From: Herbiconiux moechotypicola
Lineage (GTDB): Bacteria; Actinomycetota; Actinomycetes; Actinomycetales; Microbacteriaceae
NCBI RefSeq assembly: GCF_024979255.1
Contig: NZ_JANLCN010000017.1
Location: 1 to 40,564 of the forward strand
DNA length: 40,564 nt
Direction: 5' to 3'
Shown here: one piece after another, positions 1-40,564 of the stretch
Numbering within the stretch: position 1 is the stretch's first letter
Layout of the letters: every line of letters begins with the position of its first letter
Notes under the pieces: generated by a model
Told to the model about the DNA's origin: nothing
Databases searched by the model: none
The model's input: the letters and a program-made list of their open reading frames with translations, nothing else
Made by a program: the position numbers and the translations under genes

Positions 1-275
1 AACGCCCGACGAAGAATCTCACCCCGCACCCGCGGAGCCGTCGCCGCCCACCCATCCGCCGCACCCACCGCCGCATCCAGAGCACGGATCGCGTCGTCGG
101 GAGTGGCGTCGGCGATGGACTTGATGACCGCTCCAGACGAGGGGTCGATCACGTCGAGCGTGCGCCCGGTCGACGAGGGACCCCACTTCCCTCCGATGAA
201 CAGGCCGTCGGGCACGGAGGCCAGCAGCGCGGCCTCGGCGGCGGAGGCGGCGGAGGGCACGAGGAGGTCGGTCAT
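1..275 (-). CDS. Aldehyde dehydrogenase, probably NAD(P)-dependent succinate-semialdehyde dehydrogenase (N-terminus only)
   Basis: Reading the minus strand from the ATG at 273-275 gives 91 residues that continue past the window edge. The fragment has the typical ALDH N-terminal pattern: LFIGGKW near residue 25, then a VIDPSSG stretch, then an ATPDDA helix and a GWAA..PR..RGEILR segment. This is the start of the NAD-binding domain of the ALDH superfamily; the spelling resembles succinate-semialdehyde dehydrogenases (GABA degradation: succinate semialdehyde to succinate). GAAAGGA lies five bases upstream of the ATG, which supports this start. The catalytic Cys and Glu lie outside the window, so the substrate is an inference. 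pncA ends 87 bp upstream on the same strand, so the two could be cotranscribed. Confidence 0.8.
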   Translation of the reverse strand, partial: MTDLLVPSAASAAEAALLASVPDGLFIGGKWGPSSTGRTLDVIDPSSGAVIKSIADATPDDAIRALDAAVGAADGWAATAPRVRGEILRRA

Positions 276-362
276 GGTGTTCCTTTCACAGCGGTGTGAG
301 GTCGGGTGATTCGGGATGCGCGGTGCAGCGCGGTCGGGTCAGTGGTCGTGGCGGTGGTCGGG

Positions 363-956
363 TCAGCGGTCGATGAGGTCCGAGGTCACCAGGTCGGCCC
401 CCGCCCGCGCGAGCTCGGCGATGGCCTCGCGTGACGCATCCGGAGACACCCCGGCGACGAGGTCGGTGATGATGCGCACGTGCCGGCCGTGCTCGATCGC
501 GTCGAGCGCCGAGGCACGCACGCAGTAGTCGGTAGCAAGGCCGGCCACGTCGATCTCGGTGACGCCGTTCGCGTCGAGCAGCTCGTGCACGGTGCCGCCC
601 TCCTCGGTGGTGCCCTCGTAGATGGAGTAGGCGGGCTCGCCCTGCCCCTTGCGCACGTGATGGTCGATCGCGCGGGTGGTGAGCTCGTCGTGGTATTCGG
701 CCCCAAAGGTGCCGGCCACGCAGTGCACGGGCCAGGTGCTCTCGAAGTCGGGCTCCGCATCCGTGGCGAAGTGCCCGCCGTTGTCGTTGTCGGGGTCGTG
801 CCAGTCGCGCGAGGCGATGACGAAGTCGTAGCTGTCGGGATGCTCGGCGAGCAGTCGCGAGATGCCCTCGGCCACAGCGGTGCCGCCTTCGACCCCGAGG
901 GCGCCGCCCTCGATGAAGTCGTTCTGCACGTCGATGATGAAGAGCGCTCTGGCCAT
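363..956 (-). CDS. pncA: Nicotinamidase (isochorismatase family)
   Basis: 197 residues, the usual length for PncA, which hydrolyses nicotinamide to nicotinate for NAD salvage (and activates pyrazinamide in mycobacteria). The catalytic triad is visible: D9 in the IDVQNDF motif, K103 in VRKGQGEPAY, and C145 in ATDYCVRAS. Metal ligands match the family: D51 and H53 (RDWHDPD), H62 (GGHF) and H78 (WPVHC). The start has no Shine-Dalgarno sequence. Instead a -10-like TAGACT sits six bases before the ATG, so the mRNA may be leaderless. A short near-palindrome abuts the start codon (see 957-977). Transcribed toward the aldehyde dehydrogenase. Confidence 0.93.
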   Translation of the reverse strand: MARALFIIDVQNDFIEGGALGVEGGTAVAEGISRLLAEHPDSYDFVIASRDWHDPDNDNGGHFATDAEPDFESTWPVHCVAGTFGAEYHDELTTRAIDHHVRKGQGEPAYSIYEGTTEEGGTVHELLDANGVTEIDVAGLATDYCVRASALDAIEHGRHVRIITDLVAGVSPDASREAIAELARAGADLVTSDLIDR

Positions 957-977
957 GTGTACAGTCTAGGTATACAC
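957..977 (-). promoter_or_regulatory. Candidate operator and leaderless promoter of pncA
   Basis: Directly in front of the pncA ATG is an imperfect inverted repeat, GTGTACA-N7-TATACAC on the plus strand (6 of 7 positions pair). On the coding strand TAGACT (963-968) lies six bases before the ATG, the spacing expected of a leaderless promoter. The repeat would cover the -10 region, a typical repressor position. A NAD-responsive regulator is only a guess; no regulator gene is nearby. Confidence 0.35.
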
Positions 978-1013
978 GCGGCCGGGCGACACCCGGTCTC
1001 GATCGGGAGGCTC

Positions 1014-2477
1014 TCAGAGGGTGGAGAGGCCGTTTCCGCACTGGTAGACGCCCGTGGTGAGAGCGTCGAGGGCCGTGCGGGCGCTGTCGCCCACGTCGTC
1101 GAGCGCGAAGAAGGCGAAGGTGAGCACCGCGCCGTCGGGGGCGTTCACGATCCCCGCGAGGGTGTATCCGGTGTCGATCCACCCGGTCTTGGCGATCACG
1201 CTGCCCGCGGCGGGCGAGTCGGTGAAACGGCCGGCGAGCGTACCGCTCACCCCGGCCACCGGGAGCCCGTCGCGGATGATCGCGAGCTCGCCCTCCCCCG
1301 CCTGGATCTTCACGAACAGCTCGGTGAGGAAGTCGGGCGACACCCCGTTGTCGTCGCTCAGCCCCGACCCGTCGGCGATCACGAGGCCGCTGGTGTCGAG
1401 CCCGTAGCGCGCCAGCGCCTGGGGGATGGCGGTCTGCAGCGCTGCGAAGTCGCTGCCCACGCCGAGCTCGATGGCCACCAGGCGCGCCAGCATCTCGGCC
1501 TCGGTGTTGTCGGAGCGCAGCAGCGCATCCGGGATCATCGTGCCCACCGGCGCCGAGAGCACCTGTCCGAGCTGCGCCGCGCCTGCCGGCGCGACCCCCT
1601 CGGTGAGCGTGGCTCCGGAGGCGCCCAGCGCGTCAGCGAAGGCCTCGCCGGCCGAGAGCACGGCGTTCTCACTGCGTTCGGAGACGTTCGATGACGGGGA
1701 GGCGCGGTCGCCGTCGACCTGGAGGGCGGTGACCTCGGAGGAGTAGCCGTCGTAGAGCTCCTTGCGGTTCCAGCTCGGCTGCCACCGGTCGCCCGAGAAG
1801 GCACCGGCGTCGAGCACGATGCTCGTGATGGCGGTGCCTGCGGTGGAGGGGTCGGCGTTCCAGGCGGCGTTCACCTGGTCGGCGAGGTCGAGCATGCTGG
1901 CAGAGCCCGTGTAGATGTTCGACGAACCACTGGCGAGGGTGATGTCGCCGCCGCCCACGAGCACGACCTCGCCCGGGTTCGCCCCCTTCACCACGGTGGT
2001 GGGCACCTGGTAGGCGGAGCCGAGCACGGCGAGGGCCGCCGCGCTGGTGAGCACCTTCATCACGCTGGCGGTGCGCGCGAAGGTCGAGCCGCTCCGGTCG
2101 AAGAGCACCTCGCCGGTGGTGGCATTGCGCACCTCGCCGAGGAAGGTGCCGAGGCGGGAGTCGGCCGCGAGGTCGGCGACCGAGCAGGTGCGCACGGGGG
2201 CCGGGGCGGAGCCCGCGGCGGGGACGGGGCGCGGATCAGGGGTCGGGGTGGGAGTCGGGGTGGCTGTGGCGGTCGAGGTCACGGCTCCGGTGGCGCCATT
2301 GTCCTCTGCAGCCGCGGTCGAGGTCGGAACGGCAGGTGCCGCCGTGGCGGCCCCGACGGCGAAAGCACCGCCGCCGAGCACCACGACCGCGACCGCCGCC
2401 GAGACGATCGCGGTGAGCCGCGGCCGTCGCCGGAGAGCCGCGACCGCGCCGCCGCGCTTCGCTCCGTCGCTGCTCAT
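1014..2477 (-). CDS. dacB: D-alanyl-D-alanine carboxypeptidase/endopeptidase, PBP4 (peptidase S13) family
   Basis: 487 residues from the ATG at 2475-2477; a TTG ten codons upstream (2507) keeps the frame but has no ribosome binding site. The order is: short Arg-rich cytoplasmic end, one N-terminal membrane segment, a low-complexity Thr/Pro/Ala stretch, then the S13 penicillin-binding fold. All three active-site motifs are present (numbering from the TTG): SVMK at 148-151, SDN at 332-334 and KTG at 440-442. A GG-rich VLVGGGD segment also matches the family. It trims D-Ala from peptidoglycan stem peptides, or cuts D,D cross-links, on the outer face of the membrane. The neighbouring Gfo/Idh gene is upstream on the same strand with a 67-bp gap. 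Confidence 0.9.
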   Translation of the reverse strand: MSSDGAKRGGAVAALRRRPRLTAIVSAAVAVVVLGGGAFAVGAATAAPAVPTSTAAAEDNGATGAVTSTATATPTPTPTPDPRPVPAAGSAPAPVRTCSVADLAADSRLGTFLGEVRNATTGEVLFDRSGSTFARTASVMKVLTSAAALAVLGSAYQVPTTVVKGANPGEVVLVGGGDITLASGSSNIYTGSASMLDLADQVNAAWNADPSTAGTAITSIVLDAGAFSGDRWQPSWNRKELYDGYSSEVTALQVDGDRASPSSNVSERSENAVLSAGEAFADALGASGATLTEGVAPAGAAQLGQVLSAPVGTMIPDALLRSDNTEAEMLARLVAIELGVGSDFAALQTAIPQALARYGLDTSGLVIADGSGLSDDNGVSPDFLTELFVKIQAGEGELAIIRDGLPVAGVSGTLAGRFTDSPAAGSVIAKTGWIDTGYTLAGIVNAPDGAVLTFAFFALDDVGDSARTALDALTTGVYQCGNGLSTL

Positions 2478-2544
2478 CGCTCGATCCCGTTCACGCAGCC
2501 CATCCAAGCACGGGCCCCGCGCATCCGCCTACTCGCCGGCCGGG

Positions 2545-3534
2545 CTACTCACCCGGGTAGCGCAACCCGATCTGCTCGCGGGCGGCGTCGAGCACCCCCA
2601 TGATGGCCACGGTCTGCGAGAGCGGGAGCAATGGGCTCTCCGATTCGCCGGCCGCGATGACGCGCTCGATCTCGGCGGCCTGGAAATCCATGCCCCGGGC
2701 GCCGACACCGGAGTCGGGCGTCTCGTAGCGCTCGAGCACCGTGTCGTCGGGCGCGATCACCGTGAAGGAGGTGGGGTTGTACCACCAGGAGTCGATCTCG
2801 ATGCGGGCCTCGGTGCCCATGATCGACGCGGTCACCGGGCCTCGGGTGTCGAGCGCGCAGTGCAGCAGCGACTGGCGGCCGCCGTCGTGCTCGAAGATGA
2901 GGGCGGTCTGCCGGTCGACGCCCGTCGCGGTGAGGGTGGCGTGCGCGATGATGCGCTCGGGCAGACCCAGGATGTCGACCGCGAACGAGACCGGGTAGAT
3001 GCCGAGGTCGAGCAGGCTGCCGCCGCCGAGCGCCGGGTCGTTGAGCCGGTGGTTCGGGTCGGAGGGCAGCTTCTGGTCGTGGTCGGCGATGACGGTGCGT
3101 ACGTCGCCGAGGGTGCCCGCGGCGATGATCTCGCGGATGCGCGCCATGTGGGGCAGGAACCGCGTCCACATCGCCTCGAGCACCACCACGCCGGCCTCGG
3201 CGGCCGCGACGGCCACCTGCTCGGCCTCGGCGGCGTTGAGGGTGAAGGGCTTCTCGACCAGCACGTGCTTGCCCGCCGCGATCGCGAGGAGCGCATTCTC
3301 GGCGTGATAGGGGTGCGGCGTCGCGATGTAGACGATGTCGACCTCGGGGTCGGAGACCAGCGCCTCGTAGCTGCCGTGCGCCGCCCCGATGCCGAAACGC
3401 TCGGCGAACGCGTCGGCCGACCCCTGCGAGCGCGAACCCACGGCCGTGACCTCGCGGCCGGTGAGCTGCAGGTCGCGTGTGAAGGTGGCGGCGATGCCGC
3501 CGCTGCCGAGAACGCCCCAGCGGAATGATGTCAT
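2545..3534 (-). CDS. Gfo/Idh/MocA family NAD(P)-dependent oxidoreductase
   Basis: 329 residues from the ATG at 3532-3534, preceded by AGGGAG at good spacing; an upstream in-frame start (3585) would add 17 residues that do not match the family. Residues 6-15 carry the Rossmann nucleotide-binding loop (WGVLGSGGIA). EKPF at 94-97 is the conserved family signature with the Lys near the active site. The C-terminal part (LLDLGIYPVSF, then a beta-sheet domain) is typical of dehydrogenases acting on sugars, inositols or trans-dihydrodiols. The substrate cannot be read from the sequence, and the neighbours give no pathway. Confidence 0.88.
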   Translation of the reverse strand: MTSFRWGVLGSGGIAATFTRDLQLTGREVTAVGSRSQGSADAFAERFGIGAAHGSYEALVSDPEVDIVYIATPHPYHAENALLAIAAGKHVLVEKPFTLNAAEAEQVAVAAAEAGVVVLEAMWTRFLPHMARIREIIAAGTLGDVRTVIADHDQKLPSDPNHRLNDPALGGGSLLDLGIYPVSFAVDILGLPERIIAHATLTATGVDRQTALIFEHDGGRQSLLHCALDTRGPVTASIMGTEARIEIDSWWYNPTSFTVIAPDDTVLERYETPDSGVGARGMDFQAAEIERVIAAGESESPLLPLSQTVAIMGVLDAAREQIGLRYPGE

Positions 3535-3595
3535 CGATGACTCCCTAACTCTCGTCACCTCGACTCTAGCGGTCGCCACCGACACGACCGGGCGC

Positions 3596-3757
3596 TCACT
3601 TGTACACGAGCGCCGCCCAGGTGAGGATGCCGGCGAGCAGCACGAGCAGAGCGACCAGACCGATGGTCAAGAACAACCGCAGGCGCGGCCGCTGGGGACG
3701 ATAGTACTTGTCGTAGTGGCGACGTCGTGACCTCCGACGTCTCTGCGTCGAAGGCAT
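3596..3757 (-). CDS. Small single-pass membrane protein, unknown function
   Basis: 53 residues from the ATG at 3755-3757 to the TGA at 3596-3598. The N-terminal 28 residues are very basic (five Arg in RRRRSRRR, then HYDKYYRPQRPR). They are followed by one hydrophobic helix, LFLTIGLVALLVLLAGILTW, and a short AALVYK tail. The charge pattern predicts Arg-rich N-terminus in, C-terminus out. I do not recognise a family. The clear amphipathic layout and the fit between the flanking minus-strand genes make it a probable real gene. Confidence 0.6.
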   Translation of the reverse strand: MPSTQRRRRSRRRHYDKYYRPQRPRLRLFLTIGLVALLVLLAGILTWAALVYK

Positions 3758-3842
3758 GGCGCCAGGTTAGACCCGCGCGACGCGGCCCCGGTGTCGAGCG
3801 TGTGAACGGAAGCTGAGGGTTACTTGGACGACGACAGTCGAA

Positions 3843-4523
3843 TTAGAAGCGCTCGATCGCGAAGACGACCAGAACGCCCGTCGCGCCGACGAGAACGGTC
3901 CACCCGGTGATGCGCACGGCGAGGTTCTCGCGGAAGCGGGTCCAGCCGGAGTGCAGGTCACGGCGGTAGAACTCGCCGCGCCGCTCAGAAGCCGAGGCGC
4001 GCACGCGGGAGGCCGGTGCCGCCATCGGCGCTTCGACCGTCGGGGTCGTGGCCGGCTCAGCGGCGGGCTCGATCGCGGAGCGCTCCGCAGCGACACGTTC
4101 GGCTGCCGCACGTTCGGCGGCCTCCCGCTCGGCGGCCTCCCGCTCGGCGACCGCACGCTCGGCGGCCTCCCGCTCGGCCGCCGCAGCGCGCCGAGGCGAG
4201 ATCGGAGCCGCTTCTGGCACCGCAGGGGCTGCGGGCACGGCGGCCACCGGAGACGCGACCGCGACCGGCTTCTCGGTCACCTGCAGGTCGACGATCTGCA
4301 GGTCCGTCGAGTCGAGCCCGGTCAGACCGAACAACTCGTCGAAGGAATCGCTCTCCGCACCCTCGAAGCCCTCGGCCACGTGGCCTGCTGGGAAGGTCGT
4401 CTCCTCCGGCTCCACCGCGCGCAGCCGCCGTCTCGGACCGGGGTTCACCTCGGACGCCGCCGGCACGGCCGTCGGCTTGTCGAACCTCATGAGGTCGTCG
4501 AACGACAGTTCTGCGTTGCTCAT
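3843..4523 (-). CDS. Tail-anchored protein with an Ala/Glu/Arg-repeat helix, unknown function
   Basis: 226 residues; GGAGG lies just upstream of the ATG. Residues 1-80 are acidic and low in structure. Residues about 110-155 are a run of AEREAAER-type repeats, predicted as a long charged helix or coiled coil; the DNA there (about 4095-4185) is a short tandem repeat as well. Residues about 207-223 form one hydrophobic segment (WTVLVGATGVLVVFA), so the protein is probably anchored by its C-terminus with the coiled coil in the cytoplasm. No enzyme motif is seen and I do not recognise a family. A scaffold or cell-envelope role is conceivable but unsupported. Confidence 0.75.
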   Translation of the reverse strand: MSNAELSFDDLMRFDKPTAVPAASEVNPGPRRRLRAVEPEETTFPAGHVAEGFEGAESDSFDELFGLTGLDSTDLQIVDLQVTEKPVAVASPVAAVPAAPAVPEAAPISPRRAAAAEREAAERAVAEREAAEREAAERAAAERVAAERSAIEPAAEPATTPTVEAPMAAPASRVRASASERRGEFYRRDLHSGWTRFRENLAVRITGWTVLVGATGVLVVFAIERF

Positions 4524-4703
4524 GATCCTCCGGGTAGATCGGCAGGTGTCGCGCCCGCATTTTCGTAACTGGTGTGCTAGATGGTGCTGAAGAAACGCGA
4601 GTTACACCCTACGTGACAGATGTCGCCGATGCCAATCGGGCTGAACCCGCCAGATGCGCCATCGTGACGCGATGCGGCCGAGAAGGGCCGGGTGCCGTGT
4701 GAG

Positions 4704-4776
4704 GGCCGCCTGTGGGAATCGAACCCACGACCTATTCATTACGAGTGAATCGCTCTGCCGACTGAGCTAAGGCGGC
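4704..4776 (-). tRNA. tRNA-Thr (anticodon CGT)
   Basis: The minus strand folds as a full cloverleaf: acceptor GCCGCCT/AGGCGGC, D stem GCTC/GAGC, anticodon stem ATTCA/TGAAT around loop CTCGTAA (anticodon CGT), T stem GTGGG/CCCAC around TTCGATT. The 3' CCA is not encoded. A short GGCC-GAGAA-GGCC hairpin lies downstream (about 4677-4690) and may aid termination. Confidence 0.96.
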
Positions 4777-4864
4777 CTGGCCTGCGTCGGGCGCAGGCAC
4801 AGCTACACAGCATAGCCGATCACCGCGACGCCCGCGCACGCCGACCGCGTGCAGTGCACCGGTC

Positions 4865-6433
4865 TCAGCTGGTGCAGCGCGGATCGGCCGACGGCACCGT
4901 CCCGTCGAGGAAGTACGCATCCACTACCCCGGCCACGCAGCTCGACGAGTTGTAGGCGGTGTGACCCTCGCCCTCGAAGGTCACGAGCTGCCCGTTCTCG
5001 AGCTGCTCGGCCAGCGCCTGCGCCCAGTGGTAGGGCGTCGCCGGGTCGCCGGTCGTACCCACGACCAGTATGGGCTGCGAACCGGCCGCCGTCACCGCGG
5101 CAGGCACCCGGGTGCTCGGGTAGGGCCACTCCGCGCATCCGATGTCGCCGTACGTCCAATACGGCCCCACGGTCGGCGAGGCCGCGACGAGGGCGGCGTT
5201 CTGCTCGGCGACGACCGCCGGGTCGGTGGTGAACGGGTAGTCGGCGCACGAGATGGCGGTGAACGACTCGATGAGGTTGTCGGCGTAGGTGCCGTCGTCG
5301 TTGCGGCTGTTGTAGGCGTCGGCCAGCTGGAAGGCGAAGTCGGCGTCGCCGTCTTCGACCGAGCTGAACAGCGTGTCGAGGTAGGGCCAGTTCGATTCGC
5401 TGTAGAGCGGGAAGAAGAGGGCGGTGAGCAGGTTGCTGGCCCCGAGCTGCCGGCCGTCGGAGGCACGGATGGGGCTCGCCTCCACCTGCGCCAGCAGCTC
5501 CTGCACCCGCGTGAGCGCCGCATCCGCACTCCCCGAGAACCAGCAGTCGTCGCGCGTGGCGCAATCGGCGAGATAGTTCTTCAGGGCGTTCTCGAAGCCA
5601 GCGGCCTGGGAGATGGTGATGTCGAACCCGCTCGAGCTCGGGTCTTCGGCGCCGTCGAGCACCATGCGACCGACCTTCTCGGGGAAGTTCTCGGCGTAAA
5701 CCGCCCCGAGCAGGGTTCCGTACGAGTAGCCGAGGTAGTTGAGCTTCTCGTCGCCCACCGCGGCGCGCAGCATGTCGAGGTCGTGCGTGGTGCTCTCGGT
5801 ATCGACGAACTCCAGCAGCGGGCCGGTGTTCTCGGCACACTTCTCGGCGAAGTCGCGCGACGACTCGGTGTACGCCTCGATCCACTCCTCCGAACCGCGC
5901 TCGCCGGGCACGAGGTCGTAGAGCCAGGCGTCGCGCTCACTGTCGGTGAGGCACGAGACGTGGTCGGAATGCCCGGTGCCCCTCGGGTCGTAACCGATGA
6001 GGTCGTACGAGGACTGGAGTGACGGATGCGCGGCGTAGTCTGCCGACTGCTCCACGAAGTCGTAGGCCGACGCACCCGGGCCACCCGGGTTGACGAACAG
6101 CGAACCCAGCCTGGTGTCACCGGTCGCGGGCTTCTTGATGAGCGCGAGCTCGATCGTGTCTCCACCGGGGTTCGACCAGTCCAGCGGCGCGGTGGCGGTG
6201 GTGCACTGGAAGCCGCTGCCGCACGGCGTCCACACGAGCTCCTGCGTGTAGAAGGGTTCGAGCTCGGCCGCGACCTCCTCGCCTGTCGGGGTCGAGGTCG
6301 CGGGCACCGCCGCGGAACCCCCCGGTCCGGCCGCTCCGACGATCCAGGGTACGCACCCGCTGAGAACGAGCGCTGCGGTCGCCGCGAGCGCCGTCAGGGC
6401 AGCGAGGCGGCGAACGGAGGAGGGACGGTTCAC
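4865..6433 (-). CDS. Exported alpha/beta-hydrolase lipoprotein, tripeptidyl-aminopeptidase (S33/TAP) type
   Basis: 522 residues from a GTG that overlaps the holB stop codon (GTGA), so translation is coupled. Residues 1-27 are a lipoprotein signal ending in LSGC (C27 lipidated). The hydrolase fold shows the oxyanion-side FVNPGGPG at 113-120, DPRGTGHS at 149-156, nucleophile elbow GYSYG with S237, Asp in GTTGDPATP (D463) and His in EGEGHTAY (H491). The C-terminal TAP-like domain with cysteines C433, C499 and C520 fits secreted actinomycete proteases such as SlpD/SlpE and tripeptidyl aminopeptidases. It probably removes N-terminal peptides, or hydrolyses esters, outside the cell. The substrate is not known. 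Confidence 0.88.
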   Translation of the reverse strand: MNRPSSVRRLAALTALAATAALVLSGCVPWIVGAAGPGGSAAVPATSTPTGEEVAAELEPFYTQELVWTPCGSGFQCTTATAPLDWSNPGGDTIELALIKKPATGDTRLGSLFVNPGGPGASAYDFVEQSADYAAHPSLQSSYDLIGYDPRGTGHSDHVSCLTDSERDAWLYDLVPGERGSEEWIEAYTESSRDFAEKCAENTGPLLEFVDTESTTHDLDMLRAAVGDEKLNYLGYSYGTLLGAVYAENFPEKVGRMVLDGAEDPSSSGFDITISQAAGFENALKNYLADCATRDDCWFSGSADAALTRVQELLAQVEASPIRASDGRQLGASNLLTALFFPLYSESNWPYLDTLFSSVEDGDADFAFQLADAYNSRNDDGTYADNLIESFTAISCADYPFTTDPAVVAEQNAALVAASPTVGPYWTYGDIGCAEWPYPSTRVPAAVTAAGSQPILVVGTTGDPATPYHWAQALAEQLENGQLVTFEGEGHTAYNSSSCVAGVVDAYFLDGTVPSADPRCTS

Positions 6434-7656
6434 GACTGCACCTTTCGCGCCGCGAGACGGTTCGCCTCGGCGACCGTGACGAGCATCGCCTCGAGGGCGA
6501 GGGCGGGGGCGACGTTGGCGGCCACCCGCCGGCGGGCATCGGCGACGGCGTCGATGACGCCGAGGGTGGTGGCGGGTTCCCCCGCGCCCGCGAGCGAGGC
6601 CACCTCGCCCGAGATCGCCTCGTTCACGAGCTCGACATGGGCACCGAGCTGCACCACCAGCACGTCGCGATACAGCGAGTGCAGGTCGGTCAGGATGCGG
6701 TCGATGCCATCGCGAAGGCTCCGGGTGGCCCGGCGCTTCTGGTCGTCTTCGAGCGCCTTGATCTGCCCGCGGAGCGCCGGTGGCACGGCCTGCCCCGGCT
6801 CCACACCGAGCGAGCGCAGGGCGGCGGCTCGCTCCTCGGCGTCGCGCTCCTCGGTGATGGCCTTCGCATCGGCCCCCGCCACCTCGAGCAGGGTGGCGGC
6901 CCCCCGCACGGCGTCGCCGACCGACGTGACCGACAGCGCGAGCCTGAGCGTCTCCGCCCGCCGCTCACGGGCCTCCTGGTTCGTGGCGAGCCGGTGCGCC
7001 ATGCCGATGTGGCTCTGAGCCTCGCGCGCCGCCCGCAGGGCGAGCTCTTCGTCGACGCCGTCGCGCCGCATCACGATCGCGGCGACGTCGGCGGTGCTCG
7101 GCACCCGCAGCCGCACCGATCGCACGCGTGACCGGATGGTGGGCAGCAGATCGGCCTCGCTCGGCGCGCAGAGCACCCACACCGTGCGCTCGGGCGGCTC
7201 TTCGAGCGCTTTGAGAAGCACGTTCGAGGTGCGCTCGGCCATGCGGTCGGCGTCTTCGATGACGACGACGCGATACCTCGACACCGAGGGCGAGAACTGC
7301 GAGGCCGTGACGAGCCTGCGCACCTCGTCGATCGAGATGATCACGCGCTCGGTGGCCAGCACCGAGAGATCGGGATGCGAGCGGGCCGCCACCTGGCGGC
7401 AGTCGGCGCACACTCCGCATCCGCCGTTCGCGCAGAGGAGCGACGAGGCGAAAGCGTAGGCGAGATTCGAGCGGCCCGAGCCGGGTGGGCCCGTGACGAG
7501 CCACGAGTGGGTCATCGAATCCGGATGCGCGGGGGCGGCGGCCTCGTCGGAGACCAGGGTGGCAGACGGATCGCGCGGCGCGGCGGCCGACTCGGCGGCG
7601 GCACGGAACACCTCGATGGCGGCCTCTTGACCGGTGAGGTCGTCCCAGACTGTCAT
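6430..7656 (-). CDS. holB: DNA polymerase III clamp-loader subunit delta'
   Basis: 408 residues. The N-terminal AAA+ module has GPPGSGRS at 56-63 in place of a Walker A, with Arg where ATPases have Lys. This fits delta' as a non-hydrolysing clamp-loader subunit. A zinc module follows with C75, C80, C83 and C86, then a Walker-B-like VVIEDADRM (131-139) and LLKALEEPP (147-155), a signature of DnaX/HolB proteins. It helps load the sliding clamp on DNA. The gene lies 49 bp behind tmk and overlaps the S33 peptidase start by GTGA. M. tuberculosis has the same neighbourhood (Rv3644c near topA), from memory. Confidence 0.9.
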   Translation of the reverse strand: MTVWDDLTGQEAAIEVFRAAAESAAAPRDPSATLVSDEAAAPAHPDSMTHSWLVTGPPGSGRSNLAYAFASSLLCANGGCGVCADCRQVAARSHPDLSVLATERVIISIDEVRRLVTASQFSPSVSRYRVVVIEDADRMAERTSNVLLKALEEPPERTVWVLCAPSEADLLPTIRSRVRSVRLRVPSTADVAAIVMRRDGVDEELALRAAREAQSHIGMAHRLATNQEARERRAETLRLALSVTSVGDAVRGAATLLEVAGADAKAITEERDAEERAAALRSLGVEPGQAVPPALRGQIKALEDDQKRRATRSLRDGIDRILTDLHSLYRDVLVVQLGAHVELVNEAISGEVASLAGAGEPATTLGVIDAVADARRRVAANVAPALALEAMLVTVAEANRLAARKVQS

Positions 7657-7705
7657 GCGGTCAACCTATCGGCACCCGCTGACAGCGCGCCGAGGGCGGC
7701 GCCGC

Positions 7706-8332
7706 TCACGGGTGCGCGAGCAGGAACTCGACCCGGGCACGGATGCTCGCCGCGATCTCGTCGGGCGCGCCCGCCGCGTCGACCACGAGGAATCGCGCCG
7801 GCTCGGCGTTCGCGAGGCCCAGGAAGGCACCGCGAACGCGCCGGTGGAAGTCGGACTTCTCGGCCTCGAGCCGGTCGAAGCGCTTGTTGGCGCCGTCGAG
7901 GCGCGCGCGGGCGGCGTCTTCGTCGAGGTCGAGCAGCACCGTGAGGTCGGGCAGCAGGCCGTCGGCCGCCCACAGCGAGAGGGAGCGGATCTCGCCCCCG
8001 TCGAGAACCCGGCCGGCACCCTGGTAGGCCACCGAGGAGTCGAGGTAGCGGTCCTGCACCACCACCTCGCCGCGCTCGAGGGCGGGCCTGACCTTCATGG
8101 CGATGTGCTGCGCGCGGTCGGCGGCGTAGAGCAGGGCCTCGGCGCGCGGGCTGATGTGGCCGCGGCTGTGCAGCACGATCTCGCGGATCTCGGTGCCGAT
8201 CTCGGTTCCACCCGGTTCGCGCGTGCGCACGACGGTGCGGCCGGCCGCTACGAGCCAGGACTCCAGGAGTGCGGCCTGGGTCGACTTGCCGACGCCGTCG
8301 CCGCCTTCGAGGGTGATGAACAGCCCGGTCAC
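7706..8332 (-). CDS. tmk: Thymidylate kinase
   Basis: 208 residues, normal for dTMP kinase (dTMP + ATP to dTDP + ADP). P-loop EGGDGVGKS at 9-17, DRY at 94-96 (VVQDRYLDSSVAYQG), and a LID-like segment around RFDRLEAEK at 151-159. The start is a GTG that overlaps the topA stop (GTGA), so it should be translated by coupling from topA. The order topA-tmk-holB gathers DNA topology, dTTP supply and replication genes in one transcription unit. Confidence 0.94.
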   Translation of the reverse strand: MTGLFITLEGGDGVGKSTQAALLESWLVAAGRTVVRTREPGGTEIGTEIREIVLHSRGHISPRAEALLYAADRAQHIAMKVRPALERGEVVVQDRYLDSSVAYQGAGRVLDGGEIRSLSLWAADGLLPDLTVLLDLDEDAARARLDGANKRFDRLEAEKSDFHRRVRGAFLGLANAEPARFLVVDAAGAPDEIAASIRARVEFLLAHP

Positions 8333-11118
8333 GACTTCGTCGCGGCCCGGCTGCCCGTCTTTCGGGCGGCAGGCTTCTTGGCCGCCGTCGACGACGCCTT
8401 CGCCCGGGGCTTCGCCGGGCCCTTGGCACGCTTGTCGGCGAGTAGCTGCACGGCGCGGTCGAAGTCGATCTCCTCCACGGTCTCACCACGCGGGATGGTG
8501 GCATTGGTCACGCCGTCGGTGACGTAAGGCCCGAACCGTCCGTCCTTGACCTTGATCGGCTTGCCGCTCTCGGGGTCGGCCTCGAACTCCTTGAGCGCCG
8601 ACGACGCCCGGCGAGCGCCGTACTTCGGCTGGGCGAAGAGCTCGACCGCACCGGGGAGGTCGATGTCGAAGATGAGGTCCTCGCTCGTGAGAGAGCGAGT
8701 GTCGGTGCCCTTCTTGAGGTAGGGGCCGAACTTGCCGTTCTGGGCGGTGATGGGCTCACCCGACTCCGGGTCGTCTCCGACGGTCCGCGGCAGCTCGAGC
8801 AGCCGGAGCGCTGTGGTGAGGTCGATGGTCGCGAGGTCCATCGACTTGAACAGCGAGGCCGTGCGCGGCTTCACCGCGGCTGCCTTCTTGGGGGCTACCT
8901 TCTTCGTGGCCTTGGCCGCCGTGGCGCCTTCGGCAGGCGCCGCGGGTGCTGCCACGGCTGCCGCTTCCGTCTCGGGTGCGGCGGGCTCGAGCTCGGTGAC
9001 GTAGGGGCCGAAGCGGCCGTCCTTCGCCACGATCTCCTTGCCGTTCTCGGGGTTGACGCCGATGACGCGGTCGGTCACGACCGGTGCGTCGACGATCTCC
9101 CGCGCCCGCTCAGGGGTGAGCTCGTCGGGTGCGAGGTCTTGGGGCAGGTTCACTCGGCGCGGCGGCGCGTCGAGGTCGCCCGAGGGGTCGAGCACCTCGA
9201 GGTAGGGGCCGTACTTGCCGATGCGCAAGGTGATGTCGTCGGCGATCGCGACGGAGTTCACGGCCCTCGCGTCGATCTCGCCGAGGTTGTCGATGACGCT
9301 GCGCAGGCCCGGGTGCCCCTCGCTGCCGAAGTAGAAGCCGTTCAGCCAGTCGACACGGTCCTCCTCGCCGTCGGCGATCTTGTCGAGGTCGGCCTCGAGC
9401 GCCGCGGTGAAGTCGTAGTCCACAAGCTCGGTGAAGAAGTCTTCGAGCAACCGCACCACCGAGAAGGCGGTCCAGCTCGGGATGAGAGCCTGGCCGCGCG
9501 GGGTGACGTAGCCGCGGTCGATGATGGTGGAGATGATCGAGGCGTAGGTCGACGGCCGGCCGATGCCGAGCTCGTCGAGCGCCTTCACGAGGCTGGCCTC
9601 GGTGTAGCGCGGCGGCGGCGTGGTGTCGTGGCCGGCGGCGGCCACCTCGACCGCGGCGAGCTGCTGCTTCTCGGTGAGGGCGGGCAGCTTGGCCTCGGCG
9701 GGCTCGGCGGTGGCGTTGCGCTCTTCGTCGCGGCTCTCCTCGTAGGCGTGGAGGAAGCCGCGGAAGGTGATGACGGTTCCCGATGCCGAGAACTCCGCGT
9801 TCGTGGCGCCCCCGAGTTCGGCGACCTCGACCGGGCCGGCCGCGATGGTCACCGTGGCGGTCGATCCGCGCGCGTCGGCCATCTGCGAGGCGACCGTGCG
9901 CTTCCAGATCAGCTCGTAGAGCCGGAAGTCGTTGCCGCGCAGCGTGGAGGACAGCTCGGCGGGCGTCTTGAACACCTCTCCGGCCGGGCGGATCGCCTCG
10001 TGCGCCTCCTGGGCGTTCTTGCCCTTGCCGCTGTAGAGGCGGGGCTTGTCGGGGATCGTCTCCGGACCGTAGAGACTGCTCGCCTGGTTCCGCGCGGCGG
10101 TGATGGCCTGCTGCGACAGCGACGGGGAGTCGGTGCGCATGTAGGTGATGTAGCCGTTCTCGTAGAGCGACTGGGCCACGCTCATGGTCTGCCGAGCCGA
10201 GAAGCGCAGCTTGCGGGCGGCCTCCTGCTGCAGCGTCGACGTGGTGAAGGGCGCTGCCGGGCGCCTCGTGTAGGGCTTGGACTCCACGCTCGTGACCCGG
10301 ATGTCGACGCCGTCGGCGGAGAGCGCCTCGGAGAGCGACTTCGCGGCGGCCTCGCCGAGGGCGACAGCCTTGCCCTTCAGCACGCCCGACTCGTCGAAGT
10401 CGCGACCGGAGGCGACCCGCTCGCCGTTCAGCCGCACCAGGCGGGCGTCGAAGGCATCGGTCTGGGGCGCCGAGGCATCGGGAACGAGGGTGGCCGTGAG
10501 ATCCCAGTAGTTCGCCGAGACGAAGGCGAGCCGCTCCCGCTCGCGGTCGACCACGAGCCTCGTGGCTGCCGACTGCACCCGCCCCGCCGAGAGACCGGGA
10601 CCGACCTTGCGCCAGAGCACGGGCGACACCTCGTAGCCGTACAGACGGTCCAGGATGCGCCGGGTCTCCTGCGCGTCGACCAGGGCGTCGTCGATCTGCC
10701 GCGTGTTGTCGCGCGCCGCCTCGATGGCCTCGCGGGTGATCTCGTGGAACACCATGCGGTGCACCGGAACCTTGGGCTTCAGCACCTGCAGGAGGTGCCA
10801 CGCGATGGCCTCCCCCTCGCGGTCTTCATCAGTCGCGAGATAGAGTTCGTCGGCTCCGGCGAGCGCCTTCTTGAGTTCGGCGACGGTCTTCTTCTTGGCG
10901 TCGGAGACGACGTAGTACGGCTCGAACTTGTTCTCGACGTCGACCGAGAACTTGCCGAGCGACCCCTTCTTGAGCTCGGCGGGGAGGTTCTTGGGCTCCA
11001 CCAGGTCGCGGATGTGCCCGACCGACGCCATCACATCGAAGCCGTCTCCCAGATACTGGGCGATCGACTTCACCTTCGTGGGGGACTCCACGATGACGAG
11101 CTTTCTCGGGCCTGGCAC
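8329..11118 (-). CDS. topA: DNA topoisomerase I (type IA)
   Basis: 929 residues from the second GTG (11116-11118), preferred because AAGGAG sits five bases before it; the first GTG (11124) overlaps that AAGGAG itself. Order (numbered from the upstream GTG): TOPRIM domain with LVIVESPTK and the acidic triad D99, D101, E103 in TDEDREGE; the cleavage domain with active-site Tyr Y328 in GYITYMRTDSPS; then about four C-terminal repeats, each with a GRFGPYV or GKFGPYL core; and a Lys/Ala-rich tail typical of actinobacterial enzymes. It relaxes negative supercoils by a single-strand break. Divergent from the 77-residue gene at 11262. Confidence 0.97.
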   Translation of the reverse strand: MPGPRKLVIVESPTKVKSIAQYLGDGFDVMASVGHIRDLVEPKNLPAELKKGSLGKFSVDVENKFEPYYVVSDAKKKTVAELKKALAGADELYLATDEDREGEAIAWHLLQVLKPKVPVHRMVFHEITREAIEAARDNTRQIDDALVDAQETRRILDRLYGYEVSPVLWRKVGPGLSAGRVQSAATRLVVDRERERLAFVSANYWDLTATLVPDASAPQTDAFDARLVRLNGERVASGRDFDESGVLKGKAVALGEAAAKSLSEALSADGVDIRVTSVESKPYTRRPAAPFTTSTLQQEAARKLRFSARQTMSVAQSLYENGYITYMRTDSPSLSQQAITAARNQASSLYGPETIPDKPRLYSGKGKNAQEAHEAIRPAGEVFKTPAELSSTLRGNDFRLYELIWKRTVASQMADARGSTATVTIAAGPVEVAELGGATNAEFSASGTVITFRGFLHAYEESRDEERNATAEPAEAKLPALTEKQQLAAVEVAAAGHDTTPPPRYTEASLVKALDELGIGRPSTYASIISTIIDRGYVTPRGQALIPSWTAFSVVRLLEDFFTELVDYDFTAALEADLDKIADGEEDRVDWLNGFYFGSEGHPGLRSVIDNLGEIDARAVNSVAIADDITLRIGKYGPYLEVLDPSGDLDAPPRRVNLPQDLAPDELTPERAREIVDAPVVTDRVIGVNPENGKEIVAKDGRFGPYVTELEPAAPETEAAAVAAPAAPAEGATAAKATKKVAPKKAAAVKPRTASLFKSMDLATIDLTTALRLLELPRTVGDDPESGEPITAQNGKFGPYLKKGTDTRSLTSEDLIFDIDLPGAVELFAQPKYGARRASSALKEFEADPESGKPIKVKDGRFGPYVTDGVTNATIPRGETVEEIDFDRAVQLLADKRAKGPAKPRAKASSTAAKKPAARKTGSRAATKS

Positions 11119-11261
11119 AGTCACTCCTTATATATGCGACACGGGGGACGTGTCAGCCACACCATACACACCTCCGGCTGGAGGGTGCCTAATCGCCTGG
11201 TGCACGCCGCGCGGCTGGAGCACAATGGTAGCGATCACTTCGATGATGAAGGGAAGGCACC

Positions 11262-11495
11262 ATGACGCCCATCGGCTCCGGCAGCTACACCGCCAAGCTC
11301 ACCGACGGCCCCCTCGAGGGCAAGACCATCCGCACGGATTTCACCTCGTCGGGTGAACCGCAGGCGCGTCTCACCGTTCCGGCCGGCAGCACCGCCAAAC
11401 ACTACCTCTACCGCCGTGCGGCCGGGGTGGAGTTCACCGACTCCGAGCGCCCGAGCGCGGTCGACTACCGCTACGTCGAGGCCGTCGTGCGCTGA
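11262..11495 (+). CDS. Conserved-looking small protein, unknown function
   Basis: 77 residues with a good ribosome binding site (GAAGGGAAGG before the ATG). The sequence alternates polar and hydrophobic residues (GSYTAKLTDGPLEGKTIRT, then ARLTVPAG, then KHYLYRRA and a VDYRYVEAVV end), which predicts a small all-beta protein with no signal peptide and no membrane helix. I do not recognise a family. It occupies the space between topA and the tad cluster where mycobacteria carry a cold-shock gene and a helicase. Confidence 0.7.
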   Translation: MTPIGSGSYTAKLTDGPLEGKTIRTDFTSSGEPQARLTVPAGSTAKHYLYRRAAGVEFTDSERPSAVDYRYVEAVVR

Positions 11496-11497
11496 CC

Positions 11498-11554
11498 GGC
11501 TCCGGCCGGACCGGCTCCGCCCGGCCGCGGCGGGGCTCCGGCCGGCCGCGGCGG
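11498..11554. repeat. GC-rich tandem repeat between convergent genes
   Basis: Two adjacent 21-bp units (11513-11533 and 11534-11554) differ at one base; both begin GGCTCCG and end CCGCGGCGG. A partial third copy begins at 11498. The units contain overlapping GGCC and CCGCGG palindromes and fill the 61-bp gap between the end of the 77-residue gene and the end of the TadE-like gene. They may fold and act as a two-way terminator, but there is no T run. Confidence 0.6.
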
Positions 11555-11556
11555 CT

Positions 11557-11949
11557 TCATCCACGAGGCCCCGCCCGGGCCGACACCGTCAGGTCGACGA
11601 GGTCGGCGACCCGCGCGCCCAGTCTCACGACCACGTCTCCACCGGCCCCCGCCTCACCCGCTGTGTCGACGGCGTGACAGTCGACGAGCCGCGCCTCGAG
11701 GGCGCTCGCCACCTCACCGGCGACGCCGCACGGTTCCCCGGCGACGCGGCCCGCCAGCACGTCGGCGGCCGCGAGTGCCGCGGCGTCGGCGGCGCCCTGG
11801 AGCCGCTGTCGCTCAGCGAGTGCGGATCCCAGCAGGAAGCCCGTCCCGGCGAGCGTCGCGGCGACGACCAGCACGGCGATCGCGAGCACGGACCCCGAAC
11901 CGCGCTCGCGGGTGACCTCGCGCAGCAACCCACCGTGGCGATCAGCCAT
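11557..11949 (-). CDS. TadE-like secreted/pseudopilin-type protein (Rv3654c-like)
   Basis: 130 residues from the ATG at 11947-11949, which overlaps the end of the upstream TadE gene by 8 bp; a longer in-frame reading shares coding sequence with tadE and is not needed. RERGSGSVLAIAVLVVAAT near residues 14-33 is the signature of the small TadE-like protein that closes actinobacterial tad operons. Gly-Ser is followed by a hydrophobic helix, but the Glu at +5 of true pilins is missing. The C-terminal two thirds are Ala/Val-rich with C97 and C114 or so and should lie outside. It is probably a minor component of the Tad secretion/pilus machine. Confidence 0.82.
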   Translation of the reverse strand: MADRHGGLLREVTRERGSGSVLAIAVLVVAATLAGTGFLLGSALAERQRLQGAADAAALAAADVLAGRVAGEPCGVAGEVASALEARLVDCHAVDTAGEAGAGGDVVVRLGARVADLVDLTVSARAGPRG

Positions 11950-12325
11950 CGGGAGGCCTCGAGTCGTCGAGCGCGCACCCCGTCGCCGTGAGTTCGACGA
12001 GGGAGCCGAGCCCGCTCGCTCCCGCCCGCACGCGGGTCGCGACGCACACGAGACCGCCGCGGTGCTGAATCTCCAGACTGGCACCCGGCACCGCCCCGGA
12101 CAGCCGATCCTGCGCAGCGTGCGGCTCGCCCCTCGCCGCGAGGCGGGCCGCGTCGGCGGTGGCGTCGGTGAGCATCACCTGGGTGGCACCGAGCTGGGCG
12201 CCCACCGCCCCGAGTGCCAGCAGCACCGCAACAGCCGGCAGCATCATGGCGAACTCGGCGGTCACCGAACCCCGCTCGAGATCTCGCCGCGAGAGGGACC
12301 GGTCGATCCTGTGCACCGGACTCAC
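11942..12325 (-). CDS. TadE-family pseudopilin (Rv3655c-like)
   Basis: 127 residues starting at a GTG directly after the TAG of the DUF4244 gene. Residues 17-33 read LERGSVTAEFAMMLPAV: a Gly19 cleavage position, Glu24 at +5 and a hydrophobic helix, as in type IVb prepilins and TadE proteins cut by a prepilin peptidase. The exported part has two cysteines (VCVATRV and TGCALDD) that could form a disulfide. It is a minor pilin of the Tad apparatus. No prepilin peptidase gene is in the window, so processing must be supplied from elsewhere. Confidence 0.86.
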   Translation of the reverse strand: MSPVHRIDRSLSRRDLERGSVTAEFAMMLPAVAVLLALGAVGAQLGATQVMLTDATADAARLAARGEPHAAQDRLSGAVPGASLEIQHRGGLVCVATRVRAGASGLGSLVELTATGCALDDSRPPDG

Positions 12326-12556
12326 CTACCCGGCACTCGTGAGTGCACGGCTGATGAGCTCGGTGAGCATTCCCTTGACCTCGTCTCCCCGCAGGATCAC
12401 CACGAGCAGCCCGGCGAGCCCGACCGCGGCGAGGGTGGCGATGGCGTATTCGGCGGTGGCCGCTCCGCTGTCGTCGCCGAGAAGCTCGGCGAGGCGTCTC
12501 CGGAGCATGGCGGGGGCGAACCGCTGTCGATCGAGGGGGGATGGGATGTCGTTCAT
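12326..12556 (-). CDS. DUF4244 / Flp-like type IVb pilin
   Basis: 76 residues from the ATG at 12554-12556 with AAGGA four bases upstream. The longer upstream reading overlaps the TadC end and is not supported. After a short basic leader, residues 28-36 read DDSGAATAE: Gly31 followed by Glu36 at +5, then the hydrophobic helix YAIATLAAVGLAGLLVVIL. This is the layout of Flp pilins, and the family (DUF4244, Rv3656c-like) sits at this position in actinobacterial tad clusters. It is the likely major pilin subunit. Confidence 0.85.
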   Translation of the reverse strand: MNDIPSPLDRQRFAPAMLRRRLAELLGDDSGAATAEYAIATLAAVGLAGLLVVILRGDEVKGMLTELISRALTSAG

Positions 12557-12624
12557 GTCGTCCTTCTTTCTGTGAGGCTCTCTGTTTTCTGGGGGGCTCT
12601 CTGTGGAGTGGTGTTCCGGCGTGG

Positions 12625-13641
12625 TCATCCCGTGACCCGGCCCAGCACACCGAGGAACATCGGAACCACGGTGAGCACGAAGAACGCGGGCAGCACGCAC
12701 GCGCCCAGCGGGAGCATGAGCCACACGGCCAGCGAAGCCGCGTCGGCGCGGCCTCGCGCGACGCCGGCGCGCCGCTGTCGTGCCGCTTCGCCGCGGAGCA
12801 GTTCGGCCGGCGCGGCACCGGACCGACGGGCGAGCTCCACGACCCCCTGCACGCGCTCCACCCCGAACGACCCGCCGAGGCCGAGCCGTCGCCACTGCCG
12901 CTCGACGCGGTCGACCGCCGTCTCGAGCGGGCCTCCCCCACGCACGGCCACGGCCACGAGATCGAGCGCGAGCCCGGTCGTCATGCGATCGCCCGAGCCC
13001 GCGGCCTTCGCCAGGAGTGCAGCAGACCACGCCCGGCCCGCGAGCATCAGCCCCAGGCCCAGAACCAGACAGATCCAGCCACCGGCCGTGGCGATCAGGA
13101 TGTGGACGGTGTCGAGGCCGATCAGGGTTCCGCCCAGCACCGAGATCAGGGGCAGGACGGTCACCAGCCGTGCCGTGGCACGGGGACCCGCCAACGCGAC
13201 GGCCCGGTCTCTCTCAGCTGAGGCCGCGTCGGCGAAGGCCGCGGAGGCGTCTCGGAGGCACACCGCCAGCGGAGCACCCGATTCCTCCGCCACCGCCCAC
13301 GTCACCCCGAGCATCCGCCACGCACGACGCACGGGCAGCCCCTGCCGCCCCTCCTCTGCGACGGCACAGAGAGCCTCCGGCACGGCCATCCCCGAAGCGA
13401 GAGCCTCCGCGATCGTGTGGATCGCGGCGCCATTCCCCGCCACACCCGAACCCGATCCCGCACCCGACCGCTCCCGCTGCCGAGAACGCGTCACCGACCC
13501 CTTCTCGGGCTGCGCCCACTCCACCGCGGCCAGGTGCCCCCAGGCCGCTCGCGGAGAGACACCGGCCGCCAACAGCGCGGCCACCCGATCGGCCACCGCC
13601 GAGACCTCGTCGAGAGCGGTCGGCACCGATGCGCCGTTCAC
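12625..13641 (-). CDS. Type II secretion F-like membrane protein, TadB-TadC fusion
   Basis: 338 residues from a GTG that overlaps the tadA stop (GTGA). Residues 1-215 look like TadB (Rv3658c-like): a cytoplasmic F domain with GLPVRRAWRMLGVTW and ESGAPLAVCL, then membrane helices VLPLISVLGGTLIG and ILIATAGGWICLVLGLGLML. Residues about 220-338 look like TadC (Rv3657c-like): a second F domain with RRSGAAPAELLRGEA and the helices LAVWLMLPLGACVLPAFF and VVPMFLGVL. The two are separate genes in M. tuberculosis. Here the frame is continuous, although an ATG at residue 220 could still start a free TadC. It forms the inner-membrane platform that the TadA ATPase drives. Confidence 0.85.
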   Translation of the reverse strand: MNGASVPTALDEVSAVADRVAALLAAGVSPRAAWGHLAAVEWAQPEKGSVTRSRQRERSGAGSGSGVAGNGAAIHTIAEALASGMAVPEALCAVAEEGRQGLPVRRAWRMLGVTWAVAEESGAPLAVCLRDASAAFADAASAERDRAVALAGPRATARLVTVLPLISVLGGTLIGLDTVHILIATAGGWICLVLGLGLMLAGRAWSAALLAKAAGSGDRMTTGLALDLVAVAVRGGGPLETAVDRVERQWRRLGLGGSFGVERVQGVVELARRSGAAPAELLRGEAARQRRAGVARGRADAASLAVWLMLPLGACVLPAFFVLTVVPMFLGVLGRVTG

Positions 13642-14648
13642 GGTGAGACCTCCCGCACGACGAGCCGGTCTCGATGATCGAGCTCGAACCGACCGAATCC
13701 CTCCAGCACCCGCTGTGGACCGCGTCTGCCGAGGTGGCACAGCAGCCCGATGGCACTGACCGCCTGTCGCGCAACAGCCACCGCGTCGAGGCCCGCGAGC
13801 GCCCCGAGCGCCTCCAGCCGGGCCGGCACATCGCCCAGGGCGTTGGCGTGCAGCGTGCCCGCACCCCCGTCGTGGCCCGTGTTCAGGGCGGCGAAGAGTT
13901 CGCGCACCTCGGCGCCCCGGCACTCACCGAGCACGAGCCTGTCCGGCCTCATGCGCAGCGCCTGACGCACCAGTTCGGGGAGGCCCACGGCCCCCGCCCC
14001 TTCGAGGTTCGGCTGCCGCGCCTGCAGCGCCACCACGTGGGGATGCGTCACGCGCAACTCGGTCACGTCTTCGATCACCACGATGCGCTCCCCGTGGTCG
14101 GCCGCGCTGAGACACGCGCTCAGGAAGGTGGTCTTTCCGCTGCCCGCAGCACCCGAGACGAGCAGGTTCGTGCGCTCCCCCACCGCGAGCCGCACCCGCT
14201 CGTACGCGGCGCTCGAACCGAAGAACCCCGACTCCGCGAGCTCGTCGAGACCGAGCTCCCTCGCCCCGGGCACCCGCACCGACACCAGGGTGCCTCCGAC
14301 CGCGACCGGCGGCAGAACGACGTGCACGCGCCGCCCCGCGACGGTCACGTCGACGCACGGCGCCGATTCGTCGAGGTGGCGGCCGCCGCGGGCCACGAGC
14401 CGCACGGCGAACTCCCGGAGCTGCGATTCCGTGGGGCACGTCCACTCGAGCACCCTCCGGGCACCGCGGCCGTGGTCGACCCAGAGTTCGCGATGCCCGT
14501 TGACGAACAGGTCGGTGACCGAGGGGTCGGCCAGGTGGCGTGCCAGCGGCCCGAACGCGGCCAGGTCGGCGAGCTGCAGCCGTTCGCCGGCCCCGGGCAA
14601 CGGTTCGTCGCCGGTGCCGCTCACTCGGTCTGAAGAGATGGTGGACAT
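13638..14648 (-). CDS. tadA: TadA-type secretion/pilus assembly ATPase
   Basis: 336 residues. N-terminal domain with VTDLFVNGHRELWVD (44-58), a feature of CpaF/TadA. Walker A GAAGSGKT at 166-173, Asp box VVIEDVTELR (190-199), Walker B-like RLVLGECRGAEV (237-248) and His box GTLHANA (264-270). All belong to the VirB11/PilT-type secretion ATPases. It powers assembly of the Flp-like pilus from the cytoplasm. It starts the minus-strand tad operon; the CpaE/Ssd-like gene that precedes it in M. tuberculosis (Rv3660c) is absent. The ribosome binding site is weak. Confidence 0.92.
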   Translation of the reverse strand: MSTISSDRVSGTGDEPLPGAGERLQLADLAAFGPLARHLADPSVTDLFVNGHRELWVDHGRGARRVLEWTCPTESQLREFAVRLVARGGRHLDESAPCVDVTVAGRRVHVVLPPVAVGGTLVSVRVPGARELGLDELAESGFFGSSAAYERVRLAVGERTNLLVSGAAGSGKTTFLSACLSAADHGERIVVIEDVTELRVTHPHVVALQARQPNLEGAGAVGLPELVRQALRMRPDRLVLGECRGAEVRELFAALNTGHDGGAGTLHANALGDVPARLEALGALAGLDAVAVARQAVSAIGLLCHLGRRGPQRVLEGFGRFELDHRDRLVVREVSP

Positions 14649-14726
14649 GCGCCCACGCTAGGAAGACGACCACCCCCAGGTCTGCGTCTGCACCCACTCG
14701 GTGGAGAACGCGTGCACCATTCCGCC

Positions 14727-14758
14727 CTGTGGAGGAGAAGTGCTGTGGAGGAGAAGTG
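14727..14758. repeat. Perfect 16-bp tandem duplication
   Basis: CTGTGGAGGAGAAGTG occurs twice head to tail with no mismatch. Each copy contains a GGAGGAGAA run that looks like a ribosome binding site, but no open reading frame of useful length follows. It looks like a recent slippage duplication. Confidence 0.75.
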
Positions 14759-14820
14759 GCAGAACGCCCGTGCCGATGAAGGCGACCCCGGGTCGAAGAA
14801 ACCGACTTAAAGAAGAAGGG

Positions 14821-14850
14821 GCGGCACCCAATGGGGGGAAAGGGTGCCGC
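14821..14850 (-). terminator. Hairpin, possible minus-strand terminator or attenuator
   Basis: GCGGCACCC (14821-14829) pairs perfectly with GGGTGCCGC (14842-14850) across a 12-base loop. On the minus strand the stem is followed by CCCCTTCTTCTTTAA, a pyrimidine run that loosely resembles a terminator tail. It would stop antisense transcription coming from acs, or attenuate the tad leader. No T run follows on the plus strand. Confidence 0.4.
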
Positions 14851-15077
14851 CGCAGCAACGCTGGATTGGGGGGAATCGCTAGTGCGTTGCATCCGAACAC
14901 GAGGTTCGGTGAGATCGAGTTTACCCGCTCGAAACAATTGCGCAATTCGGCCCAGCGAATTCCCAGCGATCCGGGCCCGCAATCCGATGCAACCGCGCGG
15001 CCGAACGGGTGCAGTATCGTCATATCCGCCGCACACCACGGGGCACAGCACGGGTTCGCAAAGGAGCGACAGCGAAG

Positions 15078-17048
15078 ATGACAGCCACCACCCCTCACAT
15101 CGACAACCTGCTGCACGAGAGCCGCCGCTTTCCGCCGAGCGACGCCTTCGCCGAGAGCGCCGTCGCGACGAGCGACCTCTACGAGCGGGCGGCCGCCGAC
15201 CGCGAGGGATTCTGGGCCGCTCAGGCGAACGCCCTCCATTGGCACACGCCCTTCACCCGGGTGCTCGACTGGTCGAACCCGCCCTTCGCCCGCTGGTTCG
15301 ACGACGGCGAGCTCAACGTCGCCTACAACTGCCTCGACCGTCACGTCGAAGCGGGTCTCGGCGACCGCATCGCCGTCCACTGGGAGGGCGAGCCGGGCGA
15401 CAGCCGCAGCATCAGCTACGCCGAGCTCACGGCCGAGGTCAAGAAGGCCGCGAACCTCCTGACCGCCCTCGGTGTCGGGCAGGGTGATCGCGTGGCGATC
15501 TACCTCCCCCTGATCCCCGAGGCGATCATCTCGATGCTCGCCGTCGCCCGCATCGGCGCCATCCACTCGGTCGTCTTCGGCGGCTTCAGCGCCGAGAGCC
15601 TGCGGGCGCGCATCGACGACGCGGATGCGAAGCTCGTCATCACCGCCGACGGCGGCTACCGCAAGGGCCGGGCCTTCCCTCTCAAGCCGACCGTCGACGC
15701 CGCGCTCGCCCCGGATGCGGACGGTGCCACGACGAACGTCGAGCATGTGCTCGTGGTCGAGCGCACGAAGGGCGAGGTGCAGTGGCACGAGGGCCGCGAC
15801 CTCTGGTGGCACGACGAGATCGCCGTGGCCTCCGCCGAGCACGTCGCGAAGCCGTTCCCCGCCGAGAACCCGCTGTTCATCCTCTACACCTCGGGCACCA
15901 CCGGCAAGCCGAAGGGCATCCTGCACACCAGCGGCGGCTACCTCACCCAGGCGGCCTTCACCCACAAGAACGTCTTCGACCTCCACCCCGAATCCGACGT
16001 CTACTGGTCCACCGCCGACGTCGGCTGGATCACCGGCCACTCCTACGTGGTCTACGGCCCCCTCGCCAACGGCGCCACCGAGGTCATCTACGAGGGCACC
16101 CCCGACACACCCCACCCCGGGCGGTGGTGGGAGATCGTGCAGAAGTACAGGGTGAGCATCCTCTACGCCGCCCCCACGGCCATCCGCACCTTCATGAAGC
16201 TCGGCCGTCAGATTCCGCAGCAGTTCGACCTGTCGAGCCTGCGCCTGCTCGGCTCGGTGGGCGAACCCATCAACCCCGAGGCCTGGGTCTGGTACCGCGA
16301 GGTCATCGGTGGCGGCCTCACCCCCGTGGTCGACACCTGGTGGCAGACCGAGACGGGCGCCATCATGATCTCCGCGCTCCCCGGCGTCACCACGCTGAAA
16401 CCGGGCAGCGCCCAGGTGCCGGTGCCGGGCATCGAGCTCGACGTGGTCGACGAGCGCTTCCGTTCGACACCGGCCGACGAGGGCGGCCTGCTCGTGATCA
16501 CCCAGCCCTGGCCCAGCATGCTGCGCGGCATCTGGGGCGACCCCGAGCGCTTCAAGGAGACCTACTGGTCGACCTTCGGCCCCACCACCTACTTCGCCGG
16601 CGACGGTGCGCGGCGCGACAAGGACGGCGACATCTGGCTGCTCGGCCGCGTCGACGACGTGATGAACGTGTCGGGCCACCGTCTCAGCACGGCCGAGATC
16701 GAGTCGAGCCTGGTGTCGCATCCGATGGTCGCCGAGGCCGCCGTCGTCGGCGCGAGCGACGAGACCACGGGTCAGGCGGTCGTGGCGTTCGTCATCACGA
16801 AGGCCAGCCACGCGGATGCCGCGGCGGCCGAGGATGCGGCGGCCACGCTGCGGGCCCACGTCGCGCAGCAGATCGGCGCGATCGCGCGGCCTCGGCAGGT
16901 GTTCATCGTGAACGAGCTGCCGAAGACCCGCTCGGGCAAGATCATGCGGCGCCTCCTCCGCGACGTCGCCGAGGGCCGCGAGATCGGCGACACCACCACC
17001 CTCGCCGACACCCACGTGATGAGCATCATCGCCACGACGGTGCGCTGA
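15078..17048 (+). CDS. acs: Acetyl-CoA synthetase (AMP-forming)
   Basis: 656 residues from the ATG at 15078 with AAAGGAG about eleven bases upstream; the in-frame extension to 15009 has no signal. Catalyses acetate + ATP + CoA to acetyl-CoA + AMP + PPi. Adenylation motifs: YTSGTTGKPKG (A3 P-loop), DTWWQTETG (A5), and the C-terminal PKTRSGK with K621, the catalytic Lys that is acetylated and switched off by protein acetyltransferases in this family. Length and the RWFDDGELNVAYNCLDRH segment are typical of Acs. It lies opposite the tad cluster, as in M. tuberculosis (Rv3667), and ends before a long inverted repeat. Confidence 0.97.
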   Translation: MTATTPHIDNLLHESRRFPPSDAFAESAVATSDLYERAAADREGFWAAQANALHWHTPFTRVLDWSNPPFARWFDDGELNVAYNCLDRHVEAGLGDRIAVHWEGEPGDSRSISYAELTAEVKKAANLLTALGVGQGDRVAIYLPLIPEAIISMLAVARIGAIHSVVFGGFSAESLRARIDDADAKLVITADGGYRKGRAFPLKPTVDAALAPDADGATTNVEHVLVVERTKGEVQWHEGRDLWWHDEIAVASAEHVAKPFPAENPLFILYTSGTTGKPKGILHTSGGYLTQAAFTHKNVFDLHPESDVYWSTADVGWITGHSYVVYGPLANGATEVIYEGTPDTPHPGRWWEIVQKYRVSILYAAPTAIRTFMKLGRQIPQQFDLSSLRLLGSVGEPINPEAWVWYREVIGGGLTPVVDTWWQTETGAIMISALPGVTTLKPGSAQVPVPGIELDVVDERFRSTPADEGGLLVITQPWPSMLRGIWGDPERFKETYWSTFGPTTYFAGDGARRDKDGDIWLLGRVDDVMNVSGHRLSTAEIESSLVSHPMVAEAAVVGASDETTGQAVVAFVITKASHADAAAAEDAAATLRAHVAQQIGAIARPRQVFIVNELPKTRSGKIMRRLLRDVAEGREIGDTTTLADTHVMSIIATTVR

Positions 17049-17059
17049 CGCCCTCCCCG

Positions 17060-17124
17060 CCGTCGAGTGGGCTCAATCGGTCGCATCCAGCACGCGGAGC
17101 CGACTGATCGAGCCCACTCGACGG
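17060..17124. terminator. Bidirectional terminator between acs and ridA-like gene
   Basis: Arms of 24 bases (17060-17083 and 17101-17124) pair at 22 positions plus one G-T; each arm contains CCGTCGAGTGGGCTC or its complement. The loop is 17 bases. There is no clear T run on either side, which is common for actinobacterial terminators. The position between two convergent stop codons supports the call. Confidence 0.75.
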
Positions 17125-17143
17125 TCAGAGGATGCGCACGGCG

Positions 17144-17614
17144 CTACGCGAATTCGGCGATGAGCTCGACCTCGACGGGAGAGTCGAGGGGCAGCACGGC
17201 GACGCCGACGGCGGAGCGCGCGTGCACGCCTGCGTCGCCGAACACGTCGGCGAGGAACTCGGAGGCCCCGTTGATGACACCGGGCTGGCCGGTGAACGAC
17301 GGGTCGCTCGCGACGAAGCCCGTCACCTTGACGATGCGCACCACCCGGTCGAGCGAGCCGAGCACGCTCTCCACGGCCGCGAGCGCGTTGAGGGCGCTGG
17401 TGGCGGCGTAGCGCTTGGCGTCGGCCGGCGAGACGAGTCCCTCTCCCTCACCGACCTTGCCGATGGCGGGCAGCGCGCCGCCCACGAAGGGGAGCTGACC
17501 TGCGGTGTAGACCAGCCGGCCCGACACCACGGCCGGGATGTAGGCGCCCGCGGGCGCGGCGACGGTGGGCAGTTCGAGCCCGAGCTCGGCCAGTCGGGCG
17601 GTGACCTGGGACAT
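17144..17614 (-). CDS. RidA/YjgF-family protein
   Basis: 156 residues from the ATG at 17612-17614, two bases after the DUF4177 stop, so the pair is an operon. The family hydrolyses reactive enamines/imines from amino-acid metabolism (2-aminoacrylate) or binds small ligands. Visible: SGRLVYTAGQLPF (31-43), NALAAVESVLGSLDRVVRI (76-94) and VKVTGFVAS (96-104). The C-terminal end RSAVGVAVLPLDSPVEVE keeps the family shape, with the key Arg in HARSAVG, though the usual IE at the end of the motif is VE. The length is slightly over the usual 125-130. This is the Rv3678c-like subtype found near ponA2 in mycobacteria. Confidence 0.88.
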   Translation of the reverse strand: MSQVTARLAELGLELPTVAAPAGAYIPAVVSGRLVYTAGQLPFVGGALPAIGKVGEGEGLVSPADAKRYAATSALNALAAVESVLGSLDRVVRIVKVTGFVASDPSFTGQPGVINGASEFLADVFGDAGVHARSAVGVAVLPLDSPVEVELIAEFA

Positions 17615-17616
17615 GA

Positions 17617-17790
17617 TCAGGCCCCCGTTCCGGCGACGGGGCGCTTGAGGTAGGCCACCAGACCGCCCTCCGGCCCGGTGACGATCTGAACCAGCTCCCA
17701 GCCCTCCGAGCCCCAGGTGTTGAGGATGGCGGCGGTGTTGTGGATCATGAGGGGCGTCGTCACGTACTCCCAGGCAGGTACAGCGGGCAC
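17617..17790 (-). CDS. DUF4177-like small protein
   Basis: 57 residues from a GTG (17788-17790) with GAAAGGGG eight bases upstream, ending in TGA at 17617-17619. The body reads WEYVTTPL near residue 7 and NTWGSEGWELVQIV at 24-37, the N..G..GWELV pattern of DUF4177, then GGLVAYLKRP. It is a small cytoplasmic beta-rich protein of unknown role. Cotranscribed with and just before the RidA-like gene, a pairing that I recall in many actinobacteria; divergent from the PBP gene. Confidence 0.75.
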   Translation of the reverse strand: MPAVPAWEYVTTPLMIHNTAAILNTWGSEGWELVQIVTGPEGGLVAYLKRPVAGTGA

Positions 17791-17840
17791 GGGCGCCCCT
17801 TTCTCGGGTTTTCACAGAGTCATCGCTTACCATCGATCTT

Positions 17841-20357
17841 ATGTCTGCCCCGAAAGCCACTGCTACGGGTGTGGTCGGAGCCGTCCTGGGCATCGTCGGT
17901 ATGAGCGCAATCGCGGGCATCCTGGTGACCGCGATGGTGACGCCCGCGCTCGCCGTCACAGGTATCGCCGCGAACAATTCGATCGGCATGTTCGAGAACC
18001 TCCCGAGCTACATCAAGCCCGACGCGCTCGCCGAGAAGACGAACATCTACGCCACCCAGAGCGATGGCACGCCCATCCTGCTCGCCTCCGTCTTCGAGCA
18101 GAACCGCGAGGAGGTGGGGTGGGACCAGATCTCGCAGTTCGTGAAGGATGCGGTGGTCGCCACCGAAGACCCGCGCTTCTACACGCACGGCGGCGTCGAC
18201 ATCGCGTCGACCCTGCGCGCGGCGGCGGGCAACGCCCTGGAGACCTCCGCGAGCGGTGCGTCGACCATCTCGATGCAGTACGTGCGCAACATCCAGGTGC
18301 AGAAGGCCGAGGCCATTCAAGACGAGGCGCAGCGCCAGGCCGCCTACGAGGAGGCCACGAAGACCACCCTCGACCGCAAGCTCAAGGAGATGAAGCTCGC
18401 GATCGGGCTCGAGAAGGAGTACTCGAAAGACGACATCCTCCTCGGCTACCTCAACATCGCCCCGTTCGGCGGGCGCGTCTACGGCATCCAGTCGGCCGCT
18501 CAGTACTACTACGGCGTCAACGCCTCCGACCTCACGCTCGCCCAGGCCGCGAGCCTCGTGGCCATCGTGAACGCCCCCAACGACCTGCGCATCGACGTGC
18601 CGGCCGAGGAGGGCACGAACATCGCCGACAACCAGGCCCGGCGCGACAAAGACGTGCTGCCCGCCATGCTCAAAGAGCACAAGATCACGCAGCAGCAGTA
18701 CGACGAGGCCATCGCCACGCCGGTCACGCCGAACATCGTGCAGCCGTCCACCGGCTGCCAGACGGCCAACGCCATCGCCGCGGGCTTCTTCTGCGACTAC
18801 GTGACGCACATCGTGAAGAACGACCCCACGTTCGGTGCCGACGAGGACACCCGCTGGACCAACTTCAAGACCGGCGGCTACCAGATCTACACCACGCTCG
18901 ACGTCGACCTGCAGAACGCGGCGATGTCGGCGATGAACACCTACGTGCCGAAGACCTACGACTTCGACCTCGGCTCCTCGCTCGTGACGGTGCAGCCGGG
19001 CACCGGCCGCGTGCTCGCGATGGTGCAGAACAAGGACTTCAGCGACGACCCCGAGGTCACCGCCACCAACCTCGGCGCGAGTGCCGTGAACTACAGCACC
19101 GACTTCGAGTACGGCGGCTCAACGGGCTTCCAGGTGGGTTCGACCTACAAGATCTTCACGCTCGCCGAATGGCTGAAGACCGGCCACTCGCTGAACGACA
19201 TCATCAACGGCAACGCCGGCACGCTGAACCTCTCGCAGTTCAAGGACAGCTGCACCGGTGGCAACGGCGGCACGTACTCGGTGAAGAACGACGGCGGCTC
19301 GAACCCGGGCAACGTCACCGTGCGCACCGCCACCGCGAACTCGGTGAACCTCGCCTTCCTCCGCATGGCGCAGAAGCTCGACCAGTGCGAGATCCGCAAG
19401 ACGGCGGAGGCGTTCGGCGTGCACCGCGCCGACGGCAACCCGCTGGGCGAGAACCCGGCCGACGTGCTGGGCACCAACGAGATCGCACCGCTCACCATGG
19501 CGGCGGCGTTCGCGGCGGTGGCCAACGACGGCATTTACTGCACCCCGGTCGCGATCGACAAGATCCTCGATTCCTCGGGCAACGAGCTGCCGGTTCCGTC
19601 GAGCACGTGCACCGAGGCGGTGGCACCGAATGTGGCCGCCACCATGATCGTGGCGCTCGGAGACGTCATCAACAGCGGCACGGCCACGCTCTCCAACCCT
19701 CGCGATGGCATCCCGCATTTCGGTAAGACCGGAACCACCGACTCCGAGAAGGACACCTGGTTCGTGGGCGCCTCCACCGAGCTCGCCACGGCGGTCTGGG
19801 TGGGCAACGTCGTCGGTACCGTCTCGATCCGCAACACCTCGATCGCGGGCAACAGCGGCGGAAACCTGCGCCACTACATCTGGAAGCAGTACATGACGGA
19901 TGCGGATGGAAAGTACGGCGGCACCGACTTCCCCGCACCCGACAGCACCTTGCTCAACGGTGTGCGCGTGCAGATCCCGAACATCGAGGGCATGAGCCTC
20001 GACGCAGCCCGCGCCGCTCTCACCGCGGCCGGCTTCGACTTCGACGACGGCGGCACGATCGACTCCACCGCCGCGGCGGGCACGGTCGACTCCAGCTCGC
20101 CGAGCGGCACGGCCACCCGCGGCTCGACGATCACGGTCTACACCTCGAACGGCGAGCTCCGCACGGTGCCGAACCTCGTGGGCCTCTCACCAGATGCGGC
20201 GCGCAAGGCCATCGCGGCTGCGGGCATCGATTCGGGTCAGGTCACCTTCTCCGGCCCGACCGACGGCAACGCCAAGGTCACCGGCTCGAGTCCGAGCGCC
20301 GGCGAGCCGATCCGCTACGGTCCCGATCGCCTCAGGGTCACTACGAAGGCCGGCTGA
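17841..20357 (+). CDS. Class A penicillin-binding protein with PASTA domains (PonA2-like)
   Basis: 838 residues. One N-terminal membrane helix (about 10-40); a GT51 glycosyltransferase with VATEDPRFYTHGGVD (E109 catalytic), STISMQYVRN and the KLKEMKLA helix; a transpeptidase with SxxK at 434-437 (GSTYK), SVN at 501-503 and KTG at 629-631; then two PASTA domains (about 708-772 and 774-838). It polymerises and cross-links peptidoglycan outside the membrane; PASTA modules bind muropeptides or lipid II. The ATG has no Shine-Dalgarno; TACCAT lies seven bases upstream, so the mRNA may be leaderless. Order with the phosphoesterase matches Rv3682-Rv3683. Confidence 0.94.
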   Translation: MSAPKATATGVVGAVLGIVGMSAIAGILVTAMVTPALAVTGIAANNSIGMFENLPSYIKPDALAEKTNIYATQSDGTPILLASVFEQNREEVGWDQISQFVKDAVVATEDPRFYTHGGVDIASTLRAAAGNALETSASGASTISMQYVRNIQVQKAEAIQDEAQRQAAYEEATKTTLDRKLKEMKLAIGLEKEYSKDDILLGYLNIAPFGGRVYGIQSAAQYYYGVNASDLTLAQAASLVAIVNAPNDLRIDVPAEEGTNIADNQARRDKDVLPAMLKEHKITQQQYDEAIATPVTPNIVQPSTGCQTANAIAAGFFCDYVTHIVKNDPTFGADEDTRWTNFKTGGYQIYTTLDVDLQNAAMSAMNTYVPKTYDFDLGSSLVTVQPGTGRVLAMVQNKDFSDDPEVTATNLGASAVNYSTDFEYGGSTGFQVGSTYKIFTLAEWLKTGHSLNDIINGNAGTLNLSQFKDSCTGGNGGTYSVKNDGGSNPGNVTVRTATANSVNLAFLRMAQKLDQCEIRKTAEAFGVHRADGNPLGENPADVLGTNEIAPLTMAAAFAAVANDGIYCTPVAIDKILDSSGNELPVPSSTCTEAVAPNVAATMIVALGDVINSGTATLSNPRDGIPHFGKTGTTDSEKDTWFVGASTELATAVWVGNVVGTVSIRNTSIAGNSGGNLRHYIWKQYMTDADGKYGGTDFPAPDSTLLNGVRVQIPNIEGMSLDAARAALTAAGFDFDDGGTIDSTAAAGTVDSSSPSGTATRGSTITVYTSNGELRTVPNLVGLSPDAARKAIAAAGIDSGQVTFSGPTDGNAKVTGSSPSAGEPIRYGPDRLRVTTKAG

Positions 20358-20359
20358 CC

Positions 20360-21292
20360 GTGACGCCCGTGGCACGGGCCGCCGTGGGCGCACTCGGTGC
20401 GCTCGCGGCGGCCGGAGCCGGCGCGTTCGCCTACGGAACCTTCGTCGAACGCAAGCGCTACACTCTTCGCACCGCGAGCATCCCGGTGCTGCCTCCTGGC
20501 GCCTCCGACATCAGGGTGCTCCACCTCTCCGACCTGCACATGGCGCCCTGGCAGCGCGACAAGCAGGCGTGGATCCGGAACCTCGCTCGACTCGACCCGC
20601 ACCTCGTGGTCGACACCGGCGACAACCTGGGTCATCACGACGGGCTCGAGGGTGTGCGTGCGGCGCTCGATGTCTTCAGTGGCGTTCCCGGCCTCTACGT
20701 GAACGGCTCCAACGACTACTTCGGTCCCAGCTTCAAGAACCCGCTGCGGTACTTCCTCGGCCCGTCGAAGCACAACAAGAAGGTTCAGCGGCTCGACACC
20801 GAGGCGCTCGAGAGCTACTTCGACGGACTGGGCTGGACGAACCTCAACAACACCGCCACGACTCTCGAGGTGCAGGGCACCATCATCGACGCGTTCGGGG
20901 TCGACGACCCCCATCGCGGCTTCGACCGACTCGACCGCATCCCCGCGGCCCTCGACGAGCTGCGCGAGGAGGACGAGCGGGGCCCCCGGCTCACGATCGG
21001 TGTCGCCCACGCGCCCTACCAGTACGTGCTCAACTCCTTCCTCACCCACGGCGCCGAGGTCGTGTTCGCGGGCCACACCCACGGCGGTCAGGTGTGTGTG
21101 CCCGGCTACGGCGCCATCGTCACGAACTGCGACATCCCGCGCAAGCAGGTCAAGGGCCTGAGCCTGTGGCGCCACGGATTCCGGTCCGCGTTCCTCAACG
21201 TCTCGGCCGGGCTCGGCACGTCGATCTACTCCCCGTTCCGGTTCGCGTGCCCTCCCGAGGCCACTCTCCTCACGTTGACGGCCGCCCGCTGA
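20360..21292 (+). CDS. Membrane-anchored metallophosphoesterase (calcineurin-like)
   Basis: 310 residues from a GTG two bases after the PBP stop, so cotranscribed with it. An N-terminal hydrophobic segment (about 5-27) may anchor it. Metal motifs: D58 and H60 in LSDLHMA; D85 and D88 in DTGDNLGH; N118 and D119 in GSNDYF, where the usual GNHD is changed to a Ser-Asn-Asp form; H217 in AHAPYQY; and GHTHGG at 238-243. It is a two-metal phosphoesterase of the YkuE/Rv3683 type. Its location next to a cell-wall synthase suggests a lipid or envelope phosphate as substrate. That is an inference. Confidence 0.9.
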   Translation: MTPVARAAVGALGALAAAGAGAFAYGTFVERKRYTLRTASIPVLPPGASDIRVLHLSDLHMAPWQRDKQAWIRNLARLDPHLVVDTGDNLGHHDGLEGVRAALDVFSGVPGLYVNGSNDYFGPSFKNPLRYFLGPSKHNKKVQRLDTEALESYFDGLGWTNLNNTATTLEVQGTIIDAFGVDDPHRGFDRLDRIPAALDELREEDERGPRLTIGVAHAPYQYVLNSFLTHGAEVVFAGHTHGGQVCVPGYGAIVTNCDIPRKQVKGLSLWRHGFRSAFLNVSAGLGTSIYSPFRFACPPEATLLTLTAAR

Positions 21293-21367
21293 CGCACGCG
21301 GTCTCGAACGCTCCGTTTATCAGCTATCCTTGTTGAGGCCTCGGCCGCGAAGGCGGTCATCCATTTT

Positions 21368-21441
21368 CGGGGTGTGGCGCAGCTTGGTAGCGCGCCTCGT
21401 TCGGGACGAGGAGGTCGTGGGTTCGAATCCCGCCACCCCGA
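21368..21441 (+). tRNA. tRNA-Pro (anticodon CGG)
   Basis: The cloverleaf is complete: acceptor CGGGGTG/CACCCCG with discriminator A, anticodon stem CCTCG/CGAGG around loop TTCGGGA (anticodon CGG), T arm with GTTCGAATC. CCA is not encoded. A strong hairpin follows immediately. Confidence 0.96.
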
Positions 21442-21446
21442 CAGCA

Positions 21447-21477
21447 GAAGCCGGGCGGAGACCCTCCGCCCGGCTTC
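21447..21477 (+). terminator. Terminator of tRNA-Pro
   Basis: A perfect 13-bp stem (GAAGCCGGGCGGA with TCCGCCCGGCTTC) closes a 5-base loop, six bases after the tRNA. There is no long T run, but the stability and position make it a convincing terminator. Confidence 0.85.
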
Positions 21478-21604
21478 CGTCGTCTGATACCCTCCATCAG
21501 GGTCTTCCCAGCCGACGCGCCGTGGTCATGCAACCTTCCGCAACCTCGTGGTCTTACGCTGTGGCCAACAGGCAGTAGCATCGCGGTATGACAAGGAGGT
21601 CATC

Positions 21605-21715
21605 GTGGAGCTCATCGGAGTTGCAGCACTCATCGGTACGGGTTGGTTCGTGAGCGCCACGGTGTTCGCCGTGGTCATCGGGAGGTCGATCAAGATCCGC
21701 GACCGCGTGCGCTGA
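21605..21715 (+). CDS. 36-residue membrane peptide, unknown function
   Basis: GTG start at 21605 behind a near-perfect AAGGAGG at five bases. The peptide begins MELIGVAALIGTGWFVSA, continues with a hydrophobic TVFAVVIGR stretch and ends in a basic tail (SIKIRDRVR). It is therefore one membrane helix with a positive C-terminus on the cytoplasmic side. The strong ribosome binding site and clean topology support a real gene despite its size. Three 8-bp AGCCGCGG repeats (21715-21738) follow the stop directly. Confidence 0.65.
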   Translation: MELIGVAALIGTGWFVSATVFAVVIGRSIKIRDRVR

Positions 21716-21738
21716 GCCGCGGAGCCGCGGAGCCGCGG
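21715..21738. repeat. Three tandem 8-bp repeats
   Basis: AGCCGCGG is repeated three times without mismatch and begins within the stop codon of the 36-residue peptide. Each unit contains CCGCGG, so the run can fold back on itself. It is probably a slippage-prone spot before the convergent tdk gene. Confidence 0.7.
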
Positions 21739-21769
21739 AGCCCGAGCCTGCGCTGAACCGCAGAGCGGG

Positions 21770-22381
21770 CTACGGGCGGCCGAGCACGCCGCCCGACTCC
21801 TCGAGGTAGCACGATCCGCACAGTGACTCGTAGGTCACGTGCTCGCCGTCGATCGCCACCTGGTCGCCGTCGAAGACGTACCTGTCGCCGATGCGCCGGG
21901 CGTTGAAGATGGCCTTGCGGCCGCATCGGCAGATGGTCTTCAGCTCTTCGAGGCTGTGGGCGATCTCGAGCAGGCGGATGCTCCCCGGAAAGCCCTCCGT
22001 CTGGAAGTCGCTGCGGATGCCGTAGGCGAGCACCGGCACGTCATCGAGGATCGCGATGCGCAAGGCGTCGTCGACCTGGCTCGCGTTCAGGAACTGCGCC
22101 TCGTCGATCAGCAGGCAATGCACGTCTTCGCCCGTCCGGGCGCGCACGGCGGCCCTCCGCTCGGCGAACTCCTCACGCACCGAGGTGGTGGGCGCGATGA
22201 GGAAGTCGGCCTCCCGCGTCACCCCGAGGCGCGACACGATGCGCAGCTCGCCCTTCGTGTCGATCGCGGGCTTCGCGATGAGCACGCGCTGGCCGCGCTC
22301 TTCGTAGTTGTAGGCGGCCTGGAGCATCGCGGTGCTCTTGCCGCTGTTCATCGCTCCGAACCGGAAGTACAGTTTCGCCAC
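21770..22381 (-). CDS. tdk: Thymidine kinase (type II)
   Basis: 203 residues, normal for the small type II enzyme (thymidine + ATP to dTMP + ADP; pyrimidine salvage). P-loop GAMNSGKST at 9-17, Walker B DEAQF at 93-97 with the catalytic Glu94, and the lasso/zinc domain with C151, C153, C188 and C191. It ends near the 36-residue peptide in a convergent arrangement. The radical SAM gene ends only 9 bp upstream of its start and may share its transcript. Confidence 0.96.
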   Translation of the reverse strand: MAKLYFRFGAMNSGKSTAMLQAAYNYEERGQRVLIAKPAIDTKGELRIVSRLGVTREADFLIAPTTSVREEFAERRAAVRARTGEDVHCLLIDEAQFLNASQVDDALRIAILDDVPVLAYGIRSDFQTEGFPGSIRLLEIAHSLEELKTICRCGRKAIFNARRIGDRYVFDGDQVAIDGEHVTYESLCGSCYLEESGGVLGRP

Positions 22382-22390
22382 CCGATCACC

Positions 22391-23476
22391 CTAGAACAGC
22401 AGGGGCTGCGCGTCGGCCACGGGCCCGAAACTCGGCGGCGAGCCGCCGCTCCCGGGAGTGAGCGGCCCGAGCCCCTGGTCGACCGCTTCGGGCAGCACGT
22501 GCCCGGTGACCCCCACGGGGCGGCCTCGGTGCAGGCGGTGCTTTCTGATGAGGGGCCGGATGCGCTCGGCCAGCCAGTCGGTGTACTCCTTGGGCGCGTA
22601 GGTGCGGGCCCCGTAGAGCTTGCTGTACGCGGGCAGAAGCTCCGGATGCTCGCGGCCGAGCCAGGCGAAGAACCACTGCTTCACCCCCGGCTTGAGGTGG
22701 AGCGCCGAGTACACGACACTCGAGGCACCGGCGTCGGCGATGCGGCCGAGCGCATGGTCGAGCTGGTCGACACCGTCGGTGAGCAACGGCAGCACCGGCA
22801 TGAGGAACACCTGGCAGTCGAGCCCCTTCTCGCGCACCGCGCGCACGGTGGCCAGCCGCGCGGCCGTCGAGGGAGTGCCCGGCTCGATCGACTGCTGCAG
22901 CTCGTCGTCGTAGACGGCGATCGACAGGGCCAGGCTCACCGGCACCGTCTGGGCCGCGGCGGCGACGAGGTCGAGGTCACGGCGGAGGAGCGAACCCTTC
23001 GTGAGCACCGAGAACGGCGTACCCGACTCGGCCAGCGCGCCGAGCACGGACGGCATGAGCGCATAACGCCCCTCCGCCCGCTGATACGGGTCGGTGTTGG
23101 TGCCGAGCGCCACGGGCGGACGCTGCCATGACGGCCGGGCGAGCTCTCGGCGAAGCACCTCCCCCACGTTCACCTTCACCACGATCTGCTGATCGAAGTC
23201 GCGCCCCGCGTCGAGCTCGAGGTACTCGTGCGTGGGCCGGGCGAAGCAGTAGACGCAGGCGTGCGTGCACCCTCGATAGGGGTTGACCGTGTAGGCACCC
23301 GCCATCATGCGGCTCGCCGCCGACACGTGGTTGAGCGCACTCTTCGCGAGCACCTCGTGGAAGGTGATGCCGGCGAACTCCGGGGTCTGCACGCTCCGCA
23401 CGAGGTTGCTCAAGCGCGCCAGCCCGGGCAGGGCCGTCGCCGATTCTGCCTCGAGTGCCTGTGCCGTCCATCGCAT
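22391..23476 (-). CDS. Radical SAM protein of the Rv2578c family
   Basis: 361 residues. The 4Fe-4S cluster motif CxxxCxxC is C70, C74 and C77 in RGCTHACVYC, which binds S-adenosylmethionine for radical chemistry. NTDPYQ and VLTKG fit the Elp3/spore-photoproduct-lyase-like barrel. The family is annotated as Rv2578c radical SAM; its substrate is not known. The ATG has no ribosome binding site: it follows six bases after a -10-like TCGAAT. The promoter is overlapped by a palindrome that matches the actinobacterial LexA box except for one base. That points to DNA-damage control and a role in repair or nucleotide modification. Confidence 0.88.
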   Translation of the reverse strand: MRWTAQALEAESATALPGLARLSNLVRSVQTPEFAGITFHEVLAKSALNHVSAASRMMAGAYTVNPYRGCTHACVYCFARPTHEYLELDAGRDFDQQIVVKVNVGEVLRRELARPSWQRPPVALGTNTDPYQRAEGRYALMPSVLGALAESGTPFSVLTKGSLLRRDLDLVAAAAQTVPVSLALSIAVYDDELQQSIEPGTPSTAARLATVRAVREKGLDCQVFLMPVLPLLTDGVDQLDHALGRIADAGASSVVYSALHLKPGVKQWFFAWLGREHPELLPAYSKLYGARTYAPKEYTDWLAERIRPLIRKHRLHRGRPVGVTGHVLPEAVDQGLGPLTPGSGGSPPSFGPVADAQPLLF

Positions 23477-23477
23477 G

Positions 23478-23511
23478 CCGACATTCGAACACAGTTTCGA
23501 ATGTCGGTCAA
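23478..23511 (-). promoter_or_regulatory. LexA/SOS-box-like operator embedded in a leaderless promoter
   Basis: A perfect 12-bp inverted repeat (23478-23489 with 23496-23507, 6-base spacer) contains, on the coding strand, TCGAAACTGTGTTCGA. The actinobacterial SOS box is TCGAAC-N4-GTTCGA, so there is one mismatch. TTGACC (23506-23511) and TCGAAT (23483-23488) form a -35/-10 pair with a 17-base spacer. The expected transcription start is at the A of the ATG, so a bound repressor would cover the whole promoter and the mRNA would be leaderless. Confidence 0.7.
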
Positions 23512-23529
23512 GCCCGCGCGCGCCCCGCC

Positions 23530-23916
23530 TCAGCGCTCGTAGAGCTCCAGCGGCAGCCCGTCGGGGTCGGCGAAGAACATCATGGCCCTGCCGGTGTGCG
23601 GATCGGTGCGCAGCTCTTCGCAGGCGACGCCCTTGGCCACGAGTTCCTCCCGCGCATCCGCCACCGAGTCGACCTCGAAGGCGAGATGCCGAAGGCCGGT
23701 CGCCTCGGGTCGAGTAGGGCGGGCGGGCGGCGACGGGAACGAGAACAGCTCGATGAGGTACTCGCCGTTCAGGGCCAGGTCGCCCATCCACGAGTCACGC
23801 TCAGCCCGGTACACCTCGGCGAGGAGCGTGCATCCCAGCACGTCGAGATAGAAGGCCTTCGACCGTTCGTAGTCGGTGGCGATGACGGCGATGTGGTGCA
23901 CGCGATTCAGCTTCAC
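23530..23916 (-). CDS. VOC/glyoxalase-family protein (YaeR/GloA2-like)
   Basis: 128 residues from a GTG. Two beta-alpha-beta-beta-beta modules with metal ligands H8 (HHIAVIATD), E56 (YLIELFSFP), H77 (GLRHLAFEVD) and E124 (LPLELYE). The sequence closely follows E. coli YaeR as I recall it (same DSWMGDLALNG and IELFSFP..PARP blocks). YaeR is called a glyoxalase-I-like protein; its substrate is not settled. The gene runs toward the SOS-like promoter of the radical SAM gene, ending 19 bp before it. Confidence 0.88.
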   Translation of the reverse strand: MKLNRVHHIAVIATDYERSKAFYLDVLGCTLLAEVYRAERDSWMGDLALNGEYLIELFSFPSPPARPTRPEATGLRHLAFEVDSVADAREELVAKGVACEELRTDPHTGRAMMFFADPDGLPLELYER

Positions 23917-23953
23917 GGTGCGACCCTACCCGAGCCCCACCAGAATGAATTTA

Positions 23954-24131
23954 GCGGGATGAGAGGACCCGATACTCTCATCCCGCAAGGAAACACCTGC
24001 GAGCCCGTCGTGTTGAAGCCGTTACCCTTACGGCCACGACGGAGCGCGCGTTCGGCGTCCCCGTTGGCCTTACATTACACTCCCACAGCACTCCCAGAAA
24101 CGGGATTGCACGAACACGCCGGGCGTGCAAT
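23954..24131. other. Intergenic run of three inverted repeats
   Basis: Three hairpins lie in a row between divergent genes. First: GCGGGATGAGAG (23954-23965) with CTCTCATCCCGC (23975-23986), perfect, 9-base loop; on the minus strand it is followed by TAAATTCATT. Second: CCGTCGTG (24005-24012) and GCCGT (24018-24022) with ACGGC (24030-24034) and CACGACGG (24035-24042), a stem with a 5-base bulge. Third: ATTGCACG (24105-24112) with CGTGCAAT (24124-24131). Nothing in the region is clearly coding. A structured leader, a small RNA with its terminator, or operators are all possible. Confidence 0.45.
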
Positions 24132-24185
24132 GCACTCGCCTCGAAAGTTCTTCTGCCCGTAACAATCGGAGGCCCCGACCCGGAT

Positions 24186-24440
24186 ATGGTCACTGTCATG
24201 AATGAGATCGTGCTCCATCACCAGACAGAGACCATCGCCATTCTCATCGGTGAGAACGACGACCCGGAGACCGTGCGTCCCCTGGCCACCGTCTACCGCC
24301 TGAAAGACGGGTGGCACATGAAGCTCACCCACCGTCACGACCGCTTCGCCTGGTCGGGGCCGTTCGCCGCCCCCGAGGAGGCGATCCACCGCTACACCCC
24401 GGCCGACGTCACCGGCCCCCTGCAGCGCATCGCGGTCTGA
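24186..24440 (+). CDS. Small hypothetical protein
   Basis: 84 residues; a second in-frame ATG at 24198 would give 80 and may be the true start. GGAGG lies 14 bases before the first ATG and is badly spaced for both. The chain alternates strands (ETIAILIGEND, LATVYRLKDGWHMKLTH) with FAWSGPFAAPEEAIHRY near the end, which suggests a compact alpha/beta cytoplasmic protein. There is no signal peptide. I do not recognise a family. It ends 6 bp before the convergent acyltransferase gene. Confidence 0.7.
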   Translation: MVTVMNEIVLHHQTETIAILIGENDDPETVRPLATVYRLKDGWHMKLTHRHDRFAWSGPFAAPEEAIHRYTPADVTGPLQRIAV

Positions 24441-24446
24441 ACACCC

Positions 24447-25610
24447 TTACGGTCGCAGGTACCACCCGCGCCACCGGAACACGCACGCGACGGCGAGCCA
24501 GAACCCGAGCATCAGGATGCTCAGGCCCAGCTGAGGATCGCCGGTAACCGCCACGATCTCGGCGAGTCTCACCGCCGCCGTGCCACCGCCCTCCAGAGGG
24601 CGCGTGAGCACGCTCATGAGCGCGTGCGACCCGAAGTAGACCAGCAGCGAGTTGCGCCCCAGCGCCTCCAGCGGCCAGACCAGCGCCCGCAGCGGCGCCG
24701 ACAGCCGCGGGCGGTCGACGATCACGTGCGCAACGCCGAGCGCGACGACGGTGCCGGCCGCCACCCAGAGCGCGAACGGCGGGGTCCAGAGCCTCTTCAT
24801 CACGAGAGGGTGCACCGACCACACCGCTTCAGGGGCCGTCACCAGCACCCATCCGAGTAGGGCCATCGCGCACGCCGCTCCGAGCAACGACGGAAGATCG
24901 GCGACGGGCCCCGCCACCCGGCCTCCCCGCGCATCCCGACGCTCCCGCAGCCACAGCATCAGGTGCCCCGCGGTCGCCCCGGCCGACGCACTCACCAACG
25001 CCCCGAGCAGTGCCACCAGCCCCACCGGATCATGCCCGAACGCGCCCTGGTGGTACACGTGGGCGACCCCGAACACGAACGGATCGATCGCCCCGGAGGG
25101 ATTGCACTCCGGGGAGAGCACACCGCCTGCGCAGCCGGTCGCCCACACACCCTGGAGCGTCGCATCCGCCGCCCCGAGCACGACCGTCACGATCGCCCAG
25201 CCCCACCATCGGCGGGTCACCAGGTGCAGCAGGGCGAGCACGGCCACGACCCCGGCATAGAGCTGCAGCACGCCGGTCAGCCACCAGTCGCCCAGGCTCC
25301 ACGAGTTCATCGCGATCGCGTTGTACAGCAGCCCAGCCAGCACGAGCACCAGCACCCGGCGCGTCATCGGCCACGCCGGCACCCGGCGATGCATCGCGAA
25401 CGCCAGCCCGCATCCGGTGAGCGTGACGAACACGGGGAACACCAGGTCGAGCGGGTGCACACCCTCCCACACCGTGTGCCCGAACCATTCCTTCTGAACG
25501 AGGAGCGTGTCGCTGACCACACTCGCCACGAGCATCACCCCGCGCACCACGTCGAGACTCCGGATGCGTGTGGCGGCAACAACGAAGGACACCGGGCGAG
25601 GATACCTCAT
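24447..25610 (-). CDS. Multi-pass membrane protein, heparan-alpha-glucosaminide acetyltransferase-like (DUF1624/DUF5009 type)
   Basis: 387 residues from the ATG at 25608-25610; a GTG at about 25592 is also possible. The N-terminus carries RIRSLDVVRGVMLVASV, the start signature of the family, followed by HPLDLVFPVFVTLTGCGLAF and about ten hydrophobic helices. ALGRNSLLVYFGSHALMSV near the C-terminus also matches acyltransferase-3/DUF1624 proteins. Such proteins move acyl groups across the membrane to sugars; the substrate here is not known. Divergent from the TetR gene at 25678, which may control it. It could also act on the cell wall or an exopolymer. Confidence 0.8.
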   Translation of the reverse strand: MRYPRPVSFVVAATRIRSLDVVRGVMLVASVVSDTLLVQKEWFGHTVWEGVHPLDLVFPVFVTLTGCGLAFAMHRRVPAWPMTRRVLVLVLAGLLYNAIAMNSWSLGDWWLTGVLQLYAGVVAVLALLHLVTRRWWGWAIVTVVLGAADATLQGVWATGCAGGVLSPECNPSGAIDPFVFGVAHVYHQGAFGHDPVGLVALLGALVSASAGATAGHLMLWLRERRDARGGRVAGPVADLPSLLGAACAMALLGWVLVTAPEAVWSVHPLVMKRLWTPPFALWVAAGTVVALGVAHVIVDRPRLSAPLRALVWPLEALGRNSLLVYFGSHALMSVLTRPLEGGGTAAVRLAEIVAVTGDPQLGLSILMLGFWLAVACVFRWRGWYLRP

Positions 25611-25677
25611 CTCTGCCGTCGGTTCGTGTCTGCTCCTCCCATTTCTCCCGCGGCGCGCCGACGAGTAGCGTGGTCGC

Positions 25678-26280
25678 ATGGGACGACGGCGCAGCTTCGA
25701 CGAGACGGCGCTGCTCGACCGAGCCCAGGAGCAGTTCTGGACCAACGGCTACGGCGACACCCGCCTCGAAGACATCGCGGCCGCATCCGGAGTCGGCAAC
25801 GGCAGCATCTACGCCGCCTACGGCAGCAAGCTCGGACTGTTCCTGGCCGTGTTCGGCCGCTACTGCGATCACCGCATCGAGCTCGTCGAGCACGCCGCTC
25901 ACGAGGCCGAGGGGTCGTTCGAGGAGGCCGTGGCCCACTTCCTCGACGTGATCGTGGCCGACTGCACCTCCTACGACGACCTGCGCGGGTGCCTCATGCT
26001 CAACAGCCTGACCGAGCTGGGAGCGAAGCACCCCGAGGTGGTGGCGATCGGCGCCCGCGCCAACGACCGGATGGAGCACAGCATCGGCACCCGGGTGCAG
26101 AGCGCCGTCGCCGACGGCGAGCTCGATCTCGAGCCGGCCGAGGTGCAGGTGCTGAGCGCGCACATCCTGCTGGTCTCGCAGGGACTGGTGAACCTCAGCA
26201 GGCTCGGGGTGCCGGCCGAACGGCTGCGCGCACTGGCACACACCTCGAGCCGCATGTCGGCGCTGCTCGGCGCCGCCTGA
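25678..26280 (+). CDS. TetR-family transcriptional regulator
   Basis: 200 residues. N-terminal helix-turn-helix with RLEDIAAASGVGNGSIYAAY (about 29-48), followed by GSKLGLFLAVFGRY, the usual end of the TetR DNA-binding domain. The C-terminal ligand domain is helical, with LRGCLMLNSLTELGA (about 102-116) resembling the AcrR/YcdC-type subset. It is divergent from the membrane acyltransferase and upstream of the alpha/beta hydrolase, both of which are possible targets. No clear palindrome was found in the 67-bp gap between the two starts. Confidence 0.9.
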   Translation: MGRRRSFDETALLDRAQEQFWTNGYGDTRLEDIAAASGVGNGSIYAAYGSKLGLFLAVFGRYCDHRIELVEHAAHEAEGSFEEAVAHFLDVIVADCTSYDDLRGCLMLNSLTELGAKHPEVVAIGARANDRMEHSIGTRVQSAVADGELDLEPAEVQVLSAHILLVSQGLVNLSRLGVPAERLRALAHTSSRMSALLGAA

Positions 26281-26390
26281 ACGGCAGACCCGCGACCGGC
26301 CGAGAGGGGCTGGAGCAGGGATACGACACCGGCACTCCCCCGGGCCGATGATGAGCGTGTCCCGTTCGCAGCGCCCACTGGAGAGACACG

Positions 26391-27212
26391 ATGCCGTACT
26401 TCACCACCTCCGACGGAACCGAGATCTACTACATCGACCAGGGCGCGGGTTCGCCGGTCGTGCTCAGCCACGGCTGGCCGCTGTCGTCAGACGCCTGGCA
26501 GCGGGAAGTGAAGCTCATCGCCGACGCCGGCTACCGCGCCATCGCGCACGACCGCCGGGGCCACGGCCGATCGTCGAAGACCTATGCCGGCAACGACATG
26601 GACACCTACGCCCGCGACCTCGCCGAGCTCATCGAGCACCTCGATCTGCACGACGTCGTGCTCATCGGCCACTCCACCGGCGGCGGCGAGGTGGTGCGCT
26701 ACGCCGCGCGGCACGGTGCCGGCCGCGTGAAGAAGCTGCTCACCGCGGGAGCGGTACCGCCCGTCATGGTGAGGTCGGAGTCGAACCCCGAGGGCACTCC
26801 GATCGAGGCCTTCGACGCCATTCGCGAGGGCGTGCTCGACGACGCGTCGCAGTTCTACCGCGACCTGGCGGCGCCCTTCTTCGGCGCGAACCGTGAGGGC
26901 GCGACTGTGTCGCAGGGGGCCGCGGACGACTTCTGGCGCCAGGGCATGCTGGTGAACCTCGCGGCGGCCTACGACTGCGTGAAGGCGTTCTCGGAGACCG
27001 ACTTCACCGACGATCTCACCTCGCTCGACGTGCCCATCCTGATCGCGCACGGCGACGACGACCAGATCGTGCCGATCGCGGCGGCCGCCGAGAAGACCAT
27101 CACCCTCGTGAAGAACGGCACCCTCAAGGTGTACCCCGGCGCGCCGCACGGCATCGCCGGCGATTATCAGAAGGCGCTCGACGCCGACATTCTCGCCTAT
27201 CTGGCCGAGTGA
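26391..27212 (+). CDS. Alpha/beta hydrolase, non-heme chloroperoxidase (arylesterase) type
   Basis: 273 residues with GGAGA seven bases before the ATG. HGWPLSSDAW (27-36) with the oxyanion turn, AHDRRGHGRS (52-61), nucleophile elbow GHSTGG with S95, Asp in HGDDDQIVP (D224) and H253 in GAPHGI. This is the signature of cofactor-free haloperoxidases and arylesterases, which hydrolyse esters and, with peracids, can halogenate. The physiological substrate is not evident. Its 3' end overlaps the convergent GlxA-type gene by 16 bp. Confidence 0.92.
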   Translation: MPYFTTSDGTEIYYIDQGAGSPVVLSHGWPLSSDAWQREVKLIADAGYRAIAHDRRGHGRSSKTYAGNDMDTYARDLAELIEHLDLHDVVLIGHSTGGGEVVRYAARHGAGRVKKLLTAGAVPPVMVRSESNPEGTPIEAFDAIREGVLDDASQFYRDLAAPFFGANREGATVSQGAADDFWRQGMLVNLAAAYDCVKAFSETDFTDDLTSLDVPILIAHGDDDQIVPIAAAAEKTITLVKNGTLKVYPGAPHGIAGDYQKALDADILAYLAE

Positions 27213-28183
27213 CGCCTGGTGGACTGGAACCGCCGCTGGTACTCCGACGGCGTCAGCGTGAACCGCGACCCGAAAGCGCGGCGGAAGGCGATCGGCGACC
27301 CGAAGCCCGCCCGCTGAGCGGCCTCGGTCACGCTCGACCCGGAATCGAGGTACGACACGGCGAGGTCGAGGCGCATGGAGGTGACATACTCCCGAGGCGT
27401 GGTCTGCAGTTCGTCGCGCATCACCCGTGTGAGGTGCCGCACGCTCACGTTGACCTCGGCGGCGAGCGCCGCTGCGGTGTGCGGCCGCGCTGGGTCGGCG
27501 TCGATCACCTCCGTGATGCGTTTCACGAGCGAGGTGCGCAGCGGCCTGCCCCGCAGCGACGCCGAGAACTGCGACTGGTTGCCCGATCGCTTCATGTAGA
27601 CCAGCAGCAACTGCGCCACCGAGCGGGCGATCTCGGGCCCGTGGTCGTCTTCGACCAAGGCTAGGGCGAGGTCGATGCCCGCCGCGACACCGGCCGACGT
27701 CGAGATGCGGCCGTCGATGGTGAAGATCGCTTCGGCCTCGACCGTGATCGACGGATGCGCGGCGGCGAGTTCGTCGGTGAACTTCCAGTGGGTGGTGGCA
27801 CGGCGGCCGTCGAGCAGGCCCGCCGCGGCGACGCCGAAGGCGCCCGTGCAGATGGCGGCCGTGCGGCGGGAGCGGCCGTCGAGCATCCGGATCGCCTCCA
27901 CCACGCGGGCGTCGGCGAACACGCTGAGCGGCGCCTCGGTGCCCGGCACGATGAGGGTGTCGAGACGGCCCGCGTCTGCGGCCGAGGCCTGCACGCCGAC
28001 ACGCACCCCCATCGAGCTCGTCACCTCGCGCCCGTCGGGCGAGATCATGACGATCTCGTAGCCACCCGAGCGCTGCCCCGCCTCCAGGAAGACCTCGGCC
28101 GGCCCCACGAAGTCGAGCATCTTCACGCCGTCGAAGAGCAGCACACCGATGCGTGGGCGCTCTTCGTGACTCCGGTTGCGCAT
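27197..28183 (-). CDS. GlxA-family transcriptional regulator (DJ-1/PfpI domain + AraC helix-turn-helix)
   Basis: 328 residues with GAGGGGG upstream of the ATG. Residues 10-200 form a class I glutamine-amidotransferase-like domain with IGVLLFDGVKMLDFVGP at the start and the nucleophile-elbow Cys C112 in AAICTGAFG. Residues about 215-325 are an AraC DNA-binding domain with two helix-turn-helix motifs: AAALAAEVNVSVRHLTRVM and TEAAQRAGFGSPIAFRRAF. The domain order is that of GlxA/FtrA regulators. The amidotransferase domain may sense a metabolite. It faces the chloroperoxidase gene tail-to-tail. Confidence 0.93.
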   Translation of the reverse strand: MRNRSHEERPRIGVLLFDGVKMLDFVGPAEVFLEAGQRSGGYEIVMISPDGREVTSSMGVRVGVQASAADAGRLDTLIVPGTEAPLSVFADARVVEAIRMLDGRSRRTAAICTGAFGVAAAGLLDGRRATTHWKFTDELAAAHPSITVEAEAIFTIDGRISTSAGVAAGIDLALALVEDDHGPEIARSVAQLLLVYMKRSGNQSQFSASLRGRPLRTSLVKRITEVIDADPARPHTAAALAAEVNVSVRHLTRVMRDELQTTPREYVTSMRLDLAVSYLDSGSSVTEAAQRAGFGSPIAFRRAFGSRFTLTPSEYQRRFQSTRRHSAR

Positions 28184-28286
28184 CCCGATGGCCCCCTCAT
28201 TCTGGATTGATCACTCCATTAAAGCATCCGGATGGGCGGAAGCGGTGCACGGGCTCGGTTAGGCTGAGGGGGTTCCAGCGAATCTC

Positions 28287-28730
28287 ATGGGGAGGATCGC
28301 GCAGCGACAGATCGTGGGGATGACCTTGTCGGCCGAGCACACCGAGTCCAACGCACCGTCACGCCGGGCGGTGCTCACCGCCGCGTGGACGGTGCCCGTC
28401 GTCGCACTCGCGGCGGCCGCACCCCACGCCGCCGCCAGTGGAGACACCCGACCCTACGTGGCCCAGACCGAGCTGTGGTGGGAGCGCGACAACAACCGCG
28501 GCCACTTCGAAGCGCGCGTGAGCGACCCTCCCGGGCCCGAGATCTTCGCCGAGTACATCACCTTCGACGACGACTCGATCTCGGTGAGCAACCTCTTCTA
28601 CGAGATCGACCAGGAGTTCTTCTTCTTCGACTTCGGCAGCAGCGCCGCCGACCCGCCGTACGAGTTCATCATGTACATCACGCTCCCCGGCTACCAGCCG
28701 TTCCAGGTGGAGGTCGTCGCCATCTGGTGA
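28287..28730 (+). CDS. Small secreted protein with RR..W..PV leader, unknown function (paralogue 1)
   Basis: 147 residues from the ATG at 28287; an ATG at 28320 would leave 136 and is equally possible. The leader reads SRRAVLTAAWTVPVVALA and ends at AAAS (about residue 51), a twin-arginine-like export signal. The mature part is about 95 residues, acidic and aromatic, with a striking DQEFFFFDFG segment, and ends in VEVVAIW. The predicted fold is beta-rich. The same leader occurs at 28900 and 37191, so this is one of three related secreted proteins. I do not recognise the mature domain. Confidence 0.75.
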   Translation: MGRIAQRQIVGMTLSAEHTESNAPSRRAVLTAAWTVPVVALAAAAPHAAASGDTRPYVAQTELWWERDNNRGHFEARVSDPPGPEIFAEYITFDDDSISVSNLFYEIDQEFFFFDFGSSAADPPYEFIMYITLPGYQPFQVEVVAIW

Positions 28731-28899
28731 GGGTGAAAGGCCGGGTGAAAACGGATGCTCGCGGCCAGAGCGCCGCCGCGTGCCCACCAGGCTGATCATG
28801 AGAGTTCTCTCACCCGGGGGTGACCCGCCTCCGGTTCCCGTCATCGCCGATCCTCTGTGCACACGCCGAGGTCGCGACACGCACAGGAGGAGCGCGTCC

Positions 28900-29472
28900 A
28901 TGGACGAACTGAACCAGACCCCGGTCTCTCCGGTCACCGATTCCCCGGTCACCGCCGAGAAGCACACCCTCACCCGCCGCCAGGTGGCCGTCGGCGCCGC
29001 TTGGGCCGCGCCGGTGATCGCCCTCGCGGTCGCCACCCCGCTGGCCGCCGCCTCGACCGGTCCGGTGTCGGAGCCGGCCGCCGCGATCAGCGGCGCGCTC
29101 AACGCGTCGTTCGCCGGCGGCGTGCGCACCGTCAACTACAGCGCGGGTGCCGTCACTTACGACCCCGACGGCAGCGGACTCACCACCGGCAACATCACGG
29201 TGGCGCTCTCGCTGTTCGGCGACAGCCCGAACTTCCCCCTCACCGTCGACAACGCCTCCTGGACGAGCCTCGGCTGGACCCGACTCTCCGACCGCAACGG
29301 CACCGCGCGCTTCCAGCACGCCGCCATCTCGAGCGGCACCATCCCCACCGGCACCGCTTCGTGGTCTGGCGCCGACTCGGACTACGTGAGCGTGGCCGTG
29401 AACCTCGCGGTCGCCCAGGCCGGCATCGGCGCCGTGGGCCTCACCTACACCTTCGACCCCGACGAGGGCTGA
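28900..29472 (+). CDS. Small secreted protein with RR..W..PVIA leader, unknown function (paralogue 2)
   Basis: 190 residues from the ATG at 28900, which has AGGAGGA eight bases upstream; longer readings are not supported. The leader is TRRQVAVGAAWAAPVIALA followed by AAAS (about residue 53). The mature part is rich in Ser, Thr, Asn and Gly, with repeated strand-like stretches (GALNASFAGGVRTVNYSAGA, VSVAVNLAVAQ) and ends in YTFDPDEG; it is predicted as a beta-sandwich. There are no cysteines. It follows paralogue 1 after 169 bp that contain two short palindromes (TGAGAG-TT-CTCTCA and TCACCC-GG-GGGTGA). Confidence 0.78.
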   Translation: MDELNQTPVSPVTDSPVTAEKHTLTRRQVAVGAAWAAPVIALAVATPLAAASTGPVSEPAAAISGALNASFAGGVRTVNYSAGAVTYDPDGSGLTTGNITVALSLFGDSPNFPLTVDNASWTSLGWTRLSDRNGTARFQHAAISSGTIPTGTASWSGADSDYVSVAVNLAVAQAGIGAVGLTYTFDPDEG

Positions 29473-29530
29473 TCCAGCTGCTCACCCGAGCATCCGTTCA
29501 TCGCCCGCCGTTCCCGCGCAGCATCCCCAT

Positions 29531-30478
29531 TCAGCGCGTGGAGCGGCGGGCGATGTCGTCGTGGGTGTAGGAGCCCTTGGGGTTGCGGCCCAGGCGGTCG
29601 CGTAGCGCGGCGACGATCACGCTACGGAGGTGCGCGGCCCGTCCGGCGCGGATCGTGCGGCCCTTCATCGTGTACGCGTCGAGCAGCGCCAACCGCGGTG
29701 CCCACACAGGGCGCACTCGGCGATTCACGATGCCGGCCGCCGCCGTGAGATGCAGGAAGGCCTGCGTGGTGCCGATGGCGCTCGCGAGGTCGACTCCCGG
29801 TGAGATCGACGGGAGCGACACGCTCGACCCGTCGGGCGCATCCGTCGTCATCGCGATGAGGCCCCGCAGATCGCTGTACGGCGGTATATAAGGAAGGAAC
29901 CGGGTGAAGTCGACCTTCGCCCGGGCGATCTCGTCGAGGGGCGCCGTCTCCGACAGGCCCATGAACCGCTCGAAGGTGTGGTGGCTGCGCGGATGGAACG
30001 CCGTCACCTGAGCGGCGAAGCCCACGTTCACCACGAGCACGTCGGGGATGCCGAGCCGGCGCGCGGTGCGGGCGATGGTGGTGCCGATCTCGGGATGCGT
30101 CGTCTCCGACTCGTCGAACACGAGCGTGGCCCCGGCCAGGAACTCGTCGACGTTGTCGACGGTCACGCCGTCGCGGTAGACGTGCACCACCGCGCGCGGG
30201 TTGATCTCGCGCACCTGCTCGCGGAACACGTCGGCCTTCGACCGGCCGTAGGTCGCCGTGGTGGCGCCGGGGACGCGGTTGGCGTTCTGCGGCTCGAAGT
30301 CTTCGGGATCGGCGATGCTGAAGCTCGACACGCCCATGCGCGCGAGCTTCGTGCCGACCTGGAAACCCACTCCCCCGACCCCGGCGATGGCGACTCGCGA
30401 GGAGATCAGCGCCTGCTGCTCGGCTTCGCTCCAGAAGCCGTAGTTGCGCGAGAACTCCGGGGAGTCGACGGACTTCAT
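29531..30478 (-). CDS. ThiF/E1-like adenylyltransferase without cysteines
   Basis: 315 residues. AIAGVGGVGF (30-39) is the E1 nucleotide loop, followed by SIADPEDFEPQNANRV (54-69) with the conserved acidic residues, Asn67 and Arg69, and GRSKAD (78-83) with Lys81. These bind ATP and the C-terminal carboxylate in MoeB/ThiF/UBA-type enzymes. The whole protein has no Cys, so it has neither the zinc CxxC pairs nor a thioester Cys. It can then only adenylate or activate a carboxylate for attack by another nucleophile, as MccB does. Its ATG overlaps the acyltransferase stop (ATGA), so the two are translationally coupled and probably act on one product. Confidence 0.85.
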   Translation of the reverse strand: MKSVDSPEFSRNYGFWSEAEQQALISSRVAIAGVGGVGFQVGTKLARMGVSSFSIADPEDFEPQNANRVPGATTATYGRSKADVFREQVREINPRAVVHVYRDGVTVDNVDEFLAGATLVFDESETTHPEIGTTIARTARRLGIPDVLVVNVGFAAQVTAFHPRSHHTFERFMGLSETAPLDEIARAKVDFTRFLPYIPPYSDLRGLIAMTTDAPDGSSVSLPSISPGVDLASAIGTTQAFLHLTAAAGIVNRRVRPVWAPRLALLDAYTMKGRTIRAGRAAHLRSVIVAALRDRLGRNPKGSYTHDDIARRSTR

Positions 30479-31323
30479 CCGCCCTCGGTGACGCTCTCGG
30501 GCTCAGCGGTCTCGAGCTCGGTGTCGGCTGCCGCCTCGGCGTCGGACGCCGCCGCCTCGCGCTGCTGGCGGGGGATGCGACCGAAGTACTCCAGCTCTCC
30601 GTCGGCGGCAGCGAGCTGGCCGAGGATGGTGGCGTTGCGCTCGGTGATGCGCGCCGCCGAGCCGGCGAGGTCGAACTCGACCGGCAGGTTGTAGTCGAGG
30701 TAGTGCTCGATGTAGCGGGGCTCTCCGATGCGGTCGATGGCGAGCACGCCGGCGAGGTGCCGCTCGAGCCACGGCTCGATGATGGCGAAGGTGCGCCCCA
30801 CATCGTGCGACGAGAAGTACGACGACATGAGGGCGAACAGGTGCCATTGCACGAGCTCCTGCATCGCCACCCGCTCGTGCCGGGAGATCATGCGCGACAC
30901 CTCGACGCTGCCCGGGGCCAGCGGATGCTCGGCGAAGAGCTCGGGACAGAAGTCTTCCACCGGGAGGGGGCGGTCTTCGCCGTCGGCTCCCTTGATGATG
31001 GTGCGGGCGACCCCCACGATGCGCACACCCTCCGGCGCGTTCTCGAGCACGGCAAACGTGACCGAGCGGGAATCGTCGTCATCACGGTCGAGGCCGTCGT
31101 CGGACAGGTCGGCGGGGTCGAGCTGGCCGGTCTGCTCCACGTAGACACGACGACGGAACTCGAAGTGCTCGCGGTAGACGGCCTCGAAGCCAGGACGGGC
31201 TACGCCGTTGACGCCGATGATGCCCGTGGCGAGGCGTGCTTCGGGTTCGGATGCGAACGCGGGTGACTCGGAGACGACGGGGATGACCGCAGCATTGGAG
31301 ACGGTGCGATCAATCCTCGACAC
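30475..31323 (-). CDS. Autoinducer-synthase-like (LuxI/FeeM-type GNAT) acyltransferase
   Basis: 282 residues from a GTG with a weak GAGAAAG upstream. The core (about 44-225) has the LuxI pattern: YREHFEFRRRVYVEQTG (50-66) with basic residues, an acidic DRDDDDSRS (79-87), VGVARTI with R107, F130 in DFCPELF, and E141-x-S-R144 in SVEVSRM. R107, F130, E141 and R144 fall at the order and near the spacing of the invariant R70, F84, E101 and R104 of LuxI. N-acyl amino-acid synthases (FeeM) and exosortase-linked acyltransferases share this layout. A Glu/Ala-rich tail ends the protein. It probably transfers an acyl chain from ACP or CoA to an amine. Coupled by ATGA to the E1-like gene. Confidence 0.72.
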   Translation of the reverse strand: MSRIDRTVSNAAVIPVVSESPAFASEPEARLATGIIGVNGVARPGFEAVYREHFEFRRRVYVEQTGQLDPADLSDDGLDRDDDDSRSVTFAVLENAPEGVRIVGVARTIIKGADGEDRPLPVEDFCPELFAEHPLAPGSVEVSRMISRHERVAMQELVQWHLFALMSSYFSSHDVGRTFAIIEPWLERHLAGVLAIDRIGEPRYIEHYLDYNLPVEFDLAGSAARITERNATILGQLAAADGELEYFGRIPRQQREAAASDAEAAADTELETAEPESVTEGG

Positions 31324-31482
31324 CGCACGGCTTTCTCGTGGCCGGAGTTCTCGTTTTCAGGCCCTTGCGCGCGACATTCCGGAGCACTCGCGATCCTCCG
31401 TTTTCAAGGGTAGATGGGGCCTCCGGCGCGTCCTCCTGACGAGCCCTGCCGTTGACCCGAGCATAGAAGCGCGGCTAGTCGT

Positions 31483-31511
31483 TTGCAACTTGGGACGCCT
31501 TGTCCCAAGAT
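31483..31511 (+). promoter_or_regulatory. Promoter and palindromic operator of the TetR gene
   Basis: CTTGGGAC (31489-31496) and GTCCCAAG (31502-31509) form a perfect 8-bp inverted repeat with a 5-base spacer. It lies between TTGCAA (31483-31488) and CAAGAT (31506-31511), a plausible -35/-10 pair with a 17-base spacer, and ends 21 bp before the TetR start codon. This is a standard place for autoregulation by a TetR protein. Since the acyltransferase is divergent, one site could control both directions. Confidence 0.65.
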
Positions 31512-31530
31512 AGTGTCGAGAGGGGCATGT

Positions 31531-32406
31531 ATGTCTGAGACCAACTGGGCGAAGTCGCCGACGCCACGTGTGCGCGTGCCCAAAGACGAGGAGCGTTCTG
31601 CCCTTCTGAACGCGGCCCTCGAGCATGTCGCGGCCGACGGCCTGACGGCCGGCTTCAGCCACCTCGAACTCGACGAGCTGGTGCGCGAGGCAGGTGTCTC
31701 CCGCAACGCCGTGAACCGCATCTGGGAGTCGAAGGACGACTTCTACAACGAGCTCCTCGGCGAGGTCGCGAACCAGGTCTCCCCCGGTCGCGCCGACGAG
31801 GAATCACTCATAGCCACGTGGGAATATCTCGGCTTCCGCGCCGACGAACTGCGCACCCCGGAGGGCCGTCGCCGCATCCTCGTCGACGTCATCGGCCTGG
31901 CCGCCGAGCAGAACTTCGAGTCGGTCACCTCGTCGGTGCAGTGGCGCACCTACGTGGCCCTGTCGTCGACCGCGAACTCCTACCCCGACGCCCGCCTGCG
32001 GGAGCGCATCATCGGCGCTCTGCGCGCCAGCGAGCTCGCCTTCCTCGACCAGATGGAGGTGTTCTACCGCAACATCGTGCCCGCGGTGGGGTACCGCCTC
32101 CGCCCCGACCTCAACGACGACTACCGCCCGCTCGTCGTGGCCGCCGCCGCCATCATCGAGGGCCTCGGCATCGCCCGCACCACCATCCCCGACCTGGTGG
32201 AGGCGCGCTACGACGTCGACAACGAGGGCCGCCCAGCCGAGGTGTCGCTGGCGGGCCTGTCGTACCACGCCATCATCACCGCGTTCATCGTGCCCGATCC
32301 GGCCTACGACGCCGAGGCGGCCATCGCCCGGCTCTCGGGCGGCATCGACGAGATGCCCGTGGTTCAGCCGCGCAGCCGCGACCTCGACGGACTCGCCGAC
32401 GACTGA
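31531..32406 (+). CDS. TetR-family regulator, divergent from the acyltransferase/E1 pair
   Basis: 291 residues from the ATG at 31531, with GAGAGGGG seven bases upstream; the reading that begins at 31483 would cover the operator and is rejected. The DNA-binding domain has HLELDELVREAGVSRNAVNR (about 45-64) followed by IWESKDDFYNELL, the helix-turn-helix and fourth helix of TetR proteins. The remaining 200 residues are helical and longer than usual for TetR, leaving room for a large or acylated ligand. The palindrome in its promoter suggests that it represses itself. It is the probable sensor of the pathway encoded by the neighbouring minus-strand pair. Confidence 0.86.
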   Translation: MSETNWAKSPTPRVRVPKDEERSALLNAALEHVAADGLTAGFSHLELDELVREAGVSRNAVNRIWESKDDFYNELLGEVANQVSPGRADEESLIATWEYLGFRADELRTPEGRRRILVDVIGLAAEQNFESVTSSVQWRTYVALSSTANSYPDARLRERIIGALRASELAFLDQMEVFYRNIVPAVGYRLRPDLNDDYRPLVVAAAAIIEGLGIARTTIPDLVEARYDVDNEGRPAEVSLAGLSYHAIITAFIVPDPAYDAEAAIARLSGGIDEMPVVQPRSRDLDGLADD

Positions 32407-32490
32407 CTGGCAGCTCTCTTGAACGCCTGAGCGGCGGATGACCCCCTGACGGGGACTGTGCGACGACTGTGGTCTCCTGCCATCCTGGCT

Positions 32491-32528
32491 GCGTCGCTCG
32501 ACGCCTGGGGGGAGCAGTCGAGCGATGC
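32491..32528 (+). terminator. Hairpin between TetR gene and the repeat protein
   Basis: A 12-bp stem with one G-T pair (32491-32502 with 32517-32528) closes a 14-base loop; the core is TCGCTCGAC/GTCGAGCGA. It lies 85 bp after the TetR stop and 75 bp before the next start. It could be the terminator of the regulator gene or part of the leader of the repeat protein. No T run follows. Confidence 0.45.
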
Positions 32529-32602
32529 GGTCGCCACCCACGATCGCCCGGGCTCCCTCCGCCCTGTGCCGCGTCTCCGCGGCCATCCGCAGAGGACCCG
32601 TC

Positions 32603-35500
32603 ATGAGCCCCGCCCCCCGTTCGCGCCGCCCGCTCCGCACCGCCCGCCTCACCGCGACGGCGCTGGCCACCACGGCCGCCCTCATCCTCACCCTCGCCAC
32701 GCCCGCCAACGCAGCCACCCCGGCACCCGCTCCTGAGCCCGTGCCCTCTGCCACCGCTACGCCGACCGCGACGCCGACCCCGACCCTGACGCCGACGCCG
32801 GCCCCGACAACCGCTCCCACAGCCAGTCCCACACCCACCCCCACCCGCACCCCCGGCGCCCCCGTCACCCCCCTCGCCACCCGCACCGAGATCGAACCCA
32901 ACGACACCCCCATCACCGCCACCGCCCTCCCGCTCGGCGACACCGTCACGGGCTCCGTCTTCACCGCCGGCCGCACCTACGAGTACGACTACTACGCCCT
33001 CGACATCCCCGCCGACGGCCGCCTCACCCTCGATCTCCGGTTCGATGAGAATCTCGGTGCCGGCAGCGCCTACACGCTCACCGTGCTCGACGACGCACGC
33101 AACTACCTCTACGACTACACGCTCGACGGCTACCAGTTCGACGGCAGCTTCCTGCGCGACCAGGCGACCTTCCTCGCTCAAGGCCGCTATTACGTGCAGT
33201 TGAGCGCACGCAACACCTGGGCGAGCTGGGGAAAGACCTACACCCTGACCGCGAGGAACTCCCCCGGTCTGGTCGAGACGGAGTTCAACAGCAACACCTC
33301 GTCGGCCGACGCCCTGCCGCTCGGCAAGACGCTCGGCGGTTCGTCGCTGGTGCACAGCACCTACGACTATGACTACTACGCCCTCGACGCCCCTGCCGCC
33401 GGCCGCCTCACTCTCGACTTCCGTTTCGACGGAGACCTCGGGGGCGGCTCCGCCTACGGCCTCACCGTGTACGACAGTTCGCAGAACTACCTCTACAGCT
33501 ACGACCTCGACGGCTTCGACTCCGACGGCAGCTTCCTGCGCGACCAGGCCACTTACGCGGCCAAGGGCCGCTACTACGTGCAGATCTACGGCCGCAACAC
33601 CTGGGCGAGCTGGTCCAAGCCGTACACCCTCGCCGCGCAGGTGACGCCCGGGCTGGTCGAGACCGAGCTGAACAACAATCGCGGCTCGGCCGACGCTCTG
33701 CCGCTCGGCAAGACGCTCGCGGGCTCCTCGCTCGCCCACGGCTCGTACGACTACGACTACTACGCGGTCGACGTCACGACCGCCGGCCGCCTGGGCATCG
33801 ATTTCCGCTTCGACAAGAATCTCGGGGGCGGCTCCGCCTACTCCCTCGCCGTCCTCGACGACGCGCAGAACTACCTCTACAGCTACGATCTCGACGGCTT
33901 CGACTCCGACGGCAGCTTCCTGCGCGACCAGGCCACCTTCGTGGCCAAGGGCCGCTACTACGTGCAGATCTTCGCCCGTAACAGCTGGGCCAGTTGGGGC
34001 AAGCCCTACTCGCTCACGCTCACCAACACGCCCGGCGCGGTCGAGACGGAATTCAACGACACCTCGAATTCCGCCGACGCGCTCCCCCTCGCCACCACCG
34101 TCACGGGTTCGAGCCTCATCCACCGCTCCTACGACCACGACTACTATGCCGTCGACCTCCCCGCCTCCGGCCGGGTCACGCTCGACTTCCGCTATCCCGC
34201 CGGCCTGGCTGGTGGAAGCGTCTACGAGTTCTGGGTCACAGGCCCCACCGGCGCGCAGCTCTTTTCCCACACGTTCTCCGGTACCGAATTCGGCGGAGCG
34301 AACGGCCAGTGGCTGCGCGGCCAGACCATCGAGCTGCCCCGTGGCCGCTCCGTCATCACGGTCTTCGCGCGGCAGAACTGGTCGAGCTGGGGCAAGCCGT
34401 ACAGTCTCACCGTCTCCTACCCGTGGAAGGCGACCCCCACCCCCACGATCTCCGGCACCGCGAAGGTGGGCAGCACCCTCACCGCGAAGCCCGGCACCTG
34501 GAACCCGTCACCCACTCTCAGCTACCAGTGGTTGCGGGGCGGCAAACCGATCTCAGGAGCCACCAAGCCGACGTACACGGCCACGGCGTCGGATGCGGGT
34601 GCCAAGCTGACCGTGTCGGTCACGGGCAAGAAGTCGGGCTACACCACCTCGACGAAGACGAGCGCGGCCGTCACCGTCGCCCCCGGCACCCTCACCGCCA
34701 CCCCGACCCCCACGGTCAAGGGCACCACGAAGGCGGGCAGCACCCTCACCGTCACCACCGGCACCTGGACGCCCGCACCTGTCACGCTGACCTACCAGTG
34801 GCTGAGGGGCGGCAAGCCCATCTCGGGCGCGACGAAGTCAAGCTACACGCTCACGACCACGGATGTGGGCACCGCGATCACCGTCACGGTCACGGGCCGC
34901 AAAGCCGGCTTCACCACCGTGACGAAGACGAGCGCGAAGCTCGCGATCCCGGTTCCGGCCCTCAGCGCCACACCCACCCCGAAGATCTCGGGCACCGCGA
35001 AAGCCGGCAGCACTCTCACGGCACAGCCGGGCACCTGGTCGCCCGCGCCGGTCTCACTCACCTACCAGTGGAGCCGCAACGGCAAGGCGATCACCGGTGC
35101 GACGAAGTCGACCTACAAGCTCACGACGGCGGATGCGGGAACCACGATCACGGTGACGGTCACGGGCAAGAAGGCCGGCTACGCCACCGCGAGCAAGACC
35201 AGCGCGAAGCTCGCGATCCCGCTCGGCACCCTGACCGCCACGCCCACCCCGAAGATCTCGGGCACCCCGAAGGTGGGCAGCACGCTCACGGCTCAGCCGG
35301 GCACGTGGTCGCCCGCGTCGGTGGCGTTGCGCTACCAGTGGTTCCGCAACGGCGTCACCATCTCGGGCGCGACGAAGTCGACCTACAAGGCCGCCACCGC
35401 CGACGTGGGCAAGAAGCTCACCGTCGTCGTGGTGGGCTCGAAGGCCGGTTACGCCACGGTGAAGAAGTCGAGCGCCGCGGTGACGGTGAAGGCGAAGTGA
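32603..35500 (+). CDS. Large secreted repeat protein: four PPC-like and four Ig-like domains
   Basis: 965 residues from the ATG at 32603 with AGAGGA upstream. Residues 1-38: signal peptide ending ANA. Residues 39-92: Thr/Pro/Ala-rich stalk of PTPTPT type. Residues about 95-606: four repeats of about 127 residues, each starting E.E.N...A.ALPLG and holding D.DYYA.D, SFLRDQA and W.SWGK.Y; these resemble bacterial pre-peptidase C-terminal (PPC) domains. Residues about 610-965: four Ig-like repeats with P.ISGT.KVGSTL, PGTW, YQW..G, I.GATKS.Y and GKK.GY. There is no LPXTG or other wall anchor and no catalytic motif. It is likely a surface or matrix protein. Its stop overlaps the lipoprotein start (TGATG). 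Confidence 0.85.
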   Translation: MSPAPRSRRPLRTARLTATALATTAALILTLATPANAATPAPAPEPVPSATATPTATPTPTLTPTPAPTTAPTASPTPTPTRTPGAPVTPLATRTEIEPNDTPITATALPLGDTVTGSVFTAGRTYEYDYYALDIPADGRLTLDLRFDENLGAGSAYTLTVLDDARNYLYDYTLDGYQFDGSFLRDQATFLAQGRYYVQLSARNTWASWGKTYTLTARNSPGLVETEFNSNTSSADALPLGKTLGGSSLVHSTYDYDYYALDAPAAGRLTLDFRFDGDLGGGSAYGLTVYDSSQNYLYSYDLDGFDSDGSFLRDQATYAAKGRYYVQIYGRNTWASWSKPYTLAAQVTPGLVETELNNNRGSADALPLGKTLAGSSLAHGSYDYDYYAVDVTTAGRLGIDFRFDKNLGGGSAYSLAVLDDAQNYLYSYDLDGFDSDGSFLRDQATFVAKGRYYVQIFARNSWASWGKPYSLTLTNTPGAVETEFNDTSNSADALPLATTVTGSSLIHRSYDHDYYAVDLPASGRVTLDFRYPAGLAGGSVYEFWVTGPTGAQLFSHTFSGTEFGGANGQWLRGQTIELPRGRSVITVFARQNWSSWGKPYSLTVSYPWKATPTPTISGTAKVGSTLTAKPGTWNPSPTLSYQWLRGGKPISGATKPTYTATASDAGAKLTVSVTGKKSGYTTSTKTSAAVTVAPGTLTATPTPTVKGTTKAGSTLTVTTGTWTPAPVTLTYQWLRGGKPISGATKSSYTLTTTDVGTAITVTVTGRKAGFTTVTKTSAKLAIPVPALSATPTPKISGTAKAGSTLTAQPGTWSPAPVSLTYQWSRNGKAITGATKSTYKLTTADAGTTITVTVTGKKAGYATASKTSAKLAIPLGTLTATPTPKISGTPKVGSTLTAQPGTWSPASVALRYQWFRNGVTISGATKSTYKAATADVGKKLTVVVVGSKAGYATVKKSSAAVTVKAK
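33481..33936 (+). repeat. Near-identical DNA repeat within the PPC-like domains
   Basis: The 72 bp at 33481-33552 recur at 33865-33936 (384 bp, or 128 codons, apart) with a single C/T difference, encoding the Q-N-Y-L-Y-S-Y...SFLRDQAT block of repeats 2 and 3. Repeats 1 and 4 are much less similar at DNA level. This indicates recent duplication or gene conversion between the second and third domains. Confidence 0.85.
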
Positions 35501-36516
35501 TGCGGCGCCTCCTGCTCGCTTCCCTCGCGTCGGCCGCCGTACTGATCACAGTCGCGGCCTGCTCCACGGGTGCGCCCGCACCCGACGATGCACCGGATGG
35601 CACCGCGACCGACTCGACGTCGGCCGCTGAAGCCGCCCCGAGCATCCGGGACTTCGATTTCGGCAACACCACCTGGCACCAGCTCATGGTGGCACCGAGC
35701 GCGGCGGCCCTCATCGACGGCACCGCGGCCACCGCGAACGGCACGCTGAGCCTCGGCGAGATCGTGTACGGCGACGCGAACGGCGACGGCGTCGAGGATG
35801 CCGCCGTGTCGGTGTCGCTCACGGGCGACACCTGGGCGTTCCACGAGTGGTACCTCTGGCTCACCGGCGCCGACGGCGTTCCCGTGCAGCAACCGGGTTC
35901 GATCTCGTCGGGCAGCCGCTGCGGCACTCTCGCCGAGAGCGTCACCCCGGGGCAGGGCGGGTTCGTGGTGGTGGAGAGAGTGCGCACCAGGGCCGATGAG
36001 GATGCGGGGCTGCCGTGTTCGGATCCCGGCACGGCGGTCGTGGAGCGGCTGGTCACGGCGCGCACCGCCGACACGCTCGACTGCGACTCCCTGGTGCCGT
36101 CGTCGCGCATCTCGAAGACCGCGGCCGAGGGGCAGTCCATCCAGTCAGGATCGCCCTCCCTCGTCATGATCGGGAGCACGACCGGTGAGCGCATCCCGCT
36201 CGAGGGCCTGCACTGCTCGATCGCCTCGGACTGCCTCGACGGCTGCGCCGGCGGCTGGGGATACGCCGCCATCGACGACGCCACTCGGGCGGCCAAGGAG
36301 GCCGATCTCGCCACGTTCGGGTTCACGGCCACCCCGAGCGGCACGGGCACGTCATACGCCTACGCGGGCGAGGCGAACTCGATGGAGACGGACTGGTACG
36401 GCTCGATGCACGACCTCTTCGACAGCGGCTACTGGTTCTACGACTACACCTACGCCTCGCCCGAGGTGGAGGTGCTGCGAGACATCGTGCTGGGCGCGCT
36501 CGGGCCCCAGAGCTGA
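35500..36516 (+). CDS. Lipoprotein of unknown function
   Basis: 338 residues; the ATG overlaps the stop of the repeat protein (TGATG), so the two are coupled. Residues 1-21 are a lipoprotein signal ending VAAC (C21 lipidated), then an Asp/Thr/Ser-rich linker to about 47. The body has GDANGDGVEDAAV at 91-103, a calcium-loop-like (dockerin/FG-GAP) motif, several cysteines (SRCGTL, LPCSDP, LDCDSL, LHCSI, DCLDGC) that could make disulfides outside the cell, and ends in a Trp/Tyr-rich region (DSGYWFYDYTY). The domain is not recognised. Coupling suggests that it works with, or helps anchor, the repeat protein. Confidence 0.82.
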   Translation: MRRLLLASLASAAVLITVAACSTGAPAPDDAPDGTATDSTSAAEAAPSIRDFDFGNTTWHQLMVAPSAAALIDGTAATANGTLSLGEIVYGDANGDGVEDAAVSVSLTGDTWAFHEWYLWLTGADGVPVQQPGSISSGSRCGTLAESVTPGQGGFVVVERVRTRADEDAGLPCSDPGTAVVERLVTARTADTLDCDSLVPSSRISKTAAEGQSIQSGSPSLVMIGSTTGERIPLEGLHCSIASDCLDGCAGGWGYAAIDDATRAAKEADLATFGFTATPSGTGTSYAYAGEANSMETDWYGSMHDLFDSGYWFYDYTYASPEVEVLRDIVLGALGPQS

Positions 36517-36627
36517 GTGTCACCTGTTCTGGGTCCCCATCCCTGACGTGCGTCCGACACTCGGAGAGAACCCAGGGTCGGATGCTCGGGACTGGATAGG
36601 GTCGAGGTTCCACTGAGGAGGAACGCT

Positions 36628-37068
36628 CTGACCAGATCGCCCAAACTGCAGCTCGTCGCCGGCATCCTGCTCGCGCTCTATGTGCTCGGGGTGGCCTACG
36701 TGGTGTTCTGGCCCACGCCGGTGGACTCCGGGTCGCGGGGGGACCTGCTGCGCTTTCTGTCGGTGCTGCACGATCACGGACTACCGCGCTCGATCGGCTA
36801 CTCGGAGGTGGAGTTCGCCGCGAACGTCGCGATGTTCGTGCCGCTGGGGGTGCTGCTCGGCCTGACGCTCGGGCCGCACTGGTGGTGGATCGCGCTCGTG
36901 GTCGGGATCGGGTTCTCGACCTCGATCGAGTTGCTGCAATACTTCTTCCTCCCCGAGCGCTTCGCGACCTACGAAGACGTGGTCGCGAACTCCTTCGGCG
37001 CCGCGCTCGGCACCGTCGTCGCGGGGGCGGTGTATTCGGCGCGGCCGTGGCGGCGGTCTCGCTTGTGA
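36628..37068 (+). CDS. VanZ-family membrane protein with a CTG start
   Basis: 146 residues if translated from CTG at 36628, which has GAGGAGGAA seven bases upstream. The frame is open from 36547, and there is no ATG, GTG or TTG before a GTG at 36682. Starting there would delete the first membrane helix (LQLVAGILLALYVLGVAYVV). VanZ features follow: FWPTPVD, EFAANVAMFVPLGVLLG, TSIELLQYFFLPER with the conserved E, and EDVVANSFGAALG. The family gives low-level teicoplanin resistance in enterococci and is common in actinobacteria with unclear roles. It is the third gene of the surface locus. Confidence 0.8.
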   Translation: MTRSPKLQLVAGILLALYVLGVAYVVFWPTPVDSGSRGDLLRFLSVLHDHGLPRSIGYSEVEFAANVAMFVPLGVLLGLTLGPHWWWIALVVGIGFSTSIELLQYFFLPERFATYEDVVANSFGAALGTVVAGAVYSARPWRRSRL

Positions 37069-37190
37069 GAGAACGCGTGTGAGGACCTGAGCGATGACAC
37101 CTCGGCCACGGTCTCTACAGTTGAGCGCTCCCGCTTGGATTTGCCACTGGGACTTCCACACAGGTGTTGCTTAGTCCTAGTATTCGCTGC

Positions 37191-37661
37191 ATGGAGCCTC
37201 CAAAGCAGGTGCAGCGCCGCACCGTAATCTCAGCAGCTGCATGGTCGTTGCCTGTCATCGCCGTCACGGTCGGCACACCGTTGGTAGCGGCGAGCGTGAC
37301 AGAGGACGTCGTAGTTGCGATCACCACGTATCCGCTCCTTTATGGTCAGCAGGAGGTGACGTTCACCGTATTCAACGACAGCGCCTACGAAACCCAGGGT
37401 GGCGTCACCTTCAGCATCTTCCGTCGCGGCCAGACGACCTTCACAGCCTCTCAGGTACCCGGGGGCTGGCCAACCGTGACCGAACGACAGAATCCCTCGT
37501 CCCTGAGCATCTCCGGGCGAAGGATGGCCGCCGGAGAGGCCTACACGGTCACCCTTGACGCCAATCTGATCCCCAACAGCGTTTACGGAGCAGTGCTCGA
37601 ATACACGCTCATAGTCAACGGCATCATGCTCCACTCCAACGCGGTGGGACTCGACGAATAG
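37191..37661 (+). CDS. Small secreted protein with RR..W..PVIA leader, unknown function (paralogue 3)
   Basis: 156 residues from the ATG at 37191. There is no ribosome binding site, but TAGTAT (37178-37183) sits seven bases before the ATG, as in leaderless promoters. The leader QRRTVISAAAWSLPVIAVTV ends at VAAS. The mature chain (ITTYPLLYGQQEVTFTVFND and then VTFSIFRRGQTTFTA, LEYTLIVNGIML) alternates strands and looks like a beta-sandwich resembling bacterial Ig-like or DUF11-type modules. GC content is lower than in the two paralogues at 28.3-29.5 kb, so it may have come in separately. Confidence 0.75.
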   Translation: MEPPKQVQRRTVISAAAWSLPVIAVTVGTPLVAASVTEDVVVAITTYPLLYGQQEVTFTVFNDSAYETQGGVTFSIFRRGQTTFTASQVPGGWPTVTERQNPSSLSISGRRMAAGEAYTVTLDANLIPNSVYGAVLEYTLIVNGIMLHSNAVGLDE

Positions 37662-37931
37662 CGGAGAAGCCAAGTTCTTGGACCGGTTTGCACAATCAAT
37701 GGCCGCCCGTCGCACCTGTATCTGGGCACTGCTCGAGCGGACGGCTGGTTGGCCCTTCCCCCGCACTGGTGGCTCGAAGAACGCATCAACAGCGGTCGGT
37801 GGTGATCCACTTGCGAAACTCAGCTCGCGTCGGCAGAAAGAGCCTGCAGATAGGGCCGGCGTTTGGCATTTCGCGTGCCTGATTGGTGTGCCGCTAGCGT
37901 TCTCGCACATCGATCACGGGGAGCGGTAAAG
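37662..37931. other. Intergenic stretch without a convincing gene
   Basis: 270 bp, lower in GC than the core. Two overlapping plus-strand frames of 64-83 codons exist (about 37678-37929), but neither has a ribosome binding site, a recognisable motif or a sensible amino-acid pattern. It may be decayed coding DNA or the promoter region of the HNH-like gene. Confidence 0.4.
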
Positions 37932-38813
37932 GTGGCACATCAGTCGGAGCAGCCTGTGGGTGGCAATCTGAAGCCAGCGCTGTTTCATGATACCGAGCCC
38001 GAGAGGTGCCCGCTGTGCCTCACGCCAGGCGTGGACATGACTAAAGAAGACGTGTTCAACTCCTGGCTTCGTAAGTTTCTTGCGGACAAGTCAACGAATC
38101 CGACGGGCTTCCCACCGCGAGTAGTCATCCATATCTGTGAACGGTGCAACAACGAGCTGAGCCGAGTGTTCGACACGCCTGCGTCGAAGGTTCTAAAGCA
38201 CATGATGAACCGGACTCCAGGAGTGCTGACTCGTGAGGAACAGCTAGTTGTGGCCCGCTGGCGCGTGAAGACTGATCTGCTGTACAACCTTCTCCGCACC
38301 GAGACCTTCTACATCGAGGGACCGGAGCCGAAGACTGACGAATCCTATGAGCGTGACCGCGCTATGGTGATGCGAATGCTCGACTCCGAGGGATCCGACC
38401 TGCCCGAAGCGAGCGTTAGAGTCGGAATTGTCGATCCGCTCAATACCACCACGCCTCCGAAGCTCCTGGCGCCCAATTGGCCAAAGGAGTGGAATAGTCA
38501 CGTTCTCAGCAGCGTCGAACCGCTCGGCATTCTTCTCTTCGAGAGCGTGATCTTCTTTCCCGGCCAGCGCGTCGCCTTCACTAAGGACAACCCCCCTAGG
38601 GATGATTTCCCATATCTCGCACCGACGGTGAAAGAGTCGATCCGATGGCCATGCCAGGATCTTCCTGCTGGCACGACGCAGTCGCTTCGTCAGAAAGAGT
38701 GGAAGCACTCTCCCTTCAACATCGTGGGAAAGCATGACGTCTCCGTGATGTACAGTCCGGTGAGCAAGACTCTAATCAGTCCGTTTTCCACGCCCGCGCG
38801 AGAAGAGCAGTGA
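37932..38813 (+). CDS. HNH-like zinc-ribbon protein lacking the catalytic His
   Basis: 293 residues from a GTG (37932) with GGGGAGCGG about seven bases upstream; an upstream in-frame reading to 37863 lacks such a site. C26 and C29 (RCPLC) and C69 and C72 (CERCNN) form a zinc ribbon, with DVFNSWLRKFL (40-50) and NNELSRV between and after. This matches the family of HNH-type proteins that read CxxC..KEH.FP.WL..CxxCNN.L. Here the His after the Glu is Asp40, so nuclease activity is doubtful. The remaining 200 residues are not recognised. GC is clearly below the core genes, which supports recent transfer. Such stand-alone proteins often lie in defence or mobile regions. Confidence 0.65.
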   Translation: MAHQSEQPVGGNLKPALFHDTEPERCPLCLTPGVDMTKEDVFNSWLRKFLADKSTNPTGFPPRVVIHICERCNNELSRVFDTPASKVLKHMMNRTPGVLTREEQLVVARWRVKTDLLYNLLRTETFYIEGPEPKTDESYERDRAMVMRMLDSEGSDLPEASVRVGIVDPLNTTTPPKLLAPNWPKEWNSHVLSSVEPLGILLFESVIFFPGQRVAFTKDNPPRDDFPYLAPTVKESIRWPCQDLPAGTTQSLRQKEWKHSPFNIVGKHDVSVMYSPVSKTLISPFSTPAREEQ

Positions 38814-39115
38814 TCTCGTCATAGAGGGTGTCACACGGACCCCCCCCCGCTTCGCTCGGCGATTGTGCGATGAGGCACATTCGCGCGGCGGGGATTGCTG
38901 ATACCTCGGGCTGCTACTCTTCCCGCAACATCTACAACCCGGTGTGCACCAGCGATGTTGACATCGCATCGATGGATGGCTGTCAGATCACAAACAACGC
39001 GTACTTCGCGACCGAGCGCGATAACAAGACACCTCATTGTTCGACAGATGTGGCCCCCCAATGGGGAGATGCAGGGATCAGCGATCGGTCCGTAGTCTTC
39101 CGTTGGGGGTTGAAG
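38814..39115. other. Intergenic region upstream of the cutinase-like gene
   Basis: 302 bp. It contains a run of nine C (38840-38848) and then a frame that is open and in phase with the cutinase-like gene from an ATG at 38870. That 82-codon extension has no export-signal pattern and would bury the real signal peptide, so I treat it as untranslated. GC is low for this chromosome. No clear terminator was seen after the HNH-like gene. Confidence 0.4.
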
Positions 39116-40564
39116 ATGAACCGAACGATGATGGGGATGTCGAAGAAAACGCTCGGCGCGGCAATTTCAGTGGCCGGCCTGATCGCTGTGTTGATTGTCC
39201 AGATTCCGCAGTCTGCAACAGCTGCGTCGTCGAAAGTGTCGCCTCCGATGACAGCAACGGAGGCGACCGTGTCGCCGTGTGCGGATGTGCTCTTCATCGG
39301 AGCACGCGGATCTGGAGAGAGTTACGACACTTTCGATGGCTACGGGCACATGGTCGCGAAGGTACGGGATGGTTTCGTTTCAACGTTGCGAACGGATGTG
39401 CGAGTTCGGCAGCTTGCCGTCGATTATCCTGCTCCTCCGACAGAGCAGGCCGCCAATGACGTCCGGGACGGCACTAATATATACTTCGATTCGATGGCCG
39501 AGGGCCGTCGCAAGATCGAAGATGTGATCGCTGACTCGCAGCAGAGGTGCCCGTCAGAGAAGCTGGTGCTGGCGGGATACTCGGCAGGTGCAGGCGTCGT
39601 TCATTCTGCACTTCTGACTTTTGGTGACGTAGAGAAGCTCGTCGGTGTCGTGTTGATCGCAGACCCCTCCCGTCACAAGAATCACGCGAACGCTGTCACA
39701 TTCGGCAACCCGGCGAAGGTCGGCGGCCTGCTGTACGGGCTCGGTGTCCAGTTCGGCAGTATTCCGAAAGCGACGCGGATGAAGACGATTGAATATTGCC
39801 TGGCTTATGATCCCGTGTGCGATGTGGCGAACACGTCGCTCCTTGGGCCAGCATTTGTTCCTGCGGCTCTCGCACAGGTGGCGATCGGGAAGAGCATCCA
39901 CGAGCAGTACGGTCGCAATCTTGACAAGAGTGGCGCCGAGATGGCGAAGGTGATGAACTCCATCAACGGCCCAAGGCCGACAATCGGAGGCAGCCCCTTC
40001 GGTGCGAACAAGTTGCTCACCGCAAAGATCGGCGCCTGGGCAGCTGAGTCCATCCCGGTGACCTATCAGTGGTATCGAGGGAACCAGCCAATCGCAGGCG
40101 CAACGGCACAGACCTATACGCCAGTATGGGATGACTACCTCACACCAAGTCCCACCCTGCGTGTCGTTGTCTCAGGGCCAGATTCCGGATACGCCAACCA
40201 CACCATCAGTTCCGATCCGATCGCGCTCATTCCGACGCCGAACTACACCATCACGAAACCAACGGGTGGGGTCCTGCCATGGAACGGAACATTGAACGCC
40301 AAGACGGGCTCGTGGGATGCGTCGCCTTTTCAGATCGGATACCGCTGGTCAAAGTACGACTGTCAGGGGGAGGGGGCCGTCAACGCACCTGATGGCATCC
40401 CCGGCGCAATCAAGAAGTCCTACAAGATCGATGGTTCGGCTGACTACGGATGCATGATGAGTCTCAGCTTTTTCATTCGGGACGCCGATGGCTCAGTCTC
40501 CTGTCGGTGGCGGTGCAGTTCTGAACGGTTGTGGCGGTTGAAAAGTGAACGGTTGCGGGCAGTC
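39116..40564 (+). pseudogene. Cutinase-like secreted hydrolase with Ig-like repeats, apparently cut by an insertion
   Basis: The frame is open from the ATG at 39116 (GGGGG eight bases upstream) to the window end, but residues after about 462 change to unrelated sequence. Residues 1-37: signal peptide. Cutinase/Culp core: PCADVLFIGARGSGES (54-69), nucleophile elbow GYSAGAG with S156, D232 in YDPVCD and H262 in IHEQYG; these hydrolyse esters such as cutin, triglycerides or phospholipids. From about 278: Ig-like repeats with PRPTIGG, LTAKIGAW, YQWYRGNQPIAGAT, like those of the protein at 32603. GC is low. If the inserted element ends at 40,502, the second repeat is truncated and the product is shortened or fused. 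A catalytically intact N-terminus could still function. Confidence 0.72.
40502..40564. mobile_element. Candidate terminus of an insertion sequence (IS21-like)
   Basis: From TGTCGGTGGCGGTG at 40502 the sequence stops resembling the Ig-like repeat and instead holds two copies of TGAACGGTTG (40522-40531 and 40546-40555, 24 bp apart) in a short repetitive pattern. Element ends of the IS21 family begin with TG and carry such internal direct repeats for transposase binding. Only 63 bases are visible and no transposase gene is in the window, so this is a tentative call. Confidence 0.45.

Follow-up and report, generated by a model that had tools for sequence, protein, structure and literature searches.

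The pairing of an acyltransferase with a ThiF-like enzyme is known in kind. In the oxazolone pathways OxzAB, TyzACB and TrzAS an acyltransferase acylates an amino acid and a ThiF-like enzyme carries out an ATP-dependent cyclisation (PMC10404671, PMC12856293), and it is the same enzymes, without the flavin oxidase of those pathways, that concern us here. According to a computed annotation in PMC12856293, a majority of the ThiF nodes in two subclusters have an oxidase or an acyltransferase gene, or one of each, as a neighbour. Producers of N-acyl tyrosines that carry ThiF genes are reported to yield no acyl-oxazolone, and the role of ThiF in them is called enigmatic (PMC12479983). Ring closure by an E1-like enzyme is also described for TcdA, which acts on a threonylcarbamoyl group (PMC4405576, PMC13139853); the ring was an oxazolone in the first description and later a hydantoin (PMC13139853). 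Finally, 18 LuxI homologues of Patescibacteria are reported to lie next to a sensory kinase, and homoserine lactones are predicted as their products (PMC7567580).

The locus studied here, at positions 29531-32406 of a 40,564-nucleotide stretch of DNA from a Herbiconiux-type genome (the whole stretch being the window), consists of an operon for an acyltransferase and a ThiF (E1-like) protein, with a TetR gene that reads away from it (Table 1). Both the overlap of the acyltransferase stop with the ThiF start and the divergent TetR gene with a palindrome in its promoter are present, as the original prediction had read them. Like OxzAB, TyzACB and TrzAS, the locus has a LuxI/FeeM-type N-acyltransferase adjoining a ThiF-like gene, but it differs from them in that no flavin oxidase is adjacent or fused to the ThiF gene and in that a divergent TetR gene is accompanied by its own predicted operator. 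In this three-gene unit the two enzymes probably acylate an amino acid with a fatty chain, after which the product is activated or cyclised, and the unit has a switch protein of its own. Among 16 relatives, with start codons picked by script, the two enzyme genes overlap by 4 nt in nine and by 1 nt in five, and the remaining two have gaps of 4 and 11 nt.

Table 1. Features of the acyltransferase-ThiF-TetR locus (positions in the window)
Feature	Position	Strand	Basis
ThiF/E1-like protein, 315 aa; predicted carboxylate-adenylating enzyme or cyclase, no well-conserved cysteine	29531..30478	-	Pfam ThiF 3.1e-29
LuxI/FeeM-fold N-acyltransferase, 282 aa, GTG start; predicted N-acyl amino acid synthase	30475..31323	-	
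ATGA overlap, acyltransferase stop / ThiF start	30475..30478	-	sequence
Possible acyltransferase-ThiF promoter: TTGCAA (31488-31483), 17 nt, TATGCT (31465-31460)	31460..31488	-	sequence reading
Perfect inverted repeat, CTTGGGAC-gcctt-GTCCCAAG; predicted TetR operator	31489..31509		
TetR-family regulator, 291 aa, divergent	31531..32406	+	Pfam TetR_N 6.8e-07

LuxI synthases are recognised by their fold and by a catalytic R/F/D/D/R/E/R pattern. The acyltransferase fits both, with Tyr for Phe at position 61, and the LuxI/FeeM fold, which the original prediction had singled out in advance as decisive, is present in the predicted structure (pLDDT 92.9), which matches LuxI-type synthases and FeeM. 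The closest folds are the CoA-dependent homoserine lactone synthases RpaI, BjaI and MesI, and the catalytic R, D, D, R, E, S, R pattern of RpaI and BjaI is shared as well. The residues R107, F130, E141 and R144 are where they had been placed; three of them (R107, E141 and R144) are invariant in 26 aligned rows, and F130 is found in 24 of the 26. Up to an E value of 1 the protein has no match to Pfam Autoind_synth, and one relative (L088) clears the cut-off of that model (30.6 versus 24 bits). Nor does it match Pfam FeeM at E values up to 1, a difference from the FeeM N-acyl amino acid synthase, and its relatives show FeeM-type matches.

Could the acyltransferase then be a genuine synthase of acyl-homoserine lactones, the function proposed for the LuxI homologues of Patescibacteria, with the ThiF protein serving an unrelated role? 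The nearest folds and the 18 Patescibacteria genes beside a sensory kinase (PMC7567580) speak for such a reading, but we consider it very improbable. The position of the LuxI tryptophan, which corresponds to Gln67 here, is Gln in 17 of the 26 rows, Tyr in four, Met in three and Ile and Phe in one each, so that Trp is missing from all 26 and another aromatic residue occurs in five; in LuxI synthases a tryptophan or other aromatic residue is described as conserved (PMC7567580). The relatives, moreover, have FeeM-type matches, and a ThiF gene adjoins the acyltransferase gene in every locus reached through the acyltransferase, a constant partner that sets the family apart from RpaI and BjaI. A homoserine lactone synthase forms the ring itself and is not known to require a second, adenylating enzyme.

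The ThiF-like protein keeps the residues for adenylation and is without a well-conserved cysteine. Its E1 nucleotide loop (GVGGVG, residues 33-38) is in place, and R11, G33/G35/G36/G38, D57, N65, N67, R68, K81 and E125 are invariant in 13 diverse rows; D122 is found in 11 of these and is Asn in the other two. The original prediction had called the protein cysteine-free, and this holds for the window protein, which has none, and for nine of the 17 rows of the family alignment (window included), but for only one of the 13 rows of the wider alignment; even so, the fullest cysteine column is occupied in just 6/17 and 5/13 rows, respectively. The best NCBIfam scores are 161 bits for PRK08223 and 112 bits for the ThiF part of PRK14851, all under the curated cut-offs. 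PRK08223 and the ThiF parts of PRK14851/PRK14852 outscore the ThiF, TcdA and MoeB models; TrzS-type proteins match the PRK08223 and PRK14851/PRK14852 models with their oxidase part as well.

By sequence, the best match among solved structures is TcdA (E 5.3e-15), likewise an E1-like enzyme of ATP-dependent ring closure, although TcdA works on tRNA and has a loop with two potentially catalytic cysteines (PMC4405576). MccB, which had been offered as the precedent for adenylation, is far weaker (5e-03), and on sequence likeness better precedents are found in TcdA and in ThiF-oxidase proteins, for the ThiF parts of the latter. The same comparison bears on the idea that the ThiF-like protein adenylates the C-terminus of a peptide or protein, by an MccB, ThiS or ubiquitin-like route, and that the acyltransferase modifies the same peptide. 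In favour of such a route, the E1 fold of the protein is common to MccB, PaaA, ThiF and UBA5, but given the distance of MccB and the lack of a well-conserved cysteine that could form a thioester or relay sulfur, we regard it as very improbable. In a ThiF tree in which TrzS stood for the oxazolone cyclases, TrzS joined two other Acetobacterium ThiF proteins (98/96) and not the pair-type ThiFs, so that the tree gives no sister grouping of TrzS with the proteins studied here; the branch with 52 pair-type and related rows, from which four Patescibacteria rows are missing, is weakly supported (88/63).

Linkage of the two enzyme genes extends far beyond the source genome, as had been anticipated: the acyltransferase gene adjoins the ThiF gene in 16/16 family loci and in 37/37 named loci (the two sets overlap; the profile behind these counts was built from rows that included nine of the named loci, and a narrower profile gave 36/37 for the named set). 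In Patescibacteria the profile found an acyltransferase in only seven of 20 ThiF loci. When six window neighbours were compared with the 16 relatives, a single match was obtained, one short hydrolase fragment. We considered whether the pair might be a mobile or free-standing unit, but this was not upheld, as Herbiconiux and Agreia have neighbour genes in common that mark one old site. These genes, which include those for a thymidine kinase and a metallophosphoesterase, correspond to window positions 17784-23492, 6-12 kb from the ThiF gene, and the intervening 23.5-29.5 kb is local to the source genome. Linkage in Herbiconiux and Agreia thus amounts to one inheritance. None of the eight shared neighbour genes was found in the flanks of eight loci from Leucobacter, Cryobacterium, Rathayibacter and kin (L032, L035, L037, L039, L040, L079, L084 and L086). 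A defence system was likewise considered and set aside, as the PADLOC matches arose through the E1 domain only (E1-E2 models, best 3e-12), together with one weak TetR match.

A home-made profile found no flavin oxidase domain in the flanks of these loci (about 6-7 kb on each side where the contig allowed), with 0/16, 0/37 and 0/20 hits for the family, named and Patescibacteria sets. In 17 family genomes searched with PF00881 and the Rv1355c model, the nearest PF00881 match on the same contig was about 48 kb away. Seven of these genomes encode elsewhere a protein scoring 28 to 89 bits against the oxidase part of the Rv1355c model, and an oxidase could therefore act in trans there. In the source genome, which has three other nitroreductase genes, the best match to this oxidase part reached 15.2 bits. 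The N-terminal 229 aa of a longer TrzS-type protein (L110) had no NCBIfam match and are not counted as an acyltransferase here.

From the conserved residues and the published pathways we infer the substrates, the ring closure and the TetR ligand as follows, in a reading to which we give about an even chance: the two enzymes form a pathway that has a TetR switch to itself, and its product is probably a signal. The acyltransferase would N-acylate an amino acid, and the ThiF-like enzyme would adenylate the free carboxylate of the N-acyl amino acid. As the ThiF-like enzyme has no conserved cysteine on which the adenylate could be caught, the ring would be closed by attack of the amide oxygen, giving a saturated 2-alkyl-5(4H)-oxazolone; alternatively, an amine or alcohol close by would trap the adenylate. 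Product or precursor would then bind the TetR protein, free the operator and feed back on synthesis and, as in acyl-homoserine lactone systems, the product would probably be the signal. A flavin oxidase that could desaturate the ring is not encoded at the locus, and the product is therefore expected to be distinct from the known oxazolones. Saturated oxazolones hydrolyse easily, which is awkward for a diffusible signal. The acylated and then activated small molecule of the original prediction fits the chemistry published for TyzACB and TrzAS and reported for OxzAB (PMC10404671, PMC12856293), and it is thus largely of a known kind, a fact that the prediction had not recognised.

The TetR gene is present in 15 of the 16 family loci. 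Its product matches general TetR models only (Pfam, NCBIfam), and the predicted structure (pLDDT 80.3) retrieved TetR-family or similar regulators as the best 50 Foldseek matches listed, with E values no better than 3e-3 and a TM of about 0.35 over the whole chain, for which reason we name no ligand. The three proteins of the unit gave no match, up to an E value of 1, to an AfsA-like synthase or an ArpA-like receptor in Pfam or NCBIfam, in which the unit differs from TetR receptor systems of the gamma-butyrolactone type.

Taken alone, the palindrome is only mildly unusual: when the 207-bp intergenic region was shuffled 2000 times by mononucleotide, 71 of the shuffled versions had an arm as long. 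Perfect arms of at least 7 are found in three of the seven Herbiconiux-type sites (the other four fail), and none was found at the same place in nine other TetR-bearing family loci outside the Herbiconiux type. A pattern derived from the seven sites and then scanned against the same seven genomes had exactly one zero-mismatch place in each, between the TetR and acyltransferase genes, and none in four genomes that lack the locus; with one mismatch, two extra places appeared in one genome (G093) and one each in two others (G250 and G288). The near-unique operator shows local control only, and with one operator per genome the TetR protein need not control group behaviour.

That the TetR protein senses the product and that the unit is a signalling system, as originally proposed, we likewise infer; the signalling part gains support from sensor genes beside relatives, and a signalling role for the acyltransferase-ThiF pair is likely. 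New here are the presence of the ThiF family beside histidine kinases in Patescibacteria and of pair loci beside cyclic-di-GMP enzymes in several Actinomycetota. In 17 of 20 Patescibacteria loci, versus 0.89 expected, a histidine kinase gene lies within 4 kb of the ThiF gene and shares its strand. A GGDEF-EAL gene adjoins the locus in 19/19 of the named loci of Agreia, Leucobacter and Cryobacterium, and the same gene accompanies the unit in Agreia and in Leucobacter/Cryobacterium at seemingly different chromosomal sites. GGDEF neighbours are not specific to the pair, because such a gene also flanks four of nine outgroup-type ThiF loci without an acyltransferase match (L058-L066), three of the four belonging to a single family. 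The membrane parts of the sensors (kinases, GGDEF-EAL and GGDEF-HD) had no detectable relation across lineages (hhalign, probabilities <1%).

These neighbours also count against the alternative to which we attach the most weight after the signal pathway, a possible but clearly less probable one, namely that the same chemistry yields a protective or antimicrobial lipid, with the TetR protein acting as a feedback repressor of the usual sort on a small metabolite operon. The neighbours in question are the kinases of Patescibacteria and the GGDEF-EAL genes of Agreia, Leucobacter and Cryobacterium. Consistent with a lipid, on the other hand, are the single zero-mismatch operator per genome, the Herbiconiux loci themselves, in which we found no sensor gene of the kinds tested save a response-regulator match 3.7 kb away in L074, and the shared Herbiconiux neighbours, such as the thymidine kinase and metallophosphoesterase genes, which are not signalling genes. 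In addition, PMC12856293 links oxazolones with stress, and N-acyl tyrosines with antimicrobial activity.

Returning to a signal as the product, the loci of Patescibacteria resemble those of PMC7567580 in having a synthase-like gene beside a histidine kinase, but the main text of that paper does not mention ThiF, whereas here ThiF is the shared part, which suggests a product other than homoserine lactone. Sensor genes beside relatives of the pair in very different bacteria hint at an overlooked kind of chemical signal. As a tentative extension, which we think less likely than not, a LuxI-like N-acyltransferase and an E1-like cyclase might define a widespread signalling class, with acyl-oxazolones or derived N-acyl amino acids as signals and a receptor peculiar to each lineage. 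Microbacteriaceae would use TetR and membrane GGDEF-EAL proteins, other Actinomycetota GGDEF-HD proteins, and Patescibacteria membrane histidine kinases with response regulators. If so, Patescibacteria such as Saccharibacteria, some of which live on Actinomycetota, could share a signal with them. Such a class would offer a common chemistry for epibionts and actinobacteria, and an alternative product for the LuxI-like genes of Patescibacteria, for which homoserine lactones have been the prediction so far (PMC7567580).

Our literature search found no paper that describes LuxI-ThiF pairs lacking the oxidase as producers of signals. The E1 survey of Burroughs and co-workers (2009) may mention related operons. 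PMC13136126, on homoserine lactones in Actinomycetota, has no mention of ThiF or TetR, and PMC1779556 none of LuxI, acyltransferase or autoinducer. With its own TetR gene and a mapped predicted operator, this minimal oxidase-free locus of an environmental Herbiconiux makes the signal hypothesis directly testable by a reporter.

Finally, we note a candidate promoter for the enzyme operon. The promoter scan gave none above threshold, and the candidate, with 8/12 consensus matches, lies under it; its hexamers are kept in all seven rows of the Herbiconiux-type alignment, at a spacing of 17 or 18 nt.

The window corresponds to contig 9 in a genome of 4.28 Mb, closest among named organisms to Herbiconiux species, and carries the three-gene unit set out in the table below. 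The original prediction was of an acyltransferase-E1 pair, possibly signal-making, whose product the TetR protein senses, and when we reread the sequence, the residues and the palindrome that it named were present as described. We consider it most likely that the acyltransferase would produce an N-acyl amino acid and that the ThiF-like protein (ThiF) would activate this product to a saturated oxazolone, or to a compound derived from one, with TetR exerting feedback on the pair.

Features of the window and of loci in other genomes
Feature	Position	Strand	Remarks
Window: ThiF-like gene	29531-30478	minus	ATGA overlap with acyltransferase gene
Window: acyltransferase gene	30475-31323	minus
Window: predicted TetR operator	31489-31509		palindrome
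Window: TetR gene	31531-32406	plus	divergent from enzyme pair; 291 aa, long for its family
Window: site genes	17784-23492		include thymidine kinase
Window: intervening segment	23500-29500		separates unit from neighbours that lie closer to it in other Herbiconiux and Agreia loci
Window: two adjoining small proteins	28287-28730; 28780-29472	plus	alike twin-arginine-like N-termini; probably tandem secreted paralogues
Window: large ORF	32525-35500	plus	signal-like N-terminus, four diverged D-Y-Y-A repeats, Ig-like repeats at the C-terminus; probable surface protein
L099 (Acetobacterium dehalogenans): pairs	4313-9902		two tandem acyltransferase-ThiF pairs and an extra acyltransferase gene
L092 (Agreia-type locus): ORF	3496-4137		214 aa, between GGDEF gene and TetR
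L116: TrzS-like ThiF	1750-2169		beside GGDEF gene; no oxidase match in fetched stretch

The acyltransferase is recognized poorly by single-sequence searches, in which Pfam Acetyltransf_5 fell slightly under its cut-off and NCBIfam TIGR03694 scored 8e-09, yet was also under cut-off. A profile of 13 diverse relatives reached solved homoserine lactone synthases (BjaI at 1e-11 and TofI at 1e-09, as well as LasI, EsaI, and RpaI); one built from the 17 family rows alone reached BjaI at merely 0.02. The AlphaFold model (mean pLDDT 92.9) bore out the proposed likeness to LuxI and FeeM: the best 18 Foldseek rows were all LuxI-type synthases or FeeM, and VIA gave 18.6 for RpaI, 18.2 for BjaI, and 15.3 for FeeM, as against 14.6 or less for other GNAT enzymes. 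Eight residues (R57, Y61, D81, D84, R107, E141, S143, and R144) are invariant among 26 acyltransferase sequences and line up with conserved positions of LuxI proteins. At the position aligned with the LuxI tryptophan, none of the 26 has tryptophan and 17 have glutamine. Judged in part by a remark in PMC7567580, its absence would speak against homoserine lactone synthesis.

ThiF carries an E1-type nucleotide loop along with the residues expected of an ATP site, which are invariant in 13 diverse rows save for D122 (asparagine in two). No cysteine position is well conserved among its relatives, the fullest column being filled in 6 of the 17 family rows and in 5 of 13 rows of the wider set. All NCBIfam scores were under the curated cut-offs, the highest being PRK08223 (161 bits) and the ThiF parts of PRK14851 (112) and PRK14852 (94), followed by ThiF (67), TcdA (55), Rv1355c (50), and MoeB (49). 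The latter two PRK models also recognize the oxidase portion of TrzS-type proteins and so seem to represent fusions of ThiF with an oxidase. Among solved proteins, the best match by sequence was TcdA, an E1-like ring-closing enzyme that acts on a threonylcarbamoyl group (PMC4405576, PMC13139853) and is, by analogy, a precedent for E1-driven cyclisation.

The expected linkage of the two enzyme families holds in other genomes. Of the 299 genomes of the family, 17 had a ThiF homologue (E up to 1e-20), among them six of the seven listed members of the genus. An acyltransferase gene adjoins ThiF in 16 of 16 family relatives and at 37 of 37 loci of the named scan, two sets that overlap, with ten contigs equal in length. 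TetR is in place in 15 of the 16 (L040 being the exception) and in 28 of the 37; the nine others are L071, which starts inside the acyltransferase gene, L100 (Rathayibacter), and seven not labelled Microbacteriaceae. The named loci extend to Saccharibacteria MAGs (43-49% GC), an Uhrbacteria MAG, and A. dehalogenans, whose second ThiF has asparagine in place of D122. L071, labelled 'Corynebacterium-like bacterium B27', falls within Herbiconiux in the ThiF tree, and the name of the record may be wrong. Since the unit occupies a common chromosomal site in Herbiconiux and Agreia, with the site genes near it in both, linkage in these two genera counts as one inheritance; no copy of the site genes turned up in the flanks of the compared Leucobacter, Cryobacterium, and Rathayibacter loci. 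None of the 16 relatives yielded the genes of the intervening segment, which may be a local insertion.

Control by TetR would act through the palindrome. The pattern CTTGRGAC-N5-GTCYCAAR, derived from the seven Herbiconiux-type sites, occurs without mismatch at one place in each of those seven genomes (six belonging to the genus, plus G026), between the TetR and acyltransferase genes, and is absent from four genomes without the locus. One mismatch adds two places in G093 and one each in G250 and G288. This distribution marks a predicted local operator; none was found at the same place in other genera. TTGCAA-17-TATGCT, kept in the seven genomes, is readable as a candidate promoter for the enzyme genes and was too weak to be picked up by a promoter scan. 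The TetR model matches solved TetR proteins loosely (TM about 0.35).

The coupling itself is of a known kind, as OxzAB, TyzACB, and TrzAS have the same pairing: a LuxI/FeeM-type acyltransferase and a ThiF-like enzyme that cyclises an N-acyl amino acid to an oxazolone, which a flavin oxidase desaturates (PMC10404671 and PMC12856293, OxzAB as cited there). Unlike those pathways, the Herbiconiux unit has no oxidase, nor did the flanking sequence fetched for 16, 37, and 20 loci show one; the closest nitroreductase match on the same contig as a ThiF gene was about 48 kb off. Three further nitroreductase genes occur in the window's genome, where nothing scored above 16 bits against the oxidase part of the Rv1355c model. 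In 7 of the 17 family genomes that oxidase part finds matches of 28 to 89 bits away from the locus, so that an oxidase may act in trans there. In a tree of 82 ThiF rows, pair-type ThiFs do not group with TrzS; TyzB and OxzB were not in that tree, and on both grounds we do not file the Herbiconiux locus as an oxazolone family member. N-acyl tyrosine producers with ThiF genes are on record in which no oxazolone was observed (PMC12479983). TrzS-type ThiF-oxidase proteins of L110, L113, and L114 have about 230 extra N-terminal residues, which could be a fused acyltransferase; no NCBIfam model matched the L110 extension. The genome of L116 (G573) also carries a TrzS fusion (L109).

Among single readings of the sensor genes that neighbour the pair, a putative signalling role fits best. 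A membrane GGDEF gene lies tail to tail with TetR in 19 of 19 named loci (6 Agreia, 12 Leucobacter including two MAGs, and 1 Cryobacterium), and looks to have stayed with the unit at two different chromosomal sites. GGDEF and EAL parts were confirmed in the L079 protein, to which the others align over most of their length. Agreia loci keep a further ORF of about 214 aa between the GGDEF gene and TetR, with no Pfam match for that of L092. Herbiconiux encodes a protein 43-47% identical to the GGDEF protein elsewhere in the genome. Three Actinomycetota from a different family (L054-L056) have GGDEF-HD genes near ThiF, and GGDEF genes lie near 6 of 13 TrzS-type loci (L106-L118), the latter consistent with a remark on cyclic-di-GMP genes in PMC12856293. 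Specificity to the pair is weakened by nine outgroup-type ThiF loci that gave no acyltransferase match (L058-L066): four of them also have GGDEF in a flank, three of the four from one family. Pairwise comparison detected no relatedness between lineages in the sensor membrane parts.

In Patescibacteria the neighbouring sensor is a histidine kinase. LuxI homologues beside kinases, with homoserine lactones predicted, were already reported there (PMC7567580); its main text does not mention ThiF, and in the open literature searched we found no report of ThiF as the constant partner or of an oxidase-free pair recurring with different sensors. The ThiF family (E up to 1e-25) is present in 21 of 332 Patescibacteria genomes, the centre genome counted. 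Among the other 20, a kinase lies on the same strand within 4 kb of ThiF in 17, against 0.89 expected (P 2.5e-21) when each genome is given its 2 to 10 kinase-type ATPase genes, with rounded genome sizes and related genomes counted as independent. Of the three loci without such a kinase, two (L165 and L166) sit at the ends of short contigs. A kinase gene also stands at named loci L088, L095, L098, and L102, and the beginning of one at L105. Profiles found an acyltransferase in 7 of the 20, with L171 above the FeeM cut-off and L158 (FeeM and thermostable hemolysin) and L161 (thermostable hemolysin) under cut-off. In L159, and by sequence likeness only in L160, L162, and L163, a methyltransferase takes the place of the acyltransferase between ThiF and the kinase; upstream, L160 and L163 have a small membrane protein and a gene that may be GNAT-like.
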